In this document: piece after piece, positions 1 to 64,000 of the stretch
How positions within the stretch are numbered: position 1 is the stretch's first letter
Layout: each line of letters opens with the position of its first letter
Source: Thermovibrio ammonificans HB-1
Lineage (GTDB): Bacteria; Aquificota; Aquificia; Desulfurobacteriales; Desulfurobacteriaceae
Length of the DNA stretch: 64,000 nt
Direction of reading: 5' to 3'
Assembly: GCF_000185805.1 (NCBI RefSeq)
Contig: NC_014926.1
Coordinates: forward strand, 576,418-640,417
The notes under the pieces: generated by a model
Told to the model about the DNA's origin: nothing
The model's input: only the letters and a program-made list of their open reading frames with translations
Database searches by the model: none
Program-made: the position numbers and the translations under genes

Positions 1-1
1 C

Positions 2-166
2 GGTGCGGTTCTGATGGTTGTTTACGCCCTTGTAGCCGGCTTTATACTCTACGGCTCCCTTAAGGCGGTGTTCGGACTCCGTCTGAGTGAAGAGGAGGAG
101 TTCAACGGAGCCGACCTTTCCATTCACAAGATTACTGCTTACCCGGAAGAGAAGTTCAGAGTTTAA
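2..166 (+). CDS. Ammonium transporter, C-terminal fragment (runs off left edge)
   Basis: Only the last 54 codons are in the window, read from base 2 to the TAA at 164-166. The first part is a hydrophobic segment (GAVLMVVYALVAGFILYGSL), followed by a charged cytoplasmic tail with a run of glutamates (LSEEEEFNGADLSIH) and a terminal tyrosine-containing stretch. This arrangement, last membrane helix then an EEE-E-GxDxSxH tail, is typical of Amt/AmtB ammonium channels, whose tail interacts with PII protein. The downstream presence of glnB and glnA fits that reading. A Fur-family gene lies between this gene and glnB, so the three are not one simple operon. The family call rests on a short tail only. 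Confidence 0.8.
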   Translation, partial: GAVLMVVYALVAGFILYGSLKAVFGLRLSEEEEFNGADLSIHKITAYPEEKFRV

Positions 167-212
167 GGCCGACCCCCCTCTACCTCCTTTCCCCTCGGTT
201 TCCCTCCTTAGG

Positions 213-246
213 CCCCTCCCGAAAGGGAGGGGTTCTCTTTTTTCTC
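213..246 (+). terminator. Rho-independent terminator after the ammonium transporter gene
   Basis: A perfect 8-bp stem (CCCCTCCC at 213-220, GGGAGGGG at 225-232) closes a GAAA tetraloop and is followed by a T-rich stretch. It separates the transporter gene from the Fur-family gene. Confidence 0.85.
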
Positions 247-265
247 GGTAATGATTATTATTAAT
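247..265 (+). promoter_or_regulatory. Putative Fur/PerR operator in front of the Fur-family gene
   Basis: By hand alignment, 247-265 matches the classical 19-bp Fur box at 14 of 19 positions. It contains a perfect 9-bp palindrome (TAATGATTA, 249-257). It lies 28 bases before the TTG start of the regulator gene, a position suited to autoregulation. Binding is inferred only. Confidence 0.5.
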
Positions 266-293
266 TGGTGCCAAACCATTACGGAGGAAAACT

Positions 294-704
294 TTGGACG
301 GTGTAAAGCAGAAGAGGAAGAGGAATACAAGGCAGAAGGCTGTTGTGTATCAAGTGGTTATGGATTCTCACGACCACCCTACCGCCGAGAAGGTTTACGA
401 ACGGGCCAAGAGGGAGCTTCCCACCATCAGCCTCGGAACCGTTTACAGGGTGTTAAAGGAGCTCGCATCCGAGGGCAAGATAAGGGAGATAATTGTCAAC
501 AAACAGTCCCACTTCGACCGCAGAACCGACTTTCACCACCACTTTATCTGTAAAAAGTGTGGCCGTATAGAGGACGTTGAGACCCCCCTTTGCCGCTACA
601 CCTGCAGGAAAGTTGAGCAGAAAGGTTACGTTGTTGACGAAATCGAGTACAAGTTCTATGGCCTCTGCAGTAAGTGTGCACAGAAAGAGGGCATCTCTCA
701 GTAA
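294..704 (+). CDS. Fur-family metal-dependent repressor, PerR-like
   Basis: A 136-residue Fur-family repressor. The N-terminal winged helix carries the family motif HPTAEKVYERAK and the GTVYRVLKEL recognition region (about residues 25-55). The C-terminal half has the metal site FHHHFICKKCG and a second CSKC pair near the end, giving the two CxxC structural zinc motifs. An Asp (in GRIEDVE) sits where PerR has its metal-binding Asp and Fur has Glu, and the ending resembles PerR, so a peroxide sensor is more likely than a classical iron regulator. The start is TTG with a GGAGGA ribosome site at 282-287. A Fur-box-like site lies just upstream. Fur versus PerR cannot be settled from sequence alone. 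Confidence 0.85.
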   Translation: MDGVKQKRKRNTRQKAVVYQVVMDSHDHPTAEKVYERAKRELPTISLGTVYRVLKELASEGKIREIIVNKQSHFDRRTDFHHHFICKKCGRIEDVETPLCRYTCRKVEQKGYVVDEIEYKFYGLCSKCAQKEGISQ

Positions 705-705
705 G

Positions 706-740
706 GGGTGCACAAGAAGTGTGCACCCTTTCCCTTTCTC
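706..740 (+). terminator. Terminator after the Fur-family gene
   Basis: A 9-bp perfect stem, GGGTGCACA (706-714) and TGTGCACCC (720-728), with a 5-base loop is followed by a pyrimidine-rich, T-containing tail. It insulates glnB from upstream transcription. Confidence 0.75.
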
Positions 741-781
741 CTCCCGTTAAATTCCTTGTTTCTCTTAGGATAAATCCACTT

Positions 782-797
782 TGGCACGCTCTTTGTT
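782..797 (+). promoter_or_regulatory. Sigma-54 (RpoN) promoter for glnB-glnA
   Basis: The sequence TGGCACG-N4-TTGTT matches the -24/-12 consensus (TGGCACG-N4-TTGCW) at every defined position except C to T in the -12 element. It lies 35 bases upstream of the glnB ATG. Sigma-54 control of PII and glutamine synthetase genes is well established in many bacteria. An activator (NtrC-like) is not in the window. Confidence 0.85.
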
Positions 798-804
798 AAA
801 ATAG

Positions 805-1170
<366 letters not shown>

Positions 1171-1185
1171 ATAAGGAGGGTACCT

Positions 1186-2604
1186 ATGAGGCCGCAAAAC
1201 GCTAAAGAGGTTGTAGAGCTTATCCAGCGAGAGGGGATTAAGTTCGTAGACCTTCGCTTCACCGACATGTTCGGAACGTGGCACCACATCACGTTCCCTG
1301 CCCACGAAATCAGCGAGGAGAGCTTCGAGCAGGGACTCTTCTTCGACGGCTCTTCCATTAGGCAGTGGCAGCCCATCAACGCCAGCGACATGATGTTTAA
1401 GCTCGACCCCACAACTGCAACTGTGGACCCGCTTTCCGAAATTCCCACCCTTGTAGTTATTGCCGACATTGTAGACCCCGTTACAAAAGAGCCCTACCAC
1501 AAGGACCCCAGGAACATAGCCAAGAAGGCCCTTGAGTACCTGAAGTCCACCGGCATCGGCGATGCCGTTTACTGCGGACCCGAGCCCGAGTTCTTCGTTT
1601 TCGACGACGTTCGCTACGACGTAGGTATGAACTACGGCTTCTACGAAGTTGACTCGGTAGAGGGTATCTGGAGAACCGGTGCCGACGAGAGCCCCAACTT
1701 GGGCCACAAGGTAAAGGTTAAGGGCGGATACTTCCCGGTTCCTCCCAACGACCAGCTCGACCACATCAGGAAGATTATGGCCCTTAAGATGGAGGAGGCC
1801 GGACTTGTAGTTGAGGCCCTCCACCACGAGGTTGCTACAGGCGGCCAGTGTGAAATCGACTTCAGGTTCGGCACCCTCATAGAGGCCGCAGACAACATCC
1901 AGTGGGCCAAGTACATCGTTAAGAACGTTGCCAAGATGTTCGGCAAAACCGCAACCTTTATGCCCAAGCCCCTCTTCGGGGACAACGGTTCCGGTATGCA
2001 CACCCATATGTCTATCTGGAAGAACGGCGAGAACCTCTTCCACGGCGACAGCTACGCAGGGCTCTCCGAAACTGCACTCTACTTCATCGGCGGAATCATC
2101 AAGCACGCAAAGGCCGTTTGTGCTTTTACAAACCCCACGGTTAACTCCTACAAGAGGCTTGTTCCCGGTTACGAAGCTCCCGTTAACCTCTGCTACTCCG
2201 CAAGGAACAGGTCTGCCGCAATAAGGGTTCCGGTTGTTACATCTTCCAAGGCCAAGAGGATTGAGGTCAGGTTCCCCGACTCCTCCGGAGCACCCTACCT
2301 TGCCTTTACCGCCCTACTCATGGCCGGACTCGACGGTATCGAGAATAAGATTCACCCGGGCGAGCCTGTTGATAAGAACCTCTACGACCTTCCGCCCGAG
2401 GAGCTTACAGATATTCCCACCGTTCCCGGCTCCCTCGCCGAGGCAATCGACGCCCTTGAGAAGGACTACGAGTTCCTCACAAAGGGTGGCGTAATGACCG
2501 AGCAGTTCCTCGAGGACTACATAGAGTACAAGCGTAAAGAGGAGATAGACCCCGTAAGGCTCAGGCCTACTCCTATGGAGTTTATGCTCTACTTCGACGT
2601 TTAA
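1186..2604 (+). CDS. glnA: Glutamine synthetase type I
   Basis: A 472-residue GSI enzyme that makes glutamine from glutamate, ammonia and ATP. The N-terminal beta-grasp region (FVDLRFTDMFGTWHHIT) is followed by the catalytic part with FFDGSSIRQW, the metal-binding FVFDDVRY region, NGSGMHTHMS and the NRSAAIRVP substrate loop. Near the C-terminus, NLYDLPPEE places Tyr400 at the adenylylation site of the GSI-beta group, so control by adenylylation is expected; the adenylyltransferase gene is not in this window. The ATG at 1186 has an AAGGAGG ribosome site. The gene is the second of the glnB-glnA operon and is followed by a hairpin. Confidence 0.98.
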   Translation: MRPQNAKEVVELIQREGIKFVDLRFTDMFGTWHHITFPAHEISEESFEQGLFFDGSSIRQWQPINASDMMFKLDPTTATVDPLSEIPTLVVIADIVDPVTKEPYHKDPRNIAKKALEYLKSTGIGDAVYCGPEPEFFVFDDVRYDVGMNYGFYEVDSVEGIWRTGADESPNLGHKVKVKGGYFPVPPNDQLDHIRKIMALKMEEAGLVVEALHHEVATGGQCEIDFRFGTLIEAADNIQWAKYIVKNVAKMFGKTATFMPKPLFGDNGSGMHTHMSIWKNGENLFHGDSYAGLSETALYFIGGIIKHAKAVCAFTNPTVNSYKRLVPGYEAPVNLCYSARNRSAAIRVPVVTSSKAKRIEVRFPDSSGAPYLAFTALLMAGLDGIENKIHPGEPVDKNLYDLPPEELTDIPTVPGSLAEAIDALEKDYEFLTKGGVMTEQFLEDYIEYKRKEEIDPVRLRPTPMEFMLYFDV

Positions 2605-2609
2605 TCTTC

Positions 2610-2638
2610 GGGGGGCGTTCTGCCCTCCTTTCCCTCCC
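2610..2638 (+). terminator. Probable terminator after glnA
   Basis: A short G-rich/C-rich hairpin (2610-2616 with 2622-2628, one G-T pair) directly after the glnA stop is followed by a pyrimidine tract with several T residues. It is weaker than the other terminators in the window. Confidence 0.5.
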
Positions 2639-2695
2639 CTATTTTCCCGCCTTTTGTAGAATCTCCGGTAACTTTTGATTCCCGCGGAGCCTCAG

Positions 2696-3304
2696 ATGGA
2701 GATTTTCGATAAAGCCGCGCGCCGTTGGGATGAAAAGCCCTCTCGGGTTGAGAACGCCAAGCTCTGCGCAAGGGCCATTAGAGAGCTCGTTCCCCTTGAG
2801 AAGGGATGAAAGGTTCTCGAGGTGGGGGCGGGCACCGGGCTCTTGACCCTTTTCCTTGAACCTTTTGTCTCCCAAATTGTTGCCGTTGATACTTCGGCCG
2901 GAATGGTTGAGGTTCTAAGGGAAAAAGTTGAGGCCCTTGGGCTTGAGGGAAAAGTTGTTCCCTACCTGGGAACTGTAAACGGCTCTTTCCCCTACTCCGG
3001 CTTTAACGTGGCCGTAACCCACATGACGCTCCACCACGTTGAGGAGCCCCGAGCTTTCCTCGGGGAGCTCGTTAGGAGGCTCTCTCCCGGCGGATGGCTT
3101 GCCGTCAGCGACCTGGATAAAGAGGACGGCACTTTCCACTCCAACAACGAGGGGGTGTTTCACTTCGGCTTTTCGAAAGAGGAGGTTGAGGAGCTTTTCC
3201 GGAGTGTAGGCGTTGAGCCCGTTGGCTATAAGGTGTTTAACGTTATAAGGAAGAGGGGCAGGGAGTACCCCGTCTTCCTCTGTGTGGGTAGGTTGAAGGG
3301 TTAG
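2696..3304 (+). pseudogene. Class I SAM methyltransferase interrupted by an in-frame UGA
   Basis: The reading frame from ATG 2696 encodes a 202-residue UbiE-like methyltransferase (FDKAARRWDEKPSRVENAK at the start, then KVLEVGAGTG, the SAM-binding motif I, THMTLHHVEEP, and RLSPGGWLAVSDLD). Both halves fit one family, but codon 38 (2807-2809) is TGA, just before motif I. Homologues usually have a Met-like residue there. The observed bases could come from the expected GGG-ATG-AAG by losing one G and gaining one A in neighbouring homopolymers, or by a single TGG to TGA change. Decoding as selenocysteine is a less likely option. A downstream start would remove the N-terminal helix. The gene ends 4 bases into the convergent lysA. 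Confidence 0.7.
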
Positions 3305-4560
3305 AACTCCCTTGCAAGTAGGTCGCTGATAGTTTCCCTCTGGCGGATTACCCTTGTCGAGCTTCCCTCTACCAGTATCTCGGGAGGGCGGGGCCGTGAG
3401 TTGTAGTTAGAGGCCATTGTGAAGCCGTAGGCGCCTGCACTTAAAACGGCAAGAATGTCCCCTTCTGAGCACTCGGGAAGCTCTCTGCCCTTTGCGAGGA
3501 TATCTCCGGTTTCGCAGATGGGCCCCACAACGTCTACGGTTTCGGTCTTTCTGCCTTTATTCACCACCGGAACTATGTGGTGGTAGGCCCCGTAGAGTGC
3601 CGGCCTTGCAAGGTCGTTCATTCCGGCGTCTACTATGTAGAAGGTTTTGTTCGGCCTTCTCTTTATGTAGAGGAGCTTTGTAAGGAGCACTCCGGCGTTT
3701 GCCGATATTCTCCTTCCCGGCTCGAGTATCAGCTTACATCCGAGCTCTTTAACTGCCGGAATGAGCTGTTTAGCGAGCTCCTCTGATGGGACCGGAGGCT
3801 CCTGGGGGTTGTAGTTTACTCCCAGCCCTCCGCCTGCGTCGAAGAGCTCTACCTCTATTCCGAGGGAGTGGAGCTCCTTTACCAGCTCTGCAACTTTCTC
3901 GGCGGCTTCGCCGAAGGCGCTTGTGTCGGTAATCTGTGAGCCTATGTGGAAGTGTATCCCTACGGGGTTAACCCACTTCATCTCCTTTGCCTTTTTGTAA
4001 AGCTCAACCGCCCGCTCGTAGTCTACGCCGAACTTGGCCTCGTGGAGCCCTGTTGAGATGTAGGGGTGGGTTTTGGGGTCAACTTCCGGATTTACCCTCA
4101 GGGCAATCGGGGCCTTTTTGCCCAGCTTCTCCCCTACCCGGTTAACCGTTTCCAGCTCCGACTCCGATTCAACGTTTATCATCAGGATATCCCGCTCCAG
4201 GGCGAACTCTATCTCGTCGGGCCTCTTTCCGACGCCGGCAAACACTATTTTCTTCGGGCTGATGCCGGCCGTTAAAGCCCTGTGGATTTCTCCTGCCGAA
4301 ACCGTGTCTGCACCGGCTCCGAGCTCGGCAAGGAGCTTCAAAACCCAAACGTTGGAGTTGGCCTTTACCGCAAAGCAGGTTGTGTGCTCTACCTGAGAAA
4401 AGGCCGAGTTAAACTCGTTAAACCACCACCTGAAGGCGTTTGCGCTGTAAACGTAGGCGGGGGTTGAGAACTTCTCGGCGATTTCCAGGGCGGGAAGCTC
4501 CTCTATGTAGAGCTCTCCGTTTCTGAGCTCTATGAACGGGTAGAGGGTTTTCCTCTCCAT
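3301..4560 (-). CDS. lysA: Diaminopimelate decarboxylase
   Basis: A 419-residue PLP enzyme that performs the last step of lysine synthesis, meso-diaminopimelate to lysine. It is an alanine-racemase-fold type III enzyme: the PLP lysine is in CFAVKANSN (about residue 64), HIGSQI and the glycine-rich DAGGGLGVNY bind the cofactor phosphate, EPGRRISANAG is the family motif, and CETGDILAKGRELP carries the active-site cysteine from the partner subunit. Its ATG overlaps the stop of the AddB-like gene by one base (TAATG), so it is the last gene of a four-gene minus-strand operon (8472 down to 3301). Confidence 0.96.
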   Translation of the reverse strand: MERKTLYPFIELRNGELYIEELPALEIAEKFSTPAYVYSANAFRWWFNEFNSAFSQVEHTTCFAVKANSNVWVLKLLAELGAGADTVSAGEIHRALTAGISPKKIVFAGVGKRPDEIEFALERDILMINVESESELETVNRVGEKLGKKAPIALRVNPEVDPKTHPYISTGLHEAKFGVDYERAVELYKKAKEMKWVNPVGIHFHIGSQITDTSAFGEAAEKVAELVKELHSLGIEVELFDAGGGLGVNYNPQEPPVPSEELAKQLIPAVKELGCKLILEPGRRISANAGVLLTKLLYIKRRPNKTFYIVDAGMNDLARPALYGAYHHIVPVVNKGRKTETVDVVGPICETGDILAKGRELPECSEGDILAVLSAGAYGFTMASNYNSRPRPPEILVEGSSTRVIRQRETISDLLAREF

Positions 4561-7031
4561 TACTCTTCACCTCTCAGCAGTTTTTCTACTCTCTTGAGCT
4601 CTTCAAAGCTCAGCTGGAACCGCTCAAAACCTCTGCAGCAGTATGTGTTGAGTCCGATTCTTCCTCTCCTGAGCGTGAGCCTGTGGGGAACGAATATTCC
4701 GAGCTTCATCCCCCTTACCGCCGTTCTAACGAGCTTTTTTACCTTTTCAACCTCGCCTTTTGAGAGCTTCAGCCTGTTCCTCCAGCCGGCTTCGTAGCTG
4801 CGTGAAACGCTCACGAGCTCGAGCTCAAGGAGCTCAAGCTGCGGCTCCCAGCTTTCAAGCTCTCCGCAGCTTTTGGCCGCAGCGTAGAGGAGTAGCTGAA
4901 TGGCCTCCGAGTCGGTAACTCTAACCTTTACGCTCCCCCTTTTAAAGTCCACTATCTTCAGCTTTTCGGCCTCTACGATTAAATCGGCCCTCCCCCTGAT
5001 AACGGTGCCCTCAACCGTAACGGCGAGCTCCTCTTCATGCTTACCCTCTATGGGACCCGCCTTTTTTATGAAACGGCTGAAGTTCTTTTTAAGGGCCTCT
5101 TTGAGAATTTCGAGCTTCTTCTCGCCCGCCTTTAGCCGGCTAAACAGCCTCTCAAACTCTCGGTCGAACTCCTCCTCCCAGCTGTCACCCGCCGCTATGA
5201 GCCTGTGGTAGAGGGTGCCCTCGGCGCTGAAGATAGAGTCTTGGGTATCCGGCGTTAGGAAGAGCTCTATGAAGGCCTCGGTGGGGCACCTAAGGTAAGA
5301 GAGCAGCTGGGAAACGGTTATCTCTTTCAGCCGCTTCCGGAGGGCCTTTGAACCCTTAACCAGAAAGGCCCTCTCCGGCCCTTGGTCTTTCCAGCCGACA
5401 ATGCCCCTTTCCGGCTCCGTTTCCGGCTCTCTCTCCCCTTTGTAAACTCTGAAGGCGTTTACCGCCTCTCGGGTGGCAAATTCGGGGGCCTCTTTTGCCC
5501 CTGCGAACTCCCTGAGCAGGTAGGTGAAGAGCGACTCTCCCCTTCTTCTGTTTACCGTGGCGAAGAAGAGCTTCAGCGGCAGCGACAGTATGTTGTGGAA
5601 GGTTAAGAAGTCGTAAGCTATGAGGTTCTTCCTTGAGGGGAACGGCTGGTTGGAGAGGCCGCAGGCCTTGAGGAGCCGGTTAATCTGCTCCCTCTCGGCA
5701 TAGCTGAAGTCGGGGTCGTAGGGGAACGCCCTCGGGTATGAGCCTTCCGACAGGTCTATGAATATAACCGCTTCGGGGAAGAGGCTCACCGCCGACTCGG
5801 GGGAGCAGACGTGAACCCCGAAGGGGTCGTTGTCGTCGGTCATGTAGAACCTGTTCTGGAGGAGCTTTAGGAGCTCCTTCCTGGCCTGGGGGCCGTTCAG
5901 TCTGCGGTCGAGGAAGAGGCCCCTTTCCGAGAGCCCCTCTATCTCCCGCAGGAGCTTTAAGAGCTGTTTTTCAAGGTTGTCGCTCTTTCTGAAGGAGCGG
6001 CTCCAGAGCCTCCGTAGCCACTCTGTAAGCGGCAGGCTCTCCTCCGACTCCCTGATTTCGTGGAGAAACTCCTTTACAACGGCGGTGGAGGTTAGGGGGA
6101 GCCCTCGGGTTTGGAAGTTGAAGGGGATTTTAAACTGCTTGAAGAGGGAGTAGAGAACGGGTAGCAGCCGGTCTATCGAGTCTCCCACCACGGCTATCCT
6201 GTGGGGTTCTACTCCCCTCTCCAGTGCCAGCAGAACCCCTTCAACGGCGGCAACTGCGTGCTCGTTCTCGGTGTAAACGCTCTTTATGAGCACCTCTGTT
6301 TCGGACTTTGCCGGCTTTCGGTTTAAAGCCCGAGATAGGGAGTTGCCCTCAAGCTCCCTTACGTTTACGGAGTCTTTCAGGAACTCCTCCTGGAGTTTGC
6401 CCTGAAGCTCCCCTTCGGCCCTGTAGAAGTAGAGGGTGTGGGGACACTTTTTGAGGAAGGCCGTTTCCAGCGGAAACAGGAAAACGGGAGCTGCAACTTC
6501 CAGGGAGCTAAAGGGGAGCGGTGAGCTTTCGAGCCTCTCTGTGGCCTCTTTTAAGACTGTGAGGAAGCTCCTGCCCGTGAGCTCTTTTTGGAGCTCTTGA
6601 AACCTTTTAACCAGTTCAACGGTTTGGAGGAGCTTCTCTTTCAGCCTTGAGTCCTCTATCTGCTCTGCCGCCGAGAGAAGCTCCTCCTCGCCGGTTCCCG
6701 ACTGGAGAATTCCCCTTATCCTCTTGTCTATCAGCTGGGCCCGCCCGTAGCTACACTCTGCCTTCTCAACCTCTTCAACGATTCTCTTTACAAGGAGCGT
6801 TCTCTCTTGGTCTGAAAGGATTCTCCTCTTCTCAAGGTTCTCCTCGAGCACCTTCAGGGCGGCCCGCTGAAGCGTTCCCCCTATCTCCTTAAAAACGGGA
6901 GATTGAATCGACCTGAGGCACTCTACCTCGAAGAAGGTTGTAAACTGCCTTACGACTACAAAGGGGTTTTCGTTCCGCTCTATTTTTTGGGAGAGCTCTT
7001 CTACAAGCTCTTTTAGTCTCTTCCGGCTCAC
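4560..7031 (-). CDS. AddB-like PD-(D/E)XK nuclease protein
   Basis: An 823-residue protein whose C-terminal third is a RecB/AddB-type nuclease domain: LSYLRCPTEAF near residue 580, then GRADLIVEAEKLKIVDFKRG near 680-697 with the D...D-x-K catalytic pattern, and YCCRGF near 797. AddB nucleases hold an iron-sulfur cluster with one cysteine before and three after the nuclease core; only part of that cysteine set is visible here. The long N-terminal region looks like a helicase-type fold but shows no Walker A motif, as in other inactivated AddB-like partners. No AddA-like helicase is in the window. It starts with GTG overlapping the tyrA stop (GTGA). A role in recombinational end processing is inferred. 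Confidence 0.7.
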   Translation of the reverse strand: MSRKRLKELVEELSQKIERNENPFVVVRQFTTFFEVECLRSIQSPVFKEIGGTLQRAALKVLEENLEKRRILSDQERTLLVKRIVEEVEKAECSYGRAQLIDKRIRGILQSGTGEEELLSAAEQIEDSRLKEKLLQTVELVKRFQELQKELTGRSFLTVLKEATERLESSPLPFSSLEVAAPVFLFPLETAFLKKCPHTLYFYRAEGELQGKLQEEFLKDSVNVRELEGNSLSRALNRKPAKSETEVLIKSVYTENEHAVAAVEGVLLALERGVEPHRIAVVGDSIDRLLPVLYSLFKQFKIPFNFQTRGLPLTSTAVVKEFLHEIRESEESLPLTEWLRRLWSRSFRKSDNLEKQLLKLLREIEGLSERGLFLDRRLNGPQARKELLKLLQNRFYMTDDNDPFGVHVCSPESAVSLFPEAVIFIDLSEGSYPRAFPYDPDFSYAEREQINRLLKACGLSNQPFPSRKNLIAYDFLTFHNILSLPLKLFFATVNRRRGESLFTYLLREFAGAKEAPEFATREAVNAFRVYKGEREPETEPERGIVGWKDQGPERAFLVKGSKALRKRLKEITVSQLLSYLRCPTEAFIELFLTPDTQDSIFSAEGTLYHRLIAAGDSWEEEFDREFERLFSRLKAGEKKLEILKEALKKNFSRFIKKAGPIEGKHEEELAVTVEGTVIRGRADLIVEAEKLKIVDFKRGSVKVRVTDSEAIQLLLYAAAKSCGELESWEPQLELLELELVSVSRSYEAGWRNRLKLSKGEVEKVKKLVRTAVRGMKLGIFVPHRLTLRRGRIGLNTYCCRGFERFQLSFEELKRVEKLLRGEE

Positions 7032-7891
7032 TTTACCAGCTTCCTCTTCTCCCGTGCCTTTTCGAAGAACTCCTTGAGCCCTTCGCCGTTGCCCTCTTCT
7101 ATCAGCTTTTCCACCTTTTCAAGGGCCGATTTGAAGCTCTTTATTGAGTTGAGCAGGTTCTCCCTGTTGGCAAGGCAGATGTCTCTCCACATTATCGGGT
7201 CGCTCATCGCTATTCGGGTAAAGTCCCTGAAGCCCCCTCCGGTGAATTCAAAGAGGTTCGTATTCACCTGCTCGGAGAGGTCGTCTATTGCCGATACTAT
7301 AGAGTAGGCAACAACGTGGGGCAGGTGGCTTACCGCGGCAAAGACCCTGTCGTGGTGGTAGGGGGCCATCTCTATCACTTCCGAGCCCAGCTGCTTCCAG
7401 AGCCTTTTAACCTTCTCCAGGGCCTTTGGGTCTGTGTTCTCTGTGGGAGTCACTATGAACTTCGCCCCTACGAAAAGGTCGGGAACCGCCGACTCTACAC
7501 CCGACTTCTCGGTTCCCGCTATCGGATGGCCCCCAACGAAGGGGGCGGTGTCTGCCAGTAGCTCTTCGCACCTGTAAACGAGCTTCCCCTTTACGCTGCC
7601 GAGGTCTGAAACCACCTGAGAGCCGTTAAGGTGGGGCTTCAGCTGCTTTAAAACCGGCTCGTAGGCCCCTACGGGCGTTGCAAGGACAACAAGGTCGGCG
7701 CTTTCGGCCATTGAGTGTTTGATGCTGCCGGAGTCTATAACCTCCAGCTCCAGTCCCTTTTCGATGGCCTCCGGGTTTATATCTACCGCCGTTATCTTCC
7801 CTGGGAAGCCCTTCAGCCTCAGGTTTAGGGCGAAGGATCCCCCTATGAGGCCCAGGCCGATTATGCATATCTCTTTAAACTCCCACTCCAC
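7028..7891 (-). CDS. tyrA: Prephenate dehydrogenase
   Basis: A 287-residue NAD(P)-dependent enzyme of tyrosine synthesis that converts prephenate to 4-hydroxyphenylpyruvate. The N-terminal Rossmann fold has GLGLIGGSFALNL followed by an acidic residue at the end of the second strand (TAVDIN), which suggests NAD. HPIAGTEKSG is the family's catalytic and substrate region, and SHLPHVVAYS and GGGFRDFTRIA lie in the helical dimer domain. No chorismate mutase or ACT domain is fused. The start is GTG two bases after the stop of the aldolase gene, and the end overlaps the next gene by four bases, so it is translationally coupled on both sides. Confidence 0.93.
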   Translation of the reverse strand: MEWEFKEICIIGLGLIGGSFALNLRLKGFPGKITAVDINPEAIEKGLELEVIDSGSIKHSMAESADLVVLATPVGAYEPVLKQLKPHLNGSQVVSDLGSVKGKLVYRCEELLADTAPFVGGHPIAGTEKSGVESAVPDLFVGAKFIVTPTENTDPKALEKVKRLWKQLGSEVIEMAPYHHDRVFAAVSHLPHVVAYSIVSAIDDLSEQVNTNLFEFTGGGFRDFTRIAMSDPIMWRDICLANRENLLNSIKSFKSALEKVEKLIEEGNGEGLKEFFEKAREKRKLVK

Positions 7892-7893
7892 CG

Positions 7894-8472
7894 TTACACC
7901 CCTTTGAGCTGTGAGTAGGCGGCCAGAATTTTACAGGAATTCTCAAGGGCCGACAGGAACTTCAGGGCTTCTTCGGCGCTTCCTCCTACCGCAAAGGGGC
8001 CGTGACTCCAGATAACGGCAACCGGGTGCTCCTTCAGGAGTTTCGGAAGCTTGCGGGCAACCTCCTCCGACGATACCACCTTCTCCGCCTTTAGAACGGG
8101 AGCCTCTTTAATGAGGAGCCGGCCTTCGGAGTCTGCCGGCACTATCGTGTCGTAGAGCAGTGAGCACGCTACGGTGAAGGGGGCGTGGGCGTGGAGTATC
8201 GCCTTTACGTGGGGAAGCTCCCTGTAAATCGCCCTGTGGACTATGAGCTCCATCGATGCGTAGCGGTCGAGCCGGGGGTTCTCTTCAAGGGTTGTTACAA
8301 CGAAGTCCTCCGGTTTCAGGTAGCCCAGCATCTTTCCCGACTTCTTTATGAGTATGTAATCGCCGACCCTGCAGCTGATATTGCCCCCGTGGGTGTCTGT
8401 AAGGCCGGCTTCAAAGGTTATGCGCCCCACCCTGATGAGTTCCTCTCTTTCTCTTTTGAAGGGAAGCTCCAC
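7894..8472 (-). CDS. Class II aldolase/adducin family protein
   Basis: A 192-residue class II aldolase domain. It shows the N-terminal motif LTDTHGGNISCRVGD, a phosphate-site stretch KKSGKMLGYL, the zinc-binding HAHAPF and a later SHGPFAVGGS. Relatives include L-fuculose-phosphate aldolase and methylthioribulose-phosphate dehydratase; the sequence does not tell which substrate is used. The GTG start has a strong AGGAGGT ribosome site. It is the first gene of the operon with tyrA, the AddB-like gene and lysA. In some thermophiles such aldolases feed unusual routes to aromatic precursors, and the tyrA neighbour makes this thinkable, but it is only a suggestion. Confidence 0.8.
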   Translation of the reverse strand: MELPFKREREELIRVGRITFEAGLTDTHGGNISCRVGDYILIKKSGKMLGYLKPEDFVVTTLEENPRLDRYASMELIVHRAIYRELPHVKAILHAHAPFTVACSLLYDTIVPADSEGRLLIKEAPVLKAEKVVSSEEVARKLPKLLKEHPVAVIWSHGPFAVGGSAEEALKFLSALENSCKILAAYSQLKGV

Positions 8473-8495
8473 TTTTACCTCCTTACAAATGGTAA

Positions 8496-8517
8496 GGCCG
8501 CCCCTTGCGGGGCGGCC
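8496..8517 (-). terminator. Strong hairpin between the heme-sensor gene and the aldolase gene
   Basis: A perfect 9-bp GC stem (GGCCGCCCC at 8496-8504, GGGGCGGCC at 8509-8517) with a 4-base loop lies after the stop of the minus-strand sensor gene. The T-tract is poor in that direction, so it may act partly as an attenuator or 3' end stabiliser before the aldolase operon. Confidence 0.55.
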
Positions 8518-8544
8518 CAGAGAGTTTTTAAGTTAAAGTCGGCC

Positions 8545-9537
8545 TTACTTTTTCTTCCTCAGCCTCTCCATGGCTATCTGGATACTTGCCCTGAGCCTGT
8601 CGATTGCAATTGCCAGTTTGGTTATTTCGTCTTTAACCTCTTCCTCTTTGAGTCCCCTCACTCCCAGGTCAACGTCGAGCTTACCGAGGCTGATATCGTG
8701 GGCAGCCTTTGTAAGCTTCTCAATCGGCTTGATAATCTCGTTCTGTGCAAAGTACCAGAAGATGAGGAGCGCGAGTATGAGGGCTCCCACGTTCCACAGG
8801 TCTACTACGTCTGTAACCGTTGAGAGCATTCCGGCGGGGAGTATCGTTACGCTGATGATACCCCTGAGGTCGCCGACTTTGTAGCCCGTTGCCCTCTTAA
8901 CGGCCTCTTCGCCGTACTTGGCCACCATGGCCTTGTAGAGGACGGGGTCTATCTGGTCGGGGGTTCCGTGGCACTTCAGGCAGGACTTTTTAACGAAAAT
9001 CGCCCTTGCGTACCTGAAGGTGTCTCCGTCCCAGCCCCAGTACTCGGGGTGCTTACGGTCGCCGCTTTTAATCTTCTTCTCTATCTCCTTTATGGCCTTC
9101 TCTTCCCAGGGGTCGGGTTTGTCGGCCTTTGTCATGTACCTGTCGGAAACTACGTGGAAGCTCCAGCCGTACTCGATGTTGGAGAGGTTGGAAAGCTCCC
9201 TTGTTGCAAGGGCCGGGTTGTGAAGGTACATGTGGAAGGCGGGAATTGTTCCCAGGTTCTCCTCTCCTTGGTAGGCAAGGAGGTTCCCGCCGTTGCTCTT
9301 AATCTCGAGCAGGTAGCCTACGTCGGGTGAGTATTTGTCCTTCGTCCAAACTCCTCCGAAGCTTGCTGCCCACTTACGGAATATGAGGATTTCCTGGGCG
9401 ATGCTTCGGCCCTGGATTTTTAGGCTCTCGTCGTAGGTTTTGCTGAGCAGGTGGAAGAACGACAGCGTCGCCAGTATAACGACGATGCCGAATACTATGA
9501 AGACCTTCTGGGTCACGCTCAGGTTTTTAAGACTCAT
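8545..9537 (-). CDS. Membrane c-type heme sensor (Tll0287/DUF3365 type) with terminal HAMP-like region
   Basis: A 330-residue protein with an N-terminal membrane helix (about residues 11-31), a large extracytoplasmic domain, a second helix (about 243-262) and a HAMP-like cytoplasmic segment at the end. The external domain carries one heme c motif, C186-L-K-C189-H190, in the context expected of DUF3365/Tll0287-like sensor domains. Unlike many relatives it ends after the HAMP-like part, with no histidine kinase, methyl-accepting or cyclase output. It overlaps the upstream PATAN-domain gene by 11 bases, which suggests the two work together. It may sense redox state or a gas ligand; that is inference. 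Confidence 0.75.
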   Translation of the reverse strand: MSLKNLSVTQKVFIVFGIVVILATLSFFHLLSKTYDESLKIQGRSIAQEILIFRKWAASFGGVWTKDKYSPDVGYLLEIKSNGGNLLAYQGEENLGTIPAFHMYLHNPALATRELSNLSNIEYGWSFHVVSDRYMTKADKPDPWEEKAIKEIEKKIKSGDRKHPEYWGWDGDTFRYARAIFVKKSCLKCHGTPDQIDPVLYKAMVAKYGEEAVKRATGYKVGDLRGIISVTILPAGMLSTVTDVVDLWNVGALILALLIFWYFAQNEIIKPIEKLTKAAHDISLGKLDVDLGVRGLKEEEVKDEITKLAIAIDRLRASIQIAMERLRKKK

Positions 9538-10423
9538 TAGAACCTCCTCCTAGGATAAGGGTAATCATCTCCCTCAGCTTTTCCCTACAGCTCTCCCCCT
9601 CTACAAGACACGCTTCGGGTATCTTCTCTATGAGGTTCTCTATGAACTGGGGAACCATATCGGTTGTCAGCTGTGAAAGGTCCATATCCTCCAGGGTTTC
9701 GTCTATGAGGAACTCACCCATGGGGCCCATTGTTTCTATTAGAAGTTCCTTTATTTTATCCAGCTTATCCTGGCCGACAACCGGGCTTGCAGAGGGCTGG
9801 CTCTCCTGTACTGTTTGAACTTCGAGGTTTTGAGCACCCCTTTCTATCTCCTTTATGGCCCTGTTCTTCAGCAGGAACTCTATCTCCTGGGTGCCCTTGC
9901 CGAAGGACTCGCTCTTTGTGAGGAGCACTTCCCTCACGGGCGTTCCCTTCGAGAGGTAGGCGAGCATGTGCCAGGTGCCTTCGTCGAAGGTGATTGGGAG
10001 TTTGGCCTCTTCCGATAGGGTGAAGGACTTGTTCTCCTTTAGAACCTCCCTTACGGAGTCGGGAAGCTCGTCCTGCTCTTTGGTGAAGTCCATCATAACG
10101 TTTAGCGTGTCGGCACTCCCTATCCCCTCTGTCACCTCTTTCTCTACGAAGTTGAACTTACCCTGGTCCCACAGGGTTGTGTAGTGGAGTAGGAACTTGG
10201 CGGCTTCTGCAAGTGGGAGCTCGCCGGAGGTGACCCGCTCTTTTAAACGCTTAATAACGGGGACGTTGGAGTTGAAGTCTACGATTTTCCCGTCTTTGAA
10301 CCTGATGGTTATGCTCTCGCTGCCGCTCCGTAGGTTCACTTCTCCGGTTTTCTTCCCGAGGCTTATAATCTGCAGGAGGTCGAGAACCTCGGAGTAGGAA
10401 GTGAAGTCCCCTCTTAACTCCAT
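9527..10423 (-). CDS. DUF4388/PATAN-domain protein
   Basis: A 298-residue soluble protein. The N-terminus (LRGDFTSYSEVLDLLQIISL, KKTGEVNLRSG, IRFKDGKIVDF) matches the DUF4388 (PATAN) domain, which is common in signalling proteins of bacteria with gliding, twitching or phototaxis systems. The rest is helical and acidic without a domain I recognise, with a conserved-looking block near residues 220-290 (LLIETMGPMGEFLIDETLEDM). It has no receiver domain of its own. It precedes and overlaps the heme-sensor gene and could be the missing cytoplasmic partner of that sensor. The ATG lies 74 bases from the divergent gene at 10,498. Confidence 0.65.
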   Translation of the reverse strand: MELRGDFTSYSEVLDLLQIISLGKKTGEVNLRSGSESITIRFKDGKIVDFNSNVPVIKRLKERVTSGELPLAEAAKFLLHYTTLWDQGKFNFVEKEVTEGIGSADTLNVMMDFTKEQDELPDSVREVLKENKSFTLSEEAKLPITFDEGTWHMLAYLSKGTPVREVLLTKSESFGKGTQEIEFLLKNRAIKEIERGAQNLEVQTVQESQPSASPVVGQDKLDKIKELLIETMGPMGEFLIDETLEDMDLSQLTTDMVPQFIENLIEKIPEACLVEGESCREKLREMITLILGGGSNES

Positions 10424-10456
10424 AATGTCCTCGCGGGCTAAATAAATGTTTTATCG

Positions 10457-10462
10457 TATAAT
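10457..10462 (+). promoter_or_regulatory. Putative -10 element for the gene at 10,498
   Basis: A perfect TATAAT lies in the AT-rich gap between two divergent genes, 35 bases before the ATG. No convincing -35 element is seen at the usual distance. Confidence 0.4.
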
Positions 10463-10497
10463 GATGTTATCACAAAACCCTTGAGAGGGAAAGGAGT

Positions 10498-11175
10498 ATG
10501 GCTCTATCCATCAACCAGGATATTAAGGCAGGTAGCAGCGTTTACCACTTGCAAACCGAATACTACCAATCCTCCGGGAAGATAGTAACCAATATTTTTA
10601 AAGACGGTGCTGCCGTTAAAAGGCTGGAGAAGTCGGTCCCTTCCGACCTTACCGAGGAGGAGATTGACAAGGAGCTTCGCGACTTCCACAACTCCATAGT
10701 TGCCCGCCTTACCGGCGGCGGCAAGAAGGTTGAAACCAAGAGGGCCGGCTTTAAGCTTACCGACGAGGCTGTAGAGCGCATACTCCCGATACTTGCACCC
10801 TACTTTGGAATTGCCACGAGCTTCATAGTTGAGGAGACCGCCGCAGAGTCCCACTCCCTTGAGGAGTTTATAGATAAGCTGGTTGACGGCCTTGAGGAGT
10901 CCGAGGCCGAGTTTGTCAGGGGCGAGCTTAAACAGGCGCTTTCGGAGTTTGCAACCGGCTTTAAGCTCACGCCAGAGCTTGAGGATAAAATAGTTTCGAT
11001 TCTGGGAGAGGTCTTCGGGATAATGGCCTACCCCGTTTTTGAGGACTCCCTCTCTGAGTGGAGGGAGAAGGGTGGCAGCTCGTTTGAGGAGCTCGTTGAG
11101 GTGATTCTCTCCCATGCCCACGACGACGAAGAGAGGAGGGTGCTCAGGGAGAAGCTCTCTTCTCTTGAAGGTTAA
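10498..11175 (+). CDS. Uncharacterised protein with N-terminal YHLQTE-type domain
   Basis: A 225-residue protein of unknown function. The first 70 residues (SSVYHLQTEYYQSSGKIVTN, then LRDFHNSIVARL) resemble small uncharacterised bacterial proteins that begin with a YHVQTE motif and describe an antiparallel strand pattern. The rest contains two similar helical stretches (TDEAVERILPILAPYFGI and TPELEDKIVSILGEVFGI), which suggests an internal duplication. No membrane segment or signal peptide is present. It has a strong AAAGGAG ribosome site and its own -10 element, diverges from the PATAN/heme-sensor pair, and ends 4 bases into the convergent mqnA. No function is proposed. Confidence 0.6.
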   Translation: MALSINQDIKAGSSVYHLQTEYYQSSGKIVTNIFKDGAAVKRLEKSVPSDLTEEEIDKELRDFHNSIVARLTGGGKKVETKRAGFKLTDEAVERILPILAPYFGIATSFIVEETAAESHSLEEFIDKLVDGLEESEAEFVRGELKQALSEFATGFKLTPELEDKIVSILGEVFGIMAYPVFEDSLSEWREKGGSSFEELVEVILSHAHDDEERRVLREKLSSLEG

Positions 11176-11978
11176 ACCTCTATGAACTCCGGTTTAAGGG
11201 GAAGTTCGAGCTTCTTGGCAAAGAGCTTCAGCGACTCTATCTCCTGCTCACCCAGGTGGAAGTTCAAAAACTCCAAGTACTTCTCACACAGCCTCTCGGG
11301 CAGTCCAAGTCTGCCCGAGAACTCCTTGCAGATTTGGGTGAAGCTCTTGAGTCCGATCTCCCTGGACTCCAAGAGGAGCTTGTAGAACCGCTCCACCTCT
11401 TTCCTCTTCTCCCTGTAGCTGTCGCGCCGAACCGCCCAAACGGCAAATACGAAGGGCAGTCCGGTAACGTTGTACCACTCCTCTGCAAGGTCGTAGGTGA
11501 ACTGGAACCTTTTGCTCCTAAGGAGCTTCAGGGCATCGTCCCCTATTGCGAGCAGTGCTTTGGCGTTTTTGGGTAGGTCTTCTTCTTTCATAGAGTAGTA
11601 GTGGAAGTTGGGCTCAACCCCGTAAACGTTTTTCAGCAGGTATTTAAGGAGCTCCCGGGAGGTCATTGAGCTCCTCGTTATCCACACATCCTTCCTGTGG
11701 AGCTGGTGGATGGGCAGGGTAGAGAGGAACAGAACGCTTATAACCTTCTTCCTTGCGGATATAGAGAGGTCGGGAAGGAGCAGGTATTTATCCTGGTTTA
11801 CTATGTACTCGTAGGAAGAGATTACCGAAAGGTCCAGGAAGCCCTCTCTCATCAGCCGGTTCAGCTCCGACGGAACGTCCTCTACAAACTCAACTCCTTC
11901 GGCCTTCACTCTACCTGTGAGGAAGCCGTAGTAAACGGGAACCGTGTTTAGGTACTCTATCTTCCCTACCTTCAGCAT
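11172..11978 (-). CDS. mqnA: Chorismate dehydratase, menaquinone synthesis (futalosine route)
   Basis: A 268-residue protein of the periplasmic-binding-protein-like VitK2 family. The N-terminus KVGKIEYLNTVPVYYGF is the MqnA hallmark, followed by DVPSELNRLMREGFLDLSVISSYEY and a lobe with ALLAIGDDALKLL and WYNVTGLPFVFAVWAVRRD. MqnA converts chorismate to 3-enolpyruvyl-benzoate, the first step of futalosine-dependent menaquinone synthesis, so the host likely makes menaquinone for anaerobic respiration. The ATG lies inside the end of the upstream ttuA gene (7-base overlap), making this the last gene of the ileS-radC-rfaE1-ttuA-mqnA string. Confidence 0.88.
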   Translation of the reverse strand: MLKVGKIEYLNTVPVYYGFLTGRVKAEGVEFVEDVPSELNRLMREGFLDLSVISSYEYIVNQDKYLLLPDLSISARKKVISVLFLSTLPIHQLHRKDVWITRSSMTSRELLKYLLKNVYGVEPNFHYYSMKEEDLPKNAKALLAIGDDALKLLRSKRFQFTYDLAEEWYNVTGLPFVFAVWAVRRDSYREKRKEVERFYKLLLESREIGLKSFTQICKEFSGRLGLPERLCEKYLEFLNFHLGEQEIESLKLFAKKLELPLKPEFIEV

Positions 11979-12901
11979 CTCTCCCTTAACCTCTCCAGGG
12001 CTTTACATACGGCACAGACCGGCGCCGTTGTCGGCATGCCGCACACCTGGCACTCGTTCAGCTGAAGCTCCCTTTTAACCTCCCGCTCGAAGAGCGGACG
12101 GGCCTTCTTCAAGAACTCCTTGTAAAACCTGAGCTTCGTTCCCGGCATCTCGTGCTCTATGAGGGCAAGGGCCCTTTTGAAAGTTGCAGAGGTCGCCTCT
12201 TTGGCGTTCGGGCAGCCGCTCTTTAAAAACTCGATGTTGTTCACAATCGCGTAGCTTACGGTTTCCTTCTCGGTTAAAAAGCAGAAAGGTTTTACCTTCC
12301 TTGCAAACCCGCCCTCCTCCGGCAGAACGGGAGCCTGCCTTCCCAGGTAACCTATCTCCCACCTTATGGTGTTTGACAGCAGCAGTGCCGACTCGTCGTC
12401 GAGGTTGTGGCCGGTGGCAACTACCTTAAAGCCGTGCTCCCTTGCCACCTTGTTCATCAGGTAGCGCTTAAAGGTTCCGCACACAGAACAGACGTCTCTC
12501 CTGCCGGTTCCCTTCGCTATCTCCTCTATTGTGTACCCGAACTCCTCCTTTAGGTCAAAAACTATCAGCGGCCTGCCGATTCTCTCAGAGAGCTTCCTGC
12601 ACATCTCCAGTGAGCGCTCCGAGTAATCCCACCCCTTTATCCCCAGGGAAACGTGGAAGCCGTAGGTCTCGTAGCCGAGCCTGTGGAGGGCGAACCAGAG
12701 GGATAGGCTGTCCTTCCCTCCCGAAACCGCCACGAGGACCTTCTCCCTCTTTGAGAACATCTTGAACTTCTTTATGGTCTTCTCAGTCTGCCTCTCGAAC
12801 CACTCTACAAAGTGCTCCTTACACAGGGCGAGCCTGTGGTGCCTTATGAAAATAACGGCCTTCTTTCGCTCTCCCTTACTTTTGCAGATTCTGCACAGCA
12901 T
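11972..12901 (-). CDS. ttuA: tRNA-5-methyluridine(54) 2-sulfurtransferase, TtuA type
   Basis: A 309-residue PP-loop ATPase of the TtcA/TtuA family. The N-terminal zinc finger (CRICKSKGER ... LCKEHF) precedes the PP-loop VLVAVSGGKDSLS (about residues 55-67). Internal cysteines (DVCSVCGTFKR and the SGCPNA loop) can hold the iron-sulfur cluster, and the C-terminal finger is CQVCGMPTTAPVCAVCKAL. Two zinc fingers flanking the PP-loop domain mark TtuA, which thiolates ribothymidine 54 and stabilises tRNA at high temperature; TtcA lacks this layout. It is strong evidence for a thermophilic host. The start lies inside the end of rfaE1. Confidence 0.82.
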   Translation of the reverse strand: MLCRICKSKGERKKAVIFIRHHRLALCKEHFVEWFERQTEKTIKKFKMFSKREKVLVAVSGGKDSLSLWFALHRLGYETYGFHVSLGIKGWDYSERSLEMCRKLSERIGRPLIVFDLKEEFGYTIEEIAKGTGRRDVCSVCGTFKRYLMNKVAREHGFKVVATGHNLDDESALLLSNTIRWEIGYLGRQAPVLPEEGGFARKVKPFCFLTEKETVSYAIVNNIEFLKSGCPNAKEATSATFKRALALIEHEMPGTKLRFYKEFLKKARPLFEREVKRELQLNECQVCGMPTTAPVCAVCKALERLRERC

Positions 12902-13853
12902 TTGCCGCCTCTTCTATCTCCTCTACGGTTACCGTAGCTGTTCCCAGCTTCCCTACAACAACTCCGGCCGCCAGGTTTGCGATTTCCGCAGCCTCAAAGA
13001 GCGTTGCACCCGACGCAACGGAGAGGGCAAATGCGCTTATAACCGTGTCGCCGGCTCCCGTTACGTCAAATACCTGTCTTGCCCTTGTGGGAATGTGGTA
13101 GGCCTCACTTTCAGTAATTATAGAGATTCCCTTTTCACTCCTTGTTATCACGGCGTAGTCGAGCTTGTAGCGCTCTATGAGTAACTTTCCGGCCCTTTGG
13201 GCCTCTTCGGCGGTTTCCGGTTTAATCCCTACCGCCTGGTAGGTCTCCTTTATGTTCGGCGTCATGGTTGTTATGTCTTTGTAGATGTGGAAGTTCTTCT
13301 CCTTAGGGTCGAGGAAAACGGGCACTTCCCTCTTAATTTTCCCCGTAAGCTTAAAGAGCCCCTCGGTTATCACCCCCTTGCCGTAGTCGGATATGATAAC
13401 TGCGCTGAAGTTCCTGTAGTTCTCCAGTAGGAACTTTAAGAGCTTCTCCTCTACCTGTCTGCTAAGGTAGTCCCGGCTCTCCCAGTCTACCCTGAGCAGC
13501 TGTTGGGAGCCCGCAATTATCCGGGTTTTCCTCGTTGTGGGCCTTGAGGGGTCTGTAATCAGCCCTTCGGTGTCGGCTCCCAGCCGTTTGAGCATAGTTT
13601 TTAGCCGTTCGCCGGCCTGGTCTTCACCGACAACTCCCAGGGCCACAACTTCGCTGCCGAGGGCTCTCAGGTTTGCCACTACGTTCGCCGCGCCGCCGGG
13701 CCTGAAGGTTACCTCTTTCGCCTCTACTATGGGAACGGGGGCTTCGGGCGATATCCGCTCCACCTTCCCCGTGATGTACTCGTCGAGCATAAAGTCGCCT
13801 ATTACGAGGACCTTCTGCTCTTTGAACTTTTTTAGAATCTCCCTGTTAAACAA
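12876..13853 (-). CDS. rfaE1: D-glycero-beta-D-manno-heptose-7-phosphate kinase
   Basis: A 325-residue PfkB-family sugar kinase corresponding to the kinase half of HldE/RfaE. The N-terminus has VLVIGDFMLDEYITG, RISPEAPVPIVE and RPGGAANVVANL; the C-terminal ATP and catalytic motif is VTGAGDTVISAFAL with the catalytic aspartate. It phosphorylates heptose 7-phosphate at C1 on the way to ADP-heptose for LPS core, so the cell has a Gram-negative outer membrane. The cytidylyltransferase half is absent and must be encoded elsewhere. The start is TTG within the end of radC, and the 3' end overlaps ttuA by 26 bases. Confidence 0.9.
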   Translation of the reverse strand: MFNREILKKFKEQKVLVIGDFMLDEYITGKVERISPEAPVPIVEAKEVTFRPGGAANVVANLRALGSEVVALGVVGEDQAGERLKTMLKRLGADTEGLITDPSRPTTRKTRIIAGSQQLLRVDWESRDYLSRQVEEKLLKFLLENYRNFSAVIISDYGKGVITEGLFKLTGKIKREVPVFLDPKEKNFHIYKDITTMTPNIKETYQAVGIKPETAEEAQRAGKLLIERYKLDYAVITRSEKGISIITESEAYHIPTRARQVFDVTGAGDTVISAFALSVASGATLFEAAEIANLAAGVVVGKLGTATVTVEEIEEAANAVQNLQK

Positions 13854-14529
13854 GGCCTTCTCCTTTAAAGCTGAAGAAGGTTTCTTCGGTGACTATCAGG
13901 TGGTCGAGGACCTCTATACCCAGAACTTTCCCGGCCTCTATCAGCCTTTCGGTCACTTTTAGGTCTTGGGCGCTCGGAGAGGGGTCTCCGTTGGGGTGGT
14001 TGTGAAACAGTATCACCGCCTCGGCAAGGTCGCGAACCGCCGGGCGAAACACCTCCTTCGGCGTTATGGCGGCGGCGTTTACCGCCCCCTTTGCAACTTC
14101 GTGGATTCCGAGAAGCACTCCGTTTCCCGCCAGCGTTACTACTCCGAAGTGCTCAACCTCTTTGTGGCCGAAGAGGGGTTTTAGAACGGAGAAAGCTTCT
14201 TCCGGGGAGGTTATCCGCCTTACCTCTCTCCTTGAGGCCCTTCTTGCAAGCTCTAAGGCGGCCGCAAGGGTTACCGCCTTTGCCGTGCCGAGCCCTTTAA
14301 TGGAGGTGAGCTCCCTTAGGGATGCCCTCGTTAAGCCTTGAAGGCCGTTGAACTCCTTCAGGATTTCCGATGCCAGGGCGAGGGCGCTTTTGCCCCTTGA
14401 GCCCGTTCTGAGGAGTATGGCAAGGAGCTCCGAGTCTGTAAGGGCCGCAGGCCCCTTTTGAATCAGCTTCTCCCGGGGCCTGTCGGCGGCGGGAAGCTCC
14501 TTAATCCGTTTCAACTCTCTCCCCTTCAA
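13846..14529 (-). CDS. radC: RadC family JAMM-domain protein
   Basis: A 227-residue RadC-type protein. It starts with the family stretch RIKELPAADRPREKLIQKG, has a helix-hairpin-helix part (LTSIKGLGTAKAV) and a C-terminal JAMM metalloprotease-like site, LFHNHPNGDPSPSAQD, with the His-x-His ... Asp zinc ligands. Historic annotation as a DNA repair protein is doubtful; the true substrate is unknown. The most likely start is TTG at 14,529, which puts 29 bases inside the end of ileS; no ATG fits the conserved N-terminus. Confidence 0.9.
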   Translation of the reverse strand: MKGRELKRIKELPAADRPREKLIQKGPAALTDSELLAILLRTGSRGKSALALASEILKEFNGLQGLTRASLRELTSIKGLGTAKAVTLAAALELARRASRREVRRITSPEEAFSVLKPLFGHKEVEHFGVVTLAGNGVLLGIHEVAKGAVNAAAITPKEVFRPAVRDLAEAVILFHNHPNGDPSPSAQDLKVTERLIEAGKVLGIEVLDHLIVTEETFFSFKGEGLV

Positions 14530-17311
14530 GCTCTCTCAGGACGCCGGCGCACCTGCTACACACGTCGGGGAAGTCGGGGTCTTTGCCCACAGTTTCGCTG
14601 TACATCCAGCAGCGCTGGCACTTCTGGCCGCTTGCCCTCCTTCCTGTGGCCTTAACGTTTTGTATGAGTTCGGGGTCTTCAACGGCGTCTGCGGGAGCTT
14701 CAGAGAGCCTTTTAACCTCGGCCTGAGAGGTTATGAATATGTAGGGAAGCTGCTCTTGGTATTCCTTCAGCAGCTCGTATAGCTCGCCGTCTGCGTAAAC
14801 GGTTACGGCTGCCTCAAGGGAGTGGTTTGCAACTCCCTCCTTCCTAAGCTGCTCGAGAACTTTATTAACCAGCGACTTAACCCTTATGAGCTTGTCCCAC
14901 CTCTCGAGGAGCTTCCCGTCGAGCTCGTCGCACAGGGGCGGGAACTCCTCGAGGAATACCGACTCCTTCTCCCTTCCCGGCAGGTGGGAGTAGGCCTCCT
15001 CTGCCGTGAAGGAGATTATCGGGGCCAGTAGGGTTATAAGTCCGTAGAGAATTTGGTAAATGGCCGTTTGGGCGCTTCTCCTCTTTTTAGAGCGGGGGTG
15101 TTCGCAGTAGAGGGTGTCTTTCAGTATGTCCAAGTAAACGGAGCTCAGCTCAACGGAGCAGTACTCGTAGATGCGCCTGTATATCCTGTTGAACCTGTAG
15201 TTGTTGTAGTGCTCCACAACCTCGTTAACCAGCTGGTGGAACCTGTTGAGGGCCCACTTGTCTATCTCTTCAAGCTCCTCGTAGGGGAGCATCTGAGCCG
15301 GCGTGAAGTCGTTGAGGTTGCCCAGCATAAACCTTATGGTGTTCCTTATCTTCTTGTAGACTTCGGCAACGCCCCTGAGTATGTTGTCGGATATTCTCAC
15401 GTCTTCGGTGAAGTTCTCGCTTGCCACCCAGAGCCTTAGGATGTCTGCGCCGTAGCGCTTAACGACATCTGTTGGAGAGACTACGTTCCCGAGGGACTTG
15501 CTCATCTTCAGTCCCTTCTCATCCAGGGTGAACCCGTGGGTGAGAACCGCCCTGTACGGAGCCTTGCCTCTGGTTCCGCACGACTCTAAGAGGCTTGCCT
15601 GGAACCAACCCCTGTGCTGGTCGGAACCTTCAAGGTAGAGGTCGGCCGGCCAGGTAAGCTCCGGGCGCCTTTCGAGAACCGCCGCGTGGGAAGAGCCCGA
15701 GTCGAACCATACATCGAGTATGTCGGTCTCCTTTTCAAACTCGGTAGAGCCGCACTTGGGGCAGGTGAAGCCTTCGGGGAGAAGCTCGCTGCAGCTCTTT
15801 TGGTACCAGGCGTCTGCCGACTCCTTTTCGAAAATCTGGGCAACCCTCTCGGCTATCTCCCTGCTGAATATGACCTCTCCGCACTTCTTACAGTAAAAGG
15901 CCACAATTGGAACGCCCCAAATCCTCTGGCGGGATATGCACCAGTCGGGGCGGCTCTCCACCATGTTCCTGATTCTCGTTCTGCCCCACTGGGGAATCCA
16001 CTGAACCCTGTCTATCTCTTTAAGGGCCACTTCCCGTAAAGTGGGGTTCCCCTTGTCCATTGCAATGAACCACTGGGGAGTTGCCCTGAATATCACTTTC
16101 CCCTTACAGCGCCAGCAGTGGGGGTAGGAGTGGGAAATCGTTCCGGCAAAGAGCAGGTGACCGCTCTCTTTCAGCCTCTCTATTATCAGGGAGTTTGCCT
16201 GCCATATCTTCTCTCCCCGGAGCCACTCGGGGGCTTCTTGGTTAAACCTGCCGTAGTCGTCAACGGGAACCAGAACGGGCAGGTTGTACCTGAGGCCTAC
16301 CTGGTAGTCCTCCTCGCCGTGGCCCGGGGCTATGTGGACAAGGCCGGTTCCCGTGTCGGCGGCAACGTAGTCGGCAAGGACAACTTGCCCCTTCCTCTCA
16401 ATGAACGGGTGGCTGTACTCTACGCCTTCGAGCTCGGCGCCTTGAAGCTCTTTCTCTACCTCTCCGTCTATTCCTGTTTGCTCTTTGAACTGTTCGAGTA
16501 GCTCCTTGGCAACAACAAATCTGCCTTTTTCTGTTCTGAGGAGGACGTAAGTGAGCTCGGGGTTTGCCGCAACGGCAACGTTTGCCGGCAGCGTCCACGG
16601 AGTTGTGGTCCATATAACCAGCCTCGTTCCTTCGGGCACTACCCCTTTACCGTTTGTTACCTCGAAGGCTACGAAGATGGAGGGAGACTCCTCCTCTCCG
16701 TACTCTATCTCGGCCTCTGCAAGGGCCGTAACGCAGGAGGGGCACCAGAAGACCGGCTTCTTGGCCCTGTAAACGAGCCCTTTCTCGTAGAACTTCCCGA
16801 GCTCCCTTACTATGTCTGCCTGGTATTTGGGGTCCATCGTTATGTAGGGGTTGTTCCAGTCGCCTACAACGCCGAGCCTGATGAACTCCTCCCTTTGGGT
16901 CTCTATCCACTGTTTTGCGTACTCCCTGCACTTCTTCCTGACTTCCAGCGGGTCAACTTCGTGCTTGCGCTTTTTAAGCTTTTTAAATACCGCCCTCTCT
17001 ATGGGTAGGCCGTGGCAATCCCAACCGGGAACAAAGGGAGTTTGGTAGCCCTGGAGGGCCTTCGACTTGTTAACGATATCCTTGAGGATTTTGTTCAAGG
17101 CGTGTCCTATGTGGATATGGCCGTTGGCGTACGGAGGCCCGTCGTGGAGGACGAACTTTTCATCACACTGGTGTTTATCCAGGAGTTTTCTGTAAAGGTT
17201 TAACTTTTCCCACTCTTTAAGGATTTCGGGCTCTTTTTTTGGTAGATTCCCCCTCATGGGGAAGGCCGTTTTGGGCAGGTTGAGGGTCTCTTTGTAGTCT
17301 CTACCGGCCAT
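14501..17311 (-). CDS. ileS: Isoleucyl-tRNA synthetase
   Basis: A 936-residue class I synthetase that charges isoleucine to its tRNA. The HIGH motif is in PPYANGHIHIGHALNK (about residues 59-74), the CP1 editing domain follows with WTTTPWTLPANVAVAANPE, and the KMSKS loop is GLKMSKSLGN (about residue 600). The C-terminal zinc finger QKCQRCWMYSETVG ... DVCSRCAG is intact, as in the bacterial full-length form. The ATG at 17,311 has an AGGAGG ribosome site. It is the first gene of a five-gene overlapping run ending with mqnA. Confidence 0.98.
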   Translation of the reverse strand: MAGRDYKETLNLPKTAFPMRGNLPKKEPEILKEWEKLNLYRKLLDKHQCDEKFVLHDGPPYANGHIHIGHALNKILKDIVNKSKALQGYQTPFVPGWDCHGLPIERAVFKKLKKRKHEVDPLEVRKKCREYAKQWIETQREEFIRLGVVGDWNNPYITMDPKYQADIVRELGKFYEKGLVYRAKKPVFWCPSCVTALAEAEIEYGEEESPSIFVAFEVTNGKGVVPEGTRLVIWTTTPWTLPANVAVAANPELTYVLLRTEKGRFVVAKELLEQFKEQTGIDGEVEKELQGAELEGVEYSHPFIERKGQVVLADYVAADTGTGLVHIAPGHGEEDYQVGLRYNLPVLVPVDDYGRFNQEAPEWLRGEKIWQANSLIIERLKESGHLLFAGTISHSYPHCWRCKGKVIFRATPQWFIAMDKGNPTLREVALKEIDRVQWIPQWGRTRIRNMVESRPDWCISRQRIWGVPIVAFYCKKCGEVIFSREIAERVAQIFEKESADAWYQKSCSELLPEGFTCPKCGSTEFEKETDILDVWFDSGSSHAAVLERRPELTWPADLYLEGSDQHRGWFQASLLESCGTRGKAPYRAVLTHGFTLDEKGLKMSKSLGNVVSPTDVVKRYGADILRLWVASENFTEDVRISDNILRGVAEVYKKIRNTIRFMLGNLNDFTPAQMLPYEELEEIDKWALNRFHQLVNEVVEHYNNYRFNRIYRRIYEYCSVELSSVYLDILKDTLYCEHPRSKKRRSAQTAIYQILYGLITLLAPIISFTAEEAYSHLPGREKESVFLEEFPPLCDELDGKLLERWDKLIRVKSLVNKVLEQLRKEGVANHSLEAAVTVYADGELYELLKEYQEQLPYIFITSQAEVKRLSEAPADAVEDPELIQNVKATGRRASGQKCQRCWMYSETVGKDPDFPDVCSRCAGVLRELEGERVETD

Positions 17312-17379
17312 AGGTTTTCCTCCTGCTGGAATGGCAGTATTTTATCAGAGTGAAAAAATAATCCGTTAAGGGGGAAAAG

Positions 17380-17703
17380 GTGGCTCCCAAGCTGCAGGTT
17401 TTTCTCGTTGTCGACGGTGTTAGGCTACCCGTTGAGGAGCTAACCCTTGCCGGCTGTAGGCTTTCGTGGGCTCCCGAGCTCTTAATAGCCCAGAAGTGGG
17501 CCGTAGGAGACCTGCTCTTTTCTGCTGTAGACGTTGAAATTTCCATTAAAAACTTAAAGCTTTCCTTTAACGGCGATAAGAGCTGGCAGGTTGAGGTGGC
17601 TTTCCACCAGCTTACGGAGTCTCAGAGGAGGGTTTTGGGGGAGTTTATAGGGGAGGGCAGGGGTGAACTCCGCCACTTCCGGAGGGAAGTGGCGGAAGGT
17701 TAA
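17380..17703 (+). CDS. Small PilZ-like protein
   Basis: A 107-residue protein starting at GTG with a purine-rich GGGGAAAAGG ribosome site. The beta-rich pattern (VDGVRLPVEELTLAGCRL, VGDLLFSAVDVEISIKNL, KSWQVEVAFHQLTESQRRVL) resembles a compact, PilZ-type barrel ending in the helix that follows it. The arginine and DxSxxG residues that bind c-di-GMP are not present, so it would be a non-canonical member if it belongs there. It stands alone on the plus strand between the minus-strand ileS and rhodanese genes. Its last codons form a strong hairpin. The family call is tentative. Confidence 0.5.
   Translation: MAPKLQVFLVVDGVRLPVEELTLAGCRLSWAPELLIAQKWAVGDLLFSAVDVEISIKNLKLSFNGDKSWQVEVAFHQLTESQRRVLGEFIGEGRGELRHFRREVAEG
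17670..17695 (+). terminator. 11-bp perfect hairpin shared by two convergent genes
   Basis: CCGCCACTTCC (17,670-17,680) and GGAAGTGGCGG (17,685-17,695) form a perfect stem with a GGAG loop. It lies inside the last codons of the plus-strand gene and 11 bases beyond the stop of the minus-strand rhodanese gene. No good T-tract follows on either strand, so it is a bidirectional 3' end element rather than a textbook terminator. Confidence 0.55.
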
Positions 17704-17705
17704 GG

Positions 17706-18104
17706 CTACTCTTGGGTGTGGGCCTTGTGGCACTCTATTAGGTTGTCTATGTCGGTATCGAGTACGTAAACGTTTACGTAGCCGAGAGCCGCAAGTATCC
17801 CTGCTACCCGGTTTGCGAGTTTTGTCTGCTTACACCCCACAACTACCGGATGGTTCTTGGGTTTTGGGAGCCTATCGAGGTTCTGGTGAAGCTCGGTAAA
17901 CGGAATGTAAACGGCTCCGGGTATGCCGGCTTCTTCAGCGTTCTCCCTCTCTACGTGCTCGGGAGGCCTTACGTCTAAAACGTAGGCTCCCAGGTCTTTG
18001 ATGAGCTCGCGGGCCCTGTGCAGGTTTACGTTGCCGAAGCTCTCCTTCTCCTTGAACGCCTCTATCGCCTCTTTAAGGTTGGTGGCAAGAACTTCCATGC
18101 TCAT
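17706..18104 (-). CDS. Rhodanese-like sulfurtransferase domain protein
   Basis: A 132-residue single-domain rhodanese. It shows VLDVRPPEHVERENAEEAGI, GAVYIPFTEL and the active-site loop VVGCKQTKLANRVAGIL, whose cysteine would carry the persulfide. The C-terminus keeps the usual LGYVNVYVLD strand and helix. The protein is cytoplasmic with no signal peptide. It may pass sulfur to acceptors such as tRNA thiolation or Fe-S assembly systems; ttuA lies a few kilobases away but not in the same transcript, so no link is claimed. Confidence 0.85.
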   Translation of the reverse strand: MSMEVLATNLKEAIEAFKEKESFGNVNLHRARELIKDLGAYVLDVRPPEHVERENAEEAGIPGAVYIPFTELHQNLDRLPKPKNHPVVVGCKQTKLANRVAGILAALGYVNVYVLDTDIDNLIECHKAHTQE

Positions 18105-18159
18105 CTCTCCCTCCTCACTCTCTTAGTGGTTCAAATATCAATTTAGGTTTTCTAACTTC

Positions 18160-19746
18160 TTATGTAAAGTCTCCCTCTACGATTACACACCCGGTCATCT
18201 CCGGCGGTATCTCCTCTCCCAGTATGTAGAGTATGGAGGGGGCGATGTCTCCCAGTATCCCAACAACTGGAACTCCTGCAAACTCTTGGGGGAGTTCAAC
18301 GTCGCTTTTATCTCTTCTCTTTACCCGGTAGCTTCCGCAGCTTCCCTTTACAACCACAAAGGGAACCGGGTTTGTTGTGTGGGCCGTCCAAGGGCCTCCC
18401 GTTTCCGGGTCTATCATCTGCTCGGCGTTTCCGTGGTCGGCGGTTACAACGCAGACTCCCCCCATCTCGAGGGTGGCCTTTACAACCTGCTTCAGGCAGG
18501 AGTCTACGGTCTCTATAGCCTTTATCGTTGCCTGAAGGTTACCCGTATGGCCCACCATGTCGGGGTTTGCGTAGTTGAGAACTACGAGCTTGTACTCGCC
18601 GCTCTTTATCCGCTCCACCACCTTCTCTGTAACTTCCGGAGCGCTCATCTCCGGCTTAAGGTCGTAGGTGGCCACTTTCGGAGACGGAACGAGTATTCTG
18701 TCTTCCCCCGGAAACGGCTCTTCCCTGCCGCCGTTGAAAAAGTAGGTTACGTGGGCGTACTTTTCGGTCTCCGCTATTCGCAGCTGTTTGTAGCCCAGTT
18801 TGGATATAACCTCCCCCAGAACGTTTTTGAGTTCCTGAGGGGGAAATGCAACGTCGAACGGGAATGTTTCGTCGTACAGGGTCATGGTTGCCAGGTAGGA
18901 AGGTTGAGGCCACTTTTTCCTTTTAAACCCGTTAAAGTCCTTTAGGCCGAGGGCTGCAACTATCTGTCTCATCCTGTCTGCCCTGAAGTTGAAGAAGAAG
19001 AGAACATCTCCCTCTTCAACGAGACAGTCGGGGTTTATAACGTAGGGCTTAACAAACTCGTCGGTTTCTCCCCGGGCGTAGGCGTCGTGGAGGGCCTTTA
19101 TCGGGTCGGTGCACCTGAACCCTTCGCCGAGAACCATTGCGTTATAGGCTTTCTCCGTTCTCTGCCACCTTTTATCCCTGTCCATGTAGTAGTAGCGGCC
19201 CCCCATTGTGGCAACCTTTCCGTTGCCCACCTCTTTCAGTTTCTCCAGTAGGGCTTTCAGGTAGGGTTCGGCGCTTTTGGGAGGTGTGTCCCTGCCGTCG
19301 AGTATGGCGTGAACGCACACCTTCGGAGCGCCCAGCGCCTTGGCCGCGTCGAGCAGTCCGAAGAGGTGTTTTATGTGGCTGTGAACGCCGCCGTCGGAGA
19401 GGAGTCCTATGAAGTGGAGCTTCTTCCCCTTCTCTTTGGCCGTTTCTACGGCTTTAACTATTACGGGGTTTTTCAGGAATTCGCCCCTCTCCATCGCCTT
19501 GGTTATGCGGACTATGTCCTGCCACACTATCCTTCCAGCCCCTATGTTCGTGTGGCCCACTTCGGAGTTACCCATCTGCCCTTCCGGAAGGCCCACGGCC
19601 TCACCGGAGGCTTTCAGGAGCCCGTGAGGGTAGGTCTCCCACAGGTAGTCCCAGAACGGCGTATTGGCGAGCGCTATGGCGTTACCCTCTTTCCTCGGGC
19701 TGTAGCCGAAGCCGTCGAGGATTACGAGCGTTACAAACTTTGCCAT
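18160..19746 (-). CDS. gpmI: Phosphoglycerate mutase, 2,3-bisphosphoglycerate-independent
   Basis: A 528-residue alkaline-phosphatase-superfamily enzyme that interconverts 3- and 2-phosphoglycerate. The N-terminus VTLVILDGFGYSPRKEGNAI has the first metal aspartate; the catalytic serine lies in EGQMGNSEVGHTNIGAGR; the second metal site is VTADHGNAEQM with AHTTNPVPFV downstream. DGRDTPPKSA is the substrate loop. An in-frame GTG two codons upstream is possible, but ATG 19,746 is better placed behind an AGAGGTGGAG ribosome site. The 29 bases between this gene and truA suggest co-transcription from truA. Confidence 0.96.
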   Translation of the reverse strand: MAKFVTLVILDGFGYSPRKEGNAIALANTPFWDYLWETYPHGLLKASGEAVGLPEGQMGNSEVGHTNIGAGRIVWQDIVRITKAMERGEFLKNPVIVKAVETAKEKGKKLHFIGLLSDGGVHSHIKHLFGLLDAAKALGAPKVCVHAILDGRDTPPKSAEPYLKALLEKLKEVGNGKVATMGGRYYYMDRDKRWQRTEKAYNAMVLGEGFRCTDPIKALHDAYARGETDEFVKPYVINPDCLVEEGDVLFFFNFRADRMRQIVAALGLKDFNGFKRKKWPQPSYLATMTLYDETFPFDVAFPPQELKNVLGEVISKLGYKQLRIAETEKYAHVTYFFNGGREEPFPGEDRILVPSPKVATYDLKPEMSAPEVTEKVVERIKSGEYKLVVLNYANPDMVGHTGNLQATIKAIETVDSCLKQVVKATLEMGGVCVVTADHGNAEQMIDPETGGPWTAHTTNPVPFVVVKGSCGSYRVKRRDKSDVELPQEFAGVPVVGILGDIAPSILYILGEEIPPEMTGCVIVEGDFT

Positions 19747-19775
19747 CTCCACCTCTTCCTAATTGGAAATTGTTT

Positions 19776-20540
19776 TCAGTAAGGATAGTCGTCATAGAAG
19801 ACTCTTTCAAGGTAGAGGCCGTCGGGAGGTGCCAGGAAGGGGGCTCTGCTCCTGTCTTTTGCCTGTAGCATCTCCTTCACCTCTTGGGGTTTAACCTCCC
19901 CTGTTCCCACCTTTACCAGTGTTGCAACTATCACCCTTACCATGTGCCTCAGGAAGGAGCGGCCCGTGAAGAGGAGCTCTACCAGTACCCCCTCTTCCCA
20001 CTCCTTATTGGTAATTTCTATTTTATCAATAGTTCTTATCGGATTTACCTCTCTTTTCCGCTCACTCTTTGAGAAGGTTGTGAAGTCGTGGGTTCCCACC
20101 AGGAACTGGGTGGCTTCCCTCATAGGCTCTACCGATAGGGTTCTCCGCAGGTACCAGCTCCTTCTGAACTCAAAGGGGCTCGGCACGTCCCGTATGAAGA
20201 GCCTGTATCGGTACAGCTTGCCCCGGGCGCTTCTCCTTGCGTGGAACTCAAGGGGCACTTCTTCTACTTCCTTTACCCTTATGTCCGGAGGTAGCAGTCC
20301 GTTCAGGGCCGATAGGAGCTTCTCGCAGCTGACCTCCTTTGCCGTTAAGAAGTTTGCAACCTGGCCCCTTGCGTGAACTCCCGCGTCGGTTCTGCTTGCC
20401 CCAATCAGTTTAACCGGGTGCCGCAGAACCGTTTCCAGACACCTGATAATCTCTCCTTGAACGGTCGGTTTGTCGGGGAGGAACTGCCAGCCGTAGTAGT
20501 TCGTTCCCAGGTACTCAACGGTCAGTTTAAAGTTCCTCAT
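19776..20540 (-). CDS. truA: tRNA pseudouridine(38-40) synthase
   Basis: A 254-residue TruA enzyme that isomerises uridines 38-40 in the anticodon arm of tRNA. The start KLTVEYLGTNYYGWQ and the catalytic motif GASRTDAGVHARGQVANF, with the nucleophilic aspartate, are unmistakable. LRRTLSVEPMREATQFLVGTHDF and RSFLRHMVRVIVATLVKVG complete the family pattern. It lies upstream of gpmI on the minus strand and diverges from the antiporter gene 51 bases away. Confidence 0.95.
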   Translation of the reverse strand: MRNFKLTVEYLGTNYYGWQFLPDKPTVQGEIIRCLETVLRHPVKLIGASRTDAGVHARGQVANFLTAKEVSCEKLLSALNGLLPPDIRVKEVEEVPLEFHARRSARGKLYRYRLFIRDVPSPFEFRRSWYLRRTLSVEPMREATQFLVGTHDFTTFSKSERKREVNPIRTIDKIEITNKEWEEGVLVELLFTGRSFLRHMVRVIVATLVKVGTGEVKPQEVKEMLQAKDRSRAPFLAPPDGLYLERVFYDDYPY

Positions 20541-20591
20541 CTTTTCTCTCCGTGGTAATCTTCTCTAACCGGTTCGGGGTAGGAGGTTAGG

Positions 20592-21734
20592 GTGAAGATT
20601 CAGACCGAGAGTCTAATTGTAAGCCTTCTCATAATTGTCGCCGGTATCGGTGCCATGGAGGTGGGTTTTTCTTCATCCATCTTTGAGATTCTCGCCGGCA
20701 CCTTTGCCTCAAACTTTTTAGACCTCGGAGACCTTGGCTGGATGGAGTTTCTTGCCAACTTGGGGCTCTTGGGGCTTATGTTCTTTGCCGGCCTTGAAAC
20801 CGACCCGGAGCTTATGAAGAGGAACTTCCTGAAGAGCCTATTCATCGGTGCGTCTTCTTACTTCTTCCCCCTTCTGGTCGTTTCGGTGGTGGCCCACTTT
20901 ATACTGGGCTACTCGCCCAAGGCCTCCCTCCTTATAGGAATAGCCCTCTCCACAACATCCCTTGCCCTTGTTTACCCCCTTTTGAAGGAGAAGGGGATAC
21001 TGAAGTATCCCACGGGGCAGACCCTTCTTGCCGCCGCCATGATAGTGGATATCTCGAGTATGCTCACTATGAGCTTCCTCTTTGAGGGAATAAACCTCTA
21101 CAACCTCCTCTTTGCCGTTTCGCTGGTTCTCCTGCTTGTGAGGCTCCCCCGTTGGGGAGAGAGGCTCTTCAACAGGTACGCCGGCAACCAGATTGAGTTT
21201 AAGACCCGCTTCATAATACTGGTGCTGATAGCCTTGGGCTTCCTCTCGGAAACTGTTCACATCAACGAGGCGGTTCTTGCGTTTACAACCGGCATCTTCT
21301 TTGCCGAGCTCTTCAAGAAGGACCGCCTCATAGAGAAGAAGATAAGGGCCATAATCTTTGGCTTCCTCGCCCCGTTTTTCTTCTTTAAGGCGGGGTACTC
21401 TGTTAAGCTCTCCGTTGTTTCGCCTAAGGTTATCCTCCTTTCGCTGTTTTTGGGGAGCATCGCCTTTCTGACCAAGTACGCCGGAACGGTTTTTGCCACG
21501 GCGAGCCTCTTTAAGGGGGCCGTTTACAAGCTTGCCGGTCTCTTTTTCAACATGAGGCTCACCTTTGGGATTGTGGCCTCCATATTCGGTCTCAACTCGG
21601 GCCTTATAGACGAGGAGACCTACGTTGCGCTTCTGCTGATAATAGTGGCCACTTCCCTCATCTCTTCTGTAATCTCTAAGGGGCTGCCCCACGAGGTTGA
21701 AGAGGACCTTCTGGAAGATATCTTTAAAATTTAA
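20592..21734 (+). CDS. Cation:proton antiporter, CPA2 family
   Basis: A 380-residue integral membrane protein with about eleven hydrophobic segments. It has the Na+/H+ exchanger features of the CPA2 group: NLGLLGLMFFAGLETDPELM, SLALVYPLL, AAMIVDISSM with the ion-binding aspartate, and TGIFFAEL. It stops shortly after the last helix with an acidic tail (EVEEDLLEDIF) and lacks the C-terminal RCK/TrkA-N domain of KefB/KefC. The start is GTG after an AGGAGG ribosome site. It is followed after 21 bases by the glutamate ligase gene. The transported ion is not evident. Confidence 0.85.
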   Translation: MKIQTESLIVSLLIIVAGIGAMEVGFSSSIFEILAGTFASNFLDLGDLGWMEFLANLGLLGLMFFAGLETDPELMKRNFLKSLFIGASSYFFPLLVVSVVAHFILGYSPKASLLIGIALSTTSLALVYPLLKEKGILKYPTGQTLLAAAMIVDISSMLTMSFLFEGINLYNLLFAVSLVLLLVRLPRWGERLFNRYAGNQIEFKTRFIILVLIALGFLSETVHINEAVLAFTTGIFFAELFKKDRLIEKKIRAIIFGFLAPFFFFKAGYSVKLSVVSPKVILLSLFLGSIAFLTKYAGTVFATASLFKGAVYKLAGLFFNMRLTFGIVASIFGLNSGLIDEETYVALLLIIVATSLISSVISKGLPHEVEEDLLEDIFKI

Positions 21735-21755
21735 ACCGCGATTCAGAGGTAGTTT

Positions 21756-22817
21756 TTGCGCTTTAACCCCTCACGGCCCCTTACCGTGGGCATAGAGCTT
21801 GAGGTTCAGCTCCTCGACCCGGAGACTTTTGCCCTGAAGGGTATTGCCGGGGAACTCTTCTCCCGCTATACCTCTCCCCGCCTTCAAAGGGAGTTCCTCG
21901 ACTCCATGGCGGAGTTCGTTACGGGGGTTCACAGCTCCCCGGATGAGGCCGTTTCCGAGCTCACAAAGGAGGTTTTGGCCGTTGCCCACTTGGGAAAGGA
22001 GCTCGGCTTTGTAGTTGCCGCTTCGGGCACCCACCCCTTTGCAAGGCCCGAAGAGGTTAACGTGACGCCTTCTGAGCGCTACTTGAAGCTCCTTGAGGAG
22101 TTTCAGGAGGTTCTAAGGAACTTCCTCATATACGGCCTTCACGTTCACGTTGGGTTCCCCGATGAGCAGACGGCCCTAAACGCCTACAACGCCTTTGTGA
22201 AGTTCTCGCCCCTTTTCCTTGCCCTTTCGGCCTCATCCCCCTTTTTCAGGGGAAGGAACACCGGGATTTACTCCTACAGGAGCAAGCTCTTTGAGCAGCT
22301 ACCCAGGGCCGGTGTGCCCCAGCAGTTTGACTCTTACGGCGAGTTTGTTGAGCTCTTTTCGGTTCTAAAAGAGAGCAAAACGGTTGACTCCCTTAAGGAT
22401 ATCTGGTGGGACGTTCGCCCCAGGCCCGACTTGGGGACCGTTGAGCTGAGGGTGTGCGACTCGGTTTCCGATTTTTCCCGGATAAGGGGTATAGTTTCTC
22501 TGGCCGTTATGGTGGCCTCCCTCTTTATGGAGGAAGGGGTTGAAAGGGAGTTTCACCAGGTTCACCTTCAGAACAGGTGGAACGCGGCAAGGCACGGCCT
22601 TACGGGCAGGTTTATCTCGAAGGACGGGGTGACAACCGTCGGAAGGGAGCTTTTAAGGCTTGTTACCCTTTACGGAAAGCGATTTAACTCCCTGAGGGAG
22701 GGTGCTAAGGTTCTCGTTGACCTTGTTTCCCGCCCTACCGGAGCCGAGCTTCAGCTCAGGAGCTTCAACGGCAGGGACTTCGGGCCCGTTTTCAACTACA
22801 CCGTGGTGGAGGTTTAG
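21756..22817 (+). CDS. GCS2-family glutamate-cysteine ligase-like (YbdK-type) carboxylate-amine ligase
   Basis: A 353-residue ATP-dependent ligase of the GCS2 family. The start FNPSRPLTVGIELEVQLLDP, the LHVHVGFPDEQTALNAYN metal region, LSASSPFFRGRNTGIYSYRS and the VRPRPDLGTVELRVCDSV block match YbdK/EgtA-type ligases that join the gamma-carboxyl of glutamate to an amine, classically cysteine. The substrate is not fixed by sequence. The start is TTG, and the stop TAG is immediately followed by the GTG of a gamma-glutamyltransferase gene, so both act on gamma-glutamyl bonds and are tightly coupled. Confidence 0.85.
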   Translation: MRFNPSRPLTVGIELEVQLLDPETFALKGIAGELFSRYTSPRLQREFLDSMAEFVTGVHSSPDEAVSELTKEVLAVAHLGKELGFVVAASGTHPFARPEEVNVTPSERYLKLLEEFQEVLRNFLIYGLHVHVGFPDEQTALNAYNAFVKFSPLFLALSASSPFFRGRNTGIYSYRSKLFEQLPRAGVPQQFDSYGEFVELFSVLKESKTVDSLKDIWWDVRPRPDLGTVELRVCDSVSDFSRIRGIVSLAVMVASLFMEEGVEREFHQVHLQNRWNAARHGLTGRFISKDGVTTVGRELLRLVTLYGKRFNSLREGAKVLVDLVSRPTGAELQLRSFNGRDFGPVFNYTVVEV

Positions 22818-24326
22818 GTGAGAGGCGTTGTTGCTGCCGGCGACAGGCTCACGGCAGAGGCCGGAGCGGAGGTTTTAAGGGCCGGAGGGAACGCTTTCGA
22901 CGCTGCAGTTGCCGCCTGTTTTGCCGCTCCCATGGCCGAGCCGGCTCTGACCTCTGCAGGGGGCGGAGGTTTCCTCCTTGCCGTTCCCGCTTCCGGAGCG
23001 CCTGTGCTTTACGACTTTTTCGTTGACGTTCCCCCGGTAAGGTCGGAAAGCCCCGACTTTTACCCGGTTCTGGTTGACTTCGGCGACGCCGTTCAGGAGT
23101 TCCACATAGGTATGGCCTCGGTTGCCGTTCCCGGCTTTGTTGCGGGGCTTTTAAGAGTTCACAGCGAGCTGGGTAGGTTGCCGTTAAGGGAGGTTCTGCA
23201 GCCCGCTATTGAGTATGCTAAAAAGGGTGTAAGGCTTTCTGAGCTTCAGGCCTCCTTTGTGAAGCTCCTTGAGCCGATTTTCATGGCCACCCCCGAGGCC
23301 CGTAGGCTCTACGCTCCAGGCGGGAAGCTCATAGACTCCAAGACAACTTTTAGAAACCCCGACTACGCCGGTTTCCTTGAAGCCCTTGCCGATGAGGGCC
23401 AGTGGCTATTCTACGAAGGGGACGTTGCCGACCGTATAGAGGCCCTCTCCGTTAGCCGCGGCGGCCACATCCGCAAGGAGGACCTGGCCCGGTACAAAGT
23501 TGTAGAGCGTAAGCCCCTCTCTTTCAAGTTCGGGGGAAGGGAGCTCCTTACCAACCCTCCTCCCTCCTCCGGAGGGGTTCTGATAGCTTTCACCCTTGGC
23601 CTTTTAAACTCTGTTGAGTTTGACGGCTGGGGAACTCCCCTTTACGCAGGTGCCCTTATTGAGGCCATGGCCACCACGGAGAAGTTCCGAAAAGAGCAGG
23701 TGGACGAAAACCTCCACGAGCTTAACGGATTTCCCTTTGCAGAAGACCTTGTGGAGAGTTACGGCCGGCTCTTTAAGAGGAGATTGAACCTCTGGGGTAA
23801 CACAACCCACATAAGCGTTCTCGATGCCGAGGGTAACGGTGCCTCCGTTACAACAACCAACGGCGAGGGCTCCGGGGTGGTTGTTGACGGCATAGGGGTT
23901 ATGCTGAACAACATGCTCGGCGAGGAGGATTTGAACCCCAAGGGCTTCTTCCGTTGGCCTCCCTACGTGAGGCTGCCTTCCATGATGGCTCCCACTGCGG
24001 TTCTGTCTGGCGGCGGGCCGGAGCTCCTGCTGGGAAGTGCCGGCAGCAACCGGATTAGGAGCGCCATTGTAGAGGTTCTGGTTAACTACCTGGCCCTCGG
24101 CCTTCCCGTAGATGAGGCGGTTTCCCTGCCGCGGCTCCACTACGAAAAGGGTGAGGTTTTCATGGAGCCCGGCTTCCCCGAGGAGATCGTAGAGGCCGTT
24201 AAACGCCACTATAAACTCTCCCTCTTTCGCTCAAAGAACCTCTTCTTCGGGGGCGTTCAGGCGGTTGTTAGGGGGCTGAAAGGTGCGGGAGACGAAAGGA
24301 GGGGCGGTGCGGTTGTGGTTGTTTAG
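22818..24326 (+). CDS. Gamma-glutamyltransferase family protein, no signal peptide
   Basis: A 502-residue Ntn-hydrolase. The N-terminus VVAAGDRLTAEAGAEVLRAG and AFDAAVAACFAAPMAEP, the GGGGF loop, and the autocleavage site NTTHISVLDAEGNGASVTTT with the expected nucleophilic Thr near residue 329 are all present, as is LLLGSAGSNRI in the small subunit. Family enzymes cleave or transfer gamma-glutamyl groups. Typical bacterial enzymes are periplasmic, but this one starts directly in the mature domain and has no export signal, so it should act in the cytoplasm. It starts with GTG directly after the ligase stop codon. It may form a small gamma-glutamyl metabolism unit with that ligase. Confidence 0.87.
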   Translation: MRGVVAAGDRLTAEAGAEVLRAGGNAFDAAVAACFAAPMAEPALTSAGGGGFLLAVPASGAPVLYDFFVDVPPVRSESPDFYPVLVDFGDAVQEFHIGMASVAVPGFVAGLLRVHSELGRLPLREVLQPAIEYAKKGVRLSELQASFVKLLEPIFMATPEARRLYAPGGKLIDSKTTFRNPDYAGFLEALADEGQWLFYEGDVADRIEALSVSRGGHIRKEDLARYKVVERKPLSFKFGGRELLTNPPPSSGGVLIAFTLGLLNSVEFDGWGTPLYAGALIEAMATTEKFRKEQVDENLHELNGFPFAEDLVESYGRLFKRRLNLWGNTTHISVLDAEGNGASVTTTNGEGSGVVVDGIGVMLNNMLGEEDLNPKGFFRWPPYVRLPSMMAPTAVLSGGGPELLLGSAGSNRIRSAIVEVLVNYLALGLPVDEAVSLPRLHYEKGEVFMEPGFPEEIVEAVKRHYKLSLFRSKNLFFGGVQAVVRGLKGAGDERRGGAVVVV

Positions 24327-24759
24327 CCTTTTGCTCCTGTTTGCTGCCCTGCCGGCGGCGGCCGGTGGTTTGAGGCTTGATACCAAAACCTTCCTCGTTA
24401 GTGGCGGGGAGCTTAAACCCCTGCCGGAGAAGGTTCCGGTAGGCTCAACCCTCCTTTACAGGGTTGAAGTTAAGAACCCCTTTAACTACCCGGTGAGGGA
24501 CGTTGTGGTTGAGCTGAAGCTCCCACCTTTGACTGTTCCCGTTGCCGAGAGCTTCACCGGCAAACCTTACTGCTCCCGAGACGGCCTCGACTACAAGCCC
24601 TGTACTCGGCTTTCACCGGAGAGCGTCCGTTTTGTAAGGTGGGTGGTGAGGGTTTTGAAGCCGGGGGAGTCTGCTCAGCTTGACTGTGCGGTTAAGGTTT
24701 CGGGGAAAGGGCCTCAACAATCCGCTCCTTTATCCGCAGGAGCTTCTGAGGGTCGGTAA
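24307..24759 (+). CDS. Secreted protein with DUF11-like beta domain
   Basis: A 150-residue exported protein. The preferred start is GTG 24,307, five bases after GGAGG, giving a signal peptide MRLWLFSLLLLFAALPAAAG; a longer form from GTG 24,283 would put charged residues first and has no ribosome site. The mature part (VPVGSTLLYRVEVKNPFNYP, VVVELKLPPLTVPVAESFTG, RWVVRVLKPGESAQLDCAVKV) has the strand pattern of DUF11-type immunoglobulin-like domains found in cell-surface proteins. Three cysteines are present (CSRDGLDYKPC and LDCAV). It overlaps the ggt-like gene by 20 bases and the convergent glnD by 68 bases. Confidence 0.7.
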   Translation: MRLWLFSLLLLFAALPAAAGGLRLDTKTFLVSGGELKPLPEKVPVGSTLLYRVEVKNPFNYPVRDVVVELKLPPLTVPVAESFTGKPYCSRDGLDYKPCTRLSPESVRFVRWVVRVLKPGESAQLDCAVKVSGKGPQQSAPLSAGASEGR

Positions 24760-27316
24760 CTTTCTTGTAGTCCATGTCGGTTATGTAGAAGCTGTCTATG
24801 ACCCTGTTGCCCTCGGTGGTTATTATCGCCCGTCTGAGCCTTGTCTGCTCTTCAAGGAGCACCTTCGTTATTGTGTAGAGAACGCCCAGCCTGTCGTGGG
24901 TGGAGACCTCCACTATGGTGTACTTGTCGCTCGTTTCGTTGTCTACCTTAACTTTTGTTTCCGGCAGCGGAACGCTCCTTCTGAAGGTTTTCGGCTTCAG
25001 GAGCTCTCCGAGCTCTTCCACCTTGAACTTCCCTTCGTAGAAGGCCTTTAGCACCTGCTCAAACTCTTCCACCTTCTCGCACGGCAGGGCTTCGCCTGCA
25101 ACCGTTGAGACCTGAATCGTGTAGACCATACACTCGCAGTCGTCCTCTATCGCCTTGTTTATGTTGGCCCCCTTTATGTTGATTCCCAGGTAGGAGAAGA
25201 TGCCCGCCACCTTGTTGAAGAGCCCTCTGCGGTACTTGGTGACTATCACTATTTTTGTGTAGCCGATGTCGGGGAAGCTCTCGTGGTAGGTTTTGTATTC
25301 GAGCCCTTCCCGCTTTATCTCTTTCATGAGGAGCATGTGCTTTGCTATCTCTTCGGAGGAGTAGGTTATCAGGTAGTCCCTGTCGGCGTTTTCGAAGAAC
25401 CGCTCAACCGATTCCGGACGGATTTTCCCCTTCAAAAGCTCCTTTACCTTCTCCTTGCGCCTTTGGAGCTTCTGAAGTATGAGCTGCTCTATCCCTTTGT
25501 CGGCCTGGAAGAGGGCAAGAGCTCCCCTGTAGAGCCGCCACAACAGGGAGCTTTTCCAGTTGTCCCACGCTCCCGGCCCAACAGCTTTTATGTCGGCGTA
25601 GGTCAGCAGGAAGAGCTTCTTCAGCCTCTCCTCTGTTTGGCACTCGTTCTTAAACTGCTCAACCAGTTTGGGGTCGGATATGTCCCGCCTGAAGGCAACG
25701 TGGGACATGAGCAGGTGGTTCCTCACGAGCCAGCAGACCTCCTCCGTCTCCTGCTCCGAGAACCCCATCTCCTCCATGTAACGCCTTGTGAGGCTTGCCC
25801 CGACAAACTCGTGCCTGCCCGGTTTACCCTTCCCTATGTCGTGGAAAAGTGCGGCTATGAAGAGCAGGTGGGGCGAGTCGAGGTCCTGCAGGATTTGGGA
25901 GAGCTGCTGTTTCTCCTTTACCGGTGTTCCCGCGGTTCCCTTCTCCGCAAGCTTCTCGAGCTCCCTAACTGTCAGGATTGAGTGGATGTCGGTTGTGAAC
26001 TTGTGGTACGTGTCGTACTGGAAGTGGCCCCTGAGCCTTTCAAAGTCGGGGATTAGGGCCCCCAGCACCTTTGTGTCGTGCATCAGCTCCAGGGTGTAGG
26101 AGAGCCTTTCCCTGCGGGTGAGAATCTCCCTGAAGAGCCCGAGTACCCTCTCTTCCCTAAACCTCTCCCTGTTGCTCTCCGCCGCCAGTTTAAAGAGGGA
26201 AAAGGCCGATGCCGAAAGCTCTACCCCCTTTTCCTGGACTATCTTGAACCCTTTGAGGACCAGCTCGGGCTCTTTTAGAAGTACGCTTTCAAACTCCTCC
26301 TTCACAAACAGGGAGTTGTTCTCTACGAAGAACTCTCCGATTTCTTCCCTTGTTCCGAGTAGGCTTTTGAGGGAGAAGCTCTTCTTCTTCCTCGATAGCT
26401 CCTCTTTGGCCGCCTTTATCACCTCTTTGGTTATGACCGAGAGGTCTATGGCGGCGTTGAAGTAGCTCTTCATGAAGAGCTCTACACCTTTTCTCTTTTC
26501 CGGGAAGCCGAAGTGTTTGGCAACCTGGGGCTGCATCTCAAAGGAGAGTATGTCGCTGCGCCTGCCCGAAAGCAGGTGGAGCTGGTTCCTCACCTGGAGC
26601 ATGAAGTCGTAGGCCGATATGACTTCCCTGAAGTTCTTCCTGTCGAGTATTTTCCTGTCGAGGAAGCCCGAGTACCCCTCTATTCCGAAGACTATCTTCG
26701 CAACCCAGAATGCCTCGTGGAGGTCTCGGAGGCCCCCTTTGCTCTCCTTTACGTTGGGCTCTTGGTAGTAAACCGTTCCGTAGAACCGCCTGTAGCGCTC
26801 GCTCCTTGCTGCTTGGATTTCGTTGACCAGGGCTTCCCGGTTTTCCTTTACGAAGCGGTTGAACTGCTTTGTGAAGCTCCTTTCAACCTCTCGGCTGCCT
26901 GCGAGGAACCGCCTCTGGAGGAGGTTTGTGAATATCGAAAGGTCGCTCTGGGCAAGCTCCAGGGCCTCTTTAATGCTTCTTGGAGCAAAGCCGAGGTCCT
27001 TTTTTAGGGAGAGGAGGAAGTAGTAGAAGGCCTCAACGTCCTCCCTGTGGCTCTCCGTTAGGTGCCCGTCGTATATGAGGTTAACGTCTATGTCGGAGTG
27101 GAAGTTCAGCTCGCCCCTGCCGTAGCCGCCCAGGGCAAGGAGTGCAGCGGGTATCTCCCACCTGCCGAAGAACTCCTTGAATGCCGGTTTTAGGAGCTGG
27201 TCGAGGGCCTTTTTAAGCTGCTGGGCCACCTCGAAGCCGGTCTCTTTTCGGGTGTGAAGCTCCTTTGCCCGCTCTATCTCTTTAAAGAAGCGCTCCTTTG
27301 CCTTTTCAAGGCTCAA
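24692..27316 (-). CDS. glnD: PII uridylyltransferase/uridylyl-removing enzyme
   Basis: An 874-residue bifunctional nitrogen sensor that uridylylates PII when glutamine is low and removes the UMP when it is high. The nucleotidyltransferase site GGYGRGELNFHSDIDV is near residue 65, the HD hydrolase motif LFHDIGKGKPGRHE near 490, and two C-terminal ACT domains begin near 690 (KIVIVTKYRRGLFNKVAGIF) and 795 (YTIVEVSTHDRLGVLYTI). The target Tyr51 is present in GlnB at 0.8 kb. The start is TTG, overlapping the stop of the phospholipase D-like gene (TTGA). It is the last gene of the clpX-tpiA-galE-secG-pld-glnD run. Confidence 0.95.
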   Translation of the reverse strand: MSLEKAKERFFKEIERAKELHTRKETGFEVAQQLKKALDQLLKPAFKEFFGRWEIPAALLALGGYGRGELNFHSDIDVNLIYDGHLTESHREDVEAFYYFLLSLKKDLGFAPRSIKEALELAQSDLSIFTNLLQRRFLAGSREVERSFTKQFNRFVKENREALVNEIQAARSERYRRFYGTVYYQEPNVKESKGGLRDLHEAFWVAKIVFGIEGYSGFLDRKILDRKNFREVISAYDFMLQVRNQLHLLSGRRSDILSFEMQPQVAKHFGFPEKRKGVELFMKSYFNAAIDLSVITKEVIKAAKEELSRKKKSFSLKSLLGTREEIGEFFVENNSLFVKEEFESVLLKEPELVLKGFKIVQEKGVELSASAFSLFKLAAESNRERFREERVLGLFREILTRRERLSYTLELMHDTKVLGALIPDFERLRGHFQYDTYHKFTTDIHSILTVRELEKLAEKGTAGTPVKEKQQLSQILQDLDSPHLLFIAALFHDIGKGKPGRHEFVGASLTRRYMEEMGFSEQETEEVCWLVRNHLLMSHVAFRRDISDPKLVEQFKNECQTEERLKKLFLLTYADIKAVGPGAWDNWKSSLLWRLYRGALALFQADKGIEQLILQKLQRRKEKVKELLKGKIRPESVERFFENADRDYLITYSSEEIAKHMLLMKEIKREGLEYKTYHESFPDIGYTKIVIVTKYRRGLFNKVAGIFSYLGINIKGANINKAIEDDCECMVYTIQVSTVAGEALPCEKVEEFEQVLKAFYEGKFKVEELGELLKPKTFRRSVPLPETKVKVDNETSDKYTIVEVSTHDRLGVLYTITKVLLEEQTRLRRAIITTEGNRVIDSFYITDMDYKKVTDPQKLLRIKERIVEALSPKP

Positions 27317-27876
27317 TTTGTTAACCCCGCAAGTCTCCAGAGCTTTCTGAAGTTGGCCTCGTAGGCTTTAACCAGTGAGGGGTCGTTTTCGATTACTACA
27401 AGGTTCTCGTCGTTCCTCTTCTCGGCGTTTGCCGTCCAGTTGAAGCTTCCGGTTGAAACCACTTTACCGTCGTATACGGCGTACTTGTTGTGCATCAGTC
27501 CGCCGCCGCTTCCCTTCTTGTACCGGACCTCAATTCCCTCTTTTTCGAGGAGAGGTCCTACGCAGTAGCGGGATTTACCGTTGCCGTAGTCGATAATCAC
27601 CCGCACCCTTACGCCCCTTCTGTGGGCGTCTATCAGGGCCTTGGCTATCTTCTTGCTTGTGAAGGAGTAGATGGCTATGTCTATGGTTTTGTGGCTTCGC
27701 TTTATCTGCTCCACTATGGCCTTTGTGCAGCCGCCCCGGGGGGAGAAGTAGGCGTGGGTAACCACCCGGTTGGCCGTTTCCCGGTAGGAGGTCGTCGGTG
27801 CTTCTTTCTTCCCGCAGCCGACAATCAGAAGGGAGGCCGAGAGCAGGACGGTGAGGAGTCCGTAAAACCTCTTCAT
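27313..27876 (-). CDS. Phospholipase D-like nuclease (Nuc type), lipoprotein
   Basis: A 187-residue protein with one phospholipase D catalytic motif, MHNKYAVYDGKVVSTGSFNW, containing the H-x-K-x4-D triad followed by GSFNWT; this single-motif size matches the Nuc endonuclease group, which dimerises to form the active site. The N-terminus is a lipoprotein signal (LLSASLLIVGC) with the lipid-bearing cysteine at residue 21. It is therefore expected on the periplasmic face of a membrane. It overlaps secG by one base upstream and glnD by four bases downstream. Substrate (DNA, phospholipid) is not known. Confidence 0.85.
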   Translation of the reverse strand: MKRFYGLLTVLLSASLLIVGCGKKEAPTTSYRETANRVVTHAYFSPRGGCTKAIVEQIKRSHKTIDIAIYSFTSKKIAKALIDAHRRGVRVRVIIDYGNGKSRYCVGPLLEKEGIEVRYKKGSGGGLMHNKYAVYDGKVVSTGSFNWTANAEKRNDENLVVIENDPSLVKAYEANFRKLWRLAGLTN

Positions 27877-28166
27877 TACTTTTTCCCCTTGTGCTGTTGC
27901 TCCTTTATAACTTTTTCAACAACCGACGACTGGTTCATAAAGTGGGGACCTACCACCGCCAGTATCAGTGAGTTGAGCATGAAAATTGCCCCGAGCACGG
28001 CGGTTGTTTTTGTGAGAACCGCTCCCGTTTCGGCGCCGAAGGCAGAGCCTGTGGAGCTTCCTCCCATCATTGCAACTCCCCCCTCGGCCTGCCCGGGCTG
28101 GATAATCACAACAATTATGAGCAGCAGCGCTATGAAGGCGTGGAATATCAGCAGGGCTGTAAACAT
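27876..28166 (-). CDS. secG: Preprotein translocase subunit SecG
   Basis: A 96-residue inner-membrane protein with two hydrophobic helices (residues 4-23 and 51-71) and the SecG connecting loop QPGQAEGGVAMMGGSSTGSAFG, which is the family signature. SecG assists SecYEG in protein export. The C-terminal tail is lysine-rich. It ends one base into the lipoprotein gene and starts one base from galE, inside the clpX-glnD transcription unit. Being small but full length, it is a confident call. Confidence 0.93.
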   Translation of the reverse strand: MFTALLIFHAFIALLLIIVVIIQPGQAEGGVAMMGGSSTGSAFGAETGAVLTKTTAVLGAIFMLNSLILAVVGPHFMNQSSVVEKVIKEQQHKGKK

Positions 28167-28167
28167 C

Positions 28168-29142
28168 TTAAAACCTCCTGTTCAGTTCCCAGTTCCAAGC
28201 AGTTTGGATTATATACTCAAGGTCGTTAAATTTCGGCTTCCAGTTCAGTTTCTCCTCTATCCTTCGGGTGTCTGCAACCAGAATCGGCGGGTCTCCCGGT
28301 CGCCTGGGAGCCTCCTCAACTTTAAACTCCCTGCCGGTTACCCGTTTGGCGGTTTCAACCACCTCTTTAACGGAGTGGCCGGTGCCGTAGCCGCAGTTTA
28401 GGGCACAGCTTTCGCCCCCTTCTGCAAGGTACTCAAGGGCCTTTAGGTGGGCCTCTGCAAGGTCACACACGTGGATAAAGTCCCTTATGCAGGTGCCGTC
28501 GGGTGTCGGGTAGTCGGTGCCGAAAATCTTGAAAGAGTCCCTCTCCCCCTTGGCAGCCTTCAGTATCAGGGGTATCAGGTGGGTTTCGGGGTTGTGGCTC
28601 TCGCCTATCCGCCCTTTCGGGTCTGCACCTGCGGCGTTGAAGTACCGGAGAGCTACGTAGTTTAGACCGTAAGCGGTGTGGAAGTCTTGGAGCATCCTCT
28701 CTACTGCGAGTTTTGAAGCTCCGTAGGGGTTTATCGGGTTTTTCGGGTGCTCTTCGGGAATCGGAACCTTTTGGGGGTTGCCGTAGACGGCCGCAGTTGA
28801 GGAGAAAATGAAGTTTTTAACCCCAGACTCAACCACCGCTTCAAGGAGGTTCAGGGCGTTACAGGTATTGTTCCGGTAGAAGCTCTTCGGGTCTTTTACA
28901 GACTCTCCTACCTCTATGAAGGCGGCAAAGTGGATTACGGCGTCGGGGCGGAAGCTGTTTATGAGCTCTTTCAACTTCTCCTTTTCAGAGAGGTCAACCT
29001 CTGCCAGCTCTCCGAAAAGGACCGCTTCCCTGTGGCCCCGTGAGAGGTTGTCTACGGTCAAAACGATGTGGCCTTTGCGGCCCAGAAGCTCTACCGTGTG
29101 GCTCCCTATGTAGCCGGCTCCTCCGGTTACGAGAATTCTCAC
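28168..29142 (-). CDS. galE: UDP-glucose 4-epimerase
   Basis: A 324-residue short-chain dehydrogenase-type epimerase. It has the NAD-binding start ILVTGGAGYIGSHTVELL, FAAFIEVGESVKDP, the catalytic SSTAAVYGNP serine region and YGASKLAVE with the Tyr-x3-Lys pair, and the RPGDPPILVAD C-terminal motif. It interconverts UDP-glucose and UDP-galactose and could supply sugars to LPS or to the polysaccharide locus at 41-49 kb. The start is GTG. It is 22 bases downstream of tpiA. Confidence 0.93.
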   Translation of the reverse strand: MRILVTGGAGYIGSHTVELLGRKGHIVLTVDNLSRGHREAVLFGELAEVDLSEKEKLKELINSFRPDAVIHFAAFIEVGESVKDPKSFYRNNTCNALNLLEAVVESGVKNFIFSSTAAVYGNPQKVPIPEEHPKNPINPYGASKLAVERMLQDFHTAYGLNYVALRYFNAAGADPKGRIGESHNPETHLIPLILKAAKGERDSFKIFGTDYPTPDGTCIRDFIHVCDLAEAHLKALEYLAEGGESCALNCGYGTGHSVKEVVETAKRVTGREFKVEEAPRRPGDPPILVADTRRIEEKLNWKPKFNDLEYIIQTAWNWELNRRF

Positions 29143-29164
29143 CCTTTTCCCCCTGTTTTTATAT

Positions 29165-29917
29165 TTAGAGTGCCTTCACTATCTGGGAAAAGCTTTCAGC
29201 TTTAAGGCTCGCACCGCCTACAAGGGCTCCGTCTATGTCGGGCATCTTTAGAAGGCCTGCGGCGTTGTTGGGCTTTACGCTGCCGCCGTAGAGTATCCTC
29301 ACGGTTTCCGCCTTCTCACTGCCGAAGAGCTCCTTCAGGGTGTTCCTTATGAACTCGTGAACTTCTTGGGCGAGCTCCGGGGTTGCTGTTCTACCGGTTC
29401 CTATGGCCCAAACCGGCTCGTAGGCTATAACGAATTCGCTTTCTGGGGTTAGGCCTTTCAAGCCTTCTACAACCTGTTTTTTTACAACTTCCTTGGTCCT
29501 GCCGCTTTCTCGCTCTTGTAGGGTCTCACCTACGCACAGAATCGGCGTAAGGCCGTGCTCTACTGCAGAGAGCACTTTCTTGTTTATCAGCCGGTCGTCC
29601 TCTTTAAAGATGTGGCGCCTCTCAGAGTGGCCCAGTATTACAAAACGGCACCCTACATCTTTTAACATGAGGGGGGAAATCTCTCCGGTAAACGCTCCCT
29701 CCTCCTCGTAGAACATGTTCTGCCCACCCAGGTAGATGTTGCTCCCTTTGAGCTCCTGGGATACCGGGTAAAGGGCGGTAAAGGGCGGGCATACCAGAAT
29801 GTCCCTGTCTGTAACGTCTTTTACGAGCTCTTTGAGCTCCCTTACCAGCTCTACTGCCTCTGGCACGGTTTTGTGCATTTTCCAGTTGCCGGCGATGAGA
29901 AGCCTCCTCAACGTCAC
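29165..29917 (-). CDS. tpiA: Triosephosphate isomerase
   Basis: A 250-residue TIM-barrel enzyme interconverting dihydroxyacetone phosphate and glyceraldehyde 3-phosphate. It begins [14 protein letters not shown] with the substrate-binding Asn and Lys, has the catalytic histidine in VILGHSERR, the catalytic glutamate in [13 protein letters not shown] and the phosphate loop [11 protein letters not shown]. The annotated start is GTG at 29,917; a TTG two codons later is possible. Five bases separate it from clpX. Confidence 0.97.
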
Positions 29918-29922
29918 CCCCT

Positions 29923-31155
29923 TTAAGACGCTTTTGTTAGTTCGTACTTGGGTTTCCCCGTTTTAACGGCTTCTGCGTCAATTATAACTTTCTTTATGTC
30001 CTTCCTCGTTGGAACTTCGAACATAACGTCGGTCATCAGCTTCTCCATTATCGCCCTCAGGCCCCTTGCTCCAGTTTTGCGTCTGATTGCCTCCCTTGCA
30101 ATCTCCCTGAGGGCTTCTTCTGTGAATACGAGCTCTACGCCCTCCATCTCCAGGAGCTTCTTGTACTGCTTAACAAGGGCGTTTTTAGGCTCTGTAAGGA
30201 CTCTCACAAGGTCTTCTTCCTTGAGCTCTTTCAGGGTGGCTATTACCGGGAGCCTTCCTATGAGCTCCGGGATGAGGCCGAACTTAACCAGGTCATCGGG
30301 CTCTACGTACTTGAGAAGCTCGTCCCTCTCCATCTTCTTCTTGTCTACGTCGGCCGTAAAGCCCATGGCTCCCTTGCCTATTCTCCTGGCGATTATGTCT
30401 TCGAGCCCCACAAAGGCTCCGCCGCAGATAAACAGGATGTTTGAAGTATCTATCTGGATGTACTGCTGGTGGGGGTGTTTTCTCCCTCCTTGAGGGGGAA
30501 CGTTTGCAACGGTTCCCTCGAGAATCTTCAGCAGTGCCTGCTGAACGCCCTCTCCGGAAACATCCCTGGTTATAGAGGGGTTTTCACTTTTACGGGCGAT
30601 TTTGTCTATCTCGTCTATGTAAATTATTCCCCTCTCTGCTTTCTCGATGTCGTAGTCGGCCGCCTGAATGAGTCTCAGGAGTATGTTCTCAACGTCTTCA
30701 CCTACGTATCCGGCTTCGGTTAGTGTTGTTGCGTCTGCTATTGCAAAGGGGACGTCGAGGAGTTTTGCGAGCGACCTTGCGAGCAGGGTTTTTCCCGAGC
30801 CCGTCGGACCGATTAGCAGGATGTTGCTCTTTTCCAGCTCAACGTCGTCTACGCTGCCGCCCGACATGATTCTCTTGTAGTGGTTGTAAACGGCAACGGA
30901 GAGAACCTTCTTGGCCTCTTCTTGCCCGATTACGTACTGGTCGAGGAACTCCTTTATCTCTTTAGGGGTGGGGAGCTTGTCTATCTTTACGGGAGCTCCC
31001 TTCTTCTGCTTCTCTCCGTGGATGAGCTCGTAACACTCATCTACGCAGTAGTTACATATTGCAACCCCTCCGGGGCCGGAAATGAGGGCTTCAACCTTAG
31101 ACTGCTCCCTACCGCAGAAAGAGCACCTCTTCATTGGAACTTGAGATTCAAACAT
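29923..31155 (-). CDS. clpX: ATP-dependent Clp protease ATP-binding subunit
   Basis: A 410-residue AAA+ unfoldase that feeds substrates to ClpP. The N-terminal zinc finger is CSFCGREQ ... [11 protein letters not shown], the Walker A is [14 protein letters not shown], the Walker [13 protein letters not shown], the pore loop [10 protein letters not shown] and sensor 2 region [11 protein letters not shown]. The open frame extends to 31,221, but ATG 31,155 has an AAGGAG ribosome site and lies downstream of a good sigma-70 promoter, so the shorter form is chosen. It is the first gene of the clpX-tpiA-galE-secG-pld-glnD run. No clpP is in the window. Confidence 0.95.
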
Positions 31156-31183
31156 CTGCCACTCCTTAGACTGTTTTGGAGAG

Positions 31184-31212
31184 AATATCAAGCCTTTAAC
31201 GCTGCCAGTCAA
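31184..31212 (-). promoter_or_regulatory. Sigma-70 promoter for clpX
   Basis: On the minus strand, TTGACT (31,212-31,207) and GATATT (31,189-31,184) are separated by exactly 17 bases. Transcription would start near 31,177, downstream of the longer possible clpX start, which supports translation from ATG 31,155. Confidence 0.65.
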
Positions 31213-31255
31213 CCCTAACATATTTCTGCGATTTTCCGCTGTCCAGATAATGGGC

Positions 31256-31261
31256 TATACT
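31256..31261 (+). promoter_or_regulatory. Putative -10 element for trpF
   Basis: TATACT, five of six consensus bases, lies 42 bases before the chosen trpF start. The -35 element is poor. A transcript starting near 31,268 would exclude the longer reading frame upstream. Confidence 0.35.
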
Positions 31262-31297
31262 GCTCTAAAGCTCAGTGGAAACGGGAGGTGCAGCTTG

Positions 31298-31930
31298 GTG
31301 AAGGTAAAGGTGTGCGGAATAACTAACCTCACCGATGCTTTAAGTGCCGTTGGCTCCGGTGCAGATGCCGTAGGCTTTATCATCTACAAGGGAAGTAAGC
31401 GCTACGTTAGCGCAAAGGAGGTTAGGTCTATAACCGCTCAACTTCCCCCCTTTGTTACTAAAGTTGGAGTGTTTGTAAACGAAGACCCGAGGAGTATCCT
31501 CGAGATACTCAGTTACGCCCACCTTGACTTTGCCCAGTTACACGGAGATGAAACGCCCGAAGATTGTGACTACGTTGGTCCCAACAGGGTGATAAAGGTC
31601 TTCAGGTTCCGCTCCAAGGAGGAGATATCGGCCGTGGAGCCTTACATCGGTAAGGTGAGGGCCATTCTCCTTGATACTTACGATACCAAGGTTTACGGGG
31701 GAACGGGGAAACCCTTTAACTGGGAGATAGCGGTTGCCGTTAAGGAGCGTTACCCCGAGCTTCCCCTTATTCTCTCGGGGGGCTTGAATCCTTTGAACGT
31801 GGTTGATGCTGTGGAAACCGTGAATCCTTATGCCGTAGACGTTTGTAGCGGTGTTGAGCTGTCGCCCGGTAGGAAGGACCCCGGTAAGGTTGAGGAGTTT
31901 ATTCGTAGGGCCAAATGTAGTTGCAAGTAG
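31298..31930 (+). CDS. trpF: Phosphoribosylanthranilate isomerase
   Basis: A 210-residue TIM-barrel enzyme of tryptophan synthesis. It begins VKVCGITNLTDALSAV with the catalytic cysteine, followed by FVNEDP, LDFAQLHGDE, LLDTYDTKVYGGTGKPFNW with the catalytic aspartate, and the phosphate loop LILSGGLNPLNV. The frame is open from 31,250, but GTG 31,298 lies ten bases after a GGGAGGT ribosome site and gives the normal family length. No other trp gene is near, so it is a scattered pathway gene here. Confidence 0.93.
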   Translation: MKVKVCGITNLTDALSAVGSGADAVGFIIYKGSKRYVSAKEVRSITAQLPPFVTKVGVFVNEDPRSILEILSYAHLDFAQLHGDETPEDCDYVGPNRVIKVFRFRSKEEISAVEPYIGKVRAILLDTYDTKVYGGTGKPFNWEIAVAVKERYPELPLILSGGLNPLNVVDAVETVNPYAVDVCSGVELSPGRKDPGKVEEFIRRAKCSCK

Positions 31931-31931
31931 A

Positions 31932-31961
31932 TTGCAGATGAAATAGCTTTAAATGTAGAAA
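31932..31961 (+). promoter_or_regulatory. Putative promoter for the ferritin-like gene
   Basis: TTGCAG (31,932-31,937) and TAGAAA (31,956-31,961) are spaced by 18 bases, ahead of a GGAGGA ribosome site and the ATG at 31,980. Each element matches about four of six consensus bases. Confidence 0.35.
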
Positions 31962-31979
31962 TCATATCCGGAGGATACT

Positions 31980-32480
31980 ATGGGAACTAAGGCCCGCGAG
32001 CTCGTTGGAGAGCACGCAGACAAAATCGTTGAACTTTTAAACAGAGCTCTTGCAGATGAGTGGCTTGCCTACTATCAGTACTGGATAGGCTCAAAGGTTG
32101 TGAAGGGGCCTATGAAATCTGCAGTAGAGGCAGAGCTCGTTCAACACGCCGCAGATGAACTCCGCCACGCCGATATGCTCGTTATGAGAATCCTTGAGCT
32201 CGGGGGGACGCCCATTCTCACCCCCAAGCGGTGGTTCGAGCTCACAAACTGCGGTTACGACGCTCCGGAAGACCCCTTTGTAAGGAGGATTCTCGAGCAG
32301 AATATTAAAGGAGAGCAGTGCGCCATAGAGGTCTACAACCAAATCATCAGTTTTACAAAGGATATAGACCCGGTTACCTACAACCTTGCCGTTCAGATAA
32401 TGACCGACGAGATGGAGCATGAGGAAGACCTTCAATCTCTCCTTGAAGACCTTGAGAACCTGAAATTTCTCAGGTCTTAG
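31980..32480 (+). CDS. Ferritin-like diiron protein (bacterioferritin/DPS-like)
   Basis: A 166-residue four-helix-bundle protein. Helix A has ELLNRALADEWLAYYQYWIG with a metal-binding glutamate, helix B has HAADELRHADMLVMRI giving an E-x2-H pair, helix C has IKGEQCAIEVYNQI, and helix D TDEMEHEEDLQSL gives the second E-x2-H. Two E-x2-H motifs define a diiron site of the ferritin/Dps-like type. A cysteine pair partners (NCGYD and EQCAIE) as in DPS-like proteins. It probably stores iron or detoxifies peroxide, fitting the PerR-like regulator at 0.3 kb, though no shared operator was recognised. A strong terminator follows. Confidence 0.85.
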   Translation: MGTKARELVGEHADKIVELLNRALADEWLAYYQYWIGSKVVKGPMKSAVEAELVQHAADELRHADMLVMRILELGGTPILTPKRWFELTNCGYDAPEDPFVRRILEQNIKGEQCAIEVYNQIISFTKDIDPVTYNLAVQIMTDEMEHEEDLQSLLEDLENLKFLRS

Positions 32481-32911
32481 CCTCGGGGAGGCAGCGCCTC
32501 CCCTTTAAACTCTTCCACTTTTTCCAGTATAAACTCCTTAATCTCCCTTCTGAACCTGCTGGCCGAGAACCTCTCTGCGTTTTTCTTGATTACCCTCGGG
32601 TCAAACAGCTCCTCTTTCTGCTCAAACTCTTTAACGGCTTCGGCTACGGCCCGGGGGGTTTGGCTGTGGAAGAAGATGCCGGTTTTATCTTTTACCACCG
32701 TCTCTAAGGCTCCGCCTTTGCCGTAGGCTATAACGGGAACGCCGCAGGCCTGGGCTTCTACCGGTGCTATGCCGAAGTCCTCCTCGGCGGCGAATATGAA
32801 GGCCTTGGCCTTCTGGAGAAGCTCTTTTAACTTTTGAAAGTTCACTTTTCCGGTGAACTCAACGTTCCTTCCGGCTAATTTTTTGAGCTCTTTAAACTGC
32901 GGCCCGTCTTG
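32477..32911 (-). pseudogene. C-terminal remnant of a GT4 glycosyltransferase
   Basis: About 145 codons of a GT4-type glycosyltransferase survive, from DGPQFKELKKLAGRNVEF to the end. The core AFIFAAEEDFGIAPVEAQAC, then VPVIAYGKGGALETV, is nearly the same as in the intact gene at 47,380, and corresponds to its residues 237-370. The N-terminal two thirds are missing and the frame runs into the promoter region of the divergent Wzz-type gene. Codon use is GC-rich like the core genome, in contrast to the intact paralogue. It could start translation at GTG 32,845, but a half enzyme would lack the acceptor-binding lobe. The 3' end overlaps the ferritin terminator. Confidence 0.8.
32485..32506 (+). 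terminator. Terminator after the ferritin-like gene
   Basis: A perfect 8-bp stem GGGGAGGC (32,485-32,492) and GCCTCCCC (32,496-32,503) with a 3-base loop is followed by TTT. It lies just after the ferritin-like stop and inside the 3' end of the glycosyltransferase remnant. Confidence 0.7.
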
Positions 32912-32923
32912 AAAGTTTTGAGC

Positions 32924-32929
32924 TATAAT
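32924..32929 (+). promoter_or_regulatory. Putative -10 element for the Wzz-type gene
   Basis: A perfect TATAAT lies 35 bases before the GTG start of the Wzz-type gene, close to the breakpoint of the glycosyltransferase remnant. No clear -35 element is present. Confidence 0.4.
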
Positions 32930-32963
32930 CGCTTCGTCAGAATTCTGTAGGAGGTTGTTGCTG

Positions 32964-33770
32964 GTGAGGAATAGAGATTGCTATGAAGATGAGATAGACT
33001 TATACGAAGTTTGGTTTCTTTTGAAGAAGAGAAAGAAACTAATTGTCTTGTCTTCACTTTTGTTTGTATCTTTAGCTTGCGCTTTTGCCTTCTTATCCCC
33101 GCCTGTTTACCAGCTTAAGCACTATTTCTCTAATCCAATTTCCTCTTCTGTTCCATTTCAGATTGAAAGTGCTGTCAATGTTGTTAATACTTATTTGGAG
33201 AATGGGGATTATGGCAAGCTCTCTGAGCTTCTAAAGATGAAGAAAACTGATTTAGAAAAAATTACCTTAGTTAGAGTACCTAAATTAGAGAAAATGAGAG
33301 GGGTTTTCTCCTTGATTGAGGAGGGAGAAAGCCTAGAGGTATTAAAGAATTTTGATTCTAAGTTATTGGCATATCTTGTTTCTCTTCCTTCTATAAGACA
33401 AGAGATGAAGAAAAGAAGAGAGTTACTCATGGCCCAAATAGAAGGTTATTCTAAAGAAATTAAGGATATGGAAAACTTGGCTAATGAACTTAAGAGTCAA
33501 ATAAAAGAAGGAAAACTTAAAATTGTTGGTTTTAATCCGATGGAATTAGATACTACAATAGTGGAGTATAAAGCTCAATTAAAAGAATTGAAGCTCGAGC
33601 TTTCTTCTCTTGCTCCTTTTAAAGAAGTAAGTTTTTATTTATCTGATAAACCTGTTAAACCGAAAAAAGAATTGATTGTAACAGTCGGTTTTATTTCAGG
33701 AATCTTTGTTGGAGTGTTTCTTGCTCTTTTCCTGGAGTGGTTAGAAAATATAAAGGAGAGGAGGGGTTAG
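32964..33770 (+). CDS. Wzz-type polysaccharide chain-length regulator
   Basis: A 268-residue inner-membrane protein with the Wzz layout: a short acidic cytoplasmic start (EDEIDLYEVWFLLKKRKK), a first membrane helix (LIVLSSLLFVSLACAFAFL) ending in PPVYQ, a long periplasmic coiled-coil-rich region, a proline-rich PVKPKKELI segment and a second helix (VGFISGIFVGVFLALFLEWL). It sets the chain length of Wzy-made polymers. TTG 32,955 abuts the ribosome site, so GTG 32,964, nine bases after GGAGG, is preferred. The gene is AT-rich like the polysaccharide cluster at 41-49 kb, yet is separated from it by minus-strand aspS and comEC. It overlaps the aspS end by four bases. Confidence 0.82.
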   Translation: MRNRDCYEDEIDLYEVWFLLKKRKKLIVLSSLLFVSLACAFAFLSPPVYQLKHYFSNPISSSVPFQIESAVNVVNTYLENGDYGKLSELLKMKKTDLEKITLVRVPKLEKMRGVFSLIEEGESLEVLKNFDSKLLAYLVSLPSIRQEMKKRRELLMAQIEGYSKEIKDMENLANELKSQIKEGKLKIVGFNPMELDTTIVEYKAQLKELKLELSSLAPFKEVSFYLSDKPVKPKKELIVTVGFISGIFVGVFLALFLEWLENIKERRG

Positions 33771-35557
33771 TCACCCTCCTCTTTGGTTTTTACTTCTATG
33801 TGAAGCTCATCGAGCTGCTCTTCCCGGACGGTGTCCGGTGCGCCGGTGAGCAGACACTGTCCCCTTTGGGTTTTGGGGAAGGCTATAACATCCCTTATCG
33901 ACTCCTCACCCCTCATTATCGCACAGAGCCTGTCGAGCCCGAAGGCCATACCTCCGTGGGGAGGAGCACCGTACTTTAGAGCTTCAAGGAGGAAGCCAAA
34001 CCGCTCTTTCGCCTCTTCCTCTGAGAGCCCTATTACTTTAAACACTTTCTCTTGAACGTCCTCGCGGTGGATACGGATACTGCCTCCCCCGATTTCAACG
34101 CCGTTTAAGACCATATCGTAGGCCCTTGCCCTGACGGCGCCGGGGTTTTCAAGGAGCTTCTCTATGTCCTCCTCCTTCGGGCTCGTAAACGGGTGGTGGA
34201 GAGCTTCCCACCGTTCCTCTTCCTCGTTCCACTCAAACATGGGGAAGTCCACAACCCACAGAATGTTGACTTTACTTTCATCTATGAGGTTCGCCATCTT
34301 CCCAAGCTTTAGCCTTAAGTTTGCCAGTGCCGCGTTAACAACCTCTGGTTTGTCGGCAACGAAGAACAGAATGTCTCCCACTTCCGCTTCGAGCCTTTTC
34401 AGAATCTCGTTCATCTCCCCTTCTGTGAAGAACTTCACAATGGGAGACTGCAGGCCGTCGGGCAGCACCTTTATCCAGGCGAGCCCCTTTGCACCGTAAA
34501 CCCCTACGAACTTTGTCAGCTCGTCTATCTCCTTCCTCGAGAGCTTGGCTCCACCTTTAAAGTTTAAAGCTTTAACTATGCCGCCCTTCTCTGCAACGCT
34601 CCTGAAGACTTTAAAGTTACACTGCTTTGCGATATCTGTAATCTCTTTAAGCTCAAGGCCGAAGCGGGTGTCGGGCCTGTCGGTTCCGAAGCGGCTCATC
34701 GCTTCATCGTAGGTCATTACGGGAATCTCTCCTATCTCTATGCCGAGGAGCTCTTTATAGGCCCTCCTTATGAACTTCTCGGCAACGGCCATAACGTCCC
34801 TTTCGGCAACGAACGACATCTCGAAGTCTATCTGGGTGAACTCGGGCTGCCTGTCGGCCCTGAGGTCTTCGTCGCGGAAGCACCTGGCTATCTGGTAGTA
34901 CCGGTCTATGCCGGCAACCATTAGAATCTGCTTAAAGAGCTGAGGCGACTGGGGCAGGGCGTAGAACTTCCCCGGGTAGATTCTGCTGGGAACGAGGAAA
35001 TCCCTTGCCCCTTCCGGGGTACTCTTTGTTAAGTAGGGCGTTTCAACCTCTACGAAGCCTTCTTCGTTGAACACCTCCCTTACAACCCGGTAGAGCCTGT
35101 GTCGGAACAGTAGGTTCTCTGCCATCTTCGGTCTGCGCAGGTCGAGGAAGCGGTACTTGAGCCTAACCTCTTCGCTAACCTTAACGTTGTCCTCTATGGG
35201 GAAGGGCAGCGGGAGGGAGCGGTTGAGTATCTGGAGCTTCTTGGCGTATATCTCGTAGTTCCCCGTTTTGAGTTTGGGATTTTCCGTTCCTTCCGGCCTC
35301 CTTCTTACTTCACCCTCTACGGCCACAACGTACTCGTGGCGGAGCTTTTTGGCCTTCTCCACCAGCTCTTTTGAAATTTCCGGTGAGAAAACCACCTGGA
35401 CTTTCCCGGTTCTGTCCCTGAGGTCTATAAAAACAACGCCTCCGTGGTCTCTGGTTGTATCGACCCAGCCTGCTACCTTCACATCTTTCCCGAGGTCCTT
35501 CTCGGAAATCTCTCCGCAGTAGTGGGTCCTTTTAAATGAGCCAAGGTGCTCGAGCAT
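33767..35557 (-). CDS. aspS: Aspartyl-tRNA synthetase
   Basis: A 596-residue class II synthetase of the bacterial type. It has the OB-fold anticodon domain (VAGWVDTTRDHGGVVFIDLRDRTG), motif 2 with CFRDEDLRADRQPEFTQIDFE, the bacterial GAD insertion around residues 300-410, and motif 3 GMAFGLDRLCAIM. It is likely the discriminating or non-discriminating enzyme depending on whether asparaginyl-tRNA synthetase exists elsewhere; that cannot be judged here. ATG 35,557 follows a GGAGATGG ribosome site. It is downstream of comEC on the minus strand. Confidence 0.97.
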   Translation of the reverse strand: MLEHLGSFKRTHYCGEISEKDLGKDVKVAGWVDTTRDHGGVVFIDLRDRTGKVQVVFSPEISKELVEKAKKLRHEYVVAVEGEVRRRPEGTENPKLKTGNYEIYAKKLQILNRSLPLPFPIEDNVKVSEEVRLKYRFLDLRRPKMAENLLFRHRLYRVVREVFNEEGFVEVETPYLTKSTPEGARDFLVPSRIYPGKFYALPQSPQLFKQILMVAGIDRYYQIARCFRDEDLRADRQPEFTQIDFEMSFVAERDVMAVAEKFIRRAYKELLGIEIGEIPVMTYDEAMSRFGTDRPDTRFGLELKEITDIAKQCNFKVFRSVAEKGGIVKALNFKGGAKLSRKEIDELTKFVGVYGAKGLAWIKVLPDGLQSPIVKFFTEGEMNEILKRLEAEVGDILFFVADKPEVVNAALANLRLKLGKMANLIDESKVNILWVVDFPMFEWNEEEERWEALHHPFTSPKEEDIEKLLENPGAVRARAYDMVLNGVEIGGGSIRIHREDVQEKVFKVIGLSEEEAKERFGFLLEALKYGAPPHGGMAFGLDRLCAIMRGEESIRDVIAFPKTQRGQCLLTGAPDTVREEQLDELHIEVKTKEEGD

Positions 35558-35593
35558 TTTCCATCTCCTCGCTTTAATTTTGCTGGAGCAATT

Positions 35594-37126
35594 TTACTTC
35601 AAATTTTTGGGCTTTTTGGCGCGGTTTTGAAGCTCTCCTTGACTTCTCTTGTTACCCTTGTTTCCTTTGCGGCCGTAGCCGTGTTCGAGGTACTTTAGCC
35701 TCTCGTCTATGAGCCTGTTTCTGAATAGGAGCTTCCTCGTTGCCGGCATAACGTAGGTGCTGAAGATTTCACACTCTCTGTAGCGCTGCCCTTCGGTCGA
35801 TATGAACCGGAAGGAGTTTAACTTCCAGCCCTTTAGGTGGAGCTCCTTCCCTGTGACAACTGTTTGATTGAGGACCGAGTAGACCAGCAGCAGGGCCGGC
35901 GGAACCAGAACCCACCTTACCTTACCTGCAAGGACGAGAACCAAGCACAGGAGCATTGTTGTTGCTGCAAGGGTCAGGGGGAGCTCGCAGTGGATTACCG
36001 CCCACTTTGTTGCAAAGAAGGAGGCTTTTGTCCCCAGGATGAAGGCCTCGCCGAGGAGCTCTGTGGTCCGGTTGATTAGCTCTACTTTGTAGAGGGTTAC
36101 TTCGCTTAAGAAGGAGGAGATTAGGAACGGGGTGAACACGACTCCGATAACGGGGGTTGTGATGAACGATGCGAGGTTAACCGTTCCGAATATGTCGAGC
36201 ACTATGGGTAGCGTGAAGAGAACCGGGGCTATTGCGGCTTTGAAGCTCTTCTCTAGTTTACTTCCCTCTCCTTCCACGCTCAGGAGTATTCCTCCCACCG
36301 CACTGAAAGAGAGGGCCGCCGACAGGTTGAACTTGCCCAGTAGAACGGTTATCAGGAACACAACGCCGAGGAGGTAAAGGGGGGTTATCTTTCGGAACTC
36401 CTCTAACCCTATGGCTATCAGGAGCATAAACAGGTAGGCCCTGAGGGCCGATGGGGGAAGCCCGGTTAGCGGCATTAGGGGAAGGACAAGGAGTGAGGCA
36501 GAAGTTAGGGGCCGCGGGACTTTAAGCAGTTTAAGCAGCCAGCCCAGGGCTCCTATCACTATTCCCACGTGGAGCCCCGAGATTGCTAGGAAGTGGTAAA
36601 GGCCGCTGAGTGCAAAGTAGCCCCTTAGAGGGGTGGGAAGCTCGTACCTTACCCCGAGGGTGCACGCCCCCACCACCGAAGAGACCGGGTAGTCTATGGC
36701 GTTTTGAAGCTCTCTGTACAGCCTGTACCTGAGCTTCAGCGAGAGGGCCTCAAGGCCGCTTCCCTTTCTCAGGACCTTCCCTTTCTCATCTATCTCATCT
36801 CCGACCTCTACTGAACTTCCCTCTTTGAGCCATACGAACTTCCAGTTGCTCAGTATCGCCTCTTTGTATTTATTCCTGTACTCTTTAATCCACACCACCT
36901 TTGGAGCTTCTGCCCCTTTGTGGAAAAAGTGGGATGCGGCCAGCAGGGTGAGCACCGCTGCGGTTCCGGGAATGAGCTCCTTCCACTTAAACCTTGCGGT
37001 GTAGCTTAAAAAGGTTAAAATTGTGGCTAAACCGAGGTAGGGGAACAGAGGGGACTTTACCTCCTTAACTGCAAGTGCTAAAAAACAGAGGAAGTAGATA
37101 TAAACAACGTGCTTTTGAGGAAACAT
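35594..37126 (-). CDS. comEC: ComEC/Rec2-family DNA uptake channel, short form
   Basis: A 510-residue polytopic membrane protein with the ComEC competence-domain core: ALSGLYHFLAISGLHVGIVI followed by LLKLLKVPRPL, LPPSALRAYLFMLL and repeated hydrophobic helices. ComEC moves single-stranded DNA across the inner membrane during natural transformation. Compared with typical 700-800 residue members it lacks the C-terminal metallo-beta-lactamase-like nuclease domain, ending instead in a basic tail (YGRKGNKGNKRSQG). It shares a 52-base divergent region with cysQ. No other competence gene is in the window. Confidence 0.85.
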   Translation of the reverse strand: MFPQKHVVYIYFLCFLALAVKEVKSPLFPYLGLATILTFLSYTARFKWKELIPGTAAVLTLLAASHFFHKGAEAPKVVWIKEYRNKYKEAILSNWKFVWLKEGSSVEVGDEIDEKGKVLRKGSGLEALSLKLRYRLYRELQNAIDYPVSSVVGACTLGVRYELPTPLRGYFALSGLYHFLAISGLHVGIVIGALGWLLKLLKVPRPLTSASLLVLPLMPLTGLPPSALRAYLFMLLIAIGLEEFRKITPLYLLGVVFLITVLLGKFNLSAALSFSAVGGILLSVEGEGSKLEKSFKAAIAPVLFTLPIVLDIFGTVNLASFITTPVIGVVFTPFLISSFLSEVTLYKVELINRTTELLGEAFILGTKASFFATKWAVIHCELPLTLAATTMLLCLVLVLAGKVRWVLVPPALLLVYSVLNQTVVTGKELHLKGWKLNSFRFISTEGQRYRECEIFSTYVMPATRKLLFRNRLIDERLKYLEHGYGRKGNKGNKRSQGELQNRAKKPKNLK

Positions 37127-37157
37127 CTCCCCTTTACCTAAAGTTTACTCTCACAAA

Positions 37158-37163
37158 TATAGT
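37158..37163 (+). promoter_or_regulatory. Putative -10 element for the cysQ-led cluster
   Basis: TATAGT (five of six consensus bases) lies 16 bases before the TTG start of cysQ in the divergent gap with comEC. The best -35 candidate (TTTACC) is 19 bases upstream, longer than usual. Confidence 0.3.
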
Positions 37164-37178
37164 GCTGGAGGTTTCAAG

Positions 37179-37958
37179 TTGGAGGAGCTTCTAAACCTTG
37201 CCTTAAAGGCTTCGCTCGATGCGGGAAAAGAAATTCTCGACGTTTACGGCAGCGGCTCCACCGAGGTTTGGGAAAAGCAAGACCGTTCCCCATTAACCGA
37301 AGCCGACCTGCGCTCCCATAGGGTTATCATGAACTACCTTCGGGAAACCGGCTATCCGATTCTCTCCGAGGAGGGGAAAGACATACCCTACGAAGAGAGG
37401 AGGCAGTGGAGCCGGTTCTGGCTTGTAGACCCCCTCGACGGAACGAAGGAGTTCCTGAAGAGAAACGGTGAATTTACCGTTAACGTTGCCCTGATTGAAA
37501 ACGGAAAACCCATTTTAGGAGTTGTTCACGCTCCGGCCCTCGGGGTTACCTACTTTGCCGGGGTGGGGAAGGGTGCCTTTAAAGTTGAATCAGAGGGTAG
37601 CCCGAAGAGGCTCCCCCTCTTTTCGCCGGTAGAAGGCGTTGTTCGGGTAGTTGCTTCCCGCTCCCACCTTTCAGAAGAGACCGAGCGTTTCGTTGAGAGT
37701 TTGAAGGGTAAGTTTGAGAGGGTTGAGTTTGTTGCGGTGGGAAGCTCGCTGAAGCTCTGTATGGTTGCAGAAGGTAAGGCAGACATCTACCCCCGTTTTG
37801 CGCCCACCATGGAGTGGGATACAGCTGCCGGTCAGGCTATTGTTGAAGGAGCCGGCGGCAGAGTCGTAAACGCGCAAACGGGGAAACCGCTTCTTTATAA
37901 CAAAGAAAACCTTCTAAACCCTTACTTCATAGCCTATAGAGGGGGGTATGAGCTTTAG
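37179..37958 (+). CDS. cysQ: 3'(2'),5'-bisphosphate nucleotidase (PAP phosphatase)
   Basis: A 259-residue inositol-monophosphatase-fold phosphatase. The metal-binding motif WLVDPLDGTKEFLKRNGEF is the CysQ form, with the upstream glutamate in LSEEGKDIPYEER and the C-terminal PTMEWDTAAGQAIVEGAGG. It converts PAP, the by-product of PAPS-dependent sulfotransferases, to AMP. It starts with TTG after a GGAGG site and overlaps the permease gene by 11 bases. As the first gene of the run leading to a sulfotransferase at 42.8 kb, recycling PAP is its natural role here. Confidence 0.92.
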   Translation: MEELLNLALKASLDAGKEILDVYGSGSTEVWEKQDRSPLTEADLRSHRVIMNYLRETGYPILSEEGKDIPYEERRQWSRFWLVDPLDGTKEFLKRNGEFTVNVALIENGKPILGVVHAPALGVTYFAGVGKGAFKVESEGSPKRLPLFSPVEGVVRVVASRSHLSEETERFVESLKGKFERVEFVAVGSSLKLCMVAEGKADIYPRFAPTMEWDTAAGQAIVEGAGGRVVNAQTGKPLLYNKENLLNPYFIAYRGGYEL

Positions 37959-39720
37959 TGCTCTCCTCCTCCTTTTTCTGCTTATCCTTCTTATATACCT
38001 TCTCTATACAGAGAAGGTCCACCCGGCTGCCGCCTTTCTCTTCGTTGTTTCGGCGCTTGTCGTTTTCGGAGTTTTAACCCCTCGAGAAGCACTTGCGGGC
38101 TTTTCCAACGAACAGGTCGCTACTATAGCGCTTCTACTTGTTGTCAGTTCGGCAATGAAAAAATTTGAAATCACTGGGTACCTCTTTTCCCGCCTTCTCG
38201 GTAAAGAGCGTAAATACCCCCTTTTCCTATCCAAAATGATGGGGCTTGTCTCTCTCCTCTCTGCCTTTCTGAACAACACCCCGGTTGTTGCCACGCTAAT
38301 GCCCTACGTCTACGAATGGGGAAGACGTCACAGGATTTCACCTTCTAAACTCTTAATCCCCCTCTCTTACGCGGCTATTCTCGGCGGAACAACAACCCTT
38401 GTGGGGACATCTACCAACTTAATCGTTAACGCTCTTGCCGTAGAGTCCGGGCTTCCGCCTTTCCACCTATTTGACTTTGCCTGGGCCGGTGTCCCTGCAG
38501 TTCTTGCCGGAATTCTTTACATGGTTACTGTAGGTAAGCGCCTTCTCCCAAACAGAGAAGATCTCCTCTCTAAGTTCTTAAGGAGCGGTAGAGAGTACCT
38601 GGTAGAGACCTTTATACCTCCGGGCTCTCCGTTTGCCGGAAAGAGCGTCCTCGAAGCCGGACTCAGGAACTTAAAAGGCCTCTTCCTCGTTGAGATTATA
38701 AGGGGAGGGGAGAGAATAGCGCCGGTTACTCCTCAAGATATACTAAAAGAGCGTGATACGCTCATATTCGCCGGCGATACAGAGAGCATAGTAGAACTCG
38801 TTAAAAAGAGTGGAGGGCTTTCACTCCCCGCTGTCTGTTCCCCCTTCCACGGAGAGAGGATAGAAGTTGTTGAGGCCCTTGTTCCGGTTAACTCCTCTCT
38901 TGTAGGAAAGAAAGTTAGAGAGACCAACTTCAGAGCCAGGTTCGACGCGGCCATTTTAGCCGTTCACCGAGACGGCGAAAGGTTAAAGGGAAAAATAGGA
39001 GAGATGGTCTTAAAGCCCGGCGACCTTTTACTCCTTCTTGCAGGAAAAGACTTCTGGAGCCGCGTTGCAGACTCTTCAGACCTCTTTGTAATTAACAAAG
39101 TTAACGAAGTTTACACTTTGAAAGAGAAGAAGTCCCTCTTTTTTCTGTTTGCCTTTATAGTTGCGCTTATTATGTCTGCCTTAGGGGTAATCCCGCTGTT
39201 TACCTCTCTCCTTATTCTTATATCCCTTTTAGTTATCTCTGGGCTTTCAACTTACAACGAGATAAAGAAGAACATAGACCTGAACCTTGTAGTGATTGCG
39301 GCCTTTTCCTTTGCCGTCGGCATAGCGATAAAAAAGAGTGGTCTCTCTTCCGTTATAGGCTCTATGATAGTTTCTATAACCGAACCTCTGGGGCTTGTGG
39401 GAGCGCTTGTTGCCGTTTACCTTATAACGAACATACTTACAGAGTTTGTCACAAACGTTGCCGCTGCAACTATGGTGTTCCCGGTAGCCCTTTCGGTTGC
39501 CTCTAATTTGGGGGCCTCTCCCAAGCTTTTTGCCCTTGTAGTTGCCTACGCGGCCTCGGCAAGTTTTGCCACTCCTGTAGGTTATCAGACAAATCTGCTT
39601 GTTTACGGACCCGGTAACTACAGGTTCAAGGACTTTCTGAAGGTAGGGCTCCCCCTTTCCTTTATCTTCATGTCTGTTATAATTTCGCTGCTAATTTTAA
39701 AACAAAAAGGGGGCGCCTGA
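37948..39720 (+). CDS. SLC13/DASS-type anion permease with two TrkA-C domains, probable sulfate importer
   Basis: A 590-residue membrane protein with two groups of hydrophobic helices separated by two cytoplasmic TrkA-C (RCK-C) domains, about residues 210-370. Transport motifs include AFLNNTPVVATLMPYVYEWG, GGTTTLVGTSTNLIVNALAV near the first hairpin and VTNVAAATMVFPVAL, FATPVGYQTNLLVYGPGNY near the second, the two inverted SNT-type signatures of the family. Its place between cysQ and cysC, one base from the next start, argues for sulfate import. Substrate is inferred from context only; relatives carry dicarboxylates or arsenite-type anions. Confidence 0.85.
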   Translation: MSFSALLLLFLLILLIYLLYTEKVHPAAAFLFVVSALVVFGVLTPREALAGFSNEQVATIALLLVVSSAMKKFEITGYLFSRLLGKERKYPLFLSKMMGLVSLLSAFLNNTPVVATLMPYVYEWGRRHRISPSKLLIPLSYAAILGGTTTLVGTSTNLIVNALAVESGLPPFHLFDFAWAGVPAVLAGILYMVTVGKRLLPNREDLLSKFLRSGREYLVETFIPPGSPFAGKSVLEAGLRNLKGLFLVEIIRGGERIAPVTPQDILKERDTLIFAGDTESIVELVKKSGGLSLPAVCSPFHGERIEVVEALVPVNSSLVGKKVRETNFRARFDAAILAVHRDGERLKGKIGEMVLKPGDLLLLLAGKDFWSRVADSSDLFVINKVNEVYTLKEKKSLFFLFAFIVALIMSALGVIPLFTSLLILISLLVISGLSTYNEIKKNIDLNLVVIAAFSFAVGIAIKKSGLSSVIGSMIVSITEPLGLVGALVAVYLITNILTEFVTNVAAATMVFPVALSVASNLGASPKLFALVVAYAASASFATPVGYQTNLLVYGPGNYRFKDFLKVGLPLSFIFMSVIISLLILKQKGGA

Positions 39721-40329
39721 GTGGAGGAGAAAATTCTCGTATCCTACAGAGGGAGAATTACACGTGCAGATAGGGAAAGGCTAAAGGGGCATAAATCTTT
39801 TATCCTTTGGTTTACCGGTCTTTCCGGTTCTGGAAAGTCTACACTCTCGCATAAAGTGGAAGAAAAACTTTACGAGATGGGTGTCCACACCTACGTTTTA
39901 GACGGAGACAACATAAGACAGGGCCTCAATAAAGACCTCGGCTTTTCAGAAGAAGACAGAAGGGAAAATATCCGTAGAATAGGTGAGGTTGCGAAGCTTT
40001 TCGTGGATGCTGGTGTGGCTGTTCTGACGGCTTTTATTTCCCCTTACAGGCGAGATAGGGAGTTTGTCCGGAACCTTGTTGATAAAGGTGATTTCATAGA
40101 AGTTTACGTTAAATGTCCACTTGAAGTGTGCGAGCAAAGGGACCCGAAGGGACTTTACAAAAAGGCAAGGGCCGGTCAGATAAAGAACTTTACCGGAATA
40201 GATGACCCTTACGAGGAGCCTGAAAACCCGGAGATAATAGTAGAAACCGACAAAATGACCGTTGAGGAGTGTGTAGACAAAATAGTAAATTTTCTCACCG
40301 TTAACGGTTATATAAAAGGGAGAAGATAA
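39721..40329 (+). CDS. cysC: Adenylylsulfate (APS) kinase
   Basis: A 202-residue P-loop kinase making PAPS from APS and ATP. It has [20 protein letters not shown] (Walker A), [17 protein letters not shown], the [15 protein letters not shown] lid and [21 protein letters not shown], all APS-kinase signatures. It is a stand-alone enzyme, not fused to Sat or CysN. The start is GTG directly after the permease stop, and sat follows after 12 bases. No PAPS reductase gene is found nearby, which favours PAPS use by the sulfotransferase rather than sulfate reduction. Confidence 0.95.
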
Positions 40330-40341
40330 GAGGAGGGTATC

Positions 40342-41496
40342 GTGATTAAACCCCACGGTGGAAAACTTGTGAACAGGCTAGCTGGGCCAGATGAAAGAGA
40401 GGAACTTCTAAAAAAGATGGAATCCCTTCCCAAGATTTATGCTGGTGATAGGTATGTGGGCCACTGTGAAATGATAGCTATAGGAGGGTATTCTCCCCTT
40501 GAGGGTTTTATGACGAAAGAGGAGGCTGAAGAGGTTATAAGAAATGTACACCTTCCTTCCGGTCTTCTATGGTCTATTCCAATAGTGTTACCTGTTGATG
40601 AGGAGCTTTGGAAATCTTTGAAAGTAGGTGATGAAGTCGCCATTTACGATAAACATAACCGTCCTATTGCAATAATTGTTGTTGAGGATAAATATACGCT
40701 TGACCTTGATTTCTACTGTGAGAACGTATTTAAAACAACGGATGAAAACCATCCTGGTGTTGCTTTTGTTAAAAGCGCTGGTAATCACTTCATAGGTGGT
40801 GAGCTTCTGCGCCTTGTAAACCGCCCCGTTAGGGAAGGTATTGACGAGTTCTACTATCAGGACCCTGCTCAGGTTAGGAAAGTGATTGAGGAGAAGGGAT
40901 GGAAAAGAGTAGTTGCTTTTCAAACGAGGAATCCCATTCACAGGGCTCACGAATATATAATAAAATGTGCCCTTGAAACAATGGATGGGGCTCTAATTCA
41001 CCCCCTTGTCGGAGAAACGAAGAAAGATGATATTCCTGCTCCAGTAAGGATGAAGTGTTATGAGGTTTTAATAAATAACTACTTTAACAAAAACCGGGTA
41101 CATTTGAGCGTTCTCCCGGCTCCGATGCACTACGCAGGCCCCAGGGAGGCGGTTCACCACATGCTTATGCGCAAGAACTACGGCTGCACTCATATGATAA
41201 TAGGCCGAGACCACGCAGGGGTTGGTGACTACTATGGAACCTACGAAGCCCAAGAGTTTGTAGACCAATTTGTTGATGAACTTGAAATTCAGCCACTCAA
41301 ATTTGAGCACGCTTTCTATTGCACTATTTGCGAAAACATGGCAACTTCGAAAACTTGCCCTCATCCTAAAGACGTCCATATCCACCTTAGCGGAACCAAA
41401 GTTCGTACAATGCTTAGAGAAGGTAAGAAACCCCCTAAAGAGTTTTCCCGCCCGGAGGTTGCGAGTATTTTAATTGCTTGGGCACAAGGTAAATGA
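40342..41496 (+). CDS. sat: Sulfate adenylyltransferase (ATP sulfurylase)
   Basis: A 384-residue ATP sulfurylase of the Sat type that makes APS from sulfate and ATP. It has the FQTRNPIHRAHEYIIKCALE motif with the nucleotide-binding His-x2-His, GETKKDDIPAPVRMKCYEVL, and IGRDHAGVGDYYGTYEAQEF. A CTICENMATSKTCPHP cysteine cluster lies near the end, as in zinc-containing thermophile Sat enzymes. The start is GTG with a GAGGAGG ribosome site. Base composition becomes AT-richer through this gene. It ends five bases before the flippase start. Confidence 0.95.
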   Translation: MIKPHGGKLVNRLAGPDEREELLKKMESLPKIYAGDRYVGHCEMIAIGGYSPLEGFMTKEEAEEVIRNVHLPSGLLWSIPIVLPVDEELWKSLKVGDEVAIYDKHNRPIAIIVVEDKYTLDLDFYCENVFKTTDENHPGVAFVKSAGNHFIGGELLRLVNRPVREGIDEFYYQDPAQVRKVIEEKGWKRVVAFQTRNPIHRAHEYIIKCALETMDGALIHPLVGETKKDDIPAPVRMKCYEVLINNYFNKNRVHLSVLPAPMHYAGPREAVHHMLMRKNYGCTHMIIGRDHAGVGDYYGTYEAQEFVDQFVDELEIQPLKFEHAFYCTICENMATSKTCPHPKDVHIHLSGTKVRTMLREGKKPPKEFSRPEVASILIAWAQGK

Positions 41497-41500
41497 AAGT

Positions 41501-42793
41501 ATGGAAGGGCTGAGTCAGGTTCTGTCTAAATCAGGTCTTGCTTTACTTTTAAGGCTCTTAGGAATTTTAGGGGGATACTTATTTATGCTTGTGGTTTCTT
41601 GGAATTTTGGACCTAAGGTTTGGGGTGATTTTTCGATATTTTTGGTAATATTACAATTATTAGGTTCAATAGCAAAATTTGGTTTGGATACTACTTTCTT
41701 AAAGTTAGCTTCGGAAACTTGGGCTAAGAAAAAGTATTCTCTGTTAAGTAGATTATATGTGTCTTCCTTGACTTTACTTATCTTATTTTCTTTAATTATT
41801 TCCTTGATTACTTATTTTTTAGCTAACTATATGGCTATTTATGTTTTTCATAAACCTTATTTTGAGACTTACTTTCGTTTTCTGTCGTTTCTTGTTCCTT
41901 TTTTTGCTCTTCTGGGATTGCACTCTGAAGGTTTGAGAGCTATAAGTAAGATTTTACTGCATATGCTTTCTCAACAAGCTGGTTTGTTTTTGTGTGCATT
42001 TTTAAGCTTAGGTTTACTTTATCATGTTAAATATGATTTAGGTAGTTTATTGCCTTTTATTTCATATGCTATAGCAGTATTTTTTTGTTTGATTATAGCA
42101 GTATCGTCTTGGTTGGTTTTTTCCAGAGTTGAATTATTTATATTTAGTGATTTAACTTTGGAACTGTATAGGTACATTTTAAGATTTTCACTACCATTAT
42201 TTATATCAGGTATTGCAAGTATGTTAATGGCATGGACAGATATAATTATGTTAGGTATTTTCCTACCGTCGAGCGATGTAGGCGTTTATAGTGTAGCTTT
42301 AAGAATATCCACACTAGTAAGTATTGTACTAATAGCTGTGAACACAGTTGCTGCGCCTAAGTTTGCAGAATTTTGGGCTCTAGGAAAAGCTGATGAGTTG
42401 ATCTTTTTTGCTAAGAATGTTACCCGCTTTGTTAGTATAATTTCTTTCATTTTATTTTCTATAGTAATTCTTTTTGGGAAAGAAGTATTGATGTTCTTTG
42501 GTAATGAATATACAAACGGTTTATCGTCTTTAATTGTCTTATCTTTTGGTCAACTTATAAATGCTATGGCTGGTAGTGTGGGTTATATTCTAATAATGAC
42601 TCAATATCAAACTTTTCATAGAAATGTTATACTGTTAGGAGCGCTACTTAATATGACTTTGAACTTTGTTTTAATACCATACTTGGGTATATTAGGAGCG
42701 GCCTTTTCCACTACATTGACTTTGGTATTTTGGAATATTATTTTCTCTTGGAAAGTTAAGCAAATTTTTGGAAAATGGATTTTTGGATTTTAA
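41501..42793 (+). CDS. Wzx-type polysaccharide flippase
   Basis: A 430-residue polytopic membrane protein, about 12 to 14 hydrophobic helices, of the MATE/oligosaccharide flippase superfamily. Marks are the N-terminal ILGGYLFMLVVSWNFGPKVW, FGLDTTFLKLASE, PLFISGIASMLMAWTDIIML and ATTLTLVFWN regions. It would flip the lipid-linked repeat unit across the inner membrane. An upstream TTG at 41,474 inside sat is open, but ATG 41,501 is preferred. The gene is strongly AT-rich with many TTT/ATA/TTA codons, unlike the core genes. It is followed after 13 bases by the sulfotransferase. Confidence 0.83.
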   Translation: MEGLSQVLSKSGLALLLRLLGILGGYLFMLVVSWNFGPKVWGDFSIFLVILQLLGSIAKFGLDTTFLKLASETWAKKKYSLLSRLYVSSLTLLILFSLIISLITYFLANYMAIYVFHKPYFETYFRFLSFLVPFFALLGLHSEGLRAISKILLHMLSQQAGLFLCAFLSLGLLYHVKYDLGSLLPFISYAIAVFFCLIIAVSSWLVFSRVELFIFSDLTLELYRYILRFSLPLFISGIASMLMAWTDIIMLGIFLPSSDVGVYSVALRISTLVSIVLIAVNTVAAPKFAEFWALGKADELIFFAKNVTRFVSIISFILFSIVILFGKEVLMFFGNEYTNGLSSLIVLSFGQLINAMAGSVGYILIMTQYQTFHRNVILLGALLNMTLNFVLIPYLGILGAAFSTTLTLVFWNIIFSWKVKQIFGKWIFGF

Positions 42794-42806
42794 AAGGAGG
42801 TAATAG

Positions 42807-43643
42807 GTGAAACTGCCAAATTTTCTTATAGTAGGAGTTCCTAAGGCTGGAACAACGTCTGTCTATTACTGGTTAAATCAACACCCGCAAGTTTATATGA
42901 GTCCGATTAAGGAACCACATTACTTTTCTCAAATAGGGAATGAAGACCATGTAAATAGTTGGGAAGATTATGTTAAGCTTTTTTCAGATGTGAATACTGA
43001 ACATTTAGCTATTGGAGAGGCTAGTACGTCTTATTTTCATTTTTATAAAAGAGCGATTCCTCTTATAAAGAAGCATTTGGGTAGTCCTAAAATAATAGTT
43101 ATTCTTAGAAATCCTGTTGAGAGAGCATGGTCTCACTATATGTATTATAGAAAGCTGGGTCGTGAGAGCAATTCAGTAAATATAATTGTAACCAATTCTT
43201 ATACTTGTAAGGAAGAGCCTTGGGGGATTAAGAATCCTTATATAGAACTTAGTTTTTATTCTGAGGCCTTAGAGGCCTATTTGGATTCATTTGCTAATGT
43301 AAAGGTTATGTTTTATGATGATTTGAAACATCGACCACATGATTTTATTAAGGAACTTTATGAATTTCTTGATGTGGATAGTGATTTTATGCCTGGTTTT
43401 GAGGTCAGAAATATCTCTGGTGAACCTAGGAATAAATTAATAGGTTTTCTTCTTTCTAACTCTTTGTCTCAGAAAATAATCCCTCGAATTCCATATGTCA
43501 TCAAAGCACCGTTTAGAAAGATTCTTTTGAAAAAGAAAGATATGCCAAAGGAAATTAAAAGAGAATTACTAAACATTTACTTAGAAGATATTGAAAAAGT
43601 AGAGAAATTACTTGGAGTTAATTTAGAGCACTGGAAGTCTTAA
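42807..43643 (+). CDS. PAPS-dependent carbohydrate sulfotransferase
   Basis: A 278-residue cytoplasmic sulfotransferase. The 5'-phosphosulfate binding loop is LIVGVPKAGTTSVYYWLNQ (from about residue 6), followed by KEPHYFS, and the 3'-phosphate binding motif is IIVILRNPVERAWSHYMYY (about residues 94-112). VMFYDDLKHRPHDFIKELYEFLDVD is the typical third block. This is the Sulfotransfer_1/3-like group used on sugars and peptides. It has a GGAGGT ribosome site and GTG start. Placed just after sat and between flippase and glycosyltransferase genes, it most likely sulfates the repeat unit before export. The position on the sugar is unknown. Confidence 0.88.
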   Translation: MKLPNFLIVGVPKAGTTSVYYWLNQHPQVYMSPIKEPHYFSQIGNEDHVNSWEDYVKLFSDVNTEHLAIGEASTSYFHFYKRAIPLIKKHLGSPKIIVILRNPVERAWSHYMYYRKLGRESNSVNIIVTNSYTCKEEPWGIKNPYIELSFYSEALEAYLDSFANVKVMFYDDLKHRPHDFIKELYEFLDVDSDFMPGFEVRNISGEPRNKLIGFLLSNSLSQKIIPRIPYVIKAPFRKILLKKKDMPKEIKRELLNIYLEDIEKVEKLLGVNLEHWKS

Positions 43644-43655
43644 TAAGGGGGGAAC

Positions 43656-44528
43656 TTGAGAAAGACTTTTTCTTTGGTTATCCCTACTCTTGGAAGGGTT
43701 CGGGAGTTAGATAGGTTGTTAAACAGCATAAAATATCAAACAATACCTCTTACTTCCTTAGAAGTAATTATTGTAGATCAAAATGAAGATTCAAGACTTA
43801 GTTCTGTGATTGGTAGGTATAGTACGAGTTTTTTAATAAAACACTTAAAGGTTAACTTTAAAGGTGCTGCAAGAGCTAGGAATTACGGGCTTAAATTCGC
43901 TATGGGAGAGTATGTAAACTTTCCTGATGATGATTCTTTTTTATCTAAGAATACCTTAGATAAAGTGCTAACTTTCTTTAGTGTAAATCAAGATTATGAC
44001 GCTTTAGCTGTTAAGGTGTTGGATCCTGTTAGAGAAAAACCAGCTTTATTGAATTTCCCTGATGTATCAGGAGAGGTCAGTTGTTTCAATTTTTATAGGA
44101 GAACTATAGAATTCAATCTCTTCTGGAAAAGAGATGTTCTACTCCGCTTAGGGGGATTTGATGAGAATTTGGGGGTGGGCACCTTTTTTGCTTCAGAAGA
44201 AAGTGGTGATTTAGTTTTAAGAGCTTTATTTAATAAATACAGGATTTTTTATAATTCTAATATTCTTGTTTATCATCCTGACAAAAGAAATCCAGATCTT
44301 GAAAAGGTTTATTCTTACGCTCTTGGCTTTGGAGCTTTACTTAATAAACACATAAAGCTTAAAAATTTATGTATATTACCTTACGCTCTTAATTATTTGG
44401 GTAGGGCTTTTATAGGTATGCTACTTCACATATTGCTATGTGATGGTTATAAGTTTAGGAAATATTATTTAAGATTAAAAGGAGCTATTCAAGGGTTTAA
44501 GTATGCCAGAAAGACGTTTAAATATTAG
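43656..44528 (+). CDS. GT2-family glycosyltransferase
   Basis: A 290-residue GT-A fold glycosyltransferase. The start FSLVIPTLGRVRELDRLLNS, VIIVDQNEDSRL, the ARARNYGLKFAMGEYVNF stretch, the metal-binding DDDS and the late GGFDENLGVGTFFASEESGD give the GT2 pattern including an acidic catalytic region. There is no membrane segment until a weakly hydrophobic stretch near the end. The start is TTG after a GGGGGG-rich site. The 3' end overlaps the polymerase gene by 26 bases. Sugar donor and acceptor are not predictable. Confidence 0.85.
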   Translation: MRKTFSLVIPTLGRVRELDRLLNSIKYQTIPLTSLEVIIVDQNEDSRLSSVIGRYSTSFLIKHLKVNFKGAARARNYGLKFAMGEYVNFPDDDSFLSKNTLDKVLTFFSVNQDYDALAVKVLDPVREKPALLNFPDVSGEVSCFNFYRRTIEFNLFWKRDVLLRLGGFDENLGVGTFFASEESGDLVLRALFNKYRIFYNSNILVYHPDKRNPDLEKVYSYALGFGALLNKHIKLKNLCILPYALNYLGRAFIGMLLHILLCDGYKFRKYYLRLKGAIQGFKYARKTFKY

Positions 44529-45768
44529 AGTTTGTGTTTATTGTAGAAGTTTGAGATTGTTATTATTGCTAACGAACCCTGCATTTCAGGTTCTTGTCTG
44601 GAATTTCTTAGCTTTAATGCTCTTTATTGTTGTGCCTAATAAGTTGGTCCAGGACTTTGCATCTGAATCTAAAATTCTTTCTTTTAAAGGGTTGTTTTGG
44701 TATTTAACTTTAACTTTTTCTTTTATTGCGGGGGTTTTAATGCCGCCTAAATTTTCGTTGTCTCCTCCAGTTGATAGAGTTATGTTGATGATAAAACGTG
44801 AGTGGATGACTTTATCCTATTTATCGTTATTTTTATGCGTGCTTGGATATTTAGTTTGGTTTAGAAAGTTTCTTGTGAACTTTCCAGAGGTGTTGCAATT
44901 ATTCGTTGTTTTTGGAGCATATAAGACCCGAGAACTTCTAAAGGAAAGTATGATAACTGGAATAACGACTCTGACACAGTTTGGGATAGCAGCTTCTATT
45001 TTATTCATGATTTTATATCTTTTCTTAAAAAAGAGAAGATATTTATTATTTTCTCTTTTACCGTTAATCTTAGCTATTCCTCGAGTCGTTTTTTTTGGTG
45101 AAAGGCTGGCATTTATAGAAGTCTTTATTCCAATGATTTTTGTATATTTGAGGTATAGACCTTATAAATTAAAGTATTTACTGACAATGGCTGTTCTTTT
45201 GTTTTTTGTCCTTTGGGCAACTGAGTTATTTAGATCATATTTATCACCGACTTATAATTCTACCTATACTCCCTTAGAATTTCTATTTTATAGACTTATT
45301 ATGTATTTTGTTACTACTGTTAATAATGGTTTTCTTATATTTGATAAATTCGTTCCCTTGGTGGATTTTCTTCCCCATTCTTTATCATTTTTGTATAAAT
45401 TATTTCATATTCAATTGCAATCATCTATTGAATATGTTGATTTGCTTGAAGACTTTGCCAATCCTGAGTATAATAATAAATCTGCCTGGGGTGTTCTGTA
45501 TTATGATTGGGGAATATTTAGTCCAGTTATAGCTTTTATATTAGGCTGGTTATCCAAGATTATGTACTTTTCTTACAAGAAAGGTTCATTTTTGGGTGTT
45601 GTTTTCTATCCAATCTTTTTAGTTTTTCTATTTCAGTCATATAGAGTATTGTATGTACTTTCCTCACGAGTATACTATGCTTATACTATTTTGATCTTGC
45701 TGTATGTCATTTATGAAATAAAAGAAGCTATGGTAAGATTTGGCGATGGGTGTAGTTATCAACGGTAG
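44503..45768 (+). CDS. Wzy-type oligosaccharide repeat-unit polymerase
   Basis: A 421-residue protein with around ten or more hydrophobic helices and large loops, in the place expected for the polymerase. Recognisable points are KFSLSPPVDR, RYRPYKLKYLLTMAVLLFF, ELFRSYLSPTYNST and WGVLYYDWGIFSPVIAFILG; the last resembles the conserved C-terminal part of OAG/Wzy-like polymerases. Members of this family share little sequence, so the call depends on topology and on the flippase, glycosyltransferase and Wzz neighbours. Very AT-rich. It overlaps its neighbours on both sides. Confidence 0.7.
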   Translation: MPERRLNIRVCVYCRSLRLLLLLTNPAFQVLVWNFLALMLFIVVPNKLVQDFASESKILSFKGLFWYLTLTFSFIAGVLMPPKFSLSPPVDRVMLMIKREWMTLSYLSLFLCVLGYLVWFRKFLVNFPEVLQLFVVFGAYKTRELLKESMITGITTLTQFGIAASILFMILYLFLKKRRYLLFSLLPLILAIPRVVFFGERLAFIEVFIPMIFVYLRYRPYKLKYLLTMAVLLFFVLWATELFRSYLSPTYNSTYTPLEFLFYRLIMYFVTTVNNGFLIFDKFVPLVDFLPHSLSFLYKLFHIQLQSSIEYVDLLEDFANPEYNNKSAWGVLYYDWGIFSPVIAFILGWLSKIMYFSYKKGSFLGVVFYPIFLVFLFQSYRVLYVLSSRVYYAYTILILLYVIYEIKEAMVRFGDGCSYQR

Positions 45769-46795
45769 ATTTTTAACTCAGCAACTTACAGGTGTTCAAA
45801 GATTTGCTTTTGAACTTTCTAAAAGGTTAATCCTGATAAATAGGAGTATAAAATTACTAACTCCAAACGTACCTTTAAATGAATCTTACTCAGAATTGAG
45901 TACAGACTATGTAGTTAAGCAGGGATACTTAAACGGACAGTTTTGGGAACAGTTGTACTTGCCTTTAGCTTCACGAAATAAACTTCTTCTTAATTTGGCT
46001 AATACAGCACCTTTATTTAAGAGATATCAAATTGTTACTGTTCATGATTTGGCGTTTTTGCGTTATCCTGAATGTTTTAGCGCTTCTTTTGCAAAGTGGT
46101 ATAGTTTTCTTATTCCAAGGATAGTTAAAAATTCTCTTAGAGTTTTAACTGTTAGTCATTTCTCAAGGGAAGAGATCGTTAACTTTTTAGGTGTATCCCC
46201 AGAAAGGATAACTGTTATTTACAATGCTGTTTCAGAGAAGTTTTTTTATGATCCGTGTGTAGAAAAAGAGAATATTGTGCTAGCTGTAGGTTCTTTAGAT
46301 CCTAGAAAAAACTTGCTTAGGTTGATTGATGCTTTTAAAAAACTTAATTTACATGATTATACACTTTTTATAGTAGGACAACAAAGTAAAATATTTCGTA
46401 ATTCTAAACTCGAAGCTTTGATAAGAAATCTTTCTAATGTTAAAATAACAGGTTATTTGACAGATGAAGAATTGGTTAAGCTGTATCAGAGAGCTAAATT
46501 GTTTATTTATCCTTCTGTGTATGAAGGTTTTGGCTTACCACCTCTTGAGGCTATGGCTTGTGGAACTCCGGTTATAGTTTCTAATGTGGCTAGTTTGCCT
46601 GAAGTTTGCGGTGATGCTGCTTATTATATTAATCCTTTTAGTGTGGATGATATAGCTAATGGGATTAGATGTGTTTTGGAGGATGATGTGTTACAGAAAG
46701 AGTTGATTTCGAAAGGATTGAAGCGAGTGAAGAGATTTACATGGGAAAATTCTGTTAAGAAGTTGGTAAGTGTGATTGAGGAATTAGGGTATTAG
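45746..46795 (+). CDS. GT4-family glycosyltransferase
   Basis: A 349-residue GT-B glycosyltransferase. It starts [22 protein letters not shown], has [13 protein letters not shown] and the GT4 donor domain [20 protein letters not shown], and the E-x7-E motif [21 protein letters not shown] with [15 protein letters not shown]. The pattern is that of mannosyltransferase-like WbaZ/MtfB-type enzymes, though the donor cannot be set. TTG 45,740 is an alternative start two codons earlier. It overlaps the polymerase gene end by 23 bases. AT-rich like the rest of the cluster. Confidence 0.87.
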
Positions 46796-46819
46796 TGTCT
46801 TTGTTTATGAGGGGGTAAT

Positions 46820-47367
46820 ATGACGTGGATAGAAGCTTTTAAAGAATTGTATCGAAATTGTAAAAAAGATTTGAAGTTTTTGATGAGCGATATAAAGTGT
46901 CTTATCTTAAAGCAGTACTCTCTAATAGAGGATTTCACGCGTTATGTTTTTATAGAGTTTCTCGGTTTTTCTAACTTTTGAAAGTTCCTATTATTCCTTT
47001 AATTTTATCAAGAATTATCTAAATTGTTTATGGAATAGACATTGATTATCGCGCGAATATAGAAGGAGGAATTATAATTATTCATGGAGTGGGGATAGTG
47101 ATTGGAGCTGGTGTTACTGTGGAAGAAAACTGTATAATATATCATCAGGTTACCTTGGGTATAAAAGGAATTGGCAAGCAAGATGGATTTCCTTGCATTA
47201 GAAGAAGTACGATTTTGGGAGCAGGGGCAAAAGTTCTAGGTAAAGTGACTATTGGAACTAATTGTGTTATCGGGGCAAATGTAGTTGTTACATTTGATGT
47301 ACCGGATAATTCTGTTATTAAGTTTTCTAAGCAAAGTTTTGAAATTAAGGAAAGAAAAATACTCTGA
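46820..47367 (+). pseudogene. Decayed serine acetyltransferase-like (left-handed beta-helix) gene
   Basis: The region starts with ATG 46,820 (WIEAFKELYRNCKKDLK) behind a GGGGG-type site. A frameshift near 46,870-46,890 moves the homology to another frame, where YLKAVLSNRGFHALCFYRVS and later [20 protein letters not shown] follow. Two in-frame TAA codons (46,972-46,974 and 47,020-47,022) break that frame. The last part from 47,089 is an intact hexapeptide-repeat tail ([39 protein letters not shown]). The original was a SAT/WbbJ-type O-acetyltransferase, probably for decorating the polymer. At least three lesions make it a true pseudogene rather than a sequencing slip. Confidence 0.85.
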
Positions 47368-47379
47368 GGAAGTTTTTCT

Positions 47380-48492
47380 ATGAATTTAAATCTGGCTTTT
47401 GTGCATGATTGGTTAGTTACGTTGGCTGGAGCGGAGAGGGTTTTAGCTGCTCTTTATGAACTTTATGAGGCTCCGATTTATACCTTGGTGGTAGATAAGG
47501 ATAACCTAAAGGGTTCACTCTTTGAGAATGCTAATATACATACATCTTTTATACAATCTCTCCCGTTTGGAAAGAGGAAGTATAGGTTATATTTACCTCT
47601 ATTTCCTCTTGCAATAGAACAATTTGATTTATTTGATTATGATATTATCATCTCATCATCTCATGCTGTAGCTAAGGGTGTTCTAACTGGGCCAGAACAA
47701 CTTCATATTTGTTATTGCCATACTCCTATTAGATACGCTTGGGACCTGTATTTTTCTTATATGAGAGAAGGTGGACTTGAATCTGGATTAAGAGGTACAA
47801 TAGCAAAGTTTATACTACATTACATAAGACTTTGGGATGCTAGTACGGCTAATAGAGTAGATTATTTTATTGCTAATTCTAACTATGTGAGAAGAAGGAT
47901 TTGGAGAGTCTATAGGAGAAAGGCGGAAGTAATTTACCCGCCTGTTGATGTTGATAAATTCTCTATGGTTTCTGAAAAAGAGGATTTCTATCTTACTGCT
48001 TCACGTTTAGTACCTTATAAAAAAATAGATATTATAGTTAAGGCTTTTGCTTTGCCTTCTTTAAGGGATAGAAAGCTTATCGTTATAGGTGATGGTCCAG
48101 ATATGAAGAAAATAAAAAAGATGGCTACACCAAATGTTGAGATTCTAGGTTATCAGTCTTTTGAAAAGCTTAAGTATTATTTGGAGAAAGCTAGGGCCTT
48201 TATATTTGCTGCTGAAGAGGATTTTGGAATTCTACCTGTAGAAGCTCAGGCGTGTGGGACTCCTGTAATTGCCTATGGGAAGGGGGGGGTTCTTGAAACT
48301 GTGATTGAAGGTAAAACTGGGTTGTACTTTTATCGTCAGACGCCTGAGGATATTGCAAAGGCTGTTGCTAAATTTGAAAGTATTCAAGATTCTTTTGATC
48401 CTTTGGAGATAAGAAAACACGCTGAGATGTTTTCAAAAGAAAGATTTAAGAAAGAGTTTAGTGATTTTATTTCGCGGATAGTAGAATTCTAG
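47380..48492 (+). CDS. GT4-family glycosyltransferase, paralogue of the remnant at 32.5 kb
   Basis: A 370-residue GT-B enzyme. It starts LAFVHDWLVTLAGAERVLAAL, has SSSHAVAKGVLTGPEQLHIC and YCHTPIRYAWD, a donor lobe with LTASRLVPYKKIDIIVKAF and IVIGDGPDMKK, and the E-x7-E region FAAEEDFGILPVEAQACGTP. Its C-terminal third is closely similar to the truncated gene at 32,477-32,911, so the two are duplicates or alleles of one ancestral gene. It lies immediately before the initiating sugar transferase gene, a common order in capsule loci. AT-rich. Confidence 0.88.
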   Translation: MNLNLAFVHDWLVTLAGAERVLAALYELYEAPIYTLVVDKDNLKGSLFENANIHTSFIQSLPFGKRKYRLYLPLFPLAIEQFDLFDYDIIISSSHAVAKGVLTGPEQLHICYCHTPIRYAWDLYFSYMREGGLESGLRGTIAKFILHYIRLWDASTANRVDYFIANSNYVRRRIWRVYRRKAEVIYPPVDVDKFSMVSEKEDFYLTASRLVPYKKIDIIVKAFALPSLRDRKLIVIGDGPDMKKIKKMATPNVEILGYQSFEKLKYYLEKARAFIFAAEEDFGILPVEAQACGTPVIAYGKGGVLETVIEGKTGLYFYRQTPEDIAKAVAKFESIQDSFDPLEIRKHAEMFSKERFKKEFSDFISRIVEF

Positions 48493-48503
48493 GAGGGGGG
48501 AGC

Positions 48504-49130
48504 ATGTCGAAGTGTAGTTCTTTTCAAAAACGAGTTTTTGATGTTATTTTTTCATCTTTTGTAATCTTGCTTTTGTCGCCTATTTATTTAACTATTGCTG
48601 TGATAATTAAATTTGTAGATAGAGGTCCTGTTTTTTTTAAACATCGTCGGGTCGGATGTGAAGGTAAAGAGTTTGAAGTAATAAAGTTTAGAAGTATGTA
48701 TCCAGATGCTGAAGAAAGATTGAAGAAACTTTTAGAAAAAGATGCTAAGGCTAGAGAAGAGTGGAAGAAAAAGTTTAAACTAAAAAATGATCCTCGAATT
48801 ACCCCTATTGGTAAGTTTTTGAGGAAGACAAGTTTAGATGAGCTCCCACAATTTTTTAATGTCCTGAAGGGAGACATGAGCGTTGTTGGACCAAGACCGG
48901 TTGTAAAAGAAGAATTGGAAAAATTCTATAAGGATAAAGCGAAATATTACCTATCTGTAAAACCCGGCATAACGGGTTATTGGCAGGTTGAAGGAAGAAG
49001 CGATATAGAAGATTACGAGAAAAGGGTAGAAATGGATGTTTGGTATGTGAAAAACCAATCTCTTTGGTTGGATATTAAAATTATTTTGAAAACTATCTGG
49101 GTTATGCTTACTGGGAAGGGGGCTTACTGA
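48504..49130 (+). CDS. Polyprenyl-phosphate sugar-1-phosphate transferase (WbaP/PglC-like)
   Basis: A 208-residue monotopic phosphoglycosyl transferase that attaches the first sugar-phosphate to the lipid carrier. It has one N-terminal hydrophobic hairpin (VIFSSFVILLLSPIYLTIAV), then GPVFFKHRRVGCEGKEFEVI, KFRSMYPDAEERLKKLLEKD, the catalytic Asp-Glu pair in KTSLDELPQFFNVLKGDMSV, GPRPV and VKPGITGYWQVEGRS. Only the catalytic domain is present, without the large N-terminal membrane domain of full WbaP. An AGGAGGGG ribosome site precedes ATG 48,504. It is the last gene of the polysaccharide cluster. Confidence 0.93.
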   Translation: MSKCSSFQKRVFDVIFSSFVILLLSPIYLTIAVIIKFVDRGPVFFKHRRVGCEGKEFEVIKFRSMYPDAEERLKKLLEKDAKAREEWKKKFKLKNDPRITPIGKFLRKTSLDELPQFFNVLKGDMSVVGPRPVVKEELEKFYKDKAKYYLSVKPGITGYWQVEGRSDIEDYEKRVEMDVWYVKNQSLWLDIKIILKTIWVMLTGKGAY

Positions 49131-49137
49131 ATTTAAG

Positions 49138-49166
49138 TTGTTTAGAAGGTGCTGAGAGTATATACT
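49138..49166 (+). promoter_or_regulatory. Sigma-70 promoter for speD
   Basis: TTGTTT (49,138-49,143) and TATACT (49,161-49,166) are separated by 17 bases, directly after the polysaccharide cluster. The speD start is 37 bases downstream of the -10 element. Confidence 0.6.
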
Positions 49167-49202
49167 ATCTTCCGCGTAAATACCGATAGGGAGGATGGAA
49201 AA

Positions 49203-49592
49203 ATGGCCAAGACCCTCGGCGTCCACATTGTAGCAGACCTCTACGGGTGCGACCCGGAGATTTTGAAGTCTGCCGAAAAGATGGCAGAGGTTTTTGAGGG
49301 GGCGGTAAGGCACGCCAACCTCAACAAGCTCTCAGCCTACTACCACCAGTTTGAGCCCTACGGGGCGACGGGGGTTGTTGTGATTTCCGAATCTCACCTC
49401 TCTTTCCACACTTGGCCAGAGCACGGCTACGTTGCCATAGATGTTTATACCTGCGGCGACCACGAGAACGCTTTTAAGGCGTTTGATTACATAGTAGAGA
49501 AGCTTCAGCCCGAAAGGGTTGAGAAAGACGTTCACTTTAGAGGGGTTGTTAACGAAGAGGAAGAGGTTACCTTCTGTGTCAGTGTAGGCTGA
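49203..49592 (+). CDS. speD: S-adenosylmethionine decarboxylase proenzyme
   Basis: A 129-residue SpeD of the short bacterial/archaeal class. It cleaves itself at Glu63-Ser64 in ISESHLSFHTWPEHG to make the pyruvoyl cofactor, then decarboxylates SAM for spermidine and longer polyamines, which matter in thermophiles. GVHIVADLYGCDP at the start and VYTCG with the catalytic cysteine are intact. The frame is open from 49,149, but ATG 49,203 follows a GGGAGG site and starts the conserved domain. Base composition returns to GC-rich here. A strong terminator follows. Confidence 0.96.
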   Translation: MAKTLGVHIVADLYGCDPEILKSAEKMAEVFEGAVRHANLNKLSAYYHQFEPYGATGVVVISESHLSFHTWPEHGYVAIDVYTCGDHENAFKAFDYIVEKLQPERVEKDVHFRGVVNEEEEVTFCVSVG

Positions 49593-49616
49593 GTTGGTGG
49601 TAGGCTGAGAGTTTTT

Positions 49617-49650
49617 ATGGCCCCGCCTCCGCGGGGCCATTTGTTTTTAT
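49617..49650 (+). terminator. Strong terminator after speD
   Basis: A perfect 10-bp stem ATGGCCCCGC (49,617-49,626) and GCGGGGCCAT (49,631-49,640) with a CTCC loop is followed by TTGTTTTTA. It acts in the plus direction. Confidence 0.92.
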
Positions 49651-49708
49651 AGGGTCTGTTCTGTGGAAATTAGGTTCCTTAGCTTATCTCTGATAAAGCT
49701 GAAGAGGA

Positions 49709-50092
49709 TTACTCCTCCCCGAATTTCCTTTCGAACTTCTCCTGTTCGAGCTTGCACTTTATACAGAGCTCTGCAACTGGCCTTAGCTTTAGCCTTTCGT
49801 ACCCTATGCAGGCACCGCACTTTTCGCAGATGCCGTAGGTGCCGTCTTCGATTTTTTGGAGGGCTTTCTCTATCTTCTTCAGGTACTTGGCCTCTCGGTC
49901 TCTGATTCTCATTTCGAAGGTTCTGAGGAACTCATCGGTCGACATGTCTACGATGTCTCCGATTTCCCTTTCCGCCTGGGCGTTTGCCTCAAGCCCTCTT
50001 TTGATATCTTCCATAACTTCTTTTTTCTTCTGAAGTAGTATCTCTTTAAGTTCCTGTATCTGTTCACCTGTAAGGCATCTATTCCCTTTCAT
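49709..50092 (-). CDS. DksA/TraR-type zinc-finger protein
   Basis: A 127-residue protein with an N-terminal coiled coil (QIQELKEILLQKKKEVMEDI) and a C4 zinc finger CEKCGACIGYERLKLRPVAE followed by LCIKC. An acidic stretch DIVDMSTDEF sits at the tip of the coiled coil, similar to the D-x-x-D-x-A-type tip with which DksA reaches the RNA polymerase secondary channel, though not identical. It is shorter than E. coli DksA and close to the DksA-like proteins common outside proteobacteria. It is monocistronic, divergent from the aminotransferase gene. Confidence 0.85.
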   Translation of the reverse strand: MKGNRCLTGEQIQELKEILLQKKKEVMEDIKRGLEANAQAEREIGDIVDMSTDEFLRTFEMRIRDREAKYLKKIEKALQKIEDGTYGICEKCGACIGYERLKLRPVAELCIKCKLEQEKFERKFGEE

Positions 50093-50170
50093 TCCTACCT
50101 CCTCCGTTGTTTGAAGGGAAAGTTATGGGTAGATAGTAAAATGTCAACGACAATTTTATTGGAGGGAGCT

Positions 50171-51358
50171 ATGAAGCTTTCAAGGCGTGTTCTTAATATG
50201 TCTCCGTCTCCTACTATGGCCATTACGAGTAAGGCCAAGGAGTTGAAGGCTAAAGGGGTTGACGTTATAGGCTTCGGAGCCGGGGAGCCCGATTTCGATA
50301 CCCCTTACCATATAAAGGAGGCGGCCAAGGAAGCCATAGATATGGGCTTTACCAAGTACACGCCGCCGGCCGGTATCCCCGAGCTTCGCAGGGCCGTTGC
50401 CGATAAGCTCGAGAGGGAAAACGGTATAAGCTACGAGCCCGAACAGGTTGTTATAACCGACGGAGCCAAGCAGGCCCTTTTCAACCTGATGCTTTCTGTT
50501 GTGGATGAGGGGGACGAGGTTATCATTCCGGCTCCCTACTGGGTGACTTACCCGGAGCAGGTTAAGTTTGCAGGCGGCAGGCCCGTTTTCGTTGAGACTA
50601 AGGAGATTAAGGGTTTTGCCCTTACCCTTGAGGAGTTGAAGCCGGCGGTGACCTCTAAGACCAAGATGGTGATACTGTGTACGCCCCATAACCCCACGGG
50701 AAGTGTTATACCCAAAGAGGAGCTTCAGCGCATAGGGGAGTTCTGTGCCGAGAGGGGCATTCTCATCGCCTCCGACGAGTGTTACGAGTACCTGACCTAC
50801 GACGGCTTTAAGCACACCAGTATCGCTTCGCTCTCTGAGGAGATTAAGGCCGTTACTGTAACCATCAACGCCCTTTCCAAGGCCTTTTCCATGACCGGCT
50901 GGAGGGTTGGCTACGCCGCCGGGCCTAAGGAGATAATCGATGCGATGATAAAGATAAACTCCCAGTCTATCTCCAACGTTAACTCAATAGCCCAGAAAGC
51001 TGCCGTTGCGGCCCTCACAAAGCCCAAAGATTTCCTGAAGGAGTGGCTTGAGGCCTTTGACCAGCGGCGCCGTTACATGGTTGAGACCCTCAACTCTATT
51101 CCGGGAGTAAGCTGTTTGATGCCTAAAGGGGCTTTTTACGCCTTCCCCAACGTTAAGGAGCTTTTGAAGCTCGGTAACTTCAAGGACGACTGGGCCCTTG
51201 CCGAGTTCCTTCTTAGTGAGGCCAAGATTGCGGTTGTTCCCGGCTCTGCCTTTGGATACCCGGGTTACCTGAGGCTCTCTTACGCTACCTCTATGGAGAA
51301 CATAGAGGAGGGGCTTAGGAGGTTTAAAGAGGCCGTTGAGCGGAGGCTCAATGGATAG
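50171..51358 (+). CDS. Aspartate aminotransferase (class I, Ib-type)
   Basis: A 395-residue fold-type I PLP enzyme. The conserved points are IGFGAGEPDFDTP at the N-terminus, the cofactor-binding TDGAKQALFNL and CTPHNPTGSV, SDECYEYLTYDG, the Schiff-base lysine in NALSKAFSMTGWRVGYAAGP, and the C-terminal arginine in YLRLSYATS. This pattern belongs to thermophile AspB-type enzymes, which may also act on prephenate or other acids. ATG 50,171 with GGAGGGAG is chosen over the longer open frame from 50,111. It overlaps the next gene by eight bases. Confidence 0.93.
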   Translation: MKLSRRVLNMSPSPTMAITSKAKELKAKGVDVIGFGAGEPDFDTPYHIKEAAKEAIDMGFTKYTPPAGIPELRRAVADKLERENGISYEPEQVVITDGAKQALFNLMLSVVDEGDEVIIPAPYWVTYPEQVKFAGGRPVFVETKEIKGFALTLEELKPAVTSKTKMVILCTPHNPTGSVIPKEELQRIGEFCAERGILIASDECYEYLTYDGFKHTSIASLSEEIKAVTVTINALSKAFSMTGWRVGYAAGPKEIIDAMIKINSQSISNVNSIAQKAAVAALTKPKDFLKEWLEAFDQRRRYMVETLNSIPGVSCLMPKGAFYAFPNVKELLKLGNFKDDWALAEFLLSEAKIAVVPGSAFGYPGYLRLSYATSMENIEEGLRRFKEAVERRLNG

Positions 51359-51866
51359 GGTCTTTAGAACCGACAGGCTGACTTTTCTGAGCTACGGGCT
51401 GCTGGTTGTGGCCTACGCCCTCTTTATCGCCTTTTTGGTTCACAGGGCGGGAGGAGTTAACTTCTCGGCTTTTATCCTGGCCGTTTTGGTTCTGCCGGTT
51501 TTCGGTTACTTTTTCTTCTTGGTGAAAAAGCGGGTCAGGGTTACGGAGCAGGGAATAGAGGTTTTCGGCCTTACGGGCAGGAAGGAGATAAGGTGGCAGG
51601 ACGTTGTTTCCGTTTCCCTTGTTCCCGGGAGGAAGTACTTCCTGTTTGTGGAGTCGAAAGACGGCACCCTTGCCGTTGTAGACGACTCTTTTGAGGAGTT
51701 TCCCGAGATTGTCAGGCTTGTAGGGGAAAAGGCCCCTAAGGGGAGTTTAAGCGAGAACTACTGGGAAGTTGCAAAGGGTTTTCGCCGCTCTTACCTGTCG
51801 CCTGCAATTCTCATAGTGGCTGCGGTGGTTCTGATAGGCATTGTGGTGAAGTCGGCCCTTCAGTGA
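51351..51866 (+). CDS. Membrane protein with bacterial PH-like domain
   Basis: A 171-residue protein with two N-terminal helices (about residues 13-62), a beta-rich middle domain (RVRVTEQGIEVFGLTGRKEI, WQDVVSVSLVPGRKYFLFVE, FEEFPEIVRLV) like the bacterial PH domains of YdbS/YcxB-type proteins, and a C-terminal helix (LSPAILIVAAVVLIGIVV). The middle domain would face the cytoplasm. ATG 51,351 lies inside the end of the aminotransferase gene and follows a GCGGAGG site. Function unknown; the operon link to the aminotransferase gives no clear clue. Confidence 0.65.
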   Translation: MDRVFRTDRLTFLSYGLLVVAYALFIAFLVHRAGGVNFSAFILAVLVLPVFGYFFFLVKKRVRVTEQGIEVFGLTGRKEIRWQDVVSVSLVPGRKYFLFVESKDGTLAVVDDSFEEFPEIVRLVGEKAPKGSLSENYWEVAKGFRRSYLSPAILIVAAVVLIGIVVKSALQ

Positions 51867-52381
51867 GCCGGCTTCACCTTCTCTATTTTTATGGAGGGGA
51901 GTTTCAGGGAGTTGAGCTTCTGGATAATCTGCTCCACCTGGGACTGAAGCTCTGCCACCTGCTTTTTCAGCTCCTCTATCTGAGCGCTGTTTTGGCTGCA
52001 GCAGTTTTTGAGCTGCGGAAGCTCTCTCTTTATTCCCTCTACCTTCCTTTCCAGTTTGAGGGTGCGGTTCACCATTTCCCTGCGGAGCTCCCTTACGGTT
52101 ACAACCTGTTTTTCGGAGACTTTCCTTGTTGACAGCAGAAGCTCCCTCTCCAGCCGGGCGTTCTTCTCCTGGAGGTTGTTTAGGGCCGTTTTGAGGGCGG
52201 GAAGCTCCTGTTTGAGTGCTGTTAGCTTCTGCTGGAGCTGGGATATCTCTTTCTGGAGGTTTTCGTTTTTGGCCTGGAGGATTTGGATTTGGGCCTGAAG
52301 CTCTGTGATTTTCCGGTTCTCCTGCTGGGTAACGCAGGAGAAGGCCGGCAGCAGCAAAATGAGTAAAGCGGCTCTTTTCAT
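51860..52381 (-). CDS. Coiled-coil lipoprotein
   Basis: A 173-residue predicted lipoprotein. The signal MKRAALLILLLPAFSC ends at a lipobox cysteine (residue 16), and nearly all the rest is one long heptad-rich coiled coil (QAQIQILQAKNENLQKEISQ and similar). The coil ends near residue 155 and a short basic tail follows. Such proteins resemble Lpp- or YbgF-like envelope spacers but no family is recognised. It converges on the PH-like gene with a seven-base overlap and diverges from the TetR gene. Confidence 0.7.
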   Translation of the reverse strand: MKRAALLILLLPAFSCVTQQENRKITELQAQIQILQAKNENLQKEISQLQQKLTALKQELPALKTALNNLQEKNARLERELLLSTRKVSEKQVVTVRELRREMVNRTLKLERKVEGIKRELPQLKNCCSQNSAQIEELKKQVAELQSQVEQIIQKLNSLKLPSIKIEKVKPAH

Positions 52382-52434
52382 GGCTCACCCCACCGGTTTG
52401 TTGAAATTCTAACACTACAGGTATTAATTTATAC

Positions 52435-52454
52435 TGAACTGACACGTCAGTTCA
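52435..52454 (+). promoter_or_regulatory. TetR-type operator, 9-bp perfect inverted repeat
   Basis: TGAACTGAC (52,435-52,443) and GTCAGTTCA (52,446-52,454) form a perfect inverted repeat with a two-base centre. It overlaps the last base of a TATACT -10 element (52,430-52,435) and ends just before the TetR gene start. This is the expected placement for an autorepressing TetR operator that also controls the coupled downstream activase gene. Confidence 0.8.
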
Positions 52455-52463
52455 GAGGTGGCC

Positions 52464-53030
52464 GTGAGGAAGCGGGAGAGGGAGCTTCTCCTTGCAGCTA
52501 AAACGCTCTTTTCGAGGCGGGGCTTTTACGACACAACTGTAAGCGATATCGTTGAGAGCCTCGGTATAGCCCGGGGGACTTTCTACCAGTACTTCAAGAA
52601 TAAAGACGACATCTACAGAAGGGTTCTTGAGCAGGTTGTTGAGGAGCTTTCGAGCAGGCTGAAGCTTGTCTCTCCCGACGACCCTTTTGCCCAGCTGAGG
52701 GAGAACTTGAAGGGTGTTCTGGAGCTAATGGTTGAAGACAGAGACCTTGCCCGGCTCGTTTTCTACCACCCTTACAAGCTGAACCCCCGGTTCGACGCTG
52801 TCCTTGAGGAGTTCTTCCTCAAGGTTTACGCCCTTGTGGAGCACGCCGTAAAAACGGGTATGGAGATGGGGGTTGTTAGGCGTTGCAATCCGGAGATTGT
52901 TGCCCGGGCAATTGTGGGGGCGTTTATGGAGGTGGGGAAGCTCCTTATAGAGCAGGAGTCTCCCGATATTGAAGGAGCTGTTGATGAGCTTCTCGCCATA
53001 GGCAGAGCAGGCCTTCTGGAGGAGAGATGA
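52464..53030 (+). CDS. TetR-family transcriptional repressor
   Basis: A 188-residue TetR regulator. The helix-turn-helix spans ELLLAAKTLFSRRGFYDTTV, SDIVESLGIARGTFYQYFKNK; the C-terminal domain is helical and lacks known ligand signatures. Two in-frame GTG codons could start it (52,458 and 52,464); the second leaves room for the AGAGGTGG ribosome site. A perfect palindrome overlaps the promoter upstream. It ends four bases into the 1067-residue activase gene, so it most likely represses its own operon and is released by a metabolite linked to that enzyme. The ligand is unknown. Confidence 0.9.
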   Translation: MRKRERELLLAAKTLFSRRGFYDTTVSDIVESLGIARGTFYQYFKNKDDIYRRVLEQVVEELSSRLKLVSPDDPFAQLRENLKGVLELMVEDRDLARLVFYHPYKLNPRFDAVLEEFFLKVYALVEHAVKTGMEMGVVRRCNPEIVARAIVGAFMEVGKLLIEQESPDIEGAVDELLAIGRAGLLEER

Positions 53031-56000
53031 TAAGAGCGGGTATAGACGTAGGCTCAACCACCGTTAAGGGCGTTCTCTTAGACGACAGCGGAAACGTCCT
53101 TTTTAAGAGTTACAAGAGGCACGAGGCCCGTCAGAGTGAGAGGGTCCTTGAGCTCCTTGAGAAGTTTGAGGAGCTTGCCGGGGGCGAGTTCCACCTTTTC
53201 ATGACGGGCAGCGGCGGCGCCGACATAGCAAAGGCCTTGGGGGTAAAGTTCGTTCAGGAGGTTAACGCGGTAAGCCTTGCCGTGGAAACCCTCCACCCCG
53301 ACGTTAACTCGGTAGTTGAGCTGGGCGGCCAGGACGCCAAGATGATTTTCTGGCTTGAGTCGGGGGGGAAGCGCCGAAAGGTAACCACTATGAACGACAA
53401 GTGTGCCGGCGGCACGGGGGCCACGATAGACCGAATAGTGAACAAGCTGAAGCTCCCCTTAGAGGTTGCCACTTCCATAGAGTTCGACCCCGATAAGGTT
53501 CACCCGGTTGCCGCAAAGTGCGGCGTTTTTGCAGAGACCGACATAAACTCCCTCCAGAAGGCCGGCGTTCCGTCGGACGAGCTCCTCATATCGCTCTTTA
53601 ACGCCATAGTGGTTCAGAACCTTGCCGTTCTTACAAGGGGTTACACCCTAAGGCCCAAGGTTCTGCTCCTCGGCGGGCCCAACACCTTCTTCCCGGCCCT
53701 TGTGGGGGCGTGGCGCTACCACCTTGAGAGGATGTGGCAGGAGAAGGGGATAGAGTTTGACTCAGATTCCATACTGCTGCCGAAGCTCTCACAGTTCTAT
53801 GCCGCCTTCGGCGCTGCCCTCTACGGCTCTTACGAGGAGAGCCCCTACAAGGGTAAAGAGGGGCTTGTCACCTTCAGGGCGGTTTACCTGAAGGAGATGA
53901 AGAGGAAGACCGGCGAGAGGGGGCTTTTAAAGCCGGGCGAGAGCCTCCGGGAGTTTAAGGAGCGCTATGCCGTTAAGCCTTTTAAACCCAAAACCTTTAA
54001 GCCGGGCGAGAAGGTCAGGGCTTTCCTGGGAATAGACGGCGGTTCAACCTCTACCAAGGCCGTTCTCATAGACGAAAGGGGAGAGCTCATAGCCACCGCC
54101 TACACCCTCTCTAAGGGTAACCCCTTGGCCGACGTTAAGGAGATTGTAGGGCAACTGAAGGAGAGCGTTGAGGGGCAGGGAGCGACTTTAGAGGTGCTCT
54201 CCGTTGGGGTTACCGGCTACGCCAAGGAGATGCTTAAAGAGACGATAGGGGCAGACGTTGCCGTTGTGGAGACCGTTGCCCACACCGTTTCCGCTCAGCA
54301 CTTTTTCTCCGATATCGACGTTATAGTAGACGTTGGCGGTCAGGATATTAAGGTTATGATGCTCCGAAACGGGGAGGTAAAGGACTTTAAGCTCAATACC
54401 CAGTGTTCTGCAGGTAACGGCTACTTCCTCCAGTCTACCGCCGAGAAGTTCGGCTACAGGGTAGAGGAGTTTGCAGATGTCGCCTTTAGGGCCGAGTTTG
54501 CCCCAAGGTTCAACTTCGGCTGTGCCGTTTTCCTTGAACAGGATATAGTCAACTTCCAGAGGCTCGGCTGGGAGCCCCACGAGATTATGGCCGGCCTTGC
54601 TAAAGTGCTCCCCAAGAACATCTGGCTCTACGTTGTTAAGGAGCCGAACCTGAGAAAGCTCGGGCGGCGTTTCCTGTTACAGGGAGGCACTCAGAAGAAC
54701 CTTGCGGCAGTTAAAGCCCAGTACGATTTCATAAAGGAAAGGGTCCCCGACGCCGAAGTTTTCGTCCACCCCATAACGGGTGAGGCGGGAGCCTTCGGGG
54801 CCGCCGTTTTGGCCATGAGAAACTACACCGGTTCAACCCGCTTCGTAGGTGTAGATAGGCTCCTCTCTATGGAGTTTACCGTTAAGAGCGATGAAACGAC
54901 CCGCTGCCACTTCTGTACCAATAGGTGCCAGAGGACCTTCATAACCGTTTCAACCTCTTCCGGCGAGAGAACCTACATAATTGCTCCCTGTGAGAAGGGG
55001 ACGGCTCTGGACCTTGAAGGGGTCAAGTCGGTTCTCGGGAGGCTGAAGCAGGTAGAGCAGGAGAACCCCAACCTCCAGGAGTACGCCGCGAAGAGGGTGT
55101 TTGAGAGCTTCCCGGTGGAAAGAGTTTACCAGCGGAAGCTCTTTGGCCTTGTGCCGAGAACGGGCGTTATAGAGAAGCGGAGGAGCTTGAAAGTTGGCAT
55201 CCCCAGGGTTTTGAACTTCTACGCCCTTGCCCCCTTCTTCAGGGGTTACCTTGAGGCCCTCGGGGTTGAGAAGTTCATCTTCTCGGACTACACCAGCGAG
55301 AAGCTAGTCAGGGAGGAGCTCAGGGGCGGGGCCATAGACCCGTGCTTCCCCAGTAAAGTGGCCCTTGCCCACGTTAGGAACCTCTTGAAGAAGTCCCCCG
55401 ACGTTATCCTCTTTCCAAAGGTGGCAACGCTGAAGAGCCTCTTCAAAGACGCCGAAGGCTCTCACGCCTGCCCCACCGTAACGGCAACTCCCATATCGGT
55501 AAAGTCGGTTCTTACAAAGGAAGAGGACATCTTCAAGGAGAAGGGGATAACCTTCTTAGACCCGCTCCTTCACTTCGACGACGAGGAGCTTTTGAAGTGG
55601 GAGATGTTCGAGGCCTTTAAAGAGCTTTTGAACCTTACCCGGAAAGAGAGCGACAGGGCCGTTGACGAGGGGTTCAAGGCCCTTGATAGCTACTACCGGG
55701 AGCTTCGCTCCCTGGGGGAGAAAATCCTCAGAAAAGTGGAGGCTGAGGGCCGTATTGCCATACTTGTTTTGGGAAGGCCCTACCACAACGACCCCGGCAT
55801 AAACCACGGCATTACCAAGGAGCTTCAGAAGCTCGGCTACCCGATACTCACCATAGACTCCCTTCCCCTTAAAGAGGAGTTCTTGAAGAAGGTTTTTAAA
55901 GGCCAAGACCCCTTTAAGATTCGCCACGTTTGGAAGAAGGCCTACAGCGAGAACAGCAGCAGGAAGGTGTGGGCCGCCCTTTACGGTGCCAACCACCCGA

Positions 56001-56230
56001 ACTTGGCCCTCCTGGACCTCTCCTCCTTCAGGTGCGGCCACGATGCCCCCATCTACTCCGTTATAGAGGAGATAGTGGAGAAAACGGGTACTCCTTACTT
56101 TACCTTCCACGAGATAGACGAGAACAGGCCCGCCGGCTCCATAAAGATTAGGGTTGAGACCATAGACTACTTCCTGAAGGAGAGAATGGCGAAAGAGTTT
56201 GGCACTTTGAAGGAGGAGGTGGCGGTTTAG
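53027..56230 (+). CDS. Fused double-domain 2-hydroxyacyl-CoA dehydratase activase (HgdC/BcrA-like plus DUF2229)
   Basis: A 1067-residue ATP-dependent reductase-type protein. Two ASKHA activator domains are fused: the first begins GIDVGSTTVKGVLLDD and has a cysteine pair C126 (NDKCAGGTG) and C165 (AAKCGVFAE); the second begins near residue 337 (GIDGGSTSTKAVLIDE) with C460 and C499. Both pairs are 39 residues apart, matching the spacing of the two cysteines that hold the bridging [4Fe-4S] cluster in HgdC. A Cys627-x2-Cys630-x3-Cys634 cluster leads into a DUF2229/HgdB-like part with further cysteines (DPCFPSK, HACPTV, FRCGHD). It should drive electrons to very low potential. No dehydratase subunits lie nearby and the substrate is unknown. 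Confidence 0.87.
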   Translation: MIRAGIDVGSTTVKGVLLDDSGNVLFKSYKRHEARQSERVLELLEKFEELAGGEFHLFMTGSGGADIAKALGVKFVQEVNAVSLAVETLHPDVNSVVELGGQDAKMIFWLESGGKRRKVTTMNDKCAGGTGATIDRIVNKLKLPLEVATSIEFDPDKVHPVAAKCGVFAETDINSLQKAGVPSDELLISLFNAIVVQNLAVLTRGYTLRPKVLLLGGPNTFFPALVGAWRYHLERMWQEKGIEFDSDSILLPKLSQFYAAFGAALYGSYEESPYKGKEGLVTFRAVYLKEMKRKTGERGLLKPGESLREFKERYAVKPFKPKTFKPGEKVRAFLGIDGGSTSTKAVLIDERGELIATAYTLSKGNPLADVKEIVGQLKESVEGQGATLEVLSVGVTGYAKEMLKETIGADVAVVETVAHTVSAQHFFSDIDVIVDVGGQDIKVMMLRNGEVKDFKLNTQCSAGNGYFLQSTAEKFGYRVEEFADVAFRAEFAPRFNFGCAVFLEQDIVNFQRLGWEPHEIMAGLAKVLPKNIWLYVVKEPNLRKLGRRFLLQGGTQKNLAAVKAQYDFIKERVPDAEVFVHPITGEAGAFGAAVLAMRNYTGSTRFVGVDRLLSMEFTVKSDETTRCHFCTNRCQRTFITVSTSSGERTYIIAPCEKGTALDLEGVKSVLGRLKQVEQENPNLQEYAAKRVFESFPVERVYQRKLFGLVPRTGVIEKRRSLKVGIPRVLNFYALAPFFRGYLEALGVEKFIFSDYTSEKLVREELRGGAIDPCFPSKVALAHVRNLLKKSPDVILFPKVATLKSLFKDAEGSHACPTVTATPISVKSVLTKEEDIFKEKGITFLDPLLHFDDEELLKWEMFEAFKELLNLTRKESDRAVDEGFKALDSYYRELRSLGEKILRKVEAEGRIAILVLGRPYHNDPGINHGITKELQKLGYPILTIDSLPLKEEFLKKVFKGQDPFKIRHVWKKAYSENSSRKVWAALYGANHPNLALLDLSSFRCGHDAPIYSVIEEIVEKTGTPYFTFHEIDENRPAGSIKIRVETIDYFLKERMAKEFGTLKEEVAV

Positions 56231-56241
56231 ACCGCCTTTTT
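56221..56241 (+). terminator. Terminator at the end of the activase gene
   Basis: GGCGGT (56,221-56,226) and ACCGCC (56,231-56,236) form a stem around the stop codon and are followed by TTTTT. Confidence 0.8.
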
Positions 56242-56263
56242 CTGATTAAACGCTATTCTATCT

Positions 56264-56291
56264 TTGAAAATGAACAAAGATTCACTATTAT
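56264..56291 (+). promoter_or_regulatory. Sigma-70 promoter for the EAL-domain gene
   Basis: TTGAAA (56,264-56,269) and TATTAT (56,286-56,291), each five of six consensus bases, are separated by 16 bases in the AT-rich gap before the EAL gene. Confidence 0.55.
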
Positions 56292-56337
56292 TAATTGGGG
56301 AATGAAGCTTTATGCGCATTAAACTTACCAGGGAGAG

Positions 56338-58305
56338 ATGGAGGGTATGGATACAGAGCTTCACTCAGAAATTCTCTCCTTCTTTGAAGACCACTGTAAA
56401 CGCTACACCGAGTCGCTTTCGGAGATACTCAGGAAGCACATAGGTATAAACGGCAACACCGACGCTTTCTGCCGCTCGCTTATACCAAAGGTCAGCCGGC
56501 TCCTTGAACTCTTCCTCTCCGGCCAAGACGACGCCTTTAAAAGCGAGGCCGTTGAGCTCGGCAGGAGGATATTCCGGAAGAACCTTCCCGTTTCCGTTGT
56601 TGTGAACGCCTTTAACTCCCTGCTCTTTGACTCCATAGACTTCGCCTCAAGGAGCACCTTCTCGGAGGAGTTCTCCCTCTTCCTCGCCTTTGTAAGGAAA
56701 GTTACAAACTACGTTGCCCTGGGCTTTATCTACGAGTCTGTATCTGCCAAGGAGCGCTTCTTCCTTAGGGAGTCGGTGAGCCGCTCCTCGGTCAGAACGA
56801 TGTTCCAGCTCTTCCTGCGGATAAGGAAGGTGCTCTACGGAGAGGGGGATACCATAACAGAGCGGAACTGCCCCCTCTCTCAGCTGTTTGACACCTTGGA
56901 GTTTCGGCTGGTTTCCTCTAAACACGGAATAAGGCGGCAGCTTGAGCTCCTCCACGAGGCGGTTCACACCCACGAAAACCTGTTTAAGGAGTACTTCAAA
57001 AGGGGGAACTACCTCTCGGCCTACCTTACACTCGTTAACTTCTACCACACCCTTGAGAAGCTCATCCACCTGTTCGTTCAGATAGAGAGGGGTAAGAACG
57101 CCGTCAGGCTCGAGGATATAGTCAACTTCCTTGCCTCCGAAAAGGGGCCCTTTGTCCTCTTCGCCCTTGACCCTAAGCACCTGTCGAGCATCAACAGGGC
57201 CCTCGGCTACAACGTAGGCGACGAGATATTCCGCTACATAGACTCGGCCCTTCAGGCCAAGTTTCAGGGAAGCTCTTACGCCGTTTTCCGCTGCTTCCAC
57301 AGCGCCGTGTGCGTTCTCGTTGAGGGGAAGTTAAGCGGCATAGATTTTGAAGGTCTCTTTAAGCGCATCAGGCTCAAACTCAAAAGGAGGTTCAGGGAGC
57401 TTCCAACCGACGTAGACATCTCTGGCTTTTTGATAAAGGTTCCCCAGGAGCTCTCGGGAGACAAAGACGCCATATCGAGCGCCGTCAGGCTCGCCATTAG
57501 GGAGAGTAAGCGCAGGGTGGGGGAGCTGTTCACCCTCGACCTCTCCTCCGAGGAGGAGAAGAGGGAGGTAATCATCCTTAAAAACCTCTACAAGGGAATT
57601 GTAGAGAGCCTTGTGCTCGAAAGGGTTGGTATAGCCCTTCAGGGCATCTACTCCCCCGACGGCAAAGTTGAACACTGGGAGGCCCTTGTAAGGTTCAAGG
57701 ACGACGAGGGCAACATAGTGCCCGCCTACAAGTTCATAGACCTCCTCTACGACTACAACCTGATAGACCGGCTCGACATACTGGTTCTTAAAAAGGTTCA
57801 ACAGAACGTCCACCTGTTTAAGGGGAAGTCCATCTTCTTCAACCTCAGTCCCGTTACCCTTACGGGTAAGCGTTCGGGCTCGCAGCTGAGGGAGCTTACC
57901 CGCTCCCTTGTTGAGAGCGGCCTCGGCCTGAACTTCGGTTTTGAGATAACGGAGCAGGCCGCCCTCGAGGCCTTCCTCCCGATAGTCGATTTCTTCAGGG
58001 AGTTTAACCTCCCCCTTGCCATAGACGACTTCGGAAACGGTTACTCCTCCTTCTCAAAGTTCATAGACCTGGTTGAGCTCGTGCCGGTGAAATACCTGAA
58101 GATAGACGGCAGTTACGTTAAAAGGCTCACAACTTCCGATAAGGCCGTAAAGGTTGTAAGAACCATAGTCAGTATGGCGAACTCCCTGGGAATAAAAACG
58201 ATAGCCGAGTTTGTGGAGAGTGAGGAGATATTCAAGTTGCTGAAGGAGATGGGGGTTGAGCTCTTTCAGGGTTACTACTTCGGCAAGCCCCAGCTCGTTG
58301 TGTAA
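56338..58305 (+). CDS. EAL-domain c-di-GMP phosphodiesterase with degenerate GGDEF domain
   Basis: A 655-residue cytoplasmic protein in three parts. Residues 1-230 are helical and unrecognised, a possible sensor. Residues about 255-400 have a GGDEF-like fold (FALDPKHLSSINRALGYNVG, DEIFRYI), but the active-site GGDEF loop is replaced by RCFHSAV, so it cannot make c-di-GMP. The EAL domain (about 420-655) keeps EALVRF, NLSP, FEITEQAALEA, AIDDFGNGYSSFSKF, KIDGSYV and FQGYYFGKP, so it should hydrolyse c-di-GMP. ATG 56,347 is a possible alternative start. It has its own promoter and no membrane segment. Confidence 0.9.
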   Translation: MEGMDTELHSEILSFFEDHCKRYTESLSEILRKHIGINGNTDAFCRSLIPKVSRLLELFLSGQDDAFKSEAVELGRRIFRKNLPVSVVVNAFNSLLFDSIDFASRSTFSEEFSLFLAFVRKVTNYVALGFIYESVSAKERFFLRESVSRSSVRTMFQLFLRIRKVLYGEGDTITERNCPLSQLFDTLEFRLVSSKHGIRRQLELLHEAVHTHENLFKEYFKRGNYLSAYLTLVNFYHTLEKLIHLFVQIERGKNAVRLEDIVNFLASEKGPFVLFALDPKHLSSINRALGYNVGDEIFRYIDSALQAKFQGSSYAVFRCFHSAVCVLVEGKLSGIDFEGLFKRIRLKLKRRFRELPTDVDISGFLIKVPQELSGDKDAISSAVRLAIRESKRRVGELFTLDLSSEEEKREVIILKNLYKGIVESLVLERVGIALQGIYSPDGKVEHWEALVRFKDDEGNIVPAYKFIDLLYDYNLIDRLDILVLKKVQQNVHLFKGKSIFFNLSPVTLTGKRSGSQLRELTRSLVESGLGLNFGFEITEQAALEAFLPIVDFFREFNLPLAIDDFGNGYSSFSKFIDLVELVPVKYLKIDGSYVKRLTTSDKAVKVVRTIVSMANSLGIKTIAEFVESEEIFKLLKEMGVELFQGYYFGKPQLVV

Positions 58306-58338
58306 GCTGTGCTATACTAACGCCCCAAGGAGGGTGTT

Positions 58339-59997
58339 ATGGTTGTTGCTCTCTTCCTCTTTGCCCTTGTTTTCTTCGGGCTTGCCTACAGGTTTTACGG
58401 CTCTTTCCTGAAGAGGAAGGTCTTTGCCCTTGACGACAGTCGCAAAACCCCTGCCCACGAGCTCAGAGACGGCGTAGATTACGTGCCGGCGCCGGCTCCC
58501 GTTCTGCTCGGTCACCACTTCTCCTCGATTGCGGGAGCGGGCCCGATAGTCGGCCCCATAACCGCCGCCTCCTCCTGGGGGTGGTTGCCGGCCTACCTGT
58601 GGGTGCTTATCGGGAACGTTTTTATAGGCGGCGTTCACGACATGAGCGCCCTTGTGGCTTCGGTGAGGAATAAGGCCCGCTCCATAGCCGAAATCGGGGG
58701 AGCGTACCTCTCAAAGAGGGCCGGTTTCCTGTTTAAGCTCTTCATCTGGCTTGCCCTCCTTTACGTTGTTGCCGTTTTTATAAACGTTGCCCAGATAACC
58801 TTTAACGCCTCTGTTCCCCTGGTTGAGGGCGGGAAGGTAGTTCAGAAGCTTCCCATAGGCGGAGGAGTTGCCACTGCCGCTGTTATTTACATCTTCCTCG
58901 CCGTTCTCTTCGGCCTTGCCGTTTACAGGTTTCAGGTGCCGTTAAAGTGGGCAACGGCGGTTTTCGTCCTCCTCGTTTACGGAGCCGTTTACGTTGGTCA
59001 GCTCTTTTCGATACACCTATCTCCCACAGTTTGGAACTGGATTCTGCTTGCCTACGTGGCGGTTGCTTCGGTCACTCCCGTTTGGATACTCCTTCAGCCC
59101 AGGGACTACCTCTCCAGCTTTCTCCTCTACGGAGCCCTTTTGGGCGCCGGTTTGGGAATCTTGCTCTCTGCGGGGAAGGTTGAGGCCCACCTTGTCCCCT
59201 TCTTGGGGTTTAACAGCGATATAGGGCCGCTTGTTCCCCTGCTCTTCGTTGTGATAGCCTGCGGCTCCATTTCGGGCTTTCATTCCCTTGTGGGCTCCGG
59301 AACAACCAGCAAACAGCTCGACAAAGAGAGCGACGCCCTCGTTGTAGGTTACGGAGCTATGCTCCTTGAGGGTATTGTGGCCGTAATGTCTGTGATATTC
59401 GTTGCCGTTTTAACTTCCGGCGAGTTTGAGGTTCTCAAGAGAAACGTTGCCGCCATTTACGGTGCAGGTATAGGCCGCTTCATGTCGTTCCTGGGCATTC
59501 CCGAGAGTATCGGGGTGGCCTTCGGAATGCTTGCCCTCTCTTCCTTTGTTCTCACCAGTACCGATACGGGAACCAGACTTGCCCGCTACGTTTTTACTGA
59601 GCTTACCGGTATTAAAAACAGGTTCGTTGCCACCGCAGTCTCGCTGATTATTCCGGCCTTTCTGGTGTTTACCAAGTACCAAGACCCGGCCACGGGTAAG
59701 CTATTGCCCGTTTGGAAGGCCCTCTGGCCCGTTTTCGGTGCCACGAACCAGCTTATAGCCGCCCTTGCGCTGTTTGTTGTTATGGTGTGGCTCGTAAAAA
59801 CAGGCAGGGGGCGTTACTGGTTTGTTGCGGGTATTCCGGCCCTCTTTATGGCGGTTATAACTATTTGGGCCCTCCTGATGCTCTTCGTTAAGTGGAAGTT
59901 GACTGTTATAGGGGTTGCCGCCCTCGTTCAGCTATTTTTGGCCCTCTGGATATTTGCCGAGGGGCTTCTTGCCCTTTGGAAGTTGAAGGAGGGTTAG
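58339..59997 (+). CDS. cstA: CstA-type carbon starvation/pyruvate transporter
   Basis: A 552-residue membrane protein with about 14-16 helices. The N-terminal FGLAYRFYGSFLKRKVFALD, GHHFSSIAGAGPIVGPITAA and GGVHDMSALVASVRNKARSI blocks are the CstA hallmark; GSGTTSKQLDKESDA and FVLTSTDTGTRLARYVF follow, and GATNQLIAAL near the end. E. coli CstA and BtsT are about 700 residues and import peptides or pyruvate; this is a shorter form of the family common in anaerobes. It has an AAGGAGGG ribosome site and stands close after the EAL gene. Confidence 0.92.
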   Translation: MVVALFLFALVFFGLAYRFYGSFLKRKVFALDDSRKTPAHELRDGVDYVPAPAPVLLGHHFSSIAGAGPIVGPITAASSWGWLPAYLWVLIGNVFIGGVHDMSALVASVRNKARSIAEIGGAYLSKRAGFLFKLFIWLALLYVVAVFINVAQITFNASVPLVEGGKVVQKLPIGGGVATAAVIYIFLAVLFGLAVYRFQVPLKWATAVFVLLVYGAVYVGQLFSIHLSPTVWNWILLAYVAVASVTPVWILLQPRDYLSSFLLYGALLGAGLGILLSAGKVEAHLVPFLGFNSDIGPLVPLLFVVIACGSISGFHSLVGSGTTSKQLDKESDALVVGYGAMLLEGIVAVMSVIFVAVLTSGEFEVLKRNVAAIYGAGIGRFMSFLGIPESIGVAFGMLALSSFVLTSTDTGTRLARYVFTELTGIKNRFVATAVSLIIPAFLVFTKYQDPATGKLLPVWKALWPVFGATNQLIAALALFVVMVWLVKTGRGRYWFVAGIPALFMAVITIWALLMLFVKWKLTVIGVAALVQLFLALWIFAEGLLALWKLKEG

Positions 59998-60009
59998 GGG
60001 AGTTTTTTC

Positions 60010-60357
60010 ATGGCAGAGGCTAAAGACTGGAGAGAGAAGCTCTTTTTCGTTGCAACCGGTGTGAGGCTTCACGCTAAGGAGTACTTCCTCAGGTTGACGG
60101 GACTCTTTGGCCGTTACCGTTACTGCATCTCCTTTCCCTCTATACCGGAGGGGCTCAAGGCCGAAAAGCACATTAGAGGCTTTAAGGCCGTGTCCGTTCC
60201 CATCCCCGACGAGATATTTGAAGGCTGCGGAGTGGGTATACTGGTTAAGGATGAAGAGGAGCTTGAGAGACTTTTAAATCACTTAAAGGAGAGGGGGGTA
60301 CTCGTTTCCGGCGTTTTTAAGAGGGAAGGGGACAGGTTCGTAGAGGTGGAGCGGTGA
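60010..60357 (+). CDS. DUF3343-domain protein (putative Se/S carrier-like)
   Basis: A 115-residue protein. The core (YCISFPSIPEGLKAEKHIRG, VSVPIPDEIFEGCGVGILVK, EEELERLLNHLKERGV) matches the small DUF3343 domain with its PxP-x-x-(I/F)-x-x-x-CG motif; the cysteine is proposed to carry selenium or sulfur in relatives. The N-terminal 40 residues are an extra basic stretch. It starts at ATG 60,010 and shares four bases (GTGA) with gpsA, so both are co-translated. The role is unproven in any organism. Confidence 0.72.
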   Translation: MAEAKDWREKLFFVATGVRLHAKEYFLRLTGLFGRYRYCISFPSIPEGLKAEKHIRGFKAVSVPIPDEIFEGCGVGILVKDEEELERLLNHLKERGVLVSGVFKREGDRFVEVER

Positions 60358-61334
60358 AGGTTGCGGTTTTGGGTTCCGGAAGCTGGGGAACGGCCATAGC
60401 TCTCTACTTGGGCCGTTTGGGCTTTGAAGTTTCCCAGTGGTGTTTAGAGCCGGAGGTTGTTCGCTCCGTGGCCCGGCAGAGGGAGAACCTCCTTTACCTA
60501 AAAGGCTTTAAATACCCCGATACTGTAAGCGCCACCCTCTCCGTTGAGGAGGCTGTAGAGGGAGCCTCTTTCCTCTTTTCGGTTATCCCGGTTCAGCACA
60601 CAGCCTCCTTCTGGCGGGAGCACAGGGCGTTACTTGAGGGAAAGCCCCTCGTGTGCGCCTCTAAGGGGATAGAGGTGGACTCTTTGAAAACCCTCTCTCA
60701 GCTCTACTGGGAGGTTTTCGGCTCCCTCGAGGAGTACTTTGTTCTCTCGGGCCCCACTTTTGCCGTTGAGGTTGCAAAGGGACTCCCTACGGCCGCAGTT
60801 GTGACCTCGATAGACGGGGAAGGAGCCCTTGAGGTGGCAAAACGGTTTTCCTCTACCTCTTTCAGGCTCTACGCCTCTACCGACGTTAAAGGGGTTGAAC
60901 TTGGCGGAGCTTTAAAGAACGTTATAGCGATAGCCACCGGGATATCCGACGGTATGGGTTTGGGTAATAACGCCCGTGCGGCCCTGATAACGAGGGGGCT
61001 TCACGAGATTAAACGTTTGGGTAAGGCTCTGGGGGCTAAGGAAGAGACCTTTTACGGCCTTTCGGGACTGGGAGACCTTGTCCTTACCTGTACCGGAGAC
61101 CTCTCCCGTAACAGGCGGTTCGGCCTTGCTCTGGGCAGGGGCGAAAAGCCGGAGGAGGGGAGGTTCGTTGTTGAGGGGGTTCACACGGTTAAGGCGGTAA
61201 AGGCCCTTTCCGATAGGCTCGCCGTTGAGATGCCGATTTCTGAAGCGGTTTATAAGATTATTTACGAGGGTGTGAGCCCCAAGGAGGCTATGGAGGAGCT
61301 TCTATCCCGCCCCGTAAAAGAGGAGAGCCTATGA
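60354..61334 (+). CDS. gpsA: Glycerol-3-phosphate dehydrogenase [NAD(P)+]
   Basis: A 326-residue enzyme making sn-glycerol 3-phosphate for phospholipids. It begins VAVLGSGSWGTAIALYLGRL, then LFSVIPVQHT and CASKGIE, LSGPTFAVEVAKGLPTAAVV, GVELGGALKNVIAIATGISDGM with the catalytic lysine, GLSGLGDLVLTCTGDLSRNR and FVVEGVHTV. All GpsA signatures are present. The start is GTG in a four-base overlap with the DUF3343 gene, and the stop overlaps the next start (ATGA). Confidence 0.97.
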   Translation: MKVAVLGSGSWGTAIALYLGRLGFEVSQWCLEPEVVRSVARQRENLLYLKGFKYPDTVSATLSVEEAVEGASFLFSVIPVQHTASFWREHRALLEGKPLVCASKGIEVDSLKTLSQLYWEVFGSLEEYFVLSGPTFAVEVAKGLPTAAVVTSIDGEGALEVAKRFSSTSFRLYASTDVKGVELGGALKNVIAIATGISDGMGLGNNARAALITRGLHEIKRLGKALGAKEETFYGLSGLGDLVLTCTGDLSRNRRFGLALGRGEKPEEGRFVVEGVHTVKAVKALSDRLAVEMPISEAVYKIIYEGVSPKEAMEELLSRPVKEESL

Positions 61335-61795
61335 GCTGCTGCAACTTCGGCAGGGAAGATGAGGAGTACCTCCACTCCGAAGCCCAGCGCCGTTTCTTTG
61401 AGGGGCTGAGCCGCCGTTTCTGCCACCTCGGTTTCCAGCCGAAAACCGTAAAGGCTGAATACCTTGAGCGCCTTAACAGGCTTGCAAGGGCCCTGATGGG
61501 CTCGGAGGCGGAGCTCTGCCCGTTAAAGGCCGCTTCGCTTCTTGAGCGCAGCAGTTCTCCCCTTTCAAAGGAGGTTGTGTACGTTTTAGACCTTCTGGTT
61601 TCTCTGCTTGAGAAGCTTCTTCTCTACAGGCTCAACGGGCCCGAGGGGAGGGAGCCCCTGGAGGTTGAGCTTGACACCGTTATGGAGCTCTTTGGGTATC
61701 CTTTTAAGAGCGCAGAGCTTCACTCCAAGCTCGAGCTTGCCCTGAACGGGCTGTTAACGGCCCTTTACAACTTTACGGAGGAAGGCGATGATTGA
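61331..61795 (+). CDS. Uncharacterised protein between gpsA and phoU
   Basis: A 154-residue protein I do not recognise. It begins with a cysteine pair (SCCNFGREDEEYLHSEAQRR), is otherwise helical and leucine-rich, and contains AELCPLKAASLLERSSSPLS. A leucine-rich helix region (VLDLLVSLLEKLLLYRLNG) covers the middle. No signal peptide or clear membrane helix. It overlaps gpsA (ATGA) and phoU (eight bases), so it is firmly inside this operon and should be expressed. No function is proposed. Confidence 0.6.
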   Translation: MSCCNFGREDEEYLHSEAQRRFFEGLSRRFCHLGFQPKTVKAEYLERLNRLARALMGSEAELCPLKAASLLERSSSPLSKEVVYVLDLLVSLLEKLLLYRLNGPEGREPLEVELDTVMELFGYPFKSAELHSKLELALNGLLTALYNFTEEGDD

Positions 61796-62495
61796 GCGCT
61801 ACGTTGCAGACCTCGACGAGCTTAAAAAGAGCTTCATAGAGATGGCCGACATGGCCAGGAAGATAATCAACGACGCAATGGAAGCCCTAATGGAGCGCGA
61901 CAGGGAGAGGGCCAAGGCCACCTACGAGTTCGACCGCCTCATAGACCTTAAAGAGATTGAGATTGAGGAGAGGTGTATCAGGATTCTTGCCCTTTACGCC
62001 CCCGAGGCCACAGACCTCCGGTTTGTCGTTTCCATCTTGAAGAGTATCGTAGACCTTGAGAGGGTGGGCGACCTTGCCAGGGACATCTGCGAAACGGCCA
62101 TATACCTATCGGAAGTTCCTCCTATCAAGCCTTACGTAGACCTCCCCCGTATGCTCAAGATAGTTACCGAGATGTTGAAAAACGCCGTTATGTCCCTGCT
62201 CAGGGGAGACGAAGAGCTTGCCCGGGAAGTCATAGACAAAGACGACATAGTAGACAGCTTCTACGAACGGCTCTTTGAGGAGCTCGTAGAGATTTCCAAG
62301 CAGAACCCGGAGAATGCCGCAATTGCCGTAAGGCTCATTTTGGTTGTTAAGTCCCTTGAAAGGGTGGGTGACCACGCCACCAACATAGCCGAGTACGCCA
62401 TCTACTACAAAACCGGCGACGTTGTGAAGCACAAGAAGGCCCAGGAGTACCTGAAGAAGCTGAAGGAGAAACAGCAGGGCGAGAACGGGGGATAG
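61788..62495 (+). CDS. phoU: PhoU family phosphate signalling protein
   Basis: A 235-residue all-helical protein with two PhoU repeats. The metal-binding motifs are EIEERCIRILALYAPEATDL with VGDLARDICE in the first and NAAIAVRLILVVKSLERVGD with HATNIAEYAIYY in the second; the E-R-(V/I)-G-D-x-A pattern is present in both. PhoU modulates phosphate ABC transport and PhoR signalling. No pst or pho two-component gene is adjacent; its neighbours are gpsA and a metal permease gene. Confidence 0.93.
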   Translation: MIERYVADLDELKKSFIEMADMARKIINDAMEALMERDRERAKATYEFDRLIDLKEIEIEERCIRILALYAPEATDLRFVVSILKSIVDLERVGDLARDICETAIYLSEVPPIKPYVDLPRMLKIVTEMLKNAVMSLLRGDEELAREVIDKDDIVDSFYERLFEELVEISKQNPENAAIAVRLILVVKSLERVGDHATNIAEYAIYYKTGDVVKHKKAQEYLKKLKEKQQGENGG

Positions 62496-62499
62496 TGAG

Positions 62500-63312
62500 T
62501 TGTTCGAACTCCACAACCCCCTTGAGTTCCTCGCCTACGACTTCGGCGTTAAGGCCCTTTTTGCCTCCGTTTTTGCCGGTATCACCTGTTCCGCCCTGGG
62601 CTCGTACGTTGTTATTAGGCGTATGAGCTTTGCAGGGGCGGGCCTCGCCCACGTTGCCTTTGCCGGCGTTGCCTTCGGCTTCCTCGTAGGGATTTCTCCG
62701 CTTCTCTCTGCCCTTCTCTTCTCCCTTGTTGCGGCCGTTGTTATATGGCACCTGCAGGAGCGGAAGAACCTCCACTTCGACGTAGGAATGGGTGTAATTT
62801 TTGCCACCAGCATGGCGGTTGCCGTAATTGCAATGAGCTTCTCGGGGGTTTACGGCTCCCAGGTGCTCTCTTACCTCTTCGGTAGCCCCCTGGCTGTTGA
62901 GTGGAGCGACCTGCTCTCTCTTTTCCTCCTCTTTGCGGCTACGGCAGCCTTTATCTCCCTCTACTGGCGAGAGCTGTGGCTCACCGTTTTCAGCGCCGAG
63001 ATTGCAAAGGCCTCCGGCTACAGGGTTGAGCTCATCACCCTACTTCTCAACCTGCTCGTTGCCGCTGTTGTTACCCTCTCTATGAGGGCTGTAGGGGCGC
63101 TGCTTGTCTTCTCGCTCCTTGTTGTTCCGGCGGCTTCTGCCTACAGGCTTTCAAAGAGCTTCAAGGGCTACTTCCTCCTCTCCGTGGCCTTCGGGTTTCT
63201 GTCGGGCCTTTTGGGTATTCTCGTCTCCTTTACCCTCGACGCTCCCTCGGGGGCCTCAATTACCATCGTTGCCTTTCTGCTCTTCCTGGTTGCCGCCGTT
63301 ATGGGAGAGTAG
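62500..63312 (+). CDS. Metal ABC transporter permease (ABC-3/ZnuB-MntB type)
   Basis: A 270-residue membrane protein with about eight helices of the ABC-3 family that imports Zn2+, Mn2+ or Fe2+. It shows ALGSYVVIRRMSFAGAGLAH, VAFAGVAFGFL, FGSPLAVEWSDLL, the AKASGYRV coupling region and MRAVGALLVFSLLVVPAASA. The start is TTG four bases after the phoU stop. The ATPase and binding protein are not in the window; they may lie elsewhere. The end overlaps the convergent DUF72 gene by 57 bases. Confidence 0.9.
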   Translation: MFELHNPLEFLAYDFGVKALFASVFAGITCSALGSYVVIRRMSFAGAGLAHVAFAGVAFGFLVGISPLLSALLFSLVAAVVIWHLQERKNLHFDVGMGVIFATSMAVAVIAMSFSGVYGSQVLSYLFGSPLAVEWSDLLSLFLLFAATAAFISLYWRELWLTVFSAEIAKASGYRVELITLLLNLLVAAVVTLSMRAVGALLVFSLLVVPAASAYRLSKSFKGYFLLSVAFGFLSGLLGILVSFTLDAPSGASITIVAFLLFLVAAVMGE

Positions 63313-63999
63313 CTCTTTGAGCCTTTGGGCATCTTTCGGGGCCGAGCAGTCCCTCGTGTTGTTGAAAAAGACCAACTTCACCTCAGAAGGGAGCTTTTTT
63401 ACCTTGAGGGCCACCTCCCGGAGCTCCTCTTGAGAGTAGCTGCCGGTGTAGAGCCTTTTGGGGCCGTGGAGCCTGAAGTAGGCAAGCTCCTTAGTTGCAG
63501 TGCCCACCCTCGGCCACCTTAAGCTTTTCGGGAAGAAGTTGAAAACCGCCGCAACCTCGAGCTCTTTCAGGAAGGGAAGCTCCTCTTCCCACTCTGGGGC
63601 TCTCAGCTCAACCGCCAGGAGTTCCCCGAACCTCTCCTTTAGGAGCTGGAGCAAACCTTTAGAGCCGGGGGCGGGTTTAAAGTCGGGGGGGAACTGGGCA
63701 AGCAGCGCCTTCAGTTGGTTCCCCAGGAGTTTTGCCCCTTCTACAAACGGCTCAACGTTCTCCTTGGAGAGCACCCCTTCGTGGGTTATCCCCCTGTAGA
63801 GCTTTAAGGAAACGGCCAGACCGCTCTTTTTCAGCTTCTCTACGGTGCCTTCAGAGGGCGGCCTGTAGAAGGTTGAGTTTACCTCTAAGGCGTTAAAGCG
63901 GGAGGCGTAGAACTCCAACCACCTCGACTTGGGAGTGCCGGGAGGGTAGAAGCACCCCACCCACTCCCGGTAGTAGTAACCGCAGGTTCCTATGCCTAT
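63256..63999 (-). CDS. DUF72 family protein (N-terminus runs off right edge)
   Basis: About 247 codons of a DUF72 protein, a TIM-barrel family of unknown function. The frame continues past the internal GTG at 63,960 to the window edge, where IGTCGYYYREWVGCFYPPG gives the usual start of the family (IGTSGW-type), so the true start is outside. Further marks are FYASRFNALEVNSTFYRPPS, KLYRGITHEGVL, AQFPPDFKP, YFRLHG and the late VFFNNTRDCSAPKDAQRLKE. The serine of the usual TSGW is a cysteine here. The 3' end overlaps the permease gene by 57 bases. Confidence 0.87.
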   Translation of the reverse strand: MGIGTCGYYYREWVGCFYPPGTPKSRWLEFYASRFNALEVNSTFYRPPSEGTVEKLKKSGLAVSLKLYRGITHEGVLSKENVEPFVEGAKLLGNQLKALLAQFPPDFKPAPGSKGLLQLLKERFGELLAVELRAPEWEEELPFLKELEVAAVFNFFPKSLRWPRVGTATKELAYFRLHGPKRLYTGSYSQEELREVALKVKKLPSEVKLVFFNNTRDCSAPKDAQRLKELLSHNGGNQEEQKGNDGN

Positions 64000-64000
64000 C

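Follow-up and report, generated by a model that had tools for sequence, protein, structure and literature searches.

The locus described here lies in a window of 64,000 nucleotides, the whole stretch of DNA analyzed, from Thermovibrio ammonificans HB-1T, a strict anaerobe and chemolithoautotroph with a genome of 1,759,526 bases, divided into 1,682,965 and 76,561 bases (PMC3570795). Two genes on the forward strand overlap by 4 bp (ATGA). The first (52458-53030) encodes a TetR-family regulator of 190 amino acids (PF00440, E 8.4e-16; PF17932, E 3.6e-8), which is probably an autorepressor, and the second (53027-56230), starting with ATG, encodes a protein of 1067 amino acids that is referred to below as the chain. 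The perfect 10-bp arms of a 22 bp palindrome, CTGAACTGAC-AC-GTCAGTTCAG (52434-52455), probably form the operator of this TetR, and the palindrome ends two bases ahead of the tetR start codon. The overlap of the large gene with a TetR gene had been part of the original prediction for this locus and is borne out by these coordinates.

Pfam analysis of the chain identified two copies of the BadF/BadG/BcrA/BcrD activase domain PF01869 (whole-protein E 2e-81), the best stretch covering residues 334-596 and the other falling within the N-terminal 270 or so residues, as well as PF09989 (DUF2229) at residues 722-946 (E 4.3e-51). We delimited the first activase domain to residues 1-285 (53027-53881), the second to residues 333-598 (54023-54820), and the DUF2229 and C-terminal reductase-1 part to residues 722-1055 (55190-56191), all on the forward strand. 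The predicted pair of HgdC-like domains, each with two cysteines spaced 39 residues apart, is indeed present (C126/C165 and C460/C499), and in an alignment of 15 sequences both pairs are invariant, as are C627, C630, C634, and C655 of a cysteine cluster with the spacing C627-x2-C630-x3-C634...C655 (54890-55006, forward strand) and C773 and C815 of the DUF2229 part, where C1003 is nearly so. In the fold model of the chain the cluster at 627-655 coincides with low-confidence spots, as a cofactor site would give. This make-up, in which a cysteine-rich DUF2229 part follows a double activase within the same protein, is most likely that of an ATP-driven, low-potential Fe-S reductase, in line with the activity first proposed for it.

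The AlphaFold2 model of the chain (pLDDT 78) has a predicted activase fold, with Foldseek TM-scores, normalized by target length, of up to 0.86 against solved activases. This fold would be common to the chain and the activators HgdC and HadI (target-normalized TM 0.83 to 1hux and 0.81-0.85 to 4eht/4ehu), which also carry one cysteine pair per domain; in Thermovibrio, however, the activase is doubled within one chain and fused to DUF2229, and neither HgdA nor HgdB has a match over the cut-off in the genome. The matches listed for the full chain were activases and other ASKHA-type folds only, and are therefore uninformative about its C-terminal half. The only NCBIfam model to score above its cut-off was TIGR00241, a domain model, which is what would be seen if the chain were a conventional activator of a 2-hydroxyacyl-CoA dehydratase or benzoyl-CoA reductase whose dehydratase had been overlooked. 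We attach next to no weight to this explanation, against which stand the benzoyl-CoA reductase equivalog cut-offs (BcrA, subunit A, 135 bits against a cut-off of 578; BzdQ 85 against 380; BcrD 74 against 313), the genome-wide lack of any PF06050 protein over the cut-off, and the chemolithoautotrophic metabolism of T. ammonificans (PMC3570795). Methanogenesis-marker models scored far under their cut-offs, no PlsA, Ger, or PlsR model was found among the NCBIfam matches, and no relatives were found among viral contigs. The DUF2229/HgdB-like part of the original prediction could be substantiated in profile searches as far as DUF2229 is concerned but not for HgdB, as the PF06050 (HgdB) domain was not detected in the chain and, when the C-terminal part was compared by profile with proteins of the HgdB/DCCP kind, the E-value was 0.034 with a probability of 1.5%.

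Full-length homologues of the chain were retrieved by protein search among annotated plasmid-collection records of Listeria, Collinsella, Acetoanaerobium, Haliovirga, and Fusobacterium (31-32% identity, 98-99% coverage), and comparison with PlsA proteins gave E-values down to 1e-160 at 31-32% identity across 99% of the length. The Fusobacterium PlsA homologue, of 975 residues, has the same Pfam make-up as the chain, i.e., two PF01869 domains and then DUF2229, and is immediately followed by a second gene of 404 residues; in Listeria, Collinsella, and Haliovirga the PlsA-like and second parts are fused into proteins of 1449-1479 residues. Both layouts agree with the plasmalogen synthase literature, in which Clostridium perfringens has plsA-plsR, whereas in Enterococcus and Lactococcus one gene combines the two (PMC12838417). 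The systems of C. perfringens (CPE1195-1194) and Enterococcus (EF1327) share the domain order of the Thermovibrio chain, and a PlsR partner is found both in PlsA-PlsR systems and in Thermovibrio. The second enzyme to be considered is the glycerol ester reductase Ger of Thermotoga maritima (Tmari_0479; PMC8788747) and Desulfatibacillum alkenivorans (SHJ90043), which by description is likewise a PlsA-like chain with two PF01869 domains. Ger produces saturated alkyl ethers upon anaerobic expression in E. coli, acting on sn-1 esters and, in small amounts, on sn-2 esters (PMC11150832, PMC13274423), and its hosts are anaerobes and thermophiles with alkyl ethers and without plasmalogens (PMC8788747, PMC13274423). 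According to the same authors Ger and PlsA are at present indistinguishable by sequence (PMC13274423, PMC11868695). In our tree a very long branch separates the clade of the chain from the PlsA clade and, since in addition the aligned homologues include no validated Ger, the designation as a PlsA/Ger family system is firmer than that as Ger.

A dehydratase gene was not found near the chain gene. The notion of an activase without its dehydratase nevertheless holds for the neighborhood only, because a PlsR-type partner is encoded elsewhere in the genome. A conventional dehydratase of the HgdB/PF06050 type was ruled out as the partner, as a PF06050 search of the whole T. ammonificans genome returned nothing above the cut-off. 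Genome searches with Fusobacterium PlsR (E 4e-19) and with a four-sequence PlsR profile (E 9.6e-42) instead recovered one protein, of 474 residues, whose gene (chromosome positions 453918-455339, minus strand) is located 175 kb from the chain gene, with a putative Hfq-like gene after a putative miaA upstream and an NFACT gene next. In profile-profile comparison PlsR matched partner proteins of this type belonging to other phyla with a probability of 99.9 and an E-value of 1e-32, collinear over 402 columns. No likeness to the PlsR-like part was detectable by profile comparison in the DUF2229/C-terminal reductase part of the chain, and both this part and the PlsR-like proteins reached profile E-values of 0.02-0.03 against HgdB/DCCP proteins. 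The structure model of the PlsR-like protein is poor (pLDDT 61) and gave no significant Foldseek match, the match to DCCP being weak and not significant.

The association of the two genes was addressed in 136 genomes of Aquificota. Both genes were present in 68 genomes and neither in 62, the latter spread over several genera, while five genomes carried the chain-type gene alone and one the partner alone; these six discordant genomes are mostly fragmentary or show a marginal short match. The co-occurrence gives a Fisher p of 2e-31, a statistic which ignores shared ancestry. In Aquifex aeolicus, whose genome was recognized by 3000 bases of plasmid ece1 that are identical to NC_001880, the order on one strand is tetR, double activase, DUF2229 part, and PlsR-like part, and in other Aquificaceae-type genomes the activase adjoins the PlsR-like gene, with the DUF2229 part in most cases as a third gene. 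The chain and partner genes are also neighbors in contigs labeled Nitrospirae, Chloroflexi, or "bacterium", and in two contigs they are joined in a single reading frame (1859 residues in L045, 1747 in L047). In the close relatives of T. ammonificans within the Desulfurobacteriaceae the partner gene is distant from the chain gene. Fusion and adjacency in relatives constitute strong evidence that the chain and the PlsR-like protein function together, as judged from gene organization. The proposal that the chain is free-standing is accordingly not upheld, nor is the picture of an orphan reductase, because the partner gene co-occurs with that of the chain and in relatives adjoins it or is fused to it. 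The same data bear on the double-cubane type of reductase (DCCP) acting alone on a small molecule, which we consider very improbable. The first activase domain of the chain does resemble DCCP-R, the ATP-driven activase of DCCP (7yyl, E 1.9e-16), and the weak DCCP match of the poor PlsR-like model points in the same direction. In Thermovibrio, however, no PF06050-type reductase was found over the cut-off, either in the chain or in the genome, and the partner is PlsR-like instead. Nothing in the domain, profile, and Foldseek searches demonstrates a double-cubane type.

We consider it probable that the chain supplies the activase and reductase-1 half of a PlsA/Ger family enzyme, an ATP-driven reductase of glycerolipid esters with two components. 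Three observations fit this reading less well: the very long branch that separates the clade from PlsA, the remote location of the partner gene in close relatives, where it is also without the operator, and the reductase part, for which the assignment comes from sequence and the fold matches are not significant. The branch length and the lack of linkage in the Desulfurobacteriaceae, together with the failure of Ger2, a close paralogue in D. alkenivorans, to yield ether lipids in E. coli (PMC11150832), would also be expected if the chain belonged to a separate family branch whose substrate is different (a CoA ester or a further class of lipid) and which is partnered by the PlsR-like protein. 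We regard such a distinct branch as unlikely: the two-component make-up, the fusions, and the TetR neighbor are all as in pls, and the Aquificota with known ether lipids carry both genes. For the PlsA/Ger family reading, the best-supported substrate would be a membrane glycerolipid ester and not the unknown small molecule that had been proposed.

Control of the chain gene by a private TetR, as predicted, is consistent with the local tetR gene and with a putative operator that occurs once in the T. ammonificans genome, even when up to three mismatches are allowed. TetR orthologues beside the same large gene show 53-63% identity in close relatives and 31-40% in distant ones. The best library match of the TetR protein is NF053878, a model for FadR, the TetR-type fatty-acid regulator; its score of 56.6 bits, below the cut-off of 200, indicates a nearest match and not membership. 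The palindrome core precedes tetR or the chain gene in every near relative carrying TetR and also occurs in contigs of Aquificaceae type, of Nitrospirota, and of other origin. The inspected relatives without TetR lack it, and in contig L045 the motif is missing beside a related TetR. Around the PlsR-like gene the operator was not found at any of 13 loci, so that of a matching operon elsewhere under a co-regulated operator, the partner gene is present in the genome and the operator copy is not. The TetR is a probable autoregulatory repressor of its operon, and conservation of the operator points to regulation of the ether-lipid content. In E. faecalis and other facultative anaerobes a tetR gene has been described immediately ahead of pls, the same kind of neighbor as that of the Thermovibrio chain, and such a gene is said to be absent from strict anaerobes (PMC9702350). 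T. ammonificans, as a strict anaerobe, is an exception to this reported absence. In Collinsella a TetR gene lies directly downstream of the fused homologue. A more elaborate proposal, in which the Aquificota, Nitrospirota, and Chloroflexota clade is a separate PlsA/Ger branch with its own substrate or product (e.g., both ester positions or another lipid class) under a dedicated lipid- or redox-sensing TetR acting at the conserved CTGAC-N2-GTCAG operator, appears to us doubtful.

The genomes that we take to be those of Hydrogenobacter thermophilus TK-6, Thermocrinis albus, and T. ruber have both genes, and the one that is presumably Hydrogenobaculum Y04AAS1 has neither. The lipid record for the phylum concerns Aquifex, Hydrogenobacter, and Thermocrinis rather than T. 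ammonificans, and the A. aeolicus genome has both genes. Ether lipids have been reported in A. aeolicus (PMC3917532), straight-chain alkyl monoethers in H. thermophilus (PMC3111988), and dialkyl diethers in A. aeolicus, A. pyrophilus, and T. ruber (Huber 1992 and Jahnke 2001, cited in PMC4339782). These alkyl ethers in gene-carrying Aquificota favor a Ger-type over a PlsA-type enzyme, and an alkyl ether is the more likely product. The chain could also belong to a plasmalogen synthase proper, PlsA plus PlsR, with an sn-1 vinyl ether in place of the saturated alkyl ether as product. The alignable homologues from Fusobacterium, Listeria, and Collinsella are all of the PlsA/PlsR kind, and assignment to PlsA rather than Ger is not possible from sequence alone (PMC13274423, PMC11868695). 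We nevertheless give a plasmalogen synthase only a modest chance, as the Aquificota lipids on record are alkyl ethers with saturated or unsaturated chains and no plasmalogens are described among them (PMC3111988, PMC4339782). Relative to the known PlsA-PlsR systems, then, Thermovibrio differs in the distance of its partner gene, in the long tree branch, and in belonging to a phylum whose known ether lipids are alkyl and not vinyl.

From what is known of the family, the mechanism of a PlsA/Ger family reductase in T. ammonificans may be outlined as follows. Each of the two activase domains would contribute one cysteine pair, and the pairs would jointly bind a single [4Fe-4S] cluster lying between two sites for ATP, from which ATP hydrolysis would push low-potential electrons to the Fe-S sites of the reductase parts, i.e., the DUF2229/C-terminal part of the chain and the separate PlsR-like protein. 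These parts may then reduce an acyl ester in a diacyl phospholipid, from which water would be lost to leave an ether-linked chain, which is likelier to be saturated alkyl, as with Ger, than vinyl. Bound to the palindrome in the promoter of its own gene, TetR would tune the expression of the chain; the signal could be acyl chains, the state of the membrane, or redox.

PlsA/PlsR, the activity of Ger, and the presence of TetR beside pls in Enterococcus (PMC9702350) were already known, and in the literature cited here no gene has been assigned to alkyl glycerol ether synthesis in Aquificota. The chain most likely belongs to a known type of enzyme with its reductase partner encoded apart, and a supposed orphan reductase is thereby removed from the list of unknowns. 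For the deep-branching, thermophilic Aquificota the two genes would be testable candidates for alkyl glycerol ether synthesis, a testability which rests on the two genes themselves, on their joint presence or absence across the phylum, and on the Aquifex aeolicus operon, which is compact (tetR-act-red1-red2).

The PlsR-like gene of T. ammonificans, which encodes the proposed reductase partner of the window protein, lies on the minus strand at chromosome positions 453918-455339 (7919-9340 in its locus, L059), where it overlaps an NFACT gene and has an Hfq-like gene and miaA directly on its 5' side. Its protein product matched no entry in Pfam or NCBIfam. On a Dehalococcoidia contig (L047) two tandem copies of the large gene are found (1976-7216 and 8001-13776), one joined to the PlsR-like part and the other separate from it. 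A fused chain of bacterial type, 54% identical to the window protein, is also present at 1662-7238 of a contig labelled 'Euryarchaeota archaeon ARS43' (L045). Since the tree placed this chain with Chloroflexota, the contig represents either mis-binning or an archaeon having an ester-to-ether enzyme.

In one Aquificota genome (G002) the activase gene is interrupted by stop codons (contig C132, 10901-11400) and the search for a PlsR-like gene gave none, so that both genes appear to have been lost together.

Downstream of the large gene in the window, an EAL-domain gene (56338-58305; E 2e-46), which also carries a weak and probably degenerate GGDEF domain, is not obviously tied to the large-gene finding. 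Other Desulfurobacteriaceae genera and relatives (upstream regions L013, L014, L015, L016, L019, and L021-L024) keep the large gene without an adjacent TetR orthologue, and the operator was missing too from those of these regions that were inspected; control of the large gene therefore differs from genus to genus.
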